64,000 nt of DNA from Siphonodentalium dalli. Lineage: Eukaryota > Mollusca > Scaphopoda > Gadilida > Siphonodentaliidae. The stretch is from the NCBI GenBank assembly GCA_032622095.1, contig CP136061.1, positions 50,289,797 through 50,353,796 of the forward strand, read 5' to 3'. Positions within the stretch are counted from its first letter, which is position 1. Each line of letters starts with the position of its first letter. A program made the position numbers and the translations under genes. Positions 1 through 64,000 of the stretch are shown here, in pieces. Below the pieces are notes generated by a model. That model was not told the origin of the DNA. It ran no database searches and saw nothing but the letters and a program-made list of their open reading frames with translations.

Positions 1-329
1 ATGAACACAGCAGAAGACATATCCATGCAGGTTCATATGAATTCGGTCAATGGTGACGTATCCGCCGAATTCGAAATCGACATGCGTTCGGGTGGTATTT
101 TATGGATGGAATTATGAAATGGACATATGAAAGTGACAATCAACGATGATTTGCTTCGCCATCAACCGAAGTGCTCCCCCCAGCGTTACTATCAATAGCG
201 TTATTATTTGGCTAATTTCAGTAATATTCTCCCAGTTTACATTCAATAAAACAATTTGTCTCCGCATTTAAAATTCTTTGATATAGATCGTTTATATTCT
301 GCAATAATTTGTACACAAGAGACGGATTC
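1..329. other. No supported gene
   Basis: A 38-codon open frame (1-117, plus) starts at base 1 and ends in TGA. It could be the tail of an exon cut by the window edge, but shows no recognisable motif. Nothing else is supported. Confidence 0.5.
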
Positions 330-606
330 TTATGTTTTATTGTGTTTTTAAACTCCGAGGTGGCGAAACCGTAATCGTAATTACCACGAGATTGAGATTA
401 CGGTCTGTTCGTTTACTGATCTGCCAATTTCTGGTCTGTTCTTTTGCCGAACCAAGTCGTACGGGGACCAATATGTAATCTGCATCCAGATTCTGAATCG
501 GGATTTTAGCGAAATAACGCCTCAGACCAGGTTGCGATCCCCGATCCGCTATCACAAGAGACCAGTGCGCTACCTCTCGGCTACCGACTATAAACACAAG
601 TGGTAG
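330..606 (-). repeat. tRNA-derived SINE-like element
   Basis: On the minus strand, TAGCCGAGAGGTAGCGCAC (a tRNA A-box-like stretch near 571-584) is followed about 40 nt later by GGGGATCGCAACC (B-box-like, near 530-541). The spacing fits a polymerase III internal promoter. A non-tRNA tail runs to about 330. The boundaries are approximate and it has not been matched to a named family. Confidence 0.5.
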
Positions 607-836
607 TACGGCCAAATTTCGTGAATATTCAAGTGATAATACGGCCTTATTTTGTTGAACAAAATGTTGACAAGTAACACGTTTTGGGAAATTTGATACC
701 ATAGTTGACAGTGGTTACTTTGGTTAGCATTATTTTGTTTCAATTAATCGATTCTGATAACTAAATCGTAATATGAATAAATCTTGTTGCTGTTGTATCT
801 TGATGACATGTGGACCTCTGATCGGATTGAGTACCT
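606..836 (+). repeat. Dispersed repeat R5
   Basis: Shares CACGTTTTGGG / CACGTTTCGGG, TTGACAGTGGTTAGCATTAT-like sequence, AATCGATTCTGATAACT and CGGATTGAGTACCTTTAAA with 18115-18302, same orientation. It ends where repeat R1 begins. Confidence 0.65.
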
Positions 837-1207
837 TTAAAGACATATTATGGACTTGTTCGGGTGCTTGAAACTGATTAATTAGTACTCAGGATCTATG
901 CCAAATGGGGGGTGTAGCATTCTACTAACATCGTCGAAAATCTCAAAGAAATTTACCATACCACTCCATAGAAAACACCGTCTTAACTACCCTCAATTGT
1001 ATGTATTTACATCTTGATTCGGGACGCAACTATCAGATAAACTAACGCAAATGATTTCGCCACCGAGAGCCATTGCATTGAATTCATATATAAGAATAGC
1101 GGTGTTTGTTGTAAATTTGGATTAATATTCGTAAATATAACTATTTGAGCAAGATTATTCTCCATTTAAATTTGATCACCCAACCGGAGTGTTTCATATC
1201 ACTTTAT
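836..1207 (+). repeat. Dispersed repeat R1 (about 370 bp), copy 1
   Basis: Starts TTTAAAGACATATTATGG and ends GTGTTTCATATCACTTTA. Internal landmarks are TGTAGCATTCTACTA, CGGGACGCAACTATCAG and GAGCAAGATTATTCTCC. Other copies: 23533-23933, 24018-24418, 33261-34327 and 51532-51885. The TTTAAAG...CTTTA ends suggest a non-autonomous element, but no clear target duplication was found. Confidence 0.75.
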
Positions 1208-1550
1208 TATAGTTAATTAACGCGATGATTTTCTTATCTTATATTCCGCATGTCGATTGGTTTGAACATTTACCATTTTCAAAAATCACAATTTCAACTT
1301 TGACGCTCAACAGCATCTAATGTGTTAACTGGGTAATCAGTGTTAGTTTAGTGTCACCGACCTTATAATTGCGTTGGATTGTCTATAACTTGACCAGTTG
1401 TCATGCTGGGGAAATTTGGTGGCATGATATTGAACCACCACCATATCTGATAAACTAGACATTTTAAATCTGAATCGGGATTTGTATTCACGAGTTTGAA
1501 CGAAAATGAACTTCTCATCTGTCAAGAATCTCCGTCTCATGCAGTGCCAT
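1208..1550. other. Unremarkable AT-rich sequence
   Basis: No gene, RNA or repeat recognised before the 33-bp minisatellite. Confidence 0.6.
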
Positions 1551-1880
1551 ATTTATGGTCACCAGGTGGTCCTGTCTTGCCAGATTTATGGTCACCAGGT
1601 GGTCTTGTCTTGCCAGATTTATGGTCACCAGGTGGTCTTGTCTTGCCAGATTTATGGTCACCAGGTGGTCCTGTCTTGTCAGATTTATGGTCACCAGGTG
1701 GTCTTGTCTTGCCAGATTTATGGTCACCAGGTGGTCTTGTCTTGCCAGATTTATGGTCACCAGGTGGTCCTGTCTTGTCAGATTTATGGTCACCAGATGG
1801 TCCTGTCTTGCCAGATTTATGGTCACCAGATGGTCTTGTCTTGCCAGATTTATGATCACCAGGTGGTCTTATCTTCGAAA
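1551..1880. repeat. 33-bp minisatellite, about 10 copies
   Basis: The unit contains ATTTATGGTCACCAGGTGG, then TCCTGTCTTGCCAG, with C/T and G/A variants. Starts recur every 33 bp from 1551 to 1848. Because 33 is a multiple of 3, several frames on both strands stay open, one with a collagen-like periodicity. I treat none as a gene. Confidence 0.95.
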
Positions 1881-3587
1881 TTTTTGGTTTTCCGCTTCTT
1901 ATGCTGTTGCATGCAGAGTCAGTTTCTTGAAAATGGGTTTTCTCGTCGCATTCGGTGGGGAAAAAAACATCCTTATACGAGCGATCTGCAATGCGAGGGT
2001 GTTTGCCTCCAGCAAATCTATGGCGACGTAACCCTGGCTTGCTCAGACGTACAGGGTATGTTACTTTCAATGGAATGCAGTTGATCAAATATGGGAGTGG
2101 TTCAAAACAATCCCCCTAAATTCCCACATCATGACAACTGGTCAACTTCATCTTTATGAGGGGGAACTTACTTGTTGTTTATATATATTAGATTGGCGAG
2201 AGCAGATATCATATCATTTCAATGACGCTTGTCGATATTCGGCATCTTGTGAGGTATAAGTCGCCAAACTTTAATGATGGTTTCAGTGTCCAGAATGTTG
2301 ATGCGTTTAATTCGTTGATCGGACGAGAACTGATGCTTTCAATTGTCATTTAAATCTGGAATCAGTTTGCGCTATCGTGAGCGGGAGAACTCTTGTTAGT
2401 GGGGATAAATTAATGGCATTTTTCAAGACAATCATTCAATTTATGACTAAAACACAAAAACTCTGGTTTGGGGTGTCACCATGCATGCACATACTTTCAT
2501 TTTTTTTATATGGAGCCATCTCCAAATCGACCGCCTTCTTGGATTTTGGCGGCCATCTTGGAATTTCAATAGAAATCCCCCCATTAGCCCTATATTAAAG
2601 TTATTTGGATAATTTCACGTGTAATAGCTGAGATACAAACTAAGGGTGTACAATTTGTCAATAGTTCTTAAGGAGGCTTTTTTTTTTAAAGGAGGATTTT
2701 CAAAAAAGCTCAATTTCAAACAATCAATTTGAAGGGAAAATCATAATCCTTTATAAGCAATATATGCTATAGTATTATAACAACACGTATTTAACCTCAC
2801 AATATGAGAGATATGTTCGAATTATGAAAAAAAGTGGGTTTTACAAATTAAAAACAACCATTTGTTCATGTAAGTCGATAGACAATTTGACAGGAAATAT
2901 TTTCATAAAACACAGTGCATTATCTAGATCATGAACCCAACTAGGACATGCGTCTGAAATAATGACTGTCTGCGAGAAAATAAATAAAACATTTTTCATT
3001 GCATCTATTTTTTTTTTGGCAGCCATTTGCAGGACTATTTCTTTTATAGGACAAAGGGCCAAAAACAACATAAAACAACATAAATATAATTCAACCACGT
3101 TTTCAATAATCTGGCATAAATACTCATTACTGATTCATCTTTTCAGACATTATGTAGTTTATGGTGAGTTTTCCTTTTAAAAAAAAGGCTGCAAATGGCT
3201 GCCAAAAAAATTAAATATGCAATGGTATGCAACATTCGAACATATCTCTCATGTTGTGATGGTCAACAGCTGTTGTTGAATGCAGTTCGGTGTGTGTTTT
3301 ATTGAAGATTATGGCGCGCTGTGATCGCCGATCACAATAAATGTGCTCCAATGGCTAAGGCACCGTATCCCTCAATAAAGCACACACAATCTACATCTAC
3401 ATCTACATGTATAAGAGTAGGATATGTCAGTCTGTCTATCCGTCTGTCTGTTCACGATTTTCCTCCCAGCCCCTGGACCACGATTTCAAACAATTATGGT
3501 GTGGTGATTCGGGGTACCCTGGCGGACGTTATAATGACGTTAGAATGTAATTTTTTTTTCATTCAAAAATAAATTCATTTAATTTAA
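1881..3587. other. AT-rich stretch without supported features
   Basis: Contains short homopolymers and a GGCGGCCATCTTGGA motif near 2550 that recurs near 4725. No coding signal beyond short chance frames. Confidence 0.6.
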
Positions 3588-3832
3588 AGGCCCACTTAAT
3601 TTTCGAATCACCAGATCACATTATATATACAACATATTCCATATTATATACCATTTGAAAGAGGAAGCTCCAATTCATGGTATGATCAACTTATCCGGTC
3701 GAATAAAATGTGAAACAAGGTAACGACGTGCGTTCTGTGCTTATTTCGATCTGGTCTGTACTGCCAGTGTATTGTTCGCAATGAAAGGGGAATAACTCTA
3801 TCTCTTAGTTGTGAATCGGGAGCATTCTGGGG
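3588..3832 (+). repeat. Dispersed repeat, partial copy of the AAAGGCCC MITE
   Basis: Shares AAGGCCCACTTAATTTTCGA, ATATTATATACCATTTGAAA, GAGGAAGCTCC and GGAATAACTCTATCT with 53955-54233 in the same orientation. It runs up to just before the scaffold gap, so its right end is missing or unassembled. Confidence 0.7.
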
Positions 3833-3865
3833 AACATGCATAACAGAGGTTACCGTGAGATACCG

Positions 3866-3965
3866 NNNNNNNNNNNNNNNNNNNNNNNNNNNNNNNNNNN
3901 NNNNNNNNNNNNNNNNNNNNNNNNNNNNNNNNNNNNNNNNNNNNNNNNNNNNNNNNNNNNNNNNN
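3866..3965. other. Scaffold gap (100 N)
   Basis: Exactly 100 unknown bases, the usual placeholder length, so the true distance is unknown. Confidence 0.98.
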
Positions 3966-5019
3966 ACGCAGAGAATAATGTTCGGGATATGTTAACTTTT
4001 AACTTTTTACAAATTTGGTTGCCATTTTGGAAGCCATCTTGAGCAATTTAGTCTATAAACACCGTAGTGTGACACATTTAAGATAGACCAAAACAATAAA
4101 CACCTTTCAATCCAAAGATAGTTACATTTTACTTGAACAAATGGTCGAACCCCGAAAAGTTAATTCTTGCCGATATTTATGTCCAATATTTCTGGTAAAT
4201 GTCAGTGGTGACAATAGTAAAAATGATCCATGGTGCATCAGGCATGTTAGTATGCAATGTATAGAAAACAGATTAGCCCATTGTGTACATCAACCACAAC
4301 TTGTAAGCGATTGCAGGACACGTAATTGTACCCTGGGGCAATATTTACCATTTTCCATATTTTAGCGGCCATTTTCGCAGCCATTTTGAGCCAAGGTAAG
4401 ATTTATGGTTCCAGAGATTTTGAATATTCATAGGTACTGATATGCCTCACTTACATACAATGTTCTTTCATTTCTTGTTGAAATATGACTAAAATCTCAA
4501 TTGTGATTTTTTTATAAAATTTTGTACTGCGTTCTGTAAAATCGAATTTTTGAGGGATCGGAAGGGGTTAGGACCCCAATAATTGCATATTTAATTGCTC
4601 CAATGATCAGTTAATATAAAAAACACAAAATAAAGTTGCATTACTCAACCAGTTCCAAACAGCATGAATTGATCTAGAAGATATTTGTGAAAAAATGTCA
4701 TATTTTCAACTTCCGGCAGCCATTTTGGCGGCCATCTTGGATGGCGAGTTTCAATTTTGGCCCAAAAAAGTGTCATTATGTCTTAGCTTCACGAAAATAT
4801 ATACATTTGTATACATTTTACTAGATTTTCCCGCTATAAGTTTTCATAAAACTGGCTCACTTATAGTTCTAGAAAATGGATCGGGTTGTGGGGGGGGGGG
4901 GGGGGGGGGGGTAACAAGTCTCGTTCTTATCAGAAAACGACATGAATATATATTTCTTAAGTTGATCGTATCGAGTTAGGGATGTATTGGTTGTAATAGT
5001 GCAACGTTCCAGGGGTGTA
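3966..5019. other. AT-rich stretch with CCATTTTGGCGGCCATCTTG motifs
   Basis: Variants of CCATTTTGGCGGCCATCTTG occur near 4020, 4370 and 4720, and at 2550 and 27385 outside this stretch, suggesting remains of an old dispersed repeat. No gene. Confidence 0.5.
4890..4911 (+). repeat. G22 homopolymer
   Basis: Twenty-two consecutive G. It could form stacked quadruplexes; homopolymers of this length are also common length errors in assemblies. Confidence 0.9.
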
Positions 5020-5515
5020 CGCACATATACACACGTTGGACGAATGCAATCATGTAAATAAAAGTGATTTTTTTACGTTTTTGAGGGGTGACCCGATGAC
5101 CCCCTTCTTATCTTAAAACTCCAGGAAAAGTTGCTTCTTAAGTTGTGTTTTTATAATTAGTATATATAAAAGTACTTTGAGACAAAAAATTATGGATGTA
5201 CGCGAAAGTGTAAAAAAAAGTGAAAAATCACGTTTTGGGGTTCAGCATGGGACCCCCTTTCTTATCTGAAAACCCCAGGAAAATCCCTTTCCTAAGTTGT
5301 GTTTTTCTTAATGAGTACACTTAGAAGTATCATCAAACCAAAATTCATCGATGTACGCGGAAGTGTAAATAGAAGTGATTTTTGGCACTTTTTTGGGGTT
5401 CAGCAGCAAGCAGGAATGCGCAACTTAAGAAATCGGTTTTTCAGAATGTTCCATTATTGGTACCAACTTTAGGGGGTCAAACATTTTGTACGCAAAAGTG
5501 TAAATAGAACATATG
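5020..5515. repeat. Decayed tandem repeat, about 160-bp period
   Basis: GATGTACGCGAAAGTGTA (5194), GATGTACGCGGAAGTGTA (5352) and TTGTACGCAAAAGTGTA (5489) recur in register. So do GGACCCCCTT...CTTATCT, CCCCAGGAAAA and TTAAGTTGTGTTTTT. About three diverged copies. Confidence 0.7.
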
Positions 5516-5705
5516 CGGGCTCCCCAACTATATTGTCCTGTTCAAAACGCTTTGTTGCAGCTATATATGCCTGAACATCTTTTCATTTCTTGGTGGAGTT
5601 TCACTTGAGTTTCCCCAAAGTAATTGCTTGTAATTGTTAATTTTAAAGTTGAGGTCGTCCAGTTTACGGTATAGTTCTAACCTTTGTACATTATATAGGG
5701 GGCAA

Positions 5706-5709
5706 TCTC

Positions 5710-5795
<86 letters not shown>

Positions 5796-5832
5796 CTCCC
5801 TCTCTCTCCCTCTCTCTCTCTCTCTCTCGCTC
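5706..5832. repeat. (CT)n microsatellite
   Basis: A nearly uninterrupted CT run of about 125 bp with a few CCCT and CTAT interruptions. Confidence 0.97.
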
Positions 5833-5844
5833 TCTTTCATACAT

Positions 5845-6575
5845 ATATACAACTAGAAGGTGACCCGATTTCGTCCGGGCTATTCAAAAACCAAATTTCA
5901 AGTCGATAGCTCCACCCGTTTCCCAGATCTGGTCTTCGCATGCGCGAAGCTGTCGTCGCACGGGCTCGGCGACCCGATAAAATTCGTATCCGGGGCAAGA
6001 TACATTCACATACCAAATTTCAAGTCGATAGCTCCACCCGTTTCCGAGATATATATATTGCCCAATGTCATTTGCGGATACCTCGGCCGGTGATGAGTTA
6101 ACGCGACATCGGCCGGTTAAGAGTTAAACGCGATCACGTCACGATCTGTTGACGGCGTAATATATTTATGGAATGTTTTTCGATGAGCGAAGCATGGTCC
6201 TGCGTTCTTCTCGATAATTAAGGTAGAAACTTTAAACGTACACAGGCGTGTGATACATCATTGGAAAGAGGAAGCGCCACAGATTTAAACCGTGCAAATT
6301 ATATGACTGGCAATTATTATTCGCGCTATATCGAATCGATTTGTGAGCACCGAACTGAAATATATTAGCGCAAAACGGCGTAAAAACAGATTTGACCTCG
6401 GCACGTGAAAAGTTGACCTCGGATCTGAAAATTGATATGCCCATGCCACTTCCCGACCGATAGTACCCTCACATACGAAGTTTCATCGAAATCGGTCGGC
6501 CGTTTTCGAGTTCATCGCGAACACACACACACACACACAGATAGATACACACACAGACAGATCTTCCAAAATATA
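5845..6575 (+). repeat. Non-LTR retrotransposon 3' tails
   Basis: CCAAATTTCAAGTCGATAGC followed by TCCACCCGTTTCC occurs twice (5890 and 6018). At 6478 GAAGTTTCATCGAAATCGG is followed by TCGGCCGTTTTCGAG and an (ACACACAGATAG)-type microsatellite. A 'caaatttcatcgaaatcgg...ccgtttt.gag' stretch ending in a simple repeat is a widespread signature of invertebrate LINE 3' ends. The exact family cannot be set from the tail alone. Confidence 0.6.
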
Positions 6576-6762
6576 TAATAGATGTTGTGCCCGCCAACCT
6601 GTTTATATTAATTTAGGTAGGATATGGGGTGGCAGTTGTTGTGCATATTCTCTTATTAGTTTGCCATATTTATCGCTGTCTAACATACAATTGATCATTT
6701 ATTCTGATGTATGCTTTATTTATGAAGGTGGCACATTCTCTTGGATATTTATTCATTAATAT

Positions 6763-7060
6763 TTAAATTGCATCATTATCAGACTTCATCATTTCAGTTA
6801 GATGTTCCTTCTTACTTTTTGCGATAAGTTCCTTTCTAATACTGTAATAAAGGATGCATTTTAGAAGGAAATGTTGCTCATCTTCAATGTCTTTTGTATC
6901 GGGGCAGAATGTGCACAATCGTTCATGGAGTTTTTCTCCTTTAAATCTACCCGTTTCAATTCTCAAAGGGAGTATCCCACATCTGAATTGTGCCAATCAT
7001 GATCTGTTTGAGCGGGCAAGATTCATTGAGACATATATTGTACCAACGGGTATTTTTGGT
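6763..7060 (-). pseudogene. LINE reverse transcriptase, C-terminal fragment (broken)
   Basis: Minus-strand frame: MNLARSNRS, a stop, then LAQFRCGILPLRIETGRF, KGEKLHERLCTFC, and an acidic loop ending EDEQHFLLKCILY. The AQFRCGxLPLRxETGRxKG block followed by CxxC...HFLLxC is the standard end of non-LTR retrotransposon ORF2 (a zinc-finger-like region after the reverse transcriptase). The in-frame TGA directly before LAQF, the lack of any reverse transcriptase core upstream and the short length show a dead 5'-truncated copy. The frame ends near 6763. Confidence 0.8.
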
Positions 7061-7224
7061 GATTTATGTTTACAAGATATGACGACGGTTTGTGTTGTGG
7101 TGTATTTTATTGGGGTATAACACACATGACTCAATATGATAGTTCGCCAATCAACAAACAGGATTTATTGTAACACAAACGGGACATGTAAATATAAGTA
7201 ATTCACGACAAATAAACTACTAGT

Positions 7225-7330
7225 TATATTAAAGATATTAAATTACTATTTCTTTGGCTTCGGGGGTAAAACAAATTTTATTCGAGTCGAGGAACCCACC
7301 CATCAGAGTGATCAGATATCGATTTTGAAA
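7225..7330 (+). repeat. Dispersed repeat R3
   Basis: AATTACTATTTCTTTGG, TTCGGGGGTAAAA, ATTCGAGTCGAGGAA and ATATCGATTTTGAAA are shared with 17855-17960. The GAGTCGAGGAA core also recurs near 22980. Confidence 0.65.
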
Positions 7331-7766
7331 AGATGACTATTTTGTACATGTAAAACACTCGAGCGCAATGCACTCTCGTGTGTGTACAACGTCCCTGCCT
7401 CTCGTTAATTATTCCACGTCACCAGTTCAATCAAGTGATTACTCTCTATATTGTAACATAGAGAAACAAAAACATATTACATGCTATTGAACTTAATTCG
7501 ATGTATTGTAATTACAAATAAACATGAGTGAATTAACCCAACATCACATTCATAATGACAAATCCATATGTTATGTGGCATATCTAAATGTATTTCTACA
7601 CGAGTGATATATATACCACACTGCGCCAGAGTCGTATGGAGTAGGGTGGGTGCATTTAAAGGAACCGTCGCAGTGGGTAAAAGTGCAAATATTATAAAAG
7701 TCTGTAAAAACATCACCGCAAGAAGAACATGGTGACATGTATATACACTTTGTTCTTATATTTATT
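7331..7766. other. No feature recognised
   Basis: AT-rich, only short chance frames. Confidence 0.5.
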
Positions 7767-7769
7767 TTG

Positions 7770-8064
7770 ATAGCTCTCCAATAATAAACTTTCGCGTGTT
7801 GAAACCATTGTTACGTAAACAAAACTGTTACAGTGAGTTGTCAACAAACATCGCTAATCGCTTAAGAAGTTAAAATATTTTTGTCTAAATATGATTTTTC
7901 CGAATATTTAAGTGCTTTGACCTTTTCCAATTTTTTCCGTCAAGTTTTGATAAAACTTCGATATTTTAATGGATTAATTTGACTTTGATGAGTAGTACCA
8001 CTGTAACAGTAATAGTTACATTACAATTATTTCCATATGCGAACTTTCGTCATTGGAGAGTTAT
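7770..8064. mobile_element. MITE with CTCTCCAATAA termini
   Basis: AGCTCTCCAATAATAAACTT at the left mirrors AACTTTCGTCATTGGAGAGT at the right. The arm carries AACCATTGTTACGTAAAC and ACTGTTACAGT. A second copy with an expanded arm lies at 34327-34743. Confidence 0.65.
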
Positions 8065-8478
8065 TAATAATGAAATAAGACCAAAGTAGATATACGTTGT
8101 TGTTGTTGTTGTTGTTGGTAGATATACGTTTACATGTACTTGGTAATGACAGTCGTTTTGAAAACTTTTATGACATTTATATTATTGCGCATATCCCGAG
8201 TCCCTTTAATACCACATGTATAACTAGTAACCGGGAGCCTTGCCCTGCGTTGGTGCGTTTGGGTAGACTGGAGCAGGTGAACTGTAGGCAATTGTCGGCG
8301 GCTGCACATACACATTCGCACCCACTCCACCTGGTCTCACGACGATTTGACCAGCAGCGGCTCTTCTTCGTCCTGCAAAATTGAACGGATGTAAATACAC
8401 CCTGAATGTAAATACACCCTGTCACTAATTCATGGCCATATTGGATCCACCAGTCCCGGCTCCGTGGCTTCAGTATCA

Positions 8479-8572
8479 CAGGACAAATTTCTGGAGTAGC
8501 ATTTCCGCATATGGAAATCATGAATATTCAAAAGTTCCATATATGGAAATGCTACTCCAGAACTTTGACCTG
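8479..8572. repeat. 94-bp foldback
   Basis: Arms TCTGGAGTAGCATTTCC and GGAAATGCTACTCCAGA are exact inverse complements, extended outward by CAGG/CCTG. The central loop is about 40 bp or less. Confidence 0.85.
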
Positions 8573-8667
8573 TAGCACTAAAACCATGAGACCGGGGCTG
8601 GATGAATATCTGAAACCACGGAACGGAGCTGGATGAATCCAATACGCTAGCGACACAGTGATCTCGT

Positions 8668-9330
8668 TTATTAAGGTGGAGCATGCAGAATGGGGATTTA
8701 TTAAGGTGGAGCATGCAGAATGTGGGTTTATTAAGGTGGAGCATACATAATGGGGGTTTATTAAGGTGGAGCATTCAGAATGGGGGTTTATCAAGGTGGA
8801 GCATGCATAATGGGGGTTTATTAAGGTGGAGCATACATAATGAGGGGTTATTAAGGTGGAGCATGCAGACTGGGGGTTTATTAAGGTGGAGCATGCAGAA
8901 TGGGGGTTTATTAAGGTGGAGCATGCAGAATGGGGGTTTATTAAGGTGGAGCATACAGAATGGGGGTTTATTAATGTGGAGCATGCAGAATGGTGGTTTA
9001 TTAAGGTGGAGCATGCATAATGGGGGTTTATTAAGGTGGGGCATGCAGAATGGGGGTTTATTAAGGTGGAGTGTGCAGAATGGGTGTTTTATTAAGGTGG
9101 AGCATGCAGAATGGGGGTTTATTAAGGTGGAGCATGCATAATGGGGGTTTTATTAAGGTGGAGCATGTAGCAGGGGGTTTATTAAGGTGGGGCATGCAGA
9201 ATGGGGGTTTATTAAGGTGGAGCATACAGAATGGGGGTTTATTAAGGTGGAGCATGCAGAATGGGGTTAATTAAGGTGGAGCATACAGAATGAGGGTTTA
9301 TTAAGGTGGAGCATGCAGAATGGGGGTTTT
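8668..9330. repeat. 30-bp minisatellite, about 22 copies
   Basis: The unit TTTATTAAGGTGGAGCATGC + AGAATGGGGG is aligned twice per 60 bases through the whole block. Recurrent variants are GCATACA, GCATGCATAA and GTGTGCAG, plus one-base insertions near 9090 and 9150. Open frames on both strands result from the 3n period. Confidence 0.96.
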
Positions 9331-9552
9331 CACACATTTCAGTAGTGGGAGGAGCTTACGGTTGTTATAAGACACGGGTTCTGTGGAAATAATTTATTTA
9401 GTATTACAGTGCCCGCCTATATGCTATATATATAATACACACAGGGGCATACATTCTATTCGTCTTTAATTGTGAAAAATGTAACTATTGTGTCGCGCAG
9501 AATCACAAATAATGTTATAATTACGGAATTCAGACCATTCTTATAGGATTGC

Positions 9553-9716
9553 ATATATAGAGGATCTCAAACTCGTTATGTTCCGATATAAGATTTTATG
9601 AAACGAGTTTGATAAATTTGATTCACAAAGAGTCGTAGATGAGTTGTGAATCAAATTTATCAAACGAGTTTCATAAAATCTTATATCCCAACATAACGAG
9701 TTGAAGATCTTGTATA
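9553..9716. repeat. 164-bp foldback (MITE-like)
   Basis: TCAAACTCGTTATGTT and AACATAACGAGTTGAAGA pair, then ATATAAGATTTTATGAAACG with its inverse, then TTTGATAAATTTGATTCACA with its inverse. A short loop lies near 9635. Confidence 0.85.
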
Positions 9717-10487
9717 TCACATGAAAAAACTAGAGCTTTATGCCTTTTTAACAAATAAAAATCCTTAACAGAAGCTTAAAATTCCAGACATTTACCTTGT
9801 TGGCTGAGACACTTCACAACTGTATACGACAGTATTGCGCGCTCGAGCTGCCGACGGAAAATATAGTCCCCCCAATTTGCCTCTTTGTTTTTGTATATTT
9901 TTGGTTATTGCGACGAAGTTGGACAATAATTTAACTTTAATGAACAAAGCAATCATTTTGCATTGTCTGGTGTTGTTGACATGTGCGGCATTACGAAATA
10001 GTAGTAATCCGCCTGATTCAATTTAAATTCATTTGTTGGCGAGCTGCCAAGTTGGTGGAAAGCTCGCACTTATTCGCCACTAGTGAGAAATGAGAAATAA
10101 TCTTATTAATGATATAATAGGGGTTTCATGTGATATAAATAAATACTTAATCATAGGGGTGATTATATATTGTTAATATCTAATCCCAACCGCAGGGGAC
10201 ACACGTGCAGGCTCATTCTATTAAAACAAGATATATTAAGATTGATCTTAGAATTAATACAGGATTAATATTGACTAAGAAGAAGAGTTTTTTAAAGATT
10301 TATCTTAAATAACGGAGATATTTTAAGATTTTAAAGATTTTTATATTATCTAAACATTTCCTAAGTGAACTACTCATCAAAGAGTATTTAGTAAATATGA
10401 GGGGTTAATGTGGCACTCGAGTGGTCAACAATTCCGCCATCGAAAAAATTATCAGGTCCTGGCAGCAGGAAATGGTAAAAGAACAAG
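9717..10487. other. No feature recognised
   Basis: AT-rich, no coding or repeat signal of note. Confidence 0.5.
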
Positions 10488-10866
10488 TGCACCACACCGC
10501 GCATCGCCTGCACCACACGCGTATCGACTGCACCACACCGCGTATCGCATGCACCACACCGCTTATCGCCTGCACCACACCGCGCATCGCCTGCACCACA
10601 CCTCGAATCGCCTGCACCACACCGCGTATCGCCTGCACCACACCGCGTAGCGCATGCACCAAACCGTGTATCGCATGCACCACACCGCGTATCGCCTGCA
10701 CCACACCGTATATCGCCTTCATCACACCGCGTATCGCCTGCACCACACAGCGTATCGCATGCACCACACCGCGTATTGCTTGCACCACATCGTATATCGC
10801 CTGCACATACCGCGTATCGCCTGCATCACACCGCGTATCGCCTGCACCACACCGCGAATCGCCTTT
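10488..10866. repeat. 21-bp minisatellite, about 18 copies
   Basis: The unit CACCACACCGCGTATCGCCT + G has variants (GCATG, CGCATC, GTATATC). It stands out for its CpG content (CGCG) in an AT-rich region. The open frames are a by-product of the period. Confidence 0.95.
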
Positions 10867-11565
10867 TTACTTTTCGCAAGAGTCTCAATTATGTCTTATG
10901 TATCATGAATTGAGTAAAATTAAAGTGAAGATCTGAACTAAAAATGACCAAAAACAACACATTTCACACTAAATAACATATTTTGTATGAAATGTCCAAT
11001 TGACAATTGTAACTTTTTAGCAAAGTTGGTTAGTGAGAGACTCCCTGCATGGCAGCATAGATACTCACTACAGACGCACAGACATATGGATAGAACGATT
11101 ACGAACACAGCGACACTTGGCACGGCAAACCACCAGATCCTGCAGAAGAATCGGGGAGAAACATTTATGTCAGGTTACGTCAACTGTAAGGCAGTGTTCT
11201 GTCCCCATGCTACCTCAGACCAAGATAAGATACGATAAGTTTTAATGACAAAACATCATTGTAAGGACAGTATGCATACATAATAACATTTAAATTTAAA
11301 TTGTGTAGCGAACAGTATAATGATCTATAATACTAAATGTCATTAATTAGATATGACATTTTTGTCCAGAACGGCTTGTTATCGAACTATGTGAATATCG
11401 CTTCAATTTGGCCTTAAACCGAGTAATATCATTTACGGCATCACCAAACCTATTCATATGGTTGTATGACATGCCGTAAATCTACTTCATTGCTAAATAT
11501 TGTGTAGATATCGTTTTTTGTGCCGCCGCTCATTTTAAAGAGTTGTAAGTTACTGAGGTATATAT
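10867..11565. other. No feature recognised
   Basis: Mixed-composition sequence with short overlapping frames on both strands at about 10990-11240 and no family motif. Confidence 0.5.
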
Positions 11566-11710
11566 GGTATTACTTGTTTGGTTTGATATTATCTAGGCCT
11601 GATATCAGCACTCGGTGACCTCACATCAGCCTGAACCCGAAGATTGAAGGCTGATATGAGGTTAACGAGGGCTGATATCGAGCCTAATATATAACCAATC
11701 AAGTAATACC
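11566..11710. repeat. 145-bp foldback
   Basis: GGTATTACTTGTTTGGTTT mirrors AACCAATCAAGTAATACC. The inner arms CTGATATCAGC...GGCTGATATCGAG extend the pairing. Confidence 0.8.
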
Positions 11711-12408
11711 CTCTAACACTTACACTCAGTTAGTGATGTCGGATACATTTTCTACTGAACTCCATTTGAATGCATAAAGATTGACTTCTCTTCTCTTCCT
11801 GGTCAGAATTATATTAACAAGATAAGTTCTTTTTTATAAAACCCGATATCAAGACTATAAATGCCTTTCTCTGTGAAGAAAACAGACAAAACTGAAGAGT
11901 GTATATTATTTGTCTATAAAGGCATAATAAAGTGGTTTATTCCTGCAAAATATCTTATACAGAGAGTGCTAACAAGATAGAGTTCTCCCTCTTGGTATAA
12001 TACGGTGTAATACCTCTCATGCAATATAATACCTGCGAGTGCAATTTTGTGTTGTATATCATGTTCCACCTCAGATGACAGATGGTGGGCTTTATGCATT
12101 TAATTAACCAATCTCTTCAGATGTATTAGAGCATGCAATGAATCTCTACTCTGGCTAACGCCCGTAGAGATCATATTCCACCAGTAAAAAAACCTGAGAA
12201 TTTTTTTAAGTTTTGACAGGGAACCCTATAAAGTCGAAACCATACCGCGGGGAATATATATCTTAGTTGTTATCTGCTCCTTAATAATGTACTTTGTTGC
12301 AGATGAAGGTCCCAATTAACTCGAAATTGCATGCTTTTCTGTGAATTTTGTGAGCCGATATCGCAATAACCATTGAATGACTTGCCCATGCAGAAGAAAT
12401 TCCATAAT
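11711..12408. other. No feature recognised
   Basis: No gene or repeat supported. Confidence 0.5.
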
Positions 12409-12527
12409 TGTGACCCGCCATATCAAATCCAGTCGTAAGTCGGGATTTTTTTACCCTGTGCCAATGCATTCTCTTATATATGCGAATCGACCATAGGTCG
12501 CCTCGCATATATAAGAGAATGCATTCG
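12409..12527 (+). mobile_element. Truncated TGTGACCCGCC MITE (left end only)
   Basis: Has the TGTGACCCGCCATATCAAA end, CAGTCGTAAGTCGGGAT, and the core from CCCTGTGCCAATGCATTC (12454) through the hairpin to GAGAATGCATTCG. The right half of the element is absent. Confidence 0.8.
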
Positions 12528-13182
12528 TTTATTTATCTGAACACATGCATATGTTTAGTTTAACTAAACACCTCATTTAGATTATAAACACCTCGTTTAG
12601 CATGCACACATGATAATGTGTTTATAAAGTGGGACAAAAAAGTGTTTAGCTTTGTGTGTAGAAGTTAAACACTTGTTTTTTCAGTGTATAGTGCTAGCGC
12701 GGAAGGATAGAACGAGTGGCGGAGACTCGAGTTTTATATCCTTCCTCGATGGCACAAGTACCGTATCGACAAACCCATTAATACATGAGTAGTTCTGTGT
12801 TCATCACCCATCCTAGAATCCGTGAACAAAAGGACTTACACCGTATATTCTGGCTCATACGGGGCGTAATGTTTTGTCAAGTGTGGGGATGCTAGTCTTG
12901 CATTGTTCCGGTTCCATTGTTGATGGAAACGTCATTTACGTCGTGTGACGTATAATAAGGAACGCGTGTTCCATTCGGATTTGTAAATACGGCACAACAA
13001 GAAAACTATAATTCTAGGAACAATCGTGTAATAAAGAATAATATGATTACGTCAGTACGTATGGACAACTCAAAACACGTACGTCCATCTATAAAATGAT
13101 AAATGTATGTTTCATGGGAGTACCTGTATTTCCGGCCAACTTGGGATATATGATCACGTCAATACGTATGGACGGCGACATG
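12528..13182. other. No feature recognised
   Basis: Contains GTTTAG-type short repeats at 12540-12670 but no gene. Confidence 0.45.
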
Positions 13183-13295
13183 TCTCTATTCCGAAGGTTC
13201 GCTTTTCCGAAGGTTCACTATTTCCAAGGTTCATTATACCGAAGGTTCGCTATTCCGAAGGTTCTCTATTCCGAAGGTTCGCTTATTTTGAAGTT
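13183..13295. repeat. 16-bp minisatellite, about 7 copies
   Basis: CCGAAGGTTCGCTATT recurs, with TTTT, TATA and TCTC variants between the CCGAAGG cores. Confidence 0.85.
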
Positions 13296-13611
13296 TAATT
13301 CTATATTCTAAAGTATTGAGAGGGTTCTTTATCATAAGACTCTTTTTATGAAGGAAATAACTTAAAACATTGAAACAATAAATGTGATTTTTTTTTCGCG
13401 GATATGCTTGAAATATAATGTCACGTCACGCAGCCCACACAATTGCTATGTTTACATGACGTTATATCTCAATAATCTTAGAGGCAAGAATACGCCAGCT
13501 AAAGGCGGTTTATAACAGTGGGGCTATAACGCTTAATGAATACTGGAGCGCCATAACATACTGCGTAGCAGACTATCGCAGAATAGACGGGTAAGATATT
13601 AACCTAAATAC

Positions 13612-13968
13612 AATTGTGACCTCTGGGGACCTCATTCTGCTTAGGCCATCAACTGCTATGGTAGACCTAGGATCAGAATGAAGTTCCCAGTTGAAGTTGG
13701 TGATGTTCACCCATTGGGCACCTCGATTATGAATTTTATCTTCTGCAAATTAAGGGATATAGACACTTTCCAGAAGGGAAAAAGTAACTAAAATCAATGG
13801 TAATTTGATACAATAGATACTTCCCAGAAGATGAGGCCTAAGTAGAATGAGGTCTCCAGAGGGTGAATTTGGTGATGATATCCCGTGCGGGATATCATCA
13901 CTAAATTCACCCTCTGGGGACCTCATCCTGCAAATGACAGACACGCTATTTGCAGGCTTGATATGGGC
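13612..13968. mobile_element. GAGGTCC-family foldback MITE, partial
   Basis: CCTCTGGGGACCTCATTCTG, then the middle TTCACCCATTGGGCACCTCG, then the palindrome GGTGATGATATCCCG...CGGGATATCATCACT, and the end TGCAAATGACAGACACG. The left end is truncated. Confidence 0.8.
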
Positions 13969-14105
13969 GTGTATGAATGTGGGGGGGGGGGTAATACAAA
14001 TTGCTTACCCGCAACATGTGCTGGTGCCACAGCAGAATGAGCCACCAGTACAATAAATCTCAATAATTCCGTCGTTGTAGCATATATCTTTACCATAGAC
14101 TGAAG

Positions 14106-14525
14106 CAATGCCTAGAAAGATAATAATCATGAAGATAATAATCATGAAGATAATAACCATAAAGATAATAATCATGAAGATAATAATCATGAAGATAATA
14201 ATCATGACGATAATAATCATGAAGATAATAACCATGACGATAATAATCATGAAGATAATAATCATGAAGATAATAATCATGAAGATAATAATCATGACGA
14301 TAATAATCATGAAGATAATAACCATGAAGATAATAATCATGAAGATAATAATCATGAAGATAATAACAATGAAGATAATAATCATGACGATTATAACCAT
14401 GAAGATAATAATCATGAAGATAATAATCATGAAGATAATAATCATGAAGATAATAATCATGAAGATAATAATCATGAAGATAATAATCATGAAGATAATA
14501 ATCATGAAGATAATAATCATGAGAA
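14106..14525. repeat. 15-bp minisatellite, about 28 copies
   Basis: GAAGATAATAATCAT is repeated in perfect 15-bp register (four units per 60 bases), with GACG, ACCAT and ACAAT variants. The Ile/Met-rich frames on both strands are period artefacts. Confidence 0.96.
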
Positions 14526-15020
14526 TCAGTAGAATTGTTTTTGCCGTGAAGTGATCGAGTCCTTGGTCATAATAAATAAATATTAGCCCGTGTGTATAAA
14601 TACTAATAATATGTTTGGAAGGACACACGCAATCTTACCGGAAAATACATCAGTGTATTTCTGAGAAAGAATCTGACCTGTGCAAGATATGAATAAAGTG
14701 TTCAGTATATCCCCGGGTTACGAACTTACGGTAATCGTGTTGTTCGCGGAATTATCCCCATACCACCATCCGGAAAAGGGTGATGTGTTATTGGGCCCAC
14801 AACTGACTTACTGTGGGTGAAGTCGGGTTATTTCCTCCTTTTATTCAATGAATTTGCATACATTCATGGATAATGAATATATTTTAATAACTGTATGTTT
14901 CATTTTTTTTAGTATTCATTTTATGCTGATTTAATTGAATTTTTCTATTCATGTGTACTTCAGTTAAGTTGGGATTAAGCCCAAGAACATGTAACAGCAA
15001 ACTCGAGATATTGACTCAAT
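14526..15020. other. No feature recognised
   Basis: AT-rich sequence without coding or repeat signal. Confidence 0.5.
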
Positions 15021-15023
15021 TTA

Positions 15024-16135
15024 TGTCAGCCCGAGATATGGGGCCCATTTAATATGTCAGCCTCCCCGTTCCCGAGATATGGGGTCCATTTAATATGTCA
15101 GCCTCCCCGTTCCCGAGATATGGGGCCCATTTAATATGTCAGCCTCCCCGTTCCCGAGATATGGGGCCCATTAAAAATGTCAGCCTCCCCGTTCCCGAAA
15201 TATGGGGTCCATTTAATATGTCAGTCTCCCCGTTCCGATATGTGGGGTCCATTTAATATGTCAGCCTCCCCGTTCCCGAAATATGGGGTCCATTTAATAT
15301 GTCAACCTCCCCGTTCCCGAAATATGGGGTCCATTTAATATGTCAACCTCCCCGTTCCCGAGATATGGGGTCCATTTAATATGTCAGCCTCACCGTCCTC
15401 GAGATATAGGATCCATTTAATATGTCAGCCTCCCCGTTCTCGAGATATGAGGTCCATTTAATATGTTAGCCTCCTCGTCCTCGAGATATGGGGTCCATTT
15501 AATATGTCAGCCTCCCCATTCCCGAGATGTGGGGTCCATTTAATATGTCAGCCTCCTCGTCCCCGAGATATGGGGTCCATTTAATATGTCAGCCTCCCCA
15601 TTCCCGAGATGTGGAGTCCATTTAATATGTCAGCCTCCCCGTTCCAGAGATATGGGTTCCATTTAATATGTCAGCCTCCTCGTCCCCGAGATATGGGGTC
15701 CATTTAATATGTCAGCCTCCCCATTCCCGAGACGTGGAGTCCATTTAATATGTCAGCCTCACCGTCCTCGAGATATAGGATCCATTTAATATGTCAGCCT
15801 CCCCGTTCCCGAGATATGGGGTCCATTTAATATGTCAGCCTCCTCGTCCCCGAGATATATATGGGGTCCATTTAATATGTCAGCCTCCTCGTCCCCGAGA
15901 TATGGAGTCCATTTAATATGTCAGCCTCCCCGTTCCAGAGATATGGGGTCCATTTAATATGTCAGCCTCCCCGTTCCCGAGATATGGGGTGCATTTAATA
16001 TGTCAGCCTCTCCGTTCCCGAGATGTGGGGTCCATTTAATATGTCAGCCTCCCCGTTCCTAAGATATTGGATCCATTTAATGTCAGCCCCCCCCCCCCGT
16101 CCCCGAAATATGTACTCCATTATGTCGGCCTCCCA
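15024..16135. repeat. 41-bp minisatellite, about 27 copies
   Basis: The unit contains ATTTAATATGTCAGCCTCCC, then CGTTCCCGAGATATGGGGTCC. Variant classes (CTCGTCC, CCATTCC, GAGATGTGGAGT, GATATAGGATCC) recur in blocks, indicating multi-unit duplications. The last units, with a C-run at 16087, are degraded. Confidence 0.95.
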
Positions 16136-17684
16136 TGCAGTTCCCCAGATCTGGACATGTATATTATTATGCAATGTATATATCATCTCTGCATATTGAG
16201 GCAATACATAAATATCAAATGAAAAATTGGGCTGAGAAGCGTTCTAGGTCATGGGTTCATAACCAAGTTAAAGCTGACCACAATATCTCTTAACACTGTG
16301 TGGTCTAATTCCAGTTGATTGCTGCCGGTTTATGTGGACCACACAGCATGCATATCAACGTTTGTTTTCATTGGGCTGCAATATTTGTGACTGCATGCAT
16401 TATTCTTCACTATAATACACGGGGGTATGATACAAATGAAGCCTCCTCTCATAGAGTCAAGAAAATAAGCTAGTTGGTGATTGGAGTGTTGTGTGAAATT
16501 ATTAATTATTGTCGGTACCAAAAGGGGACAAAAAAGGAAAATAAATATTTTTAACCTCTCAAATCTATTAAAATCCATTGTTTTTGTCGTCTCTTAATAA
16601 TTGCCCAGATTCTAAATACAATGAAGATGATGATATGTGAAATTCAAGATTTTTTGCCAGAGAGATCCAGAGAAATTCTTTTTTGAAAATATCTTGCCAT
16701 TTTGGCTGGATTTATGCAATATACGTGCTTCTCCCCAGATTCAGATGTTTATTACGCCTTTCGTCGCATTTGACATAACAGGCTATTCAATTATAAACAG
16801 TGTACATAATATAAATGTGAGGTGACATAATATACATACACAATACACACAATTTTGGTTGGAGTTATTATAGTGTACTGCATGTACATGGAATATTGAT
16901 TGCCCCATAAAGTTATTTGGCCGATGGTATATTGGCCTAATCTTAGTTACATTCTTCAGCAATAGTGCTCAGTATAAATGTTATTGGAAATTTGTATTCT
17001 TGTGTTATGTTATAGAATTTGTTCATACCTGTGTACGATTTAGAGAAAATAAATATGTTTACACCAATGAAGAGTGCTTTACTTACATGATAGAACCAGC
17101 AACACAATATTTCTGTAAATCGCGGCAGTATCCATTCTGATTTCTTTTAGAACGCCTCAGATTAAAAGTTCTGCTATGTATATTTACCCTATATATGTAT
17201 ACACTATATATATTTAGCAATGTTACTGCTTAATCATAAACTGGTGACTGAGAGATAAAAACACTCCGAGGCGAACCAATATGATAACAACGGCCGCCCA
17301 CATACATGTAATATCGTTTGGACCAATAGATATACACAAAGTCAAATGCATGGGACACAAAATAACTACATTTACATGTATATATATGATGCAAATTGAG
17401 TGGGTATAAATCAACTTGTATTTTATATTATTCTCTTGAAGTATGAGATATAGTAGAGCGGCTTTGGTCCAAAAATGTAACATGACCCTGCGGTCGGGCA
17501 GCTCAAATTGGGACCAATTTATTTCGATTTGTTATTATATTGCGAACTTGGAAAAGATCGTGTACAACAACTTTTCGGCGTTGCGACATTTTAAAAGGGC
17601 ATCTATGTCCGTCAAATCGGGTAAAATTACGTTTTTATGAAATTTGCTTCCAACAATATATTAAAGATCCATAATCCGATTAAA
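16136..17684. other. No feature recognised
   Basis: No gene or clear repeat; only chance frames below 90 codons. Confidence 0.5.
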
Positions 17685-17885
17685 CGCCCCTCAATTACTA
17701 TTTATTAAGCGCCCCTCAATTACTATTTATTAAGCGCCCCTCAATTACTATTTATTAAGCGCCCCTCAATTACTATTTATTAAGCGCCCCTCAATTACTA
17801 TTTATTAAGCGCCCCTCAATTACTATTTATTAAGTGCCCCTCAATTACTATTTATTAAGCGCCCCTCAATTACTATTTATTTGGA
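17685..17885. repeat. 25-bp minisatellite, 8 copies
   Basis: GCGCCCCTCAATTACTATTT + ATTAA is repeated eight times with almost no variation (one GCGC to GTGC), so it is a young expansion. It abuts repeat R3. Confidence 0.95.
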
Positions 17886-17960
17886 TTCGGGGGTAAAAAT
17901 ATCTCATTCGAGTCGAGGAAGCCACCTATCAAAGCTCAGAGTTATTATATATCGATTTTT
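17855..17960 (+). repeat. Dispersed repeat R3, copy 2
   Basis: AATTACTATTTATTTGGATT, TCGGGGGTAAAA, CATTCGAGTCGAGGAAGCCA and ATATCGATTTTTGAAA match 7225-7330. Confidence 0.65.
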
Positions 17961-18114
17961 GAAATATATTATTTGTCACCATCGAGAATTAATAGTGGCA
18001 CAGTAAACAGTCGACAAGCCGACGGACTCGGACCAGATTGCGGATGAAGGTGGATAACTCTAAAATCAAGATTGCGAATGAAGATGGATAGCACTAAAAT
18101 CAAGATGATTTGTG

Positions 18115-18302
18115 TTGATAATAAGGCCAAATTTCGTCGAACAACATGTTGATAAATAACACGTTTCGGGCAAAGTTATACTATTGTTGACAGTGGTTAG
18201 CATTATTTTTAGGCGATTAATCGATTCTGATAACTGAAGCGGCATTTCTAAAAATGTTGTTGGAATCTATATGGGGACCATCGAATCGGATTGAGTACCT
18301 TT
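18115..18302 (+). repeat. Dispersed repeat R5, copy 2
   Basis: Matches 606-836 (TTGTTGACAGTGGTTAGCAT, GATTAATCGATTCTGATAAC, CGGATTGAGTACCTTTAAA) but has no R1 after the TTTAAA. Confidence 0.6.
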
Positions 18303-18742
18303 AAATCCAACAATGGTTGCAAATTATGTAACTAATATGCCCTGATATCATATGAGGCGATTGTCGCCAGTTTTGTCCAGTTTTTGTCGAAATATGAACC
18401 AGTAAATGTTTAGGTGTAAAAAATAAATTTTGTGAAAAAAAAATGTTTGAGAGATTACTTTTAATCGCCATGGAGTCACGATCGATATGCTCAGTAGTCA
18501 CATACATCAAAAAACTTGTAAAAGAACTTCCATTCAATCTGATATATCACTGTAATGGGGTCAGTTCCATATTGGTCCCATTAGCGCGAGTAAATTTACC
18601 ACCCCACCCCCATGAATGAAAGTACGTTTTCGTGAAAATAGCTAATAATCAAACACAAACTTGACCCGGGGCTACTCACTTGGTGCTTACTTTCACAGCA
18701 ATAGTGCTGACATAATTTGAAGCAATAATCGACATTGTTATA
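18303..18742. other. No feature recognised
   Basis: No gene or repeat supported. Confidence 0.5.
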
Positions 18743-18949
18743 CAGTAATGCCCTAATTAATCGACTCCATAACCACAGCAGAATTATGGGTAACTTTTCA
18801 GGATTTAGTCGAAAATATGGCTTGTTGCCATTCATCGGAAAGCTCTGAGCTTTCCGATGAATGGCAACAAGACATATTTCCGACTAAATCCTGAAAAGTT
18901 ACACATAATTATGCTGTGGTTATGGAGTCGATTAATTAGGGCATTACTG
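18743..18949. mobile_element. MITE with CAGTAATGCCC termini, TA-flanked (207 bp)
   Basis: An almost complete palindrome. CAGTAATGCCCTAATTAATC and its inverse end the element, flanked by TA on both sides. Inner arms TTTTCAGGATTTAGTC and AAAGCTC|GAGCTTT pair to the centre near 18846. CAGT... ends with a TA target suit the Tc1/mariner-pogo (Tigger) group. Confidence 0.85.
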
Positions 18950-19209
18950 TAGTATGATTTCCGTTAGAGAGCGTCTCGCTTTTTATGAAATGTATAATAT
19001 CGTATATGCGAGATTCAACAGGGCACTCACTCTGAATAAATCTTCTGATATTGAATCTTGACAAACGCTTTGGTTTACGATGGAGTCCTGTTAAGATGAT
19101 GGAGTATACTATCGGTACTATATATTGGTGATATTGTGGGGTAAAGTGCGCCAATCGAGTATGGGAAAATCTCAAATCACTGTCTCACAGTTATGCTGCG
19201 ATGATCATA

Positions 19210-19673
19210 TGTGACCCGCCATATCAAATCCAGTCGTAAGTCGGGATTTTTTTTTACCCTGTGCCAATGCATTCTCTTATATATGCGAGTCGACCATAGG
19301 TCGCCTCGCATATATAAGAGAATGCATTGGCCTAACAATTTTTTATCATTTTTTTTTATATAAATGTTTCTTACAATTTTTAGGACATAAAATAAAAAAC
19401 ATCCATTACCCTGCAGGGAGCCCCACACATACATAGAAGCATATAGAAGAGTGTCGTCTGCTCATGTTTGTATGGGGCTCTGTGTGGGTGAAATTATAAA
19501 ATTGTTATAGAATACAAGAAAAAATTATTAAAATTGTAAAAAAAATGTTAGGCCAATGCATTCTCTTATATATGCGAGGCGACCTATGGTCGACTCGCAT
19601 ATATAAGAGAATGCATTGGCACAGGGTAAAAACAAATCCCGACTTACGACTGGATTTGATATGGCGGGTCACA
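19210..19673. mobile_element. Full-length TGTGACCCGCC MITE (464 bp, TA-flanked)
   Basis: Inverted ends TGTGACCCGCCATATCAAA with CAGTCGTAAGTCGGGAT; TA at 19208-19209 and 19674-19675. The internal core 19257-19626 has its own inverted ends CCCTGTGCCAATGCATTCTC, each followed by a hairpin around CGACCATAGGTCG. It has no coding capacity. Confidence 0.88.
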
Positions 19674-19779
19674 TATGAGTTTCTTTTGGGTAACCATGAT
19701 GACATACAATAGGGCAACCAGAAGTTTAGTTTGGTGTGTTGGCGATCGTGGTTTATCGTCTTGTCAAATGCTCGGCCAT

Positions 19780-20930
19780 AATGTGAAATTGTCATTTTAT
19801 TGATTGGTGAACGGTTATGTATATGGTTACTTTCACCAAGAAAATAATGTCTCCAAAGTATATATTGACACCTTTGACACCACCAATATCTGGCGGATAA
19901 GAAAGGAAATATTTCACTATTTGGAGACAACCTACCCCAGTTGAAATCTCAAACACACAACGGAACTGTGTATGTGTTCCCATAATATTAAATGGGGGTG
20001 TAGACAAAATGTAGTTATATAAGGAAATACATCATGTATATGGGTGTGTTTGTTCTAGAAAGAGTGCCTGCCAAATAAAAAGGCGATTTTCATTGTATTG
20101 GGGACACCCTATATACCCTATTTGAAGTCTTGAACACACCACGAACTGAATATTAATTTAGGGTGTCGACAAAAACATTTATATAAGAAAATACACAATT
20201 TATATAGTTATGTTTTTTCCGAAAGCATGGAGCAGTTTACAAAAAGCGAGTGGCAAATATAAAAAAGGCGAGTTTTCACTGAGACCCCTACCCTATGTCA
20301 AGTCTTGGGTATACCACGAAATAAAGGGATGTGATCTCAATATTAGCCTAGAGTGTCGACAAAAGTTAGTTATATGAGGATTTACACAGTTTATATCAGT
20401 GACTTGGTTCCAGAAAGCCTGAGTCACGTTACAAAAATGGGCTGGTAAATAAGAACGGGGAATGTGCTATATGTTTTGAGGACCCCTATCCCATTTATAG
20501 TCTTTGATACACCACGAACTGAATGGATATACCACACTCTCACTACCAACGAAGGGTGGTGGTAGAAAATACAGTTTTTAGTGAAATAAAGACAGAAGTC
20601 TATTTGTTCAGGAAACAAGCAATTTATTTGGATGGTTGGTTCACGACAGCCTGCATGGACACTCTACAAAAAAGCAGCTGACAAATAAAAGTAATTTATT
20701 TTCACCATTTGTTTGGGGGGACAACTACCCTATTTGGAGTCTTGAACACGCCACATATTGATAATATGTGCTCTCAGTATTTGATGTGGTCAAGAGGCAG
20801 ATATATCAGGAAGTACACATTTTATACTGATGGATTGCTTCGCGAAATCCTTGGAAACTTTGCAAATAAGAAAGGCGACTTTTCTACGTTTTAAGGACCC
20901 GCTACTTCAAATAGTGTCAAGATTGGTTCT
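19780..20930. repeat. Decayed tandem repeat, about 170-240-bp period, six copies
   Basis: The landmark AAGTCTTGAACACACCACGA and its variants appear near 19940, 20127, 20300, 20498, 20737 and 20916. GACAAAA...TTATATAAGGAAATACA, AGCCTG...TTACAAAAA and AATAAAAAGGCGA-type landmarks recur in the same order. Confidence 0.75.
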
Positions 20931-23159
20931 TGACAACGCATGAAATGTAATGTACATGTATACATGGACAATCTATAATCTGATTCGGAACATTTAGACG
21001 CATATCTGGAGTATACACTATAATCAAGAAATAAATACACCGCGCATCGGCGTATATATATATAGTTTTACCACAAATTGGTTGTAGGGCGAAGGAAGCG
21101 GAGTCAGTTTTGTGTTCAAATTCGAATATAAATGGAATTCGATGCGCAGAATATTCATTTCTTTTGCAATTCCATTGCATGTTGACAGATGTGCATATTT
21201 TGATTTTCTAAACCCACTATATAGTTAGTCAAGTTTTGATCTATGCGTGGTATTATTTTACACCAAGCAGTTCTTCGCTTCGGACAAAAAACGTCAAACA
21301 TGTTATGGTTGAATTAGGGCCGTTCTGAAAATTTGAGGTGTTGGCAGCATTGCTTTGGTTGTACCGTTTGTTTCGTGGTAAATTTAGAAAACCTTGATTT
21401 GTACCACAAAACAACGTTCAAAAATATCCATGGGAACACAGGCTTCCGACCAATCAGGTCGAGCATTGTATGTAGGTTTGAGCAAGTTCGTATTAGACAT
21501 GCATCTATATATTTAGAAGTGCCTATTATATATAGTTCAACAACCACGAATGTTGAGTTATGTACACGACGGTGTCGCTGAATCTGTCATCATATACTAC
21601 AAGAAAACTAAGATGCATGCATCAGGTCAGCCATGAACTATTTAGCATAGAATAATTCAGTTCGGTTGCAGTTTCACAACGTTACAACTGACATACGATT
21701 ACACAAGACGAACCTTGAATGTGGAACTATGTAAGAGTGAATATTAATGTTCTAAATCCCATGTTTCACCTATAGTGGTAATGGTTTCGTACTTTATTAA
21801 CACGCAAGTAGTGTAATTAAGTACGGGTAATTAGAAGTAACAAATCGTTTAGTTTCTATCGTATCGGCTAAAAGGGGTGAGCAGATTGCTGATGATGAAT
21901 GCTCTCGTTAGCTGCCAATATAATGTGCATATTTGCCCCGTTACGTTTATACACTGTAGCATTGGCGGGCCAGAGTGTGTTGACATGTTAAGTGTTTGGT
22001 TCATTAATAACAGATCAGCAGGGATTTGTCGTGATAACGTATGCGTGGAAATATGCTACCTAAACGGTTAAATTAACGGTTGATCTATTACACCACCGTG
22101 TATACTCGGTTTAAATAGGTATATTATATAGGGACGTGTGCTCAATTTTGGTGCGGACCGATGATCAAAAAAAATCAGAGGTAAATGTCGGCGGGCGGGA
22201 GGGCCATTTTTTCAATAATTTTTAAAGAAATTGAACAGTTGCAGCAGCAGCAAAAAAAAGGGTGTACAATTGGCAAATGATGAGGGGCGGCGTGACGTGT
22301 AACTAGGATTGAAATTAGATATGCAATTTGGAGATTATTGGATGAGGGATGTTATATTAATTATATTAAAGGGACGAGGGGGCTTAGTTGTCGAAAATAT
22401 TCATATTTGTTCCAAACACCGTAAACAGAAAAATATTAAAACGCATACATTTTGGTTCAAATATACGATCACTATCGCGTAAACATCATGCTCACATAAA
22501 GACCTACTAAATTTTACCTAAACAAGAGTCTGATTGTGTTATAGAAGGCAGCACAATGCTACTGGCTAATCACACACAAATGGTATAAACGCTCTTTATT
22601 ATTTCCAAATAAGGAATTGAGCAACAAAGAACGCTCTTTATGTTTACCATCATAATATAAAGAAACACCAAGAAAGTAACTTTTTATGCTTTGTTTACAT
22701 AACAATCGTCAAATTTACGACAATAACATACTGTTTATGAGATATTTCTCATTTGTATATTAACAAAGTATGTCTATATTTGAATATTATTTTCGTTTGT
22801 AGCGGTTTTTGGCAGGTGGAAATATGTTCACAGGATACCCACCAAGGCCTTCCGTACCTTTAAGGTATACTGCAACTTTTTTTCTTGTCAATAGCAGAAT
22901 ACATAATGCTATTAAGAAGTGACACAAAACACAGAACATTTTTTTTAATTATAAGTATTGAGCAGTGAGAAATATTTGAGTCGAGGAAACCAGTAACGAA
23001 AGGCGATATTAACATGATTTCTGTCAGCGAATACTTGTTTACGTTCCAATGAATATTAAAATGTACTGAAAACAAACTGCTAATGGGTGCCAGACTTTCA
23101 TAAACACAAATTATGTATTAATGGTGTAACAACATATTTCGTTCTTAATTGTCTAAAAA
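20931..23159. other. No feature recognised
   Basis: About 2.2 kb without a supported gene or clear repeat. A GAGTCGAGGAA fragment of R3 lies near 22980. Confidence 0.45.
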
Positions 23160-23440
23160 AAAAAATAGGGGATGGGGATGTTTGGATCTCTAGTTTAACG
23201 ACATTTTTCGGTCTTTGTAGTTTAACGACATTTTTCGGTCTTTAATAGTTTAATGACATTTTTCGGTCTTTATAATATCTCAAGATATAGGGGATATTTG
23301 GATCTCTAGTTTAACGACATTTTTCGGTCTTTATAGTTTAACGACATTCTCGGTCTTTAATATTTCAAGATATAGGGGCCCTTAGTGGGTATTTGGATCT
23401 CTAGTTTAACGACATTTTTCGGTCTTTGATAGCAAAATGG
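23160..23440. repeat. Interrupted about 30-bp tandem repeat
   Basis: AGTTTAACGACATTTTTCGG + TCTTT occurs six times, either adjacent or separated by ATATCTCAAGATATAGGGG-type spacers, so there is a second-level repeat. Confidence 0.85.
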
Positions 23441-23532
23441 AAGAAGTACATCTTTGGAAAGATGTGGTGGCCCTAAAAAGGAAAGTTGTTTGGTGATCTT
23501 GAAATGCAGTTTTTCTGAACAGTCTTCCTTGA

Positions 23533-23933
23533 TTAAAGTGATGTGAAACACTCCGGCAGACAACGGGCAGAGTGATCAAATAGAAATTAAGAATAATCTT
23601 TCTCAAAGTAGTTATTTGTTACGAATATTAATTTAAATGGATGATACACAACGTCATTCTTATATATTAGTTAAATGCAATGACTCTCGATGGCGAAATC
23701 ATTTTTGTTTAATTATAGCCGATAGTTGCGCCCCGAATCGAGATGTAAATATTTACAATTTGGAGTAGTTCAGACGATGTTCTCTATGAAGTGGTGTGGT
23801 AGATTTTTTTGGAAATTTTCAGTGATGTTAGTAGAATGATAACATTCCCCAGGTTGGCAAAGTGCCTGAGCACGAACTTATCAATTTCTCGCACCCGAAA
23901 AAGTCCATAACAAGTCCATAATATGTCTTTAAG
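23533..23933 (-). repeat. Repeat R1, copy 2
   Basis: Inverse orientation of copy 1: AAGTGATGTGAAACACTCCG to CCATAATATGTCTTTAA. Confidence 0.8.
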
Positions 23934-24017
23934 CATATATATAAATCTCCGAAAACCAAAATTCTAAAGCATTAAACGATTTCTTGAAATGCAGTTTTTC
24001 TGAACAGTATTCCTTGA

Positions 24018-24418
24018 TTAAAGTGATGTGAAACACTCCGGCATACACCGGGCAGAGTGATCAAATAGAAATTAAGAATAATCTTTCTCAAAGTAGTTAT
24101 TCGTTACGAATATTAATCCAAATGGATGATACACAACGTCATTCTTATATATTAGTTAAATGCAATGACTCTCGATGGCGAAATCATTTTTGTTTAATTA
24201 TAGCCGATAGTTGCGCCCCGAATCGAGATGTAAATATTTACAATTTGGAGTAGTTCAGACGATGTTCTCTATGAAGTGGTGTGGTAGATTTTTTTGGAAA
24301 TTTTCAGTGATGTTAGTAGAATGATAACATTCCCCAGATTGGCAAAGTGCCTGAGCACTAACTTATCAATTTCTCGCACCCGAAAAAGTCCATAACAAGT
24401 CCATAATATGTCTTTAAG
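24018..24418 (-). repeat. Repeat R1, copy 3
   Basis: The second copy within the 485-bp tandem duplication; same limits as copy 2. Confidence 0.8.
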
Positions 24419-24467
24419 CATATATATAAATCTCCGAAAACAAAAATTCTAAAGCATTAAACGATTT

Positions 24468-26839
24468 GCTATATTTCCAGGGCATATATTTCATCTGATT
24501 TTGCGAGAATCCATATATACTTTTTCACGAGAATCCAGGGTAATTTGCAAGAATATTTACGAGAATCTAGATTTGGATTCTCGCCGAAATATAAGCCCTG
24601 ATTTCACTCTGAAGTGTGCCTAAATGGCATAAATTGTACCGTGGTTCCCATGTTCGCCAAAGTGGCATAAATTTATTTCAGGATAATACTAATTTTAGGC
24701 ATTCATTTATATCACTGATATCAGGACAATAAATAGCCATTTCCATTGCATGGAACAAAGAGCGTTATTGTTTATCGGTGTTGTTTTTGGAAGTGGTGGT
24801 AGTTAAATTTTATACATTTCTACCCCCAATAAGTATTTCCGAACAAATGAATTATTAACAAGCGTGACATGACATCATTGACGAAGATAATTAACACCGA
24901 TCTACAAGCAATTAAAGTCTTAAAATGAGCTAAAATTTAACATTTTCTTAATTTTTTTTACATTTTTATCTCTCGCGACATAATTGTCACCAATAAAAAC
25001 AAATTTGATTAATCGTGGAAGTTAGTCGGTGACTATAAATAATGTCACCATTCAACTGAATGTTGTTGAGCATATTTCAACCAATTTTGGAAATTTAAAT
25101 GAATATTTTCTTCACACGCAAAGTAAAATTGACAAATTTCAGGATTTTAGCCTGCTTCGTTGGGACCAAAATTTGTTGTGCACACTCAAGAAACGTCTAC
25201 CGACACTCGCTAGGCCAAATTATGCCATGACCATGCTATAAACTAGCTTGAAATTGGCAAAACAATGAATTTTTTTTGGTTGAAAAAATTTACATGGGAA
25301 TCTCCAGTCCATAGGCATAGAGAACGATTATTTTTCGATAAAAACGAAAATAATGCGAAATGAAAGTCGGCACTCGTCAGAATGGTGCAGAATAACATAC
25401 GAGTCTTGTTATATGCGAAAATTTGACCTCATTCGATAAATTAGTCTCGTAATTAAGGAATCAATGGCGCTCGGACATGTGGAATTCCGTCGCACTGTTA
25501 GTGTTACTGTACATGGCAGACGCAATTTTGAAATGTAAACACGCATCAAACACGCATCAAATTTACCTTTTGTGAGAATAACAAAAGCGCCACCTTGATC
25601 AAAGTAATACAATACACAACAACACATAGAATAAAACTGATATAAACACGGTATAAGTGAGAATAAGACGCGTATTCAGACGTGGAATTTGACAACATTT
25701 CTTCGCTTCGACGCTATAAATATATCTGATCCAGATAACCGAGATGCAGCTATCTGATTTGAAACAAATACCAAGCAATAATCTTAACGTTTCATAATCG
25801 AACTGCGGACCTGATAATTATCGAAATATGTAGGCGAAATAATTTTTAATTAGTTAATCACATGATAGAGACATCAACACACTCTTAAAGACGCAATACA
25901 GCGCCATTTAATGTCATTATTTAACTGGGTCGGTGTTTGTTGTTATCATTATTGCTTCGTTTTTAGTAAGACCATTGTATCTGTTTTGCGCACGTCACTT
26001 TCCATATTTGGAATTTCCATATATGGGATTTGTGTTAACCTCAATACCGATCAAGTTATCTTAGCATAAACATAAAATATATTGTAATTTATGCAACTAC
26101 GACCCAGGTAACCCTGATAACTAATAAAATATGCCGGCCAATTCATTTTAAGATCGTTATTTCACTTTGCTTTAGGCATAAATACACTCTTAAACGCACA
26201 TAAACGACCCATTGGCGTTAAATTAAATATACTCGGTATTTATTAATATTAGTTTTTTATTGCTCAGTATAGAGTTAGACCCTTGACACCTGTCAATATA
26301 TTTGGGCTGAATTCATATGATGCGGTATTATTCCTCGAAATAAACAACAAACCCGTCGTTACTTCGAAATGTCGTTTGGGCTAACATTTACACAAATCCT
26401 CCGTGTGTTCTCCTCAATTGACACACAGGTTCTCAGTCGACACACAGGTTATCCCAGAAACAGGTGTGAAATGATTGATGTTATGTTTGGCAGCTAGTCT
26501 AGTTTGGCAAATTCTGTTCTACAATTTATATCACTAAACCAAATACTATAGGGCACCGTTCAGCTCACAAAATAGAACCGAAATACATGTTCAGTTTGTT
26601 TAGTTTTCAATAACTAAAGATGCACCGTTGTGATGTTTTGTTTGTGATTTGACTGACAGTCTGATTCAAACTATATATATTATATGTTCTTTTTTCTCTA
26701 AATTGTCTCTGTCGCTTTAAAACTGTGGGTTTTAGTCATTTAATTTCCCCCTGTCTGGTTCAGTGGAATCTCAATCACACACACATTATTCTTGGGCGCC
26801 ATTCAGATGGATGGTACACTCACATCCATACAACCGTGC
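24468..26839. other. No supported gene
   Basis: Contains an imperfect inverted repeat at about 24475-24600 (CAGGGC ATATATTTC ... GAAATATAAGCCCTG with repeated GAGAATC). Otherwise AT-rich with chance frames. Confidence 0.45.
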
Positions 26840-27255
26840 AAATAGCGTGTATGTCATTTGCAGAATGAGGTTCAGAGGGTGCATTTGGTGACGCTATCCC
26901 ACACAGCGGGCTAGCATAACCAAAATCACCCTCTGGGAACCTCAATCTGCTTAGGCTCTCAGCTGCTATGGTAGACCTAGGATTAGATGTTGATTAGTTG
27001 GTGTTCACCCGTTGAACACACCGATTATGTATTTTATCTTCTGCAAATTGGGGGATATAGAAACTTCCCAGAAGGGAAAATGTAACTAAAACAATGTTAA
27101 TTTGAGACTATAGATACTTCCCAGAATATGAGGCCCATGCAAATGAGGTCTCCAGTGGTGAATTTGGTGATGCTGTGCGGGATAGCATAACTAAATTCAC
27201 ACTCTGGGGACCTGATTCTGCAAATGACAGACGCGCTATATTAGCAGGCTTGCGT
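26840..27255. mobile_element. GAGGTCC-family foldback MITE
   Basis: GTCATTTGCAGAATGAGGTT, the palindrome around GCTATCCCACAC, the middle GGTGTTCACCCGTTGAACAC, and the end TCTGCAAATGACAGACG. Confidence 0.8.
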
Positions 27256-30007
27256 CTATACAACAAACTGAGTAACATTATCGAGGAAACGGGTGATATA
27301 TATTTAATAAATATTGACATGCGCTGTTGTATATGCTGAAAGGGGAACACGTCCATATCAGCATGCAGTTCAATTTTGTTGCCATTTTGGACGCCATCTT
27401 GGGCGACACCATGGTACAAATTCAATGTAAACGAAATACAATGGTGTATCTATCGTACAATGACTTCACTGTCACAATCTGCTAAACTAACTTTGAGGAA
27501 ATACCCCACTAATATGCGCGACATTCACTCAAGATTGGTTTTCGGTTACCACAGATCAGCGGGTTTGGGTCTGATCGTATTTTATGGGTGGTCAAAGGTG
27601 AAAAATTGTACAATTTCGAGAGAGAAAAAAAAATCTTTAAAAAAATAAAAGTTTGTACACAAAGGCGATCTCTTTGGGTTTTTTATATTAGATATAATTC
27701 CAGTCTGACATTCTTGTGAATTTCTCTATATATGATTCAGACAAAATTTAACCACAATATTAAGTTTTCCGAAATTAGTGAAAATTTGCATAAAAAGCAG
27801 TGTAAAAAGTTCGACTTTTAACCTTGGCACGGGATTATTATTTCCATGTGACTCAACATGAACCTTGGTTGATATGGAAAGTTTCAATTTGTTCTGCCAC
27901 CGACGGGGTATCTCGAAAACTGGACTTGTTCGATCAAAGCTGCTCTAATAAGATAATGATGAATGTACTTTAAACTTATATATCCACCATAAATCGTTGT
28001 TGTTGAAACAAGCCCATTATCTTGCTTTGCATGAGTATGAATATATATCGATAGACAAACAGTTTCTGTTATCTTGCATGGGCATGGTTCTATTTTCTCG
28101 ATGATAGCGCGAAATGCCAGCTGCGTTGCCCCAGTCATGCAATATAACTGTACTGCGACATTTCCTGTTATGTTATGTAGACCGAGAAATTTATACGACT
28201 GTTGAACGGAGTTTGTACGTTTTCACCAGCGGAACTCGCCCTTTAACCAGCTGGCATGTATTTACACATATAATTCGCCTTCTCTCCATGTGATTGACGG
28301 TATGACATTAAGTCATGTATGATATAAGCTGTACTAAACATGGGCCTGCACATGTGAACCCATGACATCGATAAAATAACGCGGAAATATATTTATTAGA
28401 ATACCTGATGCTTAATAATTTATTTAGATTTGTGTCACTCACAATTATAACCCCCACCCGGTAATAAATTCATGTTTATCACGAAATCGCCTCTAAAAGT
28501 CGCCACAATCATGTAACCTCGAGCTGGTACCATCCCTGTATAGTGTGAAATACATTATAAATGAACAGGTATCAACTAAGAACTAGTATTATACTACCTT
28601 TGTTATATTTTTAATGTTATATTGTTCCTGTGCGCGTATTCACGTGGTTTTACAGAATGGTTAAAAACTTATAAGACAATTGAAACTGTGCCATTAAAGG
28701 GCTATTCTACAAAAAAAGATATCTTTTTTCAAGAGAGATGGAATATAATTAATGAATTATTTTTAACATAAACATAAGAGATGAAAAACCCACAAAAGTA
28801 TCAACTGTGCAGAGTCTAAATTGATCAATATCTTATACCATTTAATATATACTCAATCATATAAAATTAATTGAACATGTTTATTTCAGCCTATAACAAA
28901 ACACTTTATATTTTATCCTACTCATATCAATATCTTTAAAATATTTTTATTTTTTATTTTAACCAAATGCATGTATTGTGTCCTTGATTCCTCACATGTC
29001 CGTGTGTATTTATTTGTTTAGACCCGAATAAAAAATATTTAAAAAATAAAATAAAAATATTGTTCCTCGTCAGAACTTCAAACTTTCCCATGTTTAATTT
29101 GAACTGGTAGAACTCCATGCAGGGTTTATATCTCCGCTTAATGAGCTGATAAGACCGCTGCCACTTTTATCTACATTTTTGGGACTTGTGCCATAGTCCT
29201 ATAGGCTCTAGTCCGAGCGAACTATCATGTACGAACGGTCAATAGTCAACTTACAAAATATCAAATAGTTTATATCATTTTGCACTGCACTTTATTCGAG
29301 AGGGTCCTATGTTTATGTGGGATAGAACGTGCATGCAGGGATGCATGCGAAATAATGCACATATACCCTAGCTGTACTGTGATTAAGGAGTTTCCGAGTC
29401 TGAGCTATGTCAAAAAGGGATAAAGTTTAGATGGACAGAAAACTACTTAATTGTTAAGCTAGTACACCACATGAATGAATCTATACTATCTCAAGATCAC
29501 ATGAAGCATATTATATAACAATAAAAATGTAAAAAGGATGACTTTTAATCATATTTTTAGAAGGGAAATTTTGGGATGAGCGTTCTTAGCAAGTATAAAA
29601 ATTGAGTGTGAATGAATAATTGCCATAAAAATTACATGGTCTGAACTATTAAAATGTTTAAATGGCAATATAATTTGAGTTCAATACTGCGTCAAGAATA
29701 TCAGCATTGTGTTAGGTGTGTAACATACGAGAAGCCATTACCATGAATCATTGAAATACCACAATTTTGGAACGCATGTCAGTCCACTAAAGCTGGGAGC
29801 AATCAACAATAGGCCACATTGTTGGAGATAGCTGGTAAGCTGGGAATTTGGCTATGGACCTACGACCTAAAAGTGAGGATAAAATTCATCTCAGCCCAAA
29901 GTTATATATCAATTCTTGCAAAATGGATAATAAAACTATGACCCCTTAGTAGAAGTTATGGATACAGGCCAAGAGAATAAGGGAGCTCAATATGTACACG
30001 AGGGTGC
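27256..30007. other. No supported gene
   Basis: About 2.7 kb of AT-rich sequence. A CCATTTTGGACGCCATCTTG motif lies near 27385. Open frames up to 90 codons show no family signature. Confidence 0.45.
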
Positions 30008-30057
30008 TTGTGTAACATAACGAGAGAGAGAGAAGTGCGGGAGTCGTACCGAAAGTT

Positions 30058-30104
30058 GGCAGCACCCGAAATACCAAGCCGGTCACCCATCCAAGGACCG
30101 ATCG

Positions 30105-30185
<81 letters not shown>

Positions 30186-30240
30186 GCTCGACATTGCTCA
30201 ACTTCGGTGATCACACAAAGCGTCTGACGGCTGTGACCAA
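30058..30240 (-). pseudogene. 5S rRNA-derived sequence interrupted by (GA)n
   Basis: Reading the minus strand: CGTCAGACGC, TGATCACCGAAGTTGAGCAA, TGTCGAGC, then a CT microsatellite, then GGTCCTTGGATGGGTGACCG and GGTATTTCGGGTGCTGCC. This is the order of 5S rRNA (GATCTCGGAAGCTAAGCA...ACTTGGATGGGAGACCG...AATACCGGGTGCTG), including the A-box and C-box regions of its internal promoter. The microsatellite splits it, so it is not a functional 5S gene. It could be a pseudogene or the head of a 5S-derived (SINE3-type) SINE. Confidence 0.7.
30108..30181. repeat. (GA)n microsatellite
   Basis: An uninterrupted GA run of about 73 bp lying inside the 5S-derived sequence. Confidence 0.97.
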
Positions 30241-30308
30241 GAGCTCTAGACGCTCGAGCAGAGAAGTCATGGGCCTTCTATATTTACGTGACCACTGCAC
30301 TTGCAGTT

Positions 30309-30378
30309 CTGGTTAAAACAGACTCCACAGATATGCAGTAGTGAGCCTGAGTATGTGGGGGGATATCTATTACCACCA
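30309..30378 (+). repeat. Left arm of a 2.8-kb inverted-repeat unit
   Basis: CTGGTTAAAACAGACTCCAC and AGATATGCAGTAGTGAG are the inverse of 33035-33107. Confidence 0.8.
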
Positions 30379-30487
30379 GCAAGAGTTCGCTCTATGTAGC
30401 TAAAAATAATTTATGTATTGAAATCATGCAGTGTGGCAGACAATATTTAAACACTATTTTTGGCATGTGACGAATCTACCACTGTGA

Positions 30488-31177
30488 AGGCATTCCAACA
30501 ATCACCTGATAGGATACATCGCATGATAGGATACATCACCCGAAAGGATACATCACCTGATAGGATACAGCGCCCGATAGGATACATCACCTGATAGGAT
30601 ACATCGCCTGATAGGATACATCACCTGATAGGATACATCGCCCGATATGATACATCGCCTGATAGGATACATCGCCTGATAGGATACATCGCCTGATATG
30701 ATACATCGCCCGATAGGATACATCGCCCGATAGGATACATCGCCCTATAGGATACATCACCCGATAGGATACATCGCCCGATAGGATACATCGCCCGATA
30801 GGATACATCGCCTGATAGGATACATCGCCTGATATGATACATCGCCTGATAGGATACACCACCCGATAGGATACATCGCCTGTTAGGATACATCGCCTGA
30901 TAGGATACATCGTAGGATACATCGCCTGATAGGACACATCGCCTGATAGGATACATCGCGCCTGATAGGATACATCGCCTGATAGGATACATCGCCTGAC
31001 AGGATACATCGTCTGACAGGATACATCGCCTGATAGGATACATCGCCTGATAGGATACATCGCCTGATAGGACACATCACCTGATAGGATACATCGCCCG
31101 ATAGGATACATCACCTGATAGGATACATCGCTTGATAGGATACATCGCCCGATAGGATACGTCACCTGATAGGATAC
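30488..31177. repeat. 17-bp minisatellite, about 40 copies
   Basis: CCTGATAGGATACATCG recurs with CCCG, CACC and ATGATAC variants and a few short deletions. It ends exactly at the 453-bp element. Confidence 0.95.
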
Positions 31178-31630
31178 AGGTTACACTGGTGTAAATATTT
31201 CCCATAGGCTTCAATGTTAACGTTTGTTGATCTGCATCAGAGGTCAAATGGAAACTGTTCAAACTGCCTTCGGATTATGTGAGCTTGACATCTGTGGAAA
31301 CTTTCCCAATAAAAAAATCAACACCGTCTAGCAGGGAATCCACTTCAAATTTTCGTTTTTTCATGACTAGGGTCAGTTCCGCACTAAAAAAATATTGTCA
31401 TTTTTTCAATCACACTTAAAATTTCTAAACAGCCACAACAGACTTCACCTTTAATGAATGGGCCTCTTGGCAAATGAAGTTTGTGGGAGAATGATTCCTT
31501 GAATTTTTGTCAACAGTTTACATTTAATTCATGCAACCAATCACAGCCCAGAGTGTTTTAACTGTGAAACTCTATACTCCTCCCGCAACCGCAGGGGGAG
31601 CTGCCTATAGTATTTACACCAGTGTAACCT
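31178..31630. mobile_element. 453-bp MITE with GGTTACACTGG termini, copy 1
   Basis: Inverted ends AGGTTACACTGGTGTAAATA and TATTTACACCAGTGTAACCT. No coding capacity. By eye, base-for-base identical to 32531-32983. The left flank is CA and the right flank TA. Confidence 0.9.
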
Positions 31631-32530
31631 AAAGCGATAGCCCGCCTTTTCGCGGAATAATTGTAACTCCCTACATTTCTTCAGAATTGCCCATCAATGG
31701 AAAAAATGTGTTCAAAAACAATATCACCCCTATGGTTCTTTATTTATCACACACAATTTAACCCCACCCCCTTTAACAAATTATTCATCAAAAAGGCACA
31801 ATTTTCCACCACCAGTCATGTTCAGGCCCCATTTTCACTCAGTTTTAGGGGTCTGGTGTTGCAAACTTGGATCAGCTATGGAAGACTGTACAATATTCTT
31901 TCCATGAGAGAACTTCTGGTGATGTGAGGTCATTGAGTCCAGATCTGATCAGCTGAGCATCAAGCGCATGACTTTATCAGCACATTGAAGAATAAAATAT
32001 GACATTTTCAGGTCTGCAAGGGTGATCCAAGATAACTGGATGTGGGTGTATATTGAATTAGTTGAATAAAGATATGCTCTCTTTGAATTGCTGAAGCATT
32101 TTCTTAAATGTGTCCAAGTTTTAGTGCTATTAACCTTCAAATGACCATACCCACCAGTGGAAATGACACACTTTTATGATATATATCTGTATATCACTGG
32201 CTATAAAATCCAAAATACTTGTTAGATTAGGTTCTTATAACAATTGATATATGTGTCGTTGACATGCTCATGTTATGGGTCATTTGCATTATCATGTGAC
32301 TATTACCACCTTGAATTTTTTTGAAAATACCTTGAAAAATTGTCATTTTTTATGAAAAATCTTACTATTTTTTTGGCTGATGTAAGTGAAAGAAGACATC
32401 AGCAGCAAGAATAGCCACACCAAGCATGAGATATTCATTGGACTGAAAGACCAGGCTCTGTAAAATGCATTAAAATGCTTTAAAGTGACTCCCAGGAATC
32501 AAAAATGATAAAAAGCTATTTTTTCCCTTT
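31631..32530. other. 900-bp spacer between two identical MITEs
   Basis: Unique AT-rich sequence with no recognisable coding region; open frames of about 76 and 63 codons are unremarkable. Confidence 0.6.
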
Positions 32531-32983
32531 AGGTTACACTGGTGTAAATATTTCCCATAGGCTTCAATGTTAACGTTTGTTGATCTGCATCAGAGGTCAA
32601 ATGGAAACTGTTCAAACTGCCTTCGGATTATGTGAGCTTGACATCTGTGGAAACTTTCCCAATAAAAAAATCAACACCGTCTAGCAGGGAATCCACTTCA
32701 AATTTTCGTTTTTTCATGACTAGGGTCAGTTCCGCACTAAAAAAATATTGTCATTTTTTCAATCACACTTAAAATTTCTAAACAGCCACAACAGACTTCA
32801 CCTTTAATGAATGGGCCTCTTGGCAAATGAAGTTTGTGGGAGAATGATTCCTTGAATTTTTGTCAACAGTTTACATTTAATTCATGCAACCAATCACAGC
32901 CCAGAGTGTTTTAACTGTGAAACTCTATACTCCTCCCGCAACCGCAGGGGGAGCTGCCTATAGTATTTACACCAGTGTAACCT
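32531..32983. mobile_element. 453-bp MITE with GGTTACACTGG termini, copy 2
   Basis: Same orientation and sequence as copy 1. Taking the element as GGTTACAC...GTGTAACC, it is flanked by TA on both sides. Confidence 0.92.
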
Positions 32984-33034
32984 ACATGGCTTCCCTGATT
33001 ATGTTGTGATTGGGTGAGATTGGCGTAATAATGG

Positions 33035-33107
33035 TGTTGGTAATAGAAATCCCGCCAAATACTACAGACTCACTACTGCATATCTGTGGAGTCTGTGGTT
33101 TAACCAG
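33035..33107 (-). repeat. Right arm of a 2.8-kb inverted-repeat unit
   Basis: CTCACTACTGCATATCTGTG, GAGTCTGTGGTTTAACCAG and, outside these, TTGGTAATAGAAATCCC pair with 30309-30378. Confidence 0.8.
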
Positions 33108-33291
33108 GTGCTTGAGGAAGCCTCCCCAGTGGTAGACATATGGGCAAAATTTCATATTATTTTAGCGATCATTTTTAGAGCCATGGACAAACTCAAATAT
33201 GGTTCATTGCTTGTGTGTCCATTCCTGAATAGCTTTACCTTATATTCTCGAATAAGTTATTAAAGACATATTATGGAATTGTTAGGCTGCG

Positions 33292-33402
33292 TTAACCCTT
33301 TACCCAACAAACCGGCCAAAACCGGCCAAATAAAGCTATGGTCGACTCGCATATATAAGAGAATGCATTGGCACAGGGCCGTTATGTTGGGTAAAGGGTT
33401 AA
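33292..33402. mobile_element. Short piggyBac-like MITE (TTAA-flanked) with half of the hairpin core
   Basis: TTAACCCTTTACCCAACA and TGTTGGGTAAAGGGTTAA are perfect inverse ends with TTAA at each side. Inside are CCGGCCAAAACCGGCCAAA and a half core, ATGGTCGACTCGCATATATA to GCATTGGCACAGGG. Confidence 0.7.
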
Positions 33403-33984
33403 AGGGGTACTGTACGCCATTTTCATTAAATTTCCGGTGACAATAACGATCTAATATCGATAATATATAGAAACATAAGTAATTTGAGTCGAAGATGTAT
33501 TCTGTAAACGCTCAGGTTAATAGGCTATCTTAAAATTTAATAATTTAAAAGTTAATAATTTGATATAAATTGAATTTATGACTGGAGCCATAAAATGGCG
33601 TCAATTAAATTACGAATAACCGTAATCAAACAAAGTACTTGAGGGATACTGGCTTGTTAAACCGATCGCACACACGATCGCTTAAACATATTATGATGAT
33701 ACGGGGAGAACACTCAAGCCACTCACTGACTAGCGACAATACAATAACTTAAATGATTATATGGGACTAGTATGCCAATATAACTTTTATTTGATTCATT
33801 TGGTTGAAAACTGTACAAATATTACTCGACAACGACAATTTGTATTTTTGCATTCCGGTAAATTTGTCATCCGTAACACTACTTCGTACTCAACAGACTT
33901 TCAAATAATGAAAAAATTGTTACCTTATTCTCCGACTCGGAGACTATAGAAACCAACAACAACATTTGGCGTACAGTACCCCTT
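33402..33984. mobile_element. MITE with AAGGGGTACTG termini (583 bp, TA-flanked)
   Basis: AAGGGGTACTGTACGCCA and TGGCGTACAGTACCCCTT are inverse ends, flanked by TA at 33400-33401 and 33985-33986. A 62-codon frame inside has no recognisable motif. Confidence 0.8.
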
Positions 33985-34326
33985 TAAACTGTGAAGTTAG
34001 TATTCAGTCAGTATGCCAAATGGAGGAATGTAGCATTCTACTACATCGTAAAAAATCTGAAGCAATTCGACCGTACCGCTCCATAGAAAAGATCATCTGA
34101 ACTATGCTAAATTGTAAATATTTACTTCTCGATTCGGGACGCAACTATCAGCGATAAAGTAACAAAATCGATTTCAACATCGAGAGTCACTGAATTTAAT
34201 AAATATATAATAATGGCGGTGTGTGTTGTCATTTTGGATTGAAGATTTGTAAAAATAACTACTTTGAGCAAGATTATCCTCCATTTGTATTTGATCACCA
34301 TACCGGAGTGTTTCACATCACTTTAA

Positions 34327-34743
34327 TAACTCTCCAATAACAAGATTTCACATTTCGAAACCACTGTCATGTAAACATTACTGTTACAGTCAGAGATTAA
34401 AACCATTGTTATGTAAACATTACTGTTACAGTCAGAGATTAAAACCATTGTTATGTAAACATTACTGTTACAGTCAGAGATTAAAACCATTGTTATGTAA
34501 ACATTACTGTTACAGTCAGAGATTAAAACCATTGTTATGTAAACATCACTGTTACAGTCAGAGATTAAAACCATTGTTATGTAAACATTACTGTTACAGC
34601 AGCACTACTGATCAATGTCCAACATTGAGAGTAAAATATTTAAACTTACTACGCAATTAGCAATGTTTGTTGACAAATCACTGTAACAGTTTTGTTTATA
34701 TAACAATGATTTCACGCAAAATTGTGTTATTGGAGAACTTTCA
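34327..34743. mobile_element. MITE with CTCTCCAATAA termini and an expanded arm
   Basis: TAACTCTCCAATAACAAGAT and its inverse ATTGTGTTATTGGAGAA delimit it. Both arms hold AACCATTGTTATGTAAAC / GTTTATATAACAATG, so it is the same family as 7770-8064. Confidence 0.7.
34354..34600. repeat. 42-bp tandem repeat inside a MITE arm, about 6 copies
   Basis: GATTAAAACCATTGTTATGT + AAACATTACTGTTACAGTCA + GA is repeated with one C/T difference. Same length as the large satellite monomer but unrelated in sequence. Confidence 0.95.
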
Positions 34744-34874
34744 AATACTTATAAGAATTAAGAACAATGCTTATCTATTTCTTAATGTTCTTTCTGGTAG
34801 TGATGTTTTTACAGACTTAACATATTTCTTGCACATTTACCCACAACAATAGGCCTTGTGTCCCTTTAAGAATC

Positions 34875-35297
34875 AAGCTTGACGTTAGTGTGCCTGTCAT
34901 TTGCAGAATGAGGTCCCCAGAGGGTGAATTTGATGACGCTATCCCATACAGCGGGCTAACATAACCAAATTCACCCTCTTGGGACCTCATTCTGCATGGC
35001 CTCATCTACTTTGGGGGAGATTGAAGTTCCCAAATGGTGAATATTGTGATGTACACCCATTTGGAACCTTGATTATGCAATGTGTTATCTGCCAATTTTG
35101 GGATATAGATAAACTAAACTAAAAAAGAAATAGAATCTATGTGAAGAAGTTTCTTTTGAAATTTTATAAGAAAGAAACTTTCCAGAGAAGATGAGGCCTA
35201 AGGTTCCCAGAGTGTGAATTTAGTGATGCTAGCCCACTATGCGGGATAGCGTCACTAAATTCACCCTCTGTGGATCTCATTCTGCAAAATCAGGCTT
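34875..35297. mobile_element. GAGGTCC-family foldback MITE at the satellite border
   Basis: AAGCTTGACGTTAGTGTGCC, GCAGAATGAGGTCCCCAGAG, the middle with CAAATGGTGAATATTGTGAT, the right arm GGGATAGCGTCACTAAATTC, ending TCAGGCTT. It ends 36 bp before the 42-bp satellite starts. Confidence 0.8.
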
Positions 35298-35333
35298 GTT
35301 AAGAATGAAAACATACTAGTGGACACTGGCAAT

Positions 35334-38300
35334 TTATTTTATACATGACATGAATGACACCAGTTATGAGAGCCATTATTTAATGATAGGAATGACACCG
35401 GTTATGAGAGCCATTATTTGATACATGACAGGAAAGACACCAGTTATGAGAGCCATTATTTAATGATAGGAATGACACCGGTTATGAGAGCCATTATTTT
35501 ATACATGACAGGAATGACACCGGTTATGAGAGCCAATATTTTAAACATGGCAAGAATGACACCAGTTATGAGAGCTATTATTTAATACATGACAGGAATG
35601 ACACCGGTTATGAGAGCCATTATTTAATACATGACAGGAATGACACTGGTTATGAGCCATTATTTATACATGACAGGAATGACACCGGTTATGAGAGCCA
35701 TTATTTTATACATGATAGGAATGACACCGGTTATGAGAGCCATTATTTAATACATGACAGGAATGATACCGGTTATGAGAGCCATTATTTTATACATGAT
35801 AGGAATGACACCGGTTATGAGAGCCATTATTTTATACATGATAGGAATGACACCGGTTATGAGAGCCATTATTTTATACATGACAGGAATGACACAGGTT
35901 ATGAGAGCTATTATTTATACATGACAGGAATGACACCGGTTATGAGAGCCATTATTTTATACATGACAGGAATGACACCGGTTATGAGAGCCATTATTTT
36001 ATACATGACAGGAATGACACAGGTTATGAGAGCTATTATTTATACATGACAGGAATGACACCGGTTATGAGAGCCATTATTTTATACATGACAGGAATGA
36101 CACCGGTTATGAGAGCCATTATTTAATACATGACAGGAATGACACCGGTTATGAGAGCCATTATTTAATGATAGGAAAGACACCGGTTATGAGAGCCATT
36201 ATTTAATACATGACAGGAATAACACCGGTTATGAGAGCCATTATTTTATACATGATAGGAATGACACCGGTTATGAGAGCCATTATTTTATACATGACAG
36301 GAATGACACCGGTTATGAGAGCCATTATTTAATACATGATAAGAATAACACCGGTTATGAGAGCCATTATTTTATACATGACAGGAATGACACCGGTTAT
36401 GAGAGCCATTATTTAATGATAGGAAAGACACCGGTTATGAGAGCCATTATTTAATACATGACACGAATAACACCGGTCATGAGAGCCATTATTTTATACA
36501 TGATAGGAATGACACCGGTTATGAGAGCCATTATTTTATACATGACAGGAATGACACCGGTTATGAGAGCCATTATTTAATACATGATAGGAATAACACC
36601 GGTTATGAGAGCCATTATTTTATACATGACAGGAATGACACCGGTTATGAGAGCCATTATTTAATACATGACAGGAATAACACCGGTTATGAGAGCCATT
36701 ATTTTATACATGATAGGAATAACACCGGTTATGAGAGCCATTATTTTATACATGACAGGAATGACACCGGTTATGAGAGCCATTATTTAATACATGACAG
36801 GAATGACACCGGTTATGAGAGCCATTATTTAATGATAGGAAAGACACCGGTTATGAGAGCCATTATTTAATACATGACAGGAATAACACCGGTTATGAGA
36901 GCCATTATTTTATACATGATAGGAATGACACCGGTTATGAGAGCCATTATTTTATACATGACAGGAATGACACCGGTTATGAGAGCCATTATTTAATACA
37001 TGATAGGAATAACACCGGTTATGAGAGCCATTATTTTATACATGACAGGAATGACACCGGTTATGAGAGCCATTATTTTATACATAACAGGAATGACACC
37101 GGTTATGAGAGCCATTATTTAATACATGATAGGAATGACACCGGTTATGAGAGCCATTATTTTATACATGACAGGAATGACACCGGTTATGAGAGCTATT
37201 ATTTTATACATGACAGGAATGACACCGGTTATGAGAGCCATTATTTTATACATGACAGGAATGACACCGGTTATGAGAGCCATTATTTAATACATGACAG
37301 GAATGACACAGGTTATGAGAGCTATTATTTAATACATGACAGGAATGACACCGGTTATGAGAGCCATTATTTTATACATGACAGGAATGACACCGGTTAT
37401 GAGAGCCATTATTTTATACATGACAGGAATGACACCGGTTATGAGAGCCATTATTTAATACATGACAGGAATGACACAGGTTATGAGAGCTATTATTTTA
37501 TACATGACAGGAATGACACCGATTATGAGAGCCATTATTTAATGATAGGAATGACACCGGTTATGAGAGCTATTATTTTATACGACAGGAATGACACCGG
37601 TTATGAGAGCCATTATTTAATACATGACAGGAATGACACCGGTTATGAGAGCCATTATTTTATACATGACAGGAATGACACCGGTTATGAGAGCTATTAT
37701 TTTATACATGACAGGAATAACACCGGTTATGAGAGCCATTATTTTATACATGACAGGAATGACACCGGTTATGAGAGCTATTATTTTATACATGACAGGA
37801 ATAACACCGGTTATGAGAGCCATTATTTTATACATGATAGGAATGACACAGGTTATGAGAGCTATTATTTAATACATGACAGGAATGACACCGGTTATGA
37901 GAGCCATTATTTAATACATGACAGGAATGACACCGGTTATGAGAGCCATTATTTTATACATGACAGGAATGACACCGGTTATGAGAGCTATTATTTTATA
38001 CATGACAGGAATAACACCGGTTATGAGAGCCATTATTTTATACATGACAGGAATGACACCGGTTATGAGAGCTATTATTTTATACATGACAGGAATAACA
38101 CCGGTTATGAGAGCCATTATTTTATACATGATAGGAATGACACAGGTTATGAGAGCTATTATTTAATACATGACAGGAATGACACCGGTTATGAGAGCCA
38201 TTATTTAATACATGACAGGAATGACACCGGTTATGAGAGCCATTATTTTATACATGACAGGAATGACACCGGTTATGAGAGCTATTATTTTATACATGAC

Positions 38301-41300
38301 AGGAATAACACCGGTTATGAGAGCCATTATTTTATACATGACAGGAATGACACCGGTTATGAGAGCTATTATTTTATACATGACAGGAATAACACCGGTT
38401 ATGAGAGCCATTATTTTATACATGATAGGAATGACACAGGTTATGAGAGCTATTATTTTATACATGATAGGAATGACAACGGTTATGAGAGCTATTATTT
38501 TATACGACAGGAATGACACCGGTTATGAGAGCCATTATTTTATACATGACAGGAATGACACCGGTTATGAGAGCCATTATTTAATGATAGGAAAGACACC
38601 GGTTATGAGAGCCATTATTTAATACATGACAGGAATGACACCGGTTATGAGAGCCATTATTTTATACATGACAGGAATGACACCGGTTATGAGAGCTATT
38701 ATTTTATACATGATAGGAATGACACCGGTTACGAGAGCCATTATTTAATGATAGGAATGACACCGGTTATGAGAGCCATTATTTAATGATAGGAATGACA
38801 CCGGTTATGAGAGCCATTATTTAATACATGACAGGAATGACACCGGTTATGAGAGCCATTATTTTATACATGACAGGAATAACACCGGTTATGAGAGCCA
38901 TTATTTTATACATGATAGGAATGACACCGGTTATGAGAGCCATTATTTTATACATGACAGGAATGACACCGGTTATGAGAGCCATTATTTAATACATGAT
39001 AGGAATGACACCGGTTATGAGAGCCATTATTTTATACATGACAGGAATGACACCGGTTATGAGAGCCATTATTTTATACATGATAGGAATGACACCGGTT
39101 ATGAGAGCTATTATTTTATACGACAGGAATGACACCGGTTATGAGAGCCATTATTTAATACATGACAGGAATGACACCGGTTATGAGAGCCATTATTTTA
39201 TACATGACAGGAATGACACCAGTTATGAGAGCCATTATTTTATACATGATAGGAATGACACCGGTTATGAGAGCCATTATTTTATACATGACAGGAATGA
39301 CACCGGTTATGAGAGCCATTATTTAATACATGACAGGAATAACACCGGTTATGAGAGCCATTATTTTATACATGACAGGAATGACACCGGTTATGAGAGC
39401 CATTATTTAATGATAGGAAAGACACCGGTTATGAGAGCCATTATTTAATACATGACAGGAATAACACCGGTCATGAGAGCCATTATTTTATACATGATAG
39501 GAATGACACCGGTTATGAGAGCCATTATTTTATACATGACAGGAATGACACCGGTTATGAGAGCCATTATTTAATACATGATAGGAATAACACCGGTTAT
39601 GAGAGCCATTATTTTATACATGACAGGAATGACACCGGTTATGAGAGCCATTATTTAATACATGACAGGAATAACACCGGTTATGAGAGCCATTATTTTA
39701 TACATGATAGGAATAACACCGGTTATGAGAGCCATTATTTTATACATGACAGGAATGACACCGGTTATGAGAGCCATTATTTAATACATGACAGGAATGA
39801 CACCGGTTATGAGAGCCATTATTTAATGATAGGAAAGACACCGGTTATGAGAGCCATTATTTAATACATGACAGGAATAACACCGGTTATGAGAGCCATT
39901 ATTTTATACATGATAGGAATGACACCGGTTATGAGAGCCATTATTTTATACATGACAGGAATGACACCGGTTATGAGAGCCATTATTTAATACATGATAG
40001 GAATAACACCGGTTATGAGAGCCATTATTTTATACATGACAGGAATGACACCGGTTATGAGAGCCATTATTTTATACATAACAGGAATGACACCGGTTAT
40101 GAGAGCCATTATTTAATACATGATAGGAATGACACCGGTTATGAGAGCCATTATTTTATACATGACAGGAATGACACCGGTTATGAGAGCTATTATTTTA
40201 TACATGACAGGAATGACACCGGTTATGAGAGCCATTATTTTATACATGACAGGAATGACACCGGTTATGAGAGCCATTATTTAATACATGACAGGAATGA
40301 CACAGGTTATGAGAGCTATTATTTTATACATGACAGGAATGACACCGATTATGAGAGCCATTATTTAATGATAGGAATGACACCGGTTATGAGAGCTATT
40401 ATTTTATACGACAGGAATGACACCGGTTATGAGAGCCATTATTTTATACGACATGAATGACACCGGTTATGAGAGCTATTATTTTATACGACATGAATGA
40501 CACCGGTTATGAGAGCCATTATTTTATACATGACAGGAATGACACCGGTTATGAGAGCTATTATTTAATACATGACAGGAATGACACCGGTTATGAGAGC
40601 CATTATTTTATACATGACAGGAATGACACCGGTTATGAGAGCCATTATTTTATACATGACAGGAATGACACCGGTTATGAGAGCCATTATTTAATACATG
40701 ACAGGAATGACACAGGTTATGAGAGCTATTATTTTATACATGACAGGAATGACACCGATTATGAGAGCCATTATTTAATGATAGGAATGACACCGGTTAT
40801 GAGAGCTATTATTTTATACGACAGGAATGACACCGGTTATGAGAGCCATTATTTAATACATGACAGGAATGACACCGGTTATGAGAGCCATTATTTTATA
40901 CATGACAGGAATGACACCGGTTATGAGAGCTATTATTTTATACATGACAGGAATAACACCGGTTATGAGAGCCATTATTTTATACATGACAGGAATGACA
41001 CCGGTTATGAGAGCTATTATTTTATACATGACAGGAATAACACCGGTTATGAGAGCCATTATTTTATACATGATAGGAATGACACAGGTTATGAGAGCTA
41101 TTATTTAATACATGACAGGAATGACACCGGTTATGAGAGCCATTATTTAATACATGACAGGAATGACACCGGTTATGAGAGCCATTATTTTATACATGAC
41201 AGGAATGACACCGGTTATGAGAGCTATTATTTTATACATGACAGGAATAACACCGGTTATGAGAGCCATTATTTTATACATGACAGGAATGACACCGGTT

Positions 41301-44300
41301 ATGAGAGCTATTATTTTATACATGACAGGAATAACACCGGTTATGAGAGCCATTATTTTATACATGATAGGAATGACACAGGTTATGAGAGCTATTATTT
41401 AATACATGACAGGAATGACACCGGTTATGAGAGCCATTATTTAATACATGACAGGAATGACACCGGTTATGAGAGCCATTATTTTATACATGACAGGAAT
41501 GACACCGGTTATGAGAGCTATTATTTTATACATGACAGGAATAACACCGGTTATGAGAGCCATTATTTTATACATGACAGGAATGACACCGGTTATGAGA
41601 GCTATTATTTTATACATGACAGGAATAACACCGGTTATGAGAGCCATTATTTTATATATGATAGGAATGACACAGGTTATGAGAGCTATTATTTTATACA
41701 TGATAGGAATGACACCGGTTATGAGAGCTATTATTTTATACGACAGGAATGACACCGGTTATGAGAGCCATTATTTTATACATGACAGGAATGACACCGG
41801 TTATGAGAGCCATTATTTAATGATAGGAAAGACACCGGTTATGAGAGCCATTATTTAATACATGACAGGAATGACACCGGTTATGAGAGCCATTATTTTA
41901 TACATGACAGGAATGACACCGGTTATGAGAGCTATTATTTTATACATGATAGGAATGACACCGGTTACGAGAGCCATTATTTAATGATAGGAATGACACC
42001 GGTTATGAGAGCCATTATTTAATGATAGGAATGACACCGGTTATGAGAGCCATTATTTAATACATGACAGGAATGACACCGGTTATGAGAGCCATTATTT
42101 TATACATGACAGGAATAACACCGGTTATGAGAGCCATTATTTTATACATGATAGGAATGACACCGGTTATGAGAGCCATTATTTTATACATGACAGGAAT
42201 GACACCGGTTATGAGAGCCATTATTTAATACATGATAGGAATGACACCGGTTATGAGAGCCATTATTTTATACATGACAGGAATGACACCGGTTATGAGA
42301 GCCATTATTTTATACATGATAGGAATGACACCGGTTATGAGAGCTATTATTTTATACGACAGGAATGACACCGGTTATGAGAGCCATTATTTAATACATG
42401 ACAGGAATGACACCGGTTATGAGAGCCATTATTTTATACATGACAGGAATGACACCAGTTATGAGAGCTATTATTTTATACATGATAGGAATGACACCGG
42501 TTATGAGAGCCATTATTTTATACATGACAGGAATGACACCAGTTATGAGAGCCATTATTTAATGATAGGAATGACACCGGTTATGAGAGCTATTATTTAA
42601 TACATGACAGGAATGACACAGGTTATGAGAGCCATTATTTTATACATGACAGGAATGACACCGGTTATGAGAGCTATTATTTTATACATGACAGGAATAA
42701 CACCGGTTATGAGAGCCATTATTTTATACATGATAGGAATGACACAGGTTATGAGAGCTATTATTTAATACATGACAGGAATGACACCGGTTATGAGAGC
42801 CATTATTTAATACATGACAGGAATGACACCGGTTATGAGAGCCATTATTTTATACATGACAGGAATGACACCGGTTATGAGAGCTATTATTTTATACATG
42901 ACAGGAATAACACCGGTTATGAGAGCCATTATTTTATACATGACAGGAATGACACCGGTTATGAGAGCTATTATTTTATACATGACAGGAATAACACCGG
43001 TTATGAGAGCCATTATTTTATACATGATAGGAATGACACAGGTTATGAGAGCTATTATTTTATACATGATAGGAATGACACCGGTTATGAGAGCTATTAT
43101 TTTATACGACAGGAATGACACCGGTTATGAGAGCCATTATTTTATACATGACAGGAATGACACCGGTTATGAGAGCCATTATTTAATGATAGGAAAGACA
43201 CCGGTTATGAGAGCCATTATTTAATACATGACAGGAATGACACCGGTTATGAGAGCCATTATTTTATACATGACAGGAATGACACCGGTTATGAGAGCTA
43301 TTATTTTATACATGATAGGAATGACACCGGTTACGAGAGCCATTATTTAATGATAGGAATGACACCGGTTATGAGAGCCATTATTTAATGATAGGAATGA
43401 CACCGGTTATGAGAGCCATTATTTAATACATGACAGGAATGACACCGGTTATGAGAGCCATTATTTTATACATGACAGGAATAACACCGGTTATGAGAGC
43501 CATTATTTTATACATGATAGGAATGACACCGGTTATGAGAGCCATTATTTTATACATGACAGGAATGACACCGGTTATGAGAGCCATTATTTAATACATG
43601 ATAGGAATGACACCGGTTATGAGAGCCATTATTTTATACATGACAGGAATGACACCGGTTATGAGAGCCATTATTTTATACATGATAGGAATGACACCGG
43701 TTATGAGAGCTATTATTTTATATGACAGGAATGACACCGGTTATGAGAGCCATTATTTAATACATGACAGGAATGACACCGGTTATGAGAGCCATTATTT
43801 TATACATGACAGGAATGACACCAGTTATGAGAGCTATTATTTTATACATGATAGGAATGACACCGGTTATGAGAGCCATTATTTTATACATGACAGGAAT
43901 GACACCAGTTATGAGAGCCATTATTTAATGATAGGAATGACACCGGTTATGAGAGCTATTATTTAATACATGACAGGAATGACACAGGTTATGAGAGCTA
44001 TTATTTTATACGACAGGAATGACACCAGTTATGAGAGCTATTATTTAATGATAGGAATGACACCGGTTATGAGAGCTATTATTTAATACATGACAGGAAT
44101 GACACCGGTTATGAGAGCTATTATTTAATACATGACAGGAATGACACCGGTTATGAGAGCTATTATTTAATACATGACAGGAATGACACCGGTTATGAGA
44201 GCCATTATTTAATGATAGGAATGACACCGGTTATGAGAGCCATTATTTAATACATCACAGGAATGACACCGGTTATGAGAGCTATTATTTTATACATGAT

Positions 44301-47300
44301 AGGAATGACACCGGTTACGAGAGCCATTATTTAATGATAGGAATGACACCGGTTATGAGAGCCATTATTTAATGATAGGAATGACACCGGTTATGAGAGC
44401 CATTATTTAATACATGACAGGAATGACACCGGTTATGAGAGCCATTATTTTATACATGACAGGAATAACACCGGTTATGAGAGCCATTATTTAATACATG
44501 ACAGGAATGACACCGGTTATGAGAGCCATTATTTAATACATGACAGGAATGACACCGGTTATGAGAGCCATTATTTTATACATGATAGGAATGACACCGG
44601 TTATGAGAGCCATTATTTAATACATGACAGGAATGACACCGGTTATGAGAGCCATTATTTAATACATGACAGGAATGACACCGGTTATGAGAGCTATTAT
44701 TTAATACATGACAGGAATGACACCGGTTATGAGAGCCATTATTTAATGATAGGAATGACACCGGTTATGAGAGCCATTATTTAATGATAGGAATGACACC
44801 TGTTATGAGAGCCATTATTTAATACATGACAGGAATGACACCGGTTATGAGAGCTATTATTTTATACATGATAGGAATGACACCGGTTACGAGAGCCATT
44901 ATTTAATGATAGGAATGACACCGGTTATGATAGCCATTATTTAATGATAGGAATGACACCGGTTATGAGAGCCATTATTTAATACATGACAGGAATGACA
45001 CCGGTTATGAGAGCCATTATTTTATACATGACAGGAATAACACCGGTTATGAGAGCCATTATTTAATACATGACAGGAATGACACCGGTTATGAGAGCCA
45101 TTATTTAATACATGACAGGAATGACACCGGTTATGAGAGCCATTATTTTATACATGATAGGAATGACACCGGTTATGAGAGCCATTATTTAATACATGAC
45201 AGGAATGACACCGGTTATGAGAGCCATTATTTAATACATGACAGGAATGACACCGGTTATGAGAGCTATTATTTAATACATGACAGGAATGACACAGGTT
45301 ATGAGAGCCATTATTTAATACATGACAGGAATGACACCGGTTATGAGAGCCATTATTTTATACATGATAGGAATGACACCGGTTATGAGAGCTATTATTT
45401 TATACATGATAGGAATGACACCGGTTATGAGAGCCATTATTTAATACATGACAGGAATGACACCGGTTATGAGAGCCATTATTTTATACATGACAGGAAT
45501 AACACCGGTTATGAGAGCCATTATTTAATACATGACAGGAATGACACCGGTTATGAGAGCCATTATTTAATACATGACAGGAATGACACCGGTTATGAGA
45601 GCCATTATTTTATACATGATAGGAATGACACCGGTTATGAGAGCCATTATTTAATACATGACAGGAATGACACCGGTTATGAGAGCCATTATTTAATACA
45701 TGACAGGAATGACACCGGTTATGAGAGCTATTATTTTATACATGATAGGAATGACACCGGTTATGAGAGCCATTATTTAATACATGACAGGAATGACACC
45801 GGTTATGAGAGCCATTATTTAATACATGATAGGAATGACACCGGTTATGAGAGCCATTATTTAATACATGACAGGAATGACACCGGTTATGAGAGCTATT
45901 ATTTTATACATGATAGGAATGACACCGGTTATGAGAGCCATTATTTAATACATGATAGGAATGACACCGGTTATGAGAGCCATTATTTAATACATGACAG
46001 GAATAACACCGGTTATGAGAGCCATTATTTAATACATGACAGGAATGACACCGGTTATGAGAGCCATTATTTAATACATGACAGGAATGACACCGGTTAT
46101 GAGAGCCATTATTTTATACATGATAGGAATGACACCGGTTATGAGAGCCATTATTTAATACATGACAGGAATGACACCGGTTATGAGAGCCATTATTTAA
46201 TACATGACAGGAATGACACCGGTTATGAGAGCTATTATTTTATACATGATAGGAATGACACCGGTTATGAGAGCCATTATTTAATACATGACAGGAATGA
46301 CACCGGTTATGAGAGCCATTATTTAATACATGATAGGAATGACACCGGTTATGAGAGCCATTATTTAATACATGACAGGAATGACACCGGTTATGAGAGC
46401 TATTTTATACATGATAGGAATGACACCGGTTATGAGAGCCATTATTTAATACATGATAGGAATGACACCGGTTATGAGAGCCATTATTTAATACATGACA
46501 GGAATGACACCGGTTATGAGAGCCATTATTTAATACATGACAGGAATGACACCGGTTATGAGAGCTATTATTTTATACATGATAGGAATGACACCGGTTA
46601 TGAGAGCCATTATTTAATACATGACAGGAATGACACTGGTTATGAGCCATTATTTAATACATGATAGGAATGACACCGGTTATGAGAGCCATTATTTAAT
46701 ACATGACAGGAATGACACCGGTTATGAGAGCTATTATTTAATACATGACAGGAATGACACTGGTTATGAGCCATTATTTATCATGACAGGAATGACACCG
46801 GTTATGAGAGCCATTATTTTATACATGATAGGAATGACACCGGTTATGAGAGCCATTATTTAATACATGACAGGAATGACACCGGTTATGAGAGCCATTA
46901 TTTTATACATGATAGGAATGACACCGGTTATGAGAGCTATTATTTAATACATGACAGGAATGACACTGGTTATGAGAGCCATTATTTTATACATGACAGG
47001 AATGACACTGGTTATGAGAGCTATTATTTTATACATGATAGGAATGACACCGGTTATGAGAGCCATTATTTAATACATGACAGGAATGACACCGGTTATG
47101 AGAGCCATTATTTTATACGACAGGAATGACACCGGTTATGAGAGCCATTATTTTATACATGATAGGAATGACACCGGTTATGAGAGCTATTATTTTATAC
47201 ATGATAGGAATGACACCGGTTATGAGAGCCATTATTTAATACATGACAGGAATGACACCGGTTATGAGAGCCATTATTTTATACATGACAGGAATAACAC

Positions 47301-49347
47301 CGGTTATGAGAGCCATTATTTAATACATGACAGGAATGACACCGGTTATGAGAGCCATTATTTAATACATGACAGGAATGACACCGGTTATGAGAGCCAT
47401 TATTTTATACATGATAGGAATGACACCGGTTATGAGAGCCATTATTTAATACATGACAGGAATGACACTGGTTATGAGAGCCATTATTTTATACGACAGG
47501 AATGACACCGGTTATGAGAGCTATTATTTTATACATGATAGGAATGACACCGGTTATGAGAGCCATTATTTAATACATGACAGGAATGACACCGGTTATG
47601 AGAGCCATTATTTTATACATGATAGGAATGACACCGGTTATGAGAGCTATTATTTTATACATGATAGGAATGACACCGGTTATGAGAGCCATTATTTAAT
47701 ACATGACAGGAATGACACCGGTTATGAGAGCCATTATTTTATACATGATAGGAATGACACCGGTTATGAGAGCTATTATTTATACATGACAGGAATGACA
47801 CTGGTTATGAGAGCTATTATTTATACATGACAGGAATGACACCGGTTATGAGAGCCATTATTTAATACATGACAGGAATGACACCGGTTATGAGAGCCAT
47901 TATTTTATACATGATAGGAATGACACCGGTTATGAGAGCTATTATTTTATACATGATAGGAATGACACCGGTTATGAGAGCCATTATTTTATACGACAGG
48001 AATGACACCGGTTATGAGAGCCATTATTTTATACATGACAGGAATGACACCGATTATGAGAGCCATTATTTTATACGACAGGAATGACACCGGTTATGAG
48101 AGCCATTATTTTATACATGATAGGAATGACACAGGTTATGAGAGCTATTATTTTATACATGATAGGAATGACACCGGTTATGAGAGCCATTATTTTATAC
48201 GACAGGAATGACACCGGTTATGAGAGCCATTATTTTATACATGACAGGAATGACACCGGTTATGAGAGCCATTATTTTATACATGACAGGAATGACACCG
48301 GTTATGAGAGCCATTATTTTATACGACAGGAATGACACCGATTATGAGAGCCATTATTTTATACATGACAGGAATGACACCGATTATGAGAGCCATTATT
48401 TTATACGACAGGAATGACACCGGTTATGAGAGCCATTATTTTATACATGATAGGAATGACACAGGTTATGAGAGCTATTATTTTATACATGATAGGAATG
48501 ACACCGGTTATGAGAGCCATTATTTTATACGACAGGAATGACACCGGTTATGAGAGCCATTATTTTATACATGACAGGAATGACACCGATTATGAGAGCC
48601 ATTATTTTATACGACAGGAATGACACCGGTTATGAGAGCCATTATTTAATACATGACAGGAATGACACCGGTTATGAGAGCCATTATTTTATACATGACA
48701 GGAATGACACCGATTATGAGAGCCATTATTTTATACGACAGGAATGACACCGGTTATGAGAGCCATTATTTTATACATGACAGGAATGACACCGATTATG
48801 AGAGCCATTATTTTATACGACAGGAATGACACCGGTTATGAGAGCCATTATTTTATACATGACAGGAATGACACCAGTTATGAGAGCCATTATTTAATAC
48901 ATGACAGGAATGACACCGGTTATGAGAGCCATTATTTTATACATGACAGGAATAACACCGGTTATGAGAGCCATTATTATATACATGACAGGAATGACAC
49001 TGGTTATGAGAGCCATTATTTTATACATGACAGGAATGACACCGGTTATGAGAGCCATTATTTATACATGACACCGGTTATGAGAGCCATTATTTTATAC
49101 ATGACAGGAATAACACCGGTTATGAGAGCCATTATTTAATACATGACAGGAATGACACCGGTTATGAGAGCCATTATTTTATACATGACAGGAATGACAC
49201 CGGTTATGAGCCATTATTTATACATGACAGGAATGACACCGGTTATGAGAGCCATTATTTTATTATACATGACAGGAATGACACCGGTTACGAGAGCCAT
49301 TATTATATACATGACAGGAATGACACAGGTTATGAGAGCCATTATTC
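35334..49347. repeat. 14-kb satellite array, 42-bp monomer, about 333 copies
   Basis: The monomer contains GACACCGGTTATGAGAGCCA, then TTATTTTATACATGACAGGAAT. Main variants are TTTTATAC/TTTAATAC, GAGAGCC/GAGAGCT, GACAGG/GATAGG, AATGAC/AATAAC, a 38-bp form lacking ACAT (TTAATGATAGG) and a 40-bp form lacking AT (TATACGACAGG). Higher-order structure is present: a 294-bp heptamer repeated three times at 37.62-38.50 kb and again at 40.85-41.73 kb, and larger block shifts of 3236 and 1366 bp. Open frames of up to 431 codons encode only the translated monomer (HDRNDTGYESHYFI) and break wherever 38- or 40-bp forms occur, so it is not treated as coding. The edge monomers are the most degraded. Confidence 0.98.
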
Positions 49348-49909
49348 CCAGCTCCTTCGTTCTGCCTTGACCTTCTATTTTCCAAATCTAGAACGTTTAT
49401 GTCTCCCAATTTATGCACAATGAGCTCCGATGGAGAGCTCTAACAGAGAACTAGCTTGCTTCTAAAGCCGCCCACAAAAAACTAAAATTTGCATAGAGCT
49501 TATGAACCCCGCATAATCATCTCCTTGTCGGTAGAGGCATGCTTCTCATTTGCATATAAGGGGGTATCTGTCACATTGAATTATGACATGTCAGAGTAAG
49601 AGTTATACACTGATATAACCACATACCCTCTGCATTCACACATTAGATTCTGTTAGAATCAGTACAAATTGCGATAGTTACATGAATGTTTCTGACATTT
49701 ATCAGGCAATAACTGAAGTTGACACTTCACAAAAAGTGATGAACCACCTGTTACTTGAATTGCATGTTGTTATTGGGAGACTGTGTTGGAATTTGAACAA
49801 TATGTTACTTACAATTATTGTGGTAGTTTTGAACAGAACAGTTTTTTTCAAAGTATTAATGTTCTATTACAATGTACTGTTATATGATTATAAGAAATGA
49901 CTTGCAGAT
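49348..49909. other. Right flank of the satellite, no supported gene
   Basis: The sequence changes abruptly at CCCAGCTCCTTCG. A 72-codon frame at 49682-49900 is unremarkable. Confidence 0.5.
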
Positions 49910-50001
49910 CGATTGGGGTCATTGGTTTTGACTGACACAGTAATTAAACACACTTTGTTTTATTACTCTACCGGTCAACATCTAATGACCCCAATCGAAT
50001 A
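49910..50001. repeat. Short foldback
   Basis: CGATTGGGGTCATTGG pairs with AATGACCCCAATCGAA around an interior of about 60 bp. Confidence 0.75.
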
Positions 50002-50332
50002 ATTCTTAAATGTATAAATTGTTCGTGTAAAAAATATCCTAAACTTCATACGTGCCCAAAATACAGTTAATTGCGTGAACAGTATATATCATGTATCTAT
50101 ACTTTTTTATATTGTATTATGTTTTCATGCATCAATGTTTGGTTTCAAACAGAGTTGAACCGGAATATATGCCTAAAATTGTGTTATTGGAAAGTGCACA
50201 TGAAACCACCCCACTGAAAAGAACTGTGTCAAGAGGCGTGGTTTGGTTCTCAGCTGAGGACTATTTTTTATACAGAAAGACGTTCATATATATGTCTCAT
50301 TTATCAGTATGAAAGTACTTCATCCTTGTAAA

Positions 50333-50424
50333 TTTCAAACCTATTACTAAGTCAGTTAATGGATTCATGACTGGATATTCAAACCTATTACTAAGTCAGT
50401 TAATGGATTCATGACTGGATATTC
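50333..50424. repeat. 46-bp tandem duplication (two copies)
   Basis: CAAACCTATTACTAAGTCAG + TTAATGGATTCATGACTGGA + TATT is present twice in succession without change. Confidence 0.9.
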
Positions 50425-50460
50425 GGAAACCAGAAGATCTCGCCCTCTGGCCTCAACCGT

Positions 50461-50745
50461 CTGTAAAGTTAGGAAACAGAGCTTACATATTCATGTTTGT
50501 GTTCAGCCAGGGATCGCAGATCTCTGATAGCATGTAAAGTTAGGTAACAGAGCTTACATATTCATGTTTGTGTTCAGTCCAGGGATCGCAGATCTCTGAT
50601 AGCATGTAAAGTTAGGAAAGAGAGCTTACATATTCATGTTTGTGTTCAGTCCAGGGATCGCAGATCTCTGATAGCATGTAAAGTTAGGTAACCGAGCTTA
50701 CCTATTTATGGTTGTGTGGAGTCCCGGGATTGCAGATCTCCACTC
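50461..50745. repeat. 72-bp tandem repeat, four copies
   Basis: TGTAAAGTTAGG starts units at 50461, 50533, 50605 and 50677, each holding CATGTTTGTGTTCAG and GGGATCGCAGATCTC. The last unit is diverged. Confidence 0.9.
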
Positions 50746-51035
50746 TTGATACTGATAGATATCACTTCATTAGTTCATTCACTCATCCGCCACAAATCCT
50801 TCTCAACTACCGCTCAAAGTTTCCAGGTTCACACTTCACTTCCTGTCAACCGTCTGACCCGAAGTGTCATATACACTGTAGCTATTAACACCTTATTTTT
50901 TTCTGAATGTCAAGTGTCTTGTCTGTTAACACTGACTGAATAGTAATGATAAATCTCCATTTCATGTAAGCAAGAGCGGCATCTGTTTTGTTATCTGATA
51001 TGGGTACCTATGACGTTCAGGACTGCAAAAACGTG

Positions 51036-51465
51036 TGCCTGTAATTTGCAAAATGAGGTCCCCAGAGGGTGATCTTAATGATGCTATTCCAGTGGCTACA
51101 TGTAGCATTACCAAATTCGCCCTCTTGGGACCTCATTCTGCTTAAGCCTCATCTTCTGGGAAGTATCAACAATCTCAAATTAACATTGTTTTTATTTACT
51201 TTTTCCCATCCAGGAAGTTTCTTCATCACCTAATTATTAGAAGATAAAATGCATAATTGAAGTGACTAATGGGTGGACATCACCAACACTAACTGGGGAA
51301 CTTTAATCTGATCCTAGTTCTCCCATAGCAGTTGAGGACTCAGCAGAATGAGGTTCCCAGAGGGTGAATTTGGTGATACTAGCCTGCTGTGCAGGATAGC
51401 GTCACTAAATTCACTCTGAGGACCTCATTCTGCAAATGACAGACACACTATTTGCAGTCTTGATG
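51036..51465. mobile_element. GAGGTCC-family foldback MITE
   Basis: GTGCCTGTAATTTGCAAAAT, GAGGTCCCCAGAGGGTGAT, inverted middle section (AACTAACTGGGGAACTTTAA), and the end CTGCAAATGACAGACACAC. The middle is inverted relative to some copies, as expected from recombination between foldback arms. Confidence 0.8.
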
Positions 51466-51531
51466 ACATTGCTGCCAGAGTACTAGTGGCAATGCAGTTT
51501 TCAATGTTTTTCACAACCTTGTTTCTAAAAG

Positions 51532-51885
51532 TTTAAAGTGATGTGAAACATTCCGGTAGGGTGATCAGATATAAATGAAGAATAATCTTGCTAAAAGTAG
51601 TTATTTTTACAAATATTATGTCTAAATGACAACACACATCATTCTTACATATTAATTAATAAAGTGACTCTCGATAACAAAATTGTTTTCGTTAGTTTAT
51701 CGCCGATATAGTTGCGTCCCGAATCGAGATAAATATTTACAATTCAGTGTAGATCTGACGATGTTTTCTATGGAATGGTACTGTCGATTTGCTTGAAATG
51801 TTCGGTGATGTTAGTAGAATGCTACATTCCTCCTATTGGCATAGTGCCTGAATACTAACTCATCAAGTTCATAATACACTTTAAC
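51532..51885 (-). repeat. Repeat R1, copy 5
   Basis: AAAGTGATGTGAAACATTCC through GTCCCGAATCGAGATAAATA to AATACACTTTAA. Confidence 0.75.
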
Positions 51886-52072
51886 AGTTCAATAAGCAGC
51901 CATTGTCATTGTTCCGATTCACGTCATTTTGATATTCAGGTGGCAGACATCAGGATGGAATGTGAAATAAAGCTAATTGGAGGCATAGTTACCCATGCAA
52001 CAAATTTCATGCTTTTGGTCAATTCAATGCGAGAGTAGGTACAAGTACTCCTAAGGCAACAAGTCTATGACC

Positions 52073-52482
52073 AAGCCTGAGTTTAGTGTGCCTGTCATTT
52101 GGAGAATGAGGCCCGAGAGGGAGAATTTAGTGATGCTATCCCGCATAGCAGGCTAGATTCACCAAATTCACCCTCAGGGGACCTCATTCTGCATAGGCCT
52201 CTTCTCTGGGAAGTTTCTTTATTATAAAATTTCTATAGAAACTTTATAGATTCTATTTCATTTTTATAGTAGTTTCCCTATATATATCCCCAAATTGGCA
52301 GACGACACATTGCATAATCGAGGTTCCCAATGGGTGAACATCACAATATTCACCATTTGGAAACTTCAATCTGAGTATGTCTCCCACAGCAGAGGAGGCC
52401 ATGCATAATGAGTCCCCAGAGGGTGAATTTGGTGATGCTAGCCCACTATTCTACAAATGACAGGCACACTAAACTCAGGCTT
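52073..52482. mobile_element. GAGGTCC-family foldback MITE, both ends intact
   Basis: AAGCCTGAGTTTAGTGTGCC and its exact inverse at the right end define the family termini. It is the best copy for setting the element limits. Confidence 0.88.
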
Positions 52483-52505
52483 ATCTCCGACAACAGCCCT
52501 TGAGG

Positions 52506-52736
52506 TTAACCCTTTGAGTGCCAGGTCGATTTTTGTATCAACCCATATACCCTGTGCCAATGCATTCTCTTATATATGCGAGTCGACCATAGGTCGCCTC
52601 GCATATATAAGAGAATGCATTGGCCTAACAATTTTTTTTGTTTTACAATTTTAATAATTTATTCTTATATTCTTTAACAGACTTATTTTGTAGGTTTAGG
52701 GCCGATGAGATCGGCCCCTGGCACTCAAAGGGTTAA
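52506..52736. mobile_element. piggyBac-like MITE (TTAA-flanked) containing the hairpin core
   Basis: TTAACCCTTTGAGTGCCAGG and CCTGGCACTCAAAGGGTTAA are exact inverse ends with TTAA outside CCCTTTG, the usual piggyBac-type arrangement. The interior holds one full hairpin core (CCCTGTGCCAATGCATTCTC to GAGAATGCATTGGCC). Confidence 0.82.
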
Positions 52737-53147
52737 CATTACGATTTACACCCAACCAGAAGCAGGGGGGAATGGGACGAAGGACAACAAGAAACTTTGA
52801 ATATCTTGTTTAATTTTCATGATTGAGTCATAATAACTTCTGAAAATGAAGGGGACTTTTTTGCAATATCTTACAATTTATCATGAAATATTAACAAAAT
52901 CTATGGAATATTTTATTAAGTCTTGAACAGTGGCAATACTGGTAATGAATGTCACAATCATGGTCATCAATTATGACTATTAGATCGGTTTGGAGTGTGG
53001 AGACCATCATGGAAATTTACATGGAGAGGAAGATGACAATTTTAGTTGGATGAAGTTCGTGTGACATTCATTTTCCAAACATTTGCAATATTATGCTTGT
53101 TTTTTTTCTTCACGAATCTTGATTTCTTAAAAAAAAATGAACACACA
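52737..53147. other. Intergenic sequence beyond the SRRM1 3' end
   Basis: No supported feature. Confidence 0.5.
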
Positions 53148-53153
53148 TTTATT
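53148..53153 (-). terminator. Candidate poly(A) signal of SRRM1
   Basis: AATAAA on the minus strand lies 223 bp beyond the stop codon and is followed at once by TGTGTGTTC and a T-run, a GU/U-rich downstream element. It is the first well-supported signal after the one overlapping the stop. The 3' UTR would be about 240 nt. Not verified by transcript data. Confidence 0.5.
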
Positions 53154-53375
53154 TCATCAACAAAGTAGTAAATTCAACAATTTCATGAAAGAAACAGACA
53201 CCCACACCGCTAATAGTGAGTGTATTGTTGCATATGATAGCATGGCCTTGAAATTCAAATGACTTCACATATGAATAGATAAAGCAAACTCTCAATTCAC
53301 TCTTAGATATAGAAGGATTCCCAATTTGTTGTCCATGATTGAATGCCGCTCCATCACTCAAGTCACATTCAGCAT

Positions 53376-53504
53376 TTATTCCTCATCTGACGTGTCACTG
53401 TCCGCGGATGTTGTCCTCGCTTTCTTCATAGACTGTAGAGCTTTCTCTCTGAGTTTTTTCTCTAACTCCAAGTTTTCTCCTTCACCCCCAGCACCATCAG
53501 AAAC
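53376..53504 (-). CDS. SRRM1: SRRM1 terminal coding exon (42 codons plus stop)
   Basis: The acceptor is CTTCACAG|GTTTCT at 53505-53506, preceded by a T-rich tract. The exon reads VSDGAGGEGENLELEKKL, then REKALQSMKKARTTSADS, then DTSDEE and TAA at 53376-53378. The LEKxLREKALxSMxKA core matches the conserved extreme C-terminus of SRRM1 (human: LEKHLREKALRSMRKA). The acidic DTSDEE tail differs from the vertebrate end and is probably lineage-specific. The stop codon overlaps an AATAAA (53375-53380, minus sense), which is too close to the stop to be the main poly(A) signal. Confidence 0.87.
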   Translation of the reverse strand, partial: VSDGAGGEGENLELEKKLREKALQSMKKARTTSADSDTSDEE

Positions 53505-56500
53505 CTGTGAAGATAGTAAAAAAATTAAATATAGAATATACACATAGTGTTTCTGAATAACAAATTTAATCCATGAATGAGATTGGCGATTTACACCACG
53601 AGCTTCAACGAGTGGTGTAAATCGCCAATCCCATTCGTGGATTAAATTTGTTATTCAGAAACACTATGCATATATTTTGTTTATGCCACGATCTTTACAA
53701 TGCGATGGATAAACACTTTTCCGTTCAAATTGAATGGAGAAAGTTTAATCCACTCTGCGAAGTTTATGCCACGATCTTTACAATGCGATGGATAAACACT
53801 TTTCCGTTCAAATTGTATGGAGAAAGTTTAATCCACTCCGCGAAGTTTAATCAACAGTAGGCACGTTAAATCAACAGGTGTTGATTAAATGTAAAATTTA
53901 AACAGATAGCTTTATTTATATAGTAAGATGGGCGATCGTGGTATAAAGAAGTTTAAAGGCCCACTTAATTTTCGAACCCTCAGATAATTTTATATCAAAT
54001 ATATGCCATATTATATACCATTTGAAAGAGGAAGCTCCAAAACATAGTATTGTCAACTTATTCGGTGTAATAAACTATGAACATGTTTTTGTTCAGATAC
54101 CGACTTGGTGTTCTGGGCTCAGTTTCTTTATTTTCAATGGAAGAGGAATAACTCTATCTTAAGATATAGAGTAATTACCCTTTCATTGAAAGTATATTTT
54201 AAGTTTGAATTCTATTGCATTCTGGGAGCCATAACGGGGGGAAATCTTTCTATGATTTCATCTGTTTTCTATTTCTCTATGGGCATCACTGAGACACAGA
54301 TGTTTCAAATGGTGATGAATTATAGTATTTTAATCATATTTTATGGCATAGAATGTTATTAGAACCATATGTGACCCGCCATATCAAATTCAGTCGTAAG
54401 TCGGGATTTTTTTATCCTGTGCCAATGCATTCTCTTAAATATGCGAGTCGACCATAGGTCGCCTGGCATATATAAGAGAATGCATTGGCCTAACAATTTT
54501 TTATCATTTTTTTAAAATAAATGTTTCTTACAATTTTTAGGACGTAAAATAAAAAACATCCATTACCCTGCAGGGAGCCCCACACATATATAGAAGCATA
54601 TAGAAGAGTGTCATCTGTTCATGTTTGTCTGTGGTTCTGTATGGGTGAAATTATTAAAATTGTTAAAGAATACAAGAAAAAATTATTAAAATTGTAAAAA
54701 ATTGTTAGGCCAATGCATTCTCTTATATATGCGAGGCGACCTATGGTCGACTTGCATATATAAGAGAATGCATTGGCACAGGGTCAAAAAAATCCCGACT
54801 TACGACTGAATTTGATATGGCGGGTCACATATATCAACTTACTATTAAGAACAAATTGGTGACTCATAAATTAAACGGGCCTTTAATTATTTGAGTTTCA
54901 GACAATTTATTTTCTGAATCAATGAGGGAAGGAGGACTTGAATTTTTTATTTTTTGCACATCGTAACCATGGATTATGATAGCTTTCCTTGTCTAGCAAT
55001 AGTCAGAAAATGTAGAAGGAAGCTTGTTATGCATATACTCTCATTTAATCTGATATAAATATTACATTGTCCTACTAGTATATGACATAGGGATTTCCTA
55101 TAATGTTCTAATGCCCCGGACTATTCACAATTTATATTCTTGTCTATAAAGTGACAATTTTCAATATAGCATGTGATCCTAAATTTCCTCCAGTGCCTTT
55201 CAATTGTTCTGGAGTTACAATAAGTACACCAGACTATGATGACCAGCCAATCATTTTCTTCAATGTAGTCATCTACTTGTTCTATATCACTCTATGTATA
55301 AATGATAGTCAATCTTCACACATAACAGAGATATGTCAAGAGTAAAAAATGTTTTTGCAATTAATGCTCAAGACGTATGGGCATGTTGGTAAAAACATAC
55401 CAAAATTAATTTAGAATTTTTTTTTAACAAAATATATATACCCGGTATATTTTTTTTCCTCTCAAAATCTAAAATAGAAATAAAATGTTCATTGTTGGCC
55501 ATTTAATTCAATGCTTTGGTGTCGGAGACTCAAATAATATTTTTGATTTGGCCTTATAGAGCTAGTAACTAACTATACATAAAGAGGGTCTTTCCAATTT
55601 TTGGGTGTTTCTCCATTGTTTCTCCTTATAAAATTGTTTACATACAACTTTATGTCCAGGAAATGAAGATTATTCCCTAAAGATTTCCATTTTCATCAGC
55701 ATTCACCACTTTTAAAAATTGGATTGGGGTACAAACATTTCCATTTTCATGATAAAAACATTTCATCCAGACACTAAATATATGAACATACATCTCCCTT
55801 CTCCTTCTTATGCTTGTGTTTCTTATGTTTCTTATGCTTTTTGTGTTTCTTTTCCTTCTTCTTTTTCTTCTTTTTCTTAGCTTCCTGCTCAGATGAGCTA
55901 TCCTGAAAAAAACAAACAATTGAGCACCAAGCCTGAGTTTAGTTTGTCTGTCATTTGCAGAATGAGGTCCCCAGAGGGTGAATTTAGTGACACTAACCTG
56001 CATCACCAAATTTACCCTCTGTGGACCTCATTCTGCATGGCTGTGACAGAGCTGGAGGACTTCTTCCCGTTGTGTGTGTGTGACGATGGCCGTGGTCTTT
56101 CACAAATAAGTCGAGTTGTTAGTTCAGCTTTTATTTTCTCGAGAAATATTTAGTAATAGCTTTCTTTCAGAATTACACTGAGCCAGTGGAACAGCACCGT
56201 TAGTAGCAGACTAGAAGAGTGGCGAAGCAGGACTGCCAGTCTAAACTTTCGACCGAGCATATATACAAAAAGGGTGTGGGACTTAACTGACCAATCATAA
56301 GTCCCCTCATTATAATAAATTTTAGACATACCAGTTCCAACCATCCTGTGTCAAAGTTGGCACAGAACCTGTCAAAGTAGTCATCTATCTTTGGCAGGCA
56401 GGATAGTTCGAACTTGGTAACAGGGTACTTTATGTCAAGTATTCGTATAATAAACTAATGTGTACCCTGGTGAAGGATGCTGTTCAATCATTCTCACATC

Positions 56501-59500
56501 AATCCATAACCTCTATATATTAGTTTTCTAACTGTTGGTCATGAGAATGTGACTTCAACATAATTCCGACGCCACAGTTCTACTGTACTTGCTGGTGCTG
56601 TCGTACTCTCGTTTTAAGCTGGGAAATATTTCCTAGAAATATGCAAACCAAATCGCACCTTATTTTTCAAACTACCAGCTTACTTATTGAATGATAAGAG
56701 AATTTAGGTTTGGTAGACATCATTCAGTTACAATGGCCTCATCTGCTATGGGAGATATTGACTCAGATTGTAAGTTCCCAAATGGTGAATATTGTGATGT
56801 TCACCCATTGGGAACCTCGATAATGTGAAGTGGGGACATCATTCTGCAAATGACAGGCACCTTATTCTCAGGCCTGTTGAGCACTCCGTTGAATGACCTC
56901 AAAGTAGTGAACATCCGTACCAAATTTCATTGAGATTCATCAACCGGTGGTGGAGATATCTGCTTGGACGGACAAAAAAAACAACATTTCCAGATAAACA
57001 AAGATGAATAACTCTAGATCAAAAAATCCGAAAAAATTTATTGAGAACTCTGTTGAATGCCCTCATAGTAGTGAACATCCATACAAAATTTCATTCAGAT
57101 TCGACAACCGATGTTTGAGATATCTGCCCGACTGGACGGACTGAAAAACAGATGGATAAATGTCCAGACATCGAGGTCAATCCAGTATCTTCGAGAGTGG
57201 GGGTTTAACAAATCATTATGTATATGAATATTACAGGCATTACTACTGTTTAACAAGTCATTATTATGTATGCGAATATTACTCGTATCATGTATATAAC
57301 TGGCATAACTGTATCTGGAAAAAGTTTCGATGTCTAAATTATTGTAATGTGATGATGACAATAGCATTAAAATGTCAATAGAAACGATGGAGTTAATATA
57401 TGTAGTACTATGTACAACACCACACTCATGCTGGAACACTTCGATTACTGTAGTGCAATGATGGATAATTTTTTGTAATTTTCAATTTACCACTGAGACA
57501 TAAATCAGTAAAAAGAGCGATATATTACATTAATTGAGCCTTCCTAGTTTACTTGCAGTAATCAAAGTGATATTACCAGTAGGCTGCGGGCAGTTAGATT
57601 CATAAACCAAAGGCTGAATTAATTTACAGTGAGGATATGTGATATCTATGACACAATGAAAATAAAGTCTGGATTATTTCAGGCCTTGACCAACAACCCT
57701 ATTTAGCCTAGAGTATAAAGTAGAGTTTTTTTTCTGGAGGGGTTCATTTTTAATTAGTAAAAAAAAACTCTTCCCATGTTTCAGAAGGAGTTGATTTCTC
57801 AGATAAAGCAATGTTTATTAAAGTTTATACAAACACTATCAAAATTCTTCTCAGTTTACCTTAGTTTAAACATGTAGACAAGATATAAGACACGGAAAAA
57901 AGCCATAAGAAAATGTCCAAATAAACAAAATTAAATTTTAAGCCTATCTACTTAAATTTGTTCTGACTTGTACTCCAGCAAGACAATTTTCTTTGGCCCC
58001 GAGTAATGTATATGACTTATAAAAAAACTTACGGCCGAGTCGCTGCCAGATGCTGCTTCATTCTTCCTCTTATCCTTAGCACTAGTAGGTCTTTTCTCCG
58101 GCGGACTCACGCTCCTATCCCCCGACTCCTTGCTCTTGCTTTGTGCAGCCTCTTTACTGATAGTTATCGTCCTCTCATCGTAACTTTCCTCCCCATTCGC
58201 TTGCTCTCTCCCTCGCCTCCCACCGGGTGACTGTCGCCTCGGGGGCGGTGAATCATCTCGACGATCTCTTCGACCTCCAGGACTTGGTCGTCTCCTTGCG
58301 TTAGCCATTCTATCTGGAGAACCAGATTGGCGACGCCTCATCTTTTCCCTCCTTCGAGCGTCAGGTGAAGGGGACGCTCTCATACGCTGCTCATGATTGG
58401 GACTTCCTGAACTCTGCCTTCGATTTCTAGGTGGCGACGGGAAACGGCGTCTTTGCGTTGGCGACATACGATCCCGTTCATTGAAGCTCTCATTACGCCT
58501 TTTAGGTGAGGGCGATGGCCGCCGTCGTGGTGAGGGTGATGATCGTCTCTGCCGAGGTGAAGGCGACCTTCTCCGACTAGGTGATTGGGCTTGGCGCCTC
58601 CTCGGAGGCGACTCTGAAGATCTTCCTCTCCTCCTCTGTGGTGACTCTTGCTGTCTTCTAGGTGGTGAAGCATCGCGTTTTCGTGGCGGCGGTGATTGGG
58701 ATGGACGTCTTCTTGAGGGAGGTGATGATTGACGTCGAATCCTTGGAGTTGGAGACGGCGAGGAATGCTTACGACGAGGAGAACCAGGAGGTGACTTGCG
58801 TTCCCTCCTCATTTCAGACTCAGCTGCTCGCCTTCCTTTACCATCCTGATCTCCTCTTTCTCTGGGTGGTGAGTTTGACCCCGGTCGACCTCTCCTTGGA
58901 GGTGAACTTTGACCGTCTGGTGACTTTGATAACCGTTGTCTCTTGTTACTGCCCCGTGCTTTTCCTTTTACGGGCGACGCACTTTCTGGAGATGACGATC
59001 TCTTAGCCCTCTTGCCGGGAGCGGGTCTCCCTGGTGACTCGTCAGATGAACCTGATGATGATTCCGATGAACTTTCATCTTCTGCCTTCTTTGCGTTCTA
59101 AGAAATCAAATTTAATAAAAATTAAAGTGTCAATGACACTGTAGCTCAACTTGGGGAAGAATTAAAAGTTTTGTGATGAGCAATGAATAGGAAGAATTAA
59201 ATTTTTTGTGATGAGCAATGAATAGAATTATGAAAAAGGAGCGTAAAATGTGTAAAAGGCTTTGTTTGATATGTGTAAATGAAATTATGTTCATTGTGAA
59301 AATTTCATCAATAAATGCTGGTGGCCATGTATTTTTGCCGAATGACCCGAAATGACTCGTTCCCATCTACATGGCAATGTCAACAGTGTCCCTATGTGGA
59401 TAGCATCACTAAATTCACCCTCGAGGGACCTCATTCTGCAAATGACAGCCACACTGAACTCATGACTTGATAAATAAGTCTGCTTTTAAAAAATTTGGAA

Positions 59501-59828
59501 ATGGAACATTTACAATGGATGGCCTTATAATTTTAGATTCTGATTATAATCTGAGTGCATGCCCATGACATTAACCTTTTTTGGAGGTGAAGTTCGCCGT
59601 GCCACCTTTTTAGGCGGTCGCGCTGGTGAAGCCGAGTCTTCTGATGATCCAGATGATGATGCCGACGACGATGATTCTGATGATGGTGATCTCGCTTTCT
59701 TTCGCATTACTGGCGGCGATGGTCGACGTCTGTTTCCTCCTCTGTCCATTCTGCCTGACCGATCATGAAATCCTTCTCTTTCCCTTCCATCAACAAGTCT
59801 TGGACGCCTTGCTTCAGGAGATGCCCCC
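53376..59828 (-). CDS. SRRM1: SRRM1, serine/arginine repetitive matrix protein 1 (3' part, four exons, 5' end beyond window)
   Basis: Coding exons on the minus strand: 59828-59576, 59097-58033, 55902-55792 and 53504-53376. Joined, they give one frame of 518 residues plus a split first codon. What is seen: RS/SP-rich tracts, then a Lys/His-rich stretch (KKHKKHKKHKKHKHKKEK), then a C-terminus with LEKKLREKALQSMKKA before the stop. The same order ends vertebrate SRRM1. Family knowledge: SRRM1 (SRm160) is a nuclear splicing coactivator that bridges SR proteins and snRNPs, binds RNA through an N-terminal PWI domain and associates with the exon junction complex. The PWI domain is not in the window, so the gene continues past the right edge and no start codon is called. 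All three visible introns are phase 0. Their GT-AG ends are GTTAAT, GTAAGT and GTATGT, each with a T-rich acceptor. SRRM2 or another RS protein is less likely, because the C-terminal motif is SRRM1-specific. Confidence 0.87.
53543..53668. repeat. Near-perfect 126-bp palindrome in the last SRRM1 intron
   Basis: The left arm CATAGTGTTTCTGAATAAC is mirrored by GTTATTCAGAAACACTATG at 53650-53668. The arms continue inward through GGCGATTTACACCAC and GTGGTGTAAATCGCC to a few-base loop near 53605. It starts 37 bp upstream of the last exon's acceptor, so the pre-mRNA could fold a long hairpin there. Confidence 0.85.
53682..53847. repeat. 83-bp tandem duplication (two copies)
   Basis: Two copies start TATGCCACGATCTTTACAA at 53682 and 53765. 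They differ at only a few positions (for example GAATGG and GTATGG). Immediately next to the palindrome at 53543-53668. Confidence 0.85.
53955..54884. mobile_element. MITE with AAAGGCCC termini, interrupted by a second MITE
   Basis: The ends AAAGGCCCACTTAATTT and AAATTAAACGGGCCTTT form an inverted pair, compatible with a TA target duplication. The interior (CATTTGAAAGAGGAAGCTCC, then GAATAACTCTATCTTA) also occurs at 3588-3832. The 460-bp MITE at 54370-54829 is inserted within it. The whole nest lies in the last SRRM1 intron. Confidence 0.65.
54370..54829. mobile_element. MITE with TGTGACCCGCC termini (460 bp, TA-flanked)
   Basis: Terminal inverted repeats start TGTGACCCGCCATATCAAA and are flanked by TA on both sides, as expected for the Tc1/mariner-pogo superfamily. 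The internal core (54415-54783) has inverted ends CCTGTGCCAATGCATTC, each holding a smaller palindrome around CGACCATAGGTCG. Nearly the same element occurs at 19210-19673. Confidence 0.8.
55792..55902 (-). CDS. SRRM1: SRRM1 exon encoding the Lys/His-rich segment (37 codons)
   Basis: The acceptor is TTTGTTTTTTTCAG|GATAGC and the donor is GGAGAT|GTATGT. The 111-bp exon gives DSSSEQEA, then eight lysines, then EKKHKKHKKHKKHKHKKEKGD. Vertebrate SRRM1 has a near-identical K-run followed by DKKHKKDKKHKK repeats at the same relative place. Phase 0 on both sides joins it cleanly to the exon above (GSDSA|DSSSEQ) and the last exon below (KGD|VSDG). A foldback element begins 26 bp upstream of the exon, so the 3' splice site is hemmed in by transposon sequence. 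K/H-rich tracts of this type are generally nuclear-localising; that role is inferred here. Confidence 0.85.
55929..56875. mobile_element. Foldback MITE (GAGGTCC family) in an SRRM1 intron, split by an insertion
   Basis: The left part, 55929-56041, starts AAGCCTGAGTTTAG and carries the GAATGAGGTCCCCAGAGGGT arm. The right part, 56733-56875, resumes with ATGGCCTCATCTGC and ends AATGACAGGCAC...CTCAGGCCT. The other copies in the window run through this junction without a break. The 691 bp between is foreign and is flanked by a duplicated ATGGC. Confidence 0.75.
56042..56732 (+). mobile_element. Probable solo LTR of an LTR retrotransposon
   Basis: This 691-bp insertion begins TGTGACAGAG and ends GTTACA (TG...CA ends with short inverted termini). 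It is flanked by a perfect 5-bp duplication ATGGC (56037-56041 and 56733-56737). On the plus strand it has a TATA-like TATATA at 56260-56265 and AATAAA at 56449-56454. It has no coding capacity. TG...CA ends, a 5-bp target duplication and a promoter followed by a poly(A) signal are the standard LTR signature. The retrotransposon family is unknown because no internal region is present. Confidence 0.65.
56876..57160. repeat. Two tandem LINE-tail-like repeats in an SRRM1 intron
   Basis: GTAGTGAACATCCGTACCAA + ATTTCATTGAGATTC...CAACCG and GTAGTGAACATCCATACAAA + ATTTCATTCAGATTC...CAACCG recur about 140 bp apart, each followed by GGACGGAC and a run of A. Confidence 0.55.
57161..58032. other. Remainder of the SRRM1 intron
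   Basis: AT-rich, no additional exon recognised. The phase-0 ends of the flanking exons join without needing one. Confidence 0.6.
58033..59097 (-). CDS. SRRM1: SRRM1 large RS/SP-repeat exon (355 codons)
   Basis: The acceptor is TTGATTTCTTAG and the donor is GACTCGGCC|GTAAGT. The length of 1065 bp is exactly 355 codons, phase 0 at both ends. The exon starts NAKKAEDESSSESSSGSS and then carries dense SPPRR, RRRSPSP and SPSPRRR repeats typical of the SRRM1 RS domain. Towards its 3' end it becomes acidic/polar (EESYDERTITISKEAAQ, then PEKRPTSAKDKRKNEAASG). An open frame continues for 27 codons past 58033 to 57952, but that is intron read-through. The exon strand is purine/C-rich and GC-rich against AT-rich surroundings, which also produces long antisense open frames that I ignored. 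Keeping most of the RS domain on one exon is notable, because vertebrate SRRM1 splits it over several. Confidence 0.87.
59393..59471. mobile_element. GAGGTCC-family MITE, right-end fragment in an SRRM1 intron
   Basis: GGATAGCATCACTAAATTCA, CCTCATTCTGCAAATGACAG and CACACTGAACTCATGACTTG match the right end of the family. Confidence 0.8.
59576..59828 (-). CDS. SRRM1: SRRM1 internal exon (RS-rich, 84 codons)
   Basis: The acceptor is TTTTTTGCAG just above 59828 and the donor is AAAAAG|GTTAAT at 59575. The exon is 253 bp: one base completing a split codon, then 84 codons open throughout. It begins GASPEARRPRLVDG, passes through an RRRPSPPVMRKKARSPSS segment and a Ser-rich acidic run, and ends RRTSPPKK. 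An in-frame ATG at 59749 is internal and is not the gene start, because the open frame runs on to a good acceptor. The preceding exon must end with two bases of a codon; I found no such exon up to 64000. The donor GTTAAT is weaker than the other two, so the 3' boundary is slightly less certain. Confidence 0.8.
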
Positions 59829-60291
59829 CTGCAAAAAATTTCATATTTTTTTAATCTTAATAAAGTTAGGAGCCAAGATTATTTCTAGTCCAAACATTTT
59901 TGAAAACTTCAGCAGTATAATAATACATAACTGCAAATAATAGTATGAGATGAATTTTTAGCCCATAATATTGGGTTTGACTTCACATTCAGCATTGGTC
60001 AATATAATAAAATTGCGTGAGTTACATCCCCTCCCGACCCTATTTTTAGTCCCCTCCTCAATTTGTTTTATTTATTTTATGCAAACTTTTTTTTTCTCAT
60101 GCCATAACTGTCAAATTACATTTCAATGACCCATTAATCAGTCAAATTTATCAAATTGGACAATCTAAATCACCTTGTATTATATAATATAGGTTACTGC
60201 TTCAATAACTAGGGAAGAATAAAATAAAAAAAATTAAAGTTGGATGTAAATCTAGCAATTTATTTATATTGGCTTCACGGACTGTTTATTG

Positions 60292-60856
60292 TTAAACCTT
60301 TCATGACTGGAGCTCTGTGCTGGTGCAACATTAAAGACCCTGTGCCAATGCATTCACATATATGTGAGTCAACAATAGGTCACCTCGCATATATAAGAGA
60401 ATGCATTGGCCTAACAATTTTTTTTATCAATTTTCTTACATTCTTTAACAATTTTTGATAATTTTTTCTTACATTCTTTATCAATTTTTAACTTTTTTTT
60501 CCTTACATTCTTCAACAATTTTTTTAATTTTTATCGTTACTTCTTACATTCTTTAACAATTTTATATTTTTTTTTATTTTTTCTTACATTCTTTAAGAAT
60601 TATAAAAATAATATATAATTTGGTAGGCCATTGCTTTCTCTTACATATGCAAGGCAACCTTTGGCACAAGGTTTTCGCAAAAATTCAGGAAGCAGCCCTT
60701 TTAATTCAGATTGTTTGGCTTCGGCAATCTGCTACGGCAACCCTTTATCGTGGCCCAGTTTGCTTCAGCAAATGGCTTCGGCATTGCCGATTGCCGTAGC
60801 CAATTATGAGGGCTGAGGAAGGGTTAAATAGGAAGCTCCAATCATGGAAGGGTTAA
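60292..60856. mobile_element. Composite TTAA-flanked MITE with a decayed hairpin core
   Basis: TTAAACCTTTCATGACTGGA + GCTC and AAGCTCCAATCATGGAAGGG + TTAA form imperfect inverted ends. Inside lies one core hairpin (CCCTGTGCCAATGCATTCAC), T-rich repeats of CTTACATTCTTTAACAATTT, and a decayed second core (GGCCATTGCTTTCTCTTACA). The interior is like that of the 464-bp MITE, but the outer ends differ. Confidence 0.65.
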
Positions 60857-61825
60857 ATACTGAAATAGGACAGTTTGTTGAGATTATTCTTTTTATCATC
60901 CCGACAACATGAAACGTACAATAATCCAGGAAATGGAACTACTCGCCAGAGGATATATTTAACCTGCTTTTAATCGATAATGACTAATCAAATATTGCAA
61001 AAGGTAACAAAATAGAACCCAAGCATAGACAAAAAATAAGCCAGTGTTCGTGATGGACCAGAAAATTGTTGGCCAAAACTTGGGCCATTCTCAATATTTT
61101 TTGGGTCATTTGAAAATTTCTTGGGCCATTTATATTTCAGGAATTAAAAACTAATTAACACTAAAACAATTGGGTGTAATATTGTATTTTAACAGAATAT
61201 TAATTTATAGATATCCATTATTTATGAAGTTCAGTTAATTTTGTTATACCGTACTGACCCGGTTCAAAGCCCATGCCCGTGTTTAAGCCCACCCATATCT
61301 TTTGGCCAAATTCCATGCACAGGGGTATATTCGTGTTTAAGCCCACCCCATATTTTGTTAAATTTCAGCGGTGATAAGTAATTATTTGCTAATGATACTT
61401 CCCAAAAAAATAATTCCAATATAACAGGAAGTATATTCACAAACGATCGGTGACGGCGAGAATGCCACGAAAAATGGAAAGTTATACTTCGTAGGTAAGT
61501 GATAATATTGAATGAAATAAAATAAAGTGAATCTTAAAATCTAATTTGTTTATTCAATTATACTTCCTGGGGGAAACAAAACGTCGACAGACATCAAATC
61601 CACTCGCTAACGGCGTATATCTGAGAACGCGGTAAACATCAATCACTTCAAAGAATCACGTGCGTGCATCGGGCACATGTCAACAACAGTACTGTAAAAA
61701 CATATTCTTTGTATGTCGGTATGTTCCGACATGTGGCCAAACACAAAAAGAACTCATTCCCTGGTTATGTAAACACACGGTGGGTATAATAATGGGGCAG
61801 AAGGGGCACTTGTCATTCAACAACC
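60857..61825. other. Left flank and probable 5' region of the Tigger-like element
   Basis: ACCGTACTGACCCGGTTCAA at 61248 and a repeated CGTGTTTAAGCCCACCC (61281 and 61333) may be the terminal and subterminal repeats of the transposon. The matching right end is not in the window. Confidence 0.4.
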
Positions 61826-63837
61826 ATGTCTTCCAAACTACGTCAGCGGTATACACTCGAAACGAAAATCAAGGTTATCGACTGGCATCACAACAATGGC
61901 AACAACCAAGCTAAGACAGCTAAACAATTTGGGGTCGACAGAAAGCAGGTAAGAAATCTATAAAAAATATTTCTCTTAAATTCTCTATTTATTAAACTAA
62001 TTTTTTCGAAAAATCTGTTTAGATAACTGCAACTTATAAGAACTTAATTTTTTTTAAATCTTTCTCTATTTTTTAAAGTCCCATTTATGTCTCGTCTCGT
62101 ATTCAATAAATCACATAGGCCCAACTGATGATATAATTAAAAAAAAAAATCTTTCTCTGTTTATTTAAGTCTTATACAACTACACGTACCATACCGGACT
62201 GTTTTCAATTTATTTAATTTTATTTTAGGTACGCCTATGGGAACGCGACTACGATAAGTACAGACTTTCATCGAAACCACAAGCTTCATAGAAGAGATCA
62301 CTCCACACCGGCGCTGAGCCATTATCGGAGCGCGTCGACACGATGGTGTTTGAGTGGCTCATTGAAGAACGACTGCATGGTAGGCCAGTTAGCAACTTTG
62401 CCCTACAATCGAAGGGCAGGGAGTGCGCCGGCCAGATACACGTCGAGGGTTTCAAGGCGTCAAATGGGTGGCTTAGGCATTGGAAGCGACGACACAACAT
62501 CGGAATTCGAAAGGGAACCAACGACAGTCAGCAATTCCTGAAGATTTCCGAGAGAAAATCGACAGTTTCCGCGACAGCATCAATTATCTTTGAGAGCAGC
62601 ACGACTATACATTTTTCAACATACGGAACATGGATCAGACCATGGTTCGTTTTGACATGACTGCATCAACAACCAACACCGTGCGAGGAGAGAAGACCGT
62701 TCGGATTTCGATAACCGGGGCCCAGAAGAAAGGCTGCACCGTCGCCCTCACAGCAGCAGCCAATGGCGAGAAATTACCAGCCTACATCGTGTTCAAGGAG
62801 CGAAACGGCACCATGTCTGCGAACATTCTGGGAAAGCTGAGCGTACCACCCAATGTGAAGATATCGGCAACAACCAACGGTTGGATGACGCACGATGAGA
62901 CCCTCAGATGGATTCGAAGAATACATGGGCCCAACCAAGACGATGTCTGCCGACTTCTAATACTAGACGCGTATCGACCACACAACACCCCAACAGCACA
63001 AGATGCCTTAAAAAAAAAGAGATACCGATGTTGTATTGGTACCCGGTGGTTAGTATATAATAATCATTATTTAAAAATTTTAAACTGCTATTTTTCACGT
63101 TTTACGGTATAGACTATAGTCTATAGTATAAACATTAATCTGTGTCAACGGTTTGGGAGCGATGACTCTCAACATTAAAACACGTGTTTTTTTGTATACG
63201 TATTTACAACGTCATTTCGTTAATTAACTAGACTCACTGGCTTTGTTAAATTGGTCACTATTGTATTGTAACTCGTTGTAGACAACGGGCCATGAATAGA
63301 GCACTGGGTTCATTGTTATCCTAATCGGATTAAGTCACTCTCTTATATGTTGCATAATATTCCCTGTACAATTTTCAGACATTTTTTAATTATAATTATC
63401 TTTGTTTTCAGGTTGTACCCCACTTGTTCAGCCGATGGACACTCATGTGAATAGAGTTTTTAAGATGCATATGTGGGAACACTGGGCGACCTGGTTCAGG
63501 ACAGCCGAGCGGAACCACCGAGGTAACTACATCCAGCCAAACCGTCAACACATCATCACTTGGGTGTCAAAATCTTGGGCCGCAATTGAATCGCAAATCA
63601 TCATAAAGAGTTTCCTGTCATGCGGCATATCCAACAGTTGATTGGATGATGGGAGACAGAATCAAGAAGACTGGGGCGGACGTGGTTTTCACCCTGCAGG
63701 AGGCTGAGGCATTAGACTCCATCCAAACACCAGCTGATGACCTCGCAGGTGGCATTCTCTTCGATGACGACTGGTTAAACGAAGATGACGACATCGAGTT
63801 CGCTGGCTTCGATGACGACGGCAAAGTTGTTTTTTAA
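61826..63837 (+). pseudogene. pogo/Tigger-like transposase (CENP-B HTH plus DDE_1), degraded
   Basis: Parts in order. Exon 61826-61948 (41 codons, RYTLETKIKVIDWH...AKQFGVDRKQ, a Psq/CENP-B-type HTH) with donor GTAAGA. Acceptor at 62228, then VRLWERDYDKYR. Then a CENP-B DNA-binding domain (VFEWLIEERLHGRPVS, FKASNGWLRHWKRRHNI). Then the DDE core: MDQTMVRFDM (first Asp, codon 62633), LLILDAYRPH (second Asp, 62966) and, after a second intron (63049-63411), GCTPLVQPMD (third Asp, 63438). An acidic tail ends at 63837. Breaks: TAG at 62289, a frameshift between about 62515 and 62545, TGA at 62591, a frameshift in the A-run at 63010-63018, and a frameshift after the TGA near 63640. The family catalyses cut-and-paste transposition into TA sites. 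This copy cannot make a full protein. Confidence 0.88.
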
Positions 63838-64000
63838 TTATATTGTTGTGTTTTGTATATTGTTCAACTTGTTATTGTTCAACTTGTTATATTTAATAAT
63901 ACATATGCAGAAAGTTATTTCATAGTCGTTATCATTCACTTTGGGGATCACGTACATCTGAACATTGATATAAACTATAGATATAGACTATAGATAGTGG

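What the first reader, a model, noticed from the sequence alone, without database searches (positions are those of the whole stretch)
35334..49347. 14-kb higher-order satellite of a 42-bp monomer
About 333 monomers form a nested hierarchy. A 294-bp heptamer (7 x 42) is repeated three times at 37617-38498 and the same triple recurs 3236 bp away. A further block is shifted by 1366 bp. The rare variant GGTTACGAG marks the block copies at 38729, 41965, 43331, 44315 and 44887 (spacings 3236, 1366, 984 and 572). This resembles the build-up of centromeric or heterochromatic higher-order repeats, but with a monomer much shorter than a nucleosome and located about 4 kb from a housekeeping gene.
Basis: seen in the sequence. 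Interest (0 to 1): 0.7.

Follow-up and report, generated by a model that had tools for sequence, protein, structure and literature searches.

The report
Large self-duplicating 42-bp minisatellite array
This is a real 14-kb stretch of about 340 head-to-tail copies of a 42-letter DNA word that grew by repeatedly copying blocks of itself; it looks like an unusually large minisatellite in a genome rich in such repeats, and nothing found here marks it as a centromere.

Summary
The array at 35334-49347 (14,014 bp) splits into 339 units, 271 of them 42 bp, with no N inside. The block duplications exist: a 294-bp heptamer x3, and a 3.0-3.2-kb segment present about 2.4 times, with 6 differences in 2069 bp and one 1110-bp exact match. 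Runs of identical unit types reach 26 units; 30 shuffles gave at most 6. Corrections: GGTTACGAG starts 2 bp before each stated place, and a sixth copy lies at 49286. The centromere-like reading is not supported: the hierarchy is irregular and local, and the array lies about 4 kb from a probable SRRM1 gene end. Tandem repeats cover 14% of the window's remainder, 12% of 200 kb around it and 17% of eight distant 5-kb samples, one with several nested periods. An inverted paralogue of part of the window shows other minisatellites changing copy number: 10 vs 1, 22 vs 43, 18 vs 22. Best explanation: a large non-coding minisatellite expanded by in-register unequal exchange, slippage or repair. Genome-wide abundance stayed unresolved: one search had candidates it could not score; a second query did not complete.

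The parts
35334..49347 (+). 42-bp tandem array, consensus TTATTTTATACATGACAGGAATGACACCGGTTATGAGAGCCA, 339 pieces including a terminal 6-bp fragment
   Evidence: TRF; wrap-around alignment
35334..36160 (+). left edge (first 20 units), almost no block duplication, 4 private unit types
   Evidence: mean longest repeated run 0.6
36179..39327 (+). large unit, copy 1 (borders approximate, from two ungapped diagonals)
   Evidence: offsets 2994 and 3236
39173..42563 (+). large unit, copy 2 (borders approximate; overlaps the end of copy 1 as the diagonals do)
   Evidence: 8 mismatches in 1194 and 6 in 2069 to copy 1
42567..44011 (+). large unit, partial copy 3
   Evidence: 6 mismatches in 1445 to copy 2
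37584..38500 (+). 294-bp heptamer repeated about three times (in copy 1)
40820..41736 (+). 294-bp heptamer repeated about three times (in copy 2)
44257..47781 (+). second zone of shorter duplications (lags such as 376, 462, 504, 572 bp)
48012..48588 (+). third zone: 247-bp exact match, 48012 vs 48342, lag 330 bp
48602..49347 (+). right edge (last 19 pieces), almost no block duplication, 4 private types among 17 full units; holds the sixth GGTTACGAG (49286). Not more diverged from the consensus than the interior
   Evidence: mean run 0.2
34874..35298 (+). dispersed inverted-repeat element Z (MITE-like) with 8-bp direct repeats TTAAGAAT at 34866-34873 and 35299-35306; the array starts 28 bp after the second
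   Evidence: read by eye; family; hAT-like by repeat length is recalled knowledge
51018..51462 (-). second Z element, opposite orientation, direct repeats ATGACGTT / ATGACATT (7 of 8 alike)
   Evidence: read by eye; family
53376..53520 (-). probable last coding exon of SRRM1 (upper border approximate), about 4 kb from the array
   Evidence: translation; weak match (E 1.1) to residues 878-901 of 904 of human SRRM1

Best explanation
A very large, non-coding minisatellite (or small, local satellite-like array) that grew in place from a short segment of about 42 bp. Shown: units differ by a few shared variants and small deletions; blocks from a few units up to about 78 units have been copied within the array at several scales; nearly all copying kept the 42-bp register; the interior is block-duplicated and the two edges are almost not. 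Inferred: the copying is by misaligned recombination or repair between copies (unequal sister-chromatid exchange, replication slippage, synthesis-dependent strand annealing), which gives nested blocks without selection. No cellular function is needed to explain it; effects on neighbouring chromatin or on the nearby gene are untested.
For: Nested near-identical blocks with 0.3-0.7% divergence. Repeated runs far above shuffles. The first 20 and last 19 pieces hold almost no block duplication and somewhat more private unit types: 8 of 37 full units at the edges against 19 of 300 between. Apart from a 32-bp, a 45-bp and the terminal 6-bp piece all units are 38, 40, 41 or 42 bp, so the duplications are in register. 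Copy-number change is seen in the neighbourhood: an inverted relative of window 1028-11524, about 24 kb to its left, has one unit where the window has ten (33-bp array 1545-1875; read from the printed sequence), 43.1 where it has 22.1 (30-bp), and 22.0 where it has 18.0 (21-bp). Tandem repeats cover 14.2% of the window outside the array, 12.0% of 200 kb around it and 16.6% of 40 kb from eight distant places, one of which (L025) shows periods of 48, 95 and 237 bp. Published minisatellite work proposes synthesis-dependent strand annealing and sister-chromatid misalignment as sources of block changes (PMC2599865, passages).
Against: No population or read data show that this array changes length. 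The six smaller arrays tested (those in the window with at least 10 copies of a unit of 15 bp or more) show no block duplication beyond shuffles, so this array is unusual within its window, though they have only 11-41 units. The edges are not more diverged from the consensus than the interior: 1.95 and 1.47 differences per full unit against 1.35-2.70 between, so the classical degenerate-edge sign is missing; an earlier value of 3.79 for the right edge came from counting two incomplete pieces. In-register joins are also what an overlap-based misassembly would give. The single answered genome-wide search had candidates it could not score, so the monomer may be a widespread family.
Confidence: 0.8

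Rival explanations
1. A satellite family carried and spread by a mobile element (as with Helitron-borne satellites of oysters), of which this is one expanded copy. Not fully exclusive of growth by exchange.
For: The flanks are dense in dispersed repeats. The 42-bp x5.8 minisatellite 34358-34599 repeats the subterminal inverted repeat of an element here called Y, so elements here can seed tandem repeats. Oyster satellites are often Helitron-associated (PMC8268682, passages). The genome-wide dimer query had candidates that could not be sent for being too many letters.
Against: The two Z elements have different 8-bp direct repeats, so they are separate insertions and not the ends of one carrier. 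The left junction and 49348-51016 match nothing at E 1e-5 in the 200 kb around the window. The monomer has no hit at E 1e-3 in that 200 kb or in 40 kb of distant samples; outside the array the window holds only chance-like matches of 10-14 bases.
Confidence: 0.13
2. Centromeric or heterochromatic satellite, or a seed of one.
For: Nested duplications as in early higher-order repeats. A 42-bp unit is also given for human satellite 1 (PMC12273238, passages).
Against: Only 14 kb; largest unit about 2.4 copies; within about 4 kb of a probable gene; at 50.3 Mb of a 276.9-Mb contig. The position of the real centromere is unknown, and no gene was identified to the left of the array.
Confidence: 0.04
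3. The block repeats are partly or wholly assembly artefacts.
For: The blocks are long and 99.3-99.7% alike, and in-register joins are what a misassembler would make. The window has one 100-N gap, at 3866-3965, outside the array.
Against: Copies differ by substitutions that do not sort into one simple duplicate pair (three-way comparison) and by a 242-bp change of offset; no gap inside the array; repeats of smaller lags (294, 410, 462, 504, 572 bp) lie well within a long read.
Confidence: 0.08
4. A repetitive protein-coding gene (14-residue repeats).
For: Two forward frames of the consensus are open (by eye); open frames of 150, 324 and 431 aa lie in the array.
Against: 29 units of 38 bp, 29 of 40 bp and 7 of 41 bp shift the frame throughout; a 42-bp unit with one open frame stays open by arithmetic.
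Confidence: 0.01

Closest known systems
Hypervariable minisatellites of animals (for example human MS32, CEB1, MSY1)
   Same: Unit between 9 and 100 bp, variant units in blocks, block changes explained by misaligned strand annealing (definition and mechanism from PMC2599865, passages)
   Different: No length polymorphism shown here; the unit is AT-rich (about 36% G+C) where the paper calls MS32, MS205 and CEB1 GC-rich; larger than most known arrays (recalled)
Human satellite 1 (HSat1A), 42-bp unit
   Same: Same unit length, AT-rich (PMC12273238, passages)
   Different: Not compared by sequence here; HSat1A forms much larger arrays (recalled); here 14 kb near a probable gene
Scattered, mobile-element-linked satellites of oysters
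   Same: Dispersed arrays among mobile elements; a satellite with a 42-bp unit, CarSat51 (by its prefix from Crassostrea ariakensis), is listed (PMC8268682, PMC11136912, passages)
   Different: No carrier element found around this array; the species here is not identified and the oyster 42-bp unit was not compared
Alpha-satellite higher-order repeats
   Same: Blocks of variant monomers copied as a unit
   Different: No unit repeated many times in regular order; unit of 42 bp, not 171 (recalled); a CENP-B box was not looked for

Membership tests
Minisatellite | Head-to-tail array of units of about 9-100 bp | tested here: met
   size range from PMC2599865 (passages)
Minisatellite | Variant units mixed within the array | tested here: met
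   56 distinct sequences among 339 pieces
Minisatellite | Length polymorphism or germline instability | not testable with these tools
   one assembly only; three other arrays of the window differ between paralogous copies
Satellite DNA in the strict sense | Arrays of tens of kilobases or more (criterion of PMC7004042, passages) | tested here: not met
   14 kb here
Satellite DNA in the strict sense | Abundant family in the genome | tested here: inconclusive
   no hits in 200 kb nearby and 40 kb distant; genome-wide query had candidates not scored
Centromeric higher-order repeat | One multi-monomer unit repeated many times in regular order | tested here: not met
   largest unit about 2.4 copies, heptamer about 3 copies, other lags irregular
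Centromeric higher-order repeat | CENP-A chromatin | not testable with these tools
   no ChIP data
Mobile-element-borne satellite | Element ends at fixed places on both sides of the array | tested here: inconclusive
   flanking Z copies are separate insertions by their direct repeats; no second locus of this monomer available to compare

The most novel reading that the evidence does not exclude
The 42-bp unit belongs to a young family present at many places in this 2.2-Gb, 9-contig genome, and this locus is an early stage of higher-order repeat formation beside a gene, so that the birth of a satellite could be followed step by step across copies and individuals.
Probability: 0.12. Interest if true: 0.45.

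Novelty: new member of a known kind. Interest (0 to 1): 0.22.

Why it matters
It is a gap-free assembled record of how a short tandem repeat builds nested blocks, with nearly unduplicated edges and countable duplication steps. The paralogous pair nearby, with one unit on one side and ten on the other, shows a minisatellite next to what may be its single-copy state. Beyond that it matters little: it is a big example of a common process.

Tried and rejected
Rejected: coding repeat (frame broken by 38/40/41-bp units). Rejected: one carrier element framed by the inverted Z copies; their direct repeats differ. Rejected after checking: more diverged array edges; the high value for the right edge came from two incomplete pieces and vanishes without them. 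Tried for an ancestor of the unit: cyclic alignment of the monomer with nine other repeat units of the window (one also in a variant form). The 42-bp unit at 34358-34599 gave p 0.05-0.06 (its variant 0.15) and the 44-bp unit at 50334-50424 p about 0.016 with 1500 shuffles (0 of 150 in a first run); neither convinces after nine comparisons. Tried: exact core pattern in viral contigs and genome contigs, no match, as expected for an animal-like genome; four strings of the unit in the paper library, no paper; Rfam, nothing at gathering scores; Pfam on two open frames, one match; single-strand folding of the dimer, z -1.39 and -1.74, nothing notable. Species not identified.

Literature: PMC8268682, PMC11136912, PMC12273238, PMC2599865, PMC7004042 and PMC8122249 were seen as passages; other papers only in search listings with the start of their abstracts.

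Full report
What is there. The window lies at 50,289,797-50,353,796 of contig C1 (276,873,094 bp) in a genome of 2,226,750,531 bp and 9 contigs. The array runs from 35334 to 49347. TRF scores it at 338.1 copies of 42 bp; aligning it to its own consensus gives 339 pieces, 271 of them 42 bp, 29 of 38, 29 of 40 and 7 of 41. There are 56 distinct sequences, the commonest seen 59 times. The only N run in the window is 3866-3965, outside the array.

Duplication structure. Ungapped comparison finds a 3.0-3.2-kb segment about 2.4 times: 36179-39327, 39173-42563 and part of it at 42567-44011, borders approximate. Differences are 8 in 1194, 6 in 2069, 6 in 1445 and 7 in 1363 bp. The first two copies align on two diagonals, 2994 and 3236, so a net 242 bp were gained or lost between them. 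Inside copies 1 and 2 a 294-bp heptamer stands about three times. Further right, lags of 330, 376, 462, 504 and 572 bp occur. A three-way comparison of 1363 bp has 8 variable places: copies 2 and 3 agree at 3, copies 1 and 2 at 4 (three of them within 22 bp near one end), copies 1 and 3 at 1. So no simple order of events is shown; conversion between copies is one way to get this.

Against chance. With units written as letters, the longest run repeated without overlap is 26 units; 30 shuffles of the unit order reach at most 6. 236 of 339 units lie in repeated runs of four or more; 20 shuffles give at most 26. The first 20 and last 19 pieces have almost none (mean longest run 0.6 and 0.2). I first took the right edge to be more diverged too (3.79 differences to the consensus), but that value came from two incomplete pieces; without them the edges stand at 1.95 and 1.47 against 1.35-2.70 in between. 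So the edges are unduplicated and a little richer in private unit types (8 of 37 full units against 19 of 300), but not more diverged. I also tested six other arrays of the window, those with at least 10 copies of a unit of 15 bp or more: none exceeds its shuffles clearly (best case 25 of 200 shuffles reach the observed run). They are small, 11-41 units, so the test is weak for them.

The heptamer claim and the 3236-bp recurrence hold, with 4 mismatches in the third heptamer. GGTTACGAG occurs six times in the window; five match the stated spacings and start 2 bp earlier than stated, and the sixth is at 49286.

Is the neighbourhood special? Tandem repeats cover 7108 of 49,987 bp of the window outside the array (TRF intervals), 24,040 of 200,000 bp around the window and 6,636 of 40,000 bp in eight samples set at round-number positions on six contigs. 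In sample L025 the periods 31, 48, 79, 95, 172 and 237 bp overlap, which resembles this array; its block structure was not analysed. So complex minisatellites are not rare here. No other array of comparable length was seen: the longest listed in the 200 kb is 2221 bp (the stretches were searched in 10-kb pieces, which can cut an array).

Growth in place. Window 1028-11524 has an inverted relative at 50,254,695-50,266,494 of the contig, in pieces that cover 6547 of 10,497 bp at 85.7-94.1% identity (pieces of 350 bp or more). The 33-bp array at 1545-1875 has ten units; the relative has one, by eye from the printed sequence, and TRF lists no array there. The 30-bp array has 22.1 against 43.1 copies, and the 21-bp array 18.0 against 22.0. 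This shows that minisatellites here change copy number without moving, and is the best independent support for the proposed mechanism. Whether the 33-bp array gained or lost units is not proven.

What remains open. Whether the monomer is a family elsewhere. It has no hit in 200 kb nearby or in 40 kb of distant samples, together about 0.01% of the genome. The only answered genome-wide query reported candidates that were too many letters to send and were not scored; this may mean many loci, or only the array itself. Assembly correctness also remains unproved.

Verdict. A true, unusually large minisatellite with nested duplications, best explained by misaligned exchange and repair. It is a new member of a known kind. 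The centromere comparison is not supported by anything tested.

Noticed in passing
window 1028-11524 and L007/L008 (C1:50254695-50266494): Inverted segmental duplication in pieces, 86-94% identical, in which three minisatellites differ in copy number (10 vs 1, 22 vs 43, 18 vs 22).
   Followed up: partly
window 31178-31631 and 32531-32984: Two 100%-identical 454-bp direct copies of an element with inverted ends (AGGTTACACTGGTGTAAATA, by eye); the first directly adjoins a 17-bp x40 minisatellite. Suggests very recent movement.
   Followed up: no
window 34322-34745: Element Y with inverted ends in which one subterminal repeat is expanded into a 42-bp x5.8 tandem array, 98% alike: a tandem repeat apparently born from a transposon end.
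   Followed up: partly
window 30045-30230: Stretch resembling the reverse complement of 5S rRNA (by eye, recalled) interrupted by a (GA)37 run; Rfam gave no match at gathering score.
   Followed up: no
window 62630-63112: DDE_1 endonuclease open frame (Pfam PF03184, E 6.9e-10); pogo/Tigger-like by recall.
   Followed up: no
window 33404-33987: Element with inverted ends TTAAAGGGGTACTGTACGCC (by eye), inserted into a copy of repeat X; possible TTAA target site.
   Followed up: no
L025 (C3:50000001-50005000) 2939-5000: Another short-unit tandem array with overlapping periods 31, 48, 79, 95, 172 and 237 bp in a sample at a round-number position.
   Followed up: no
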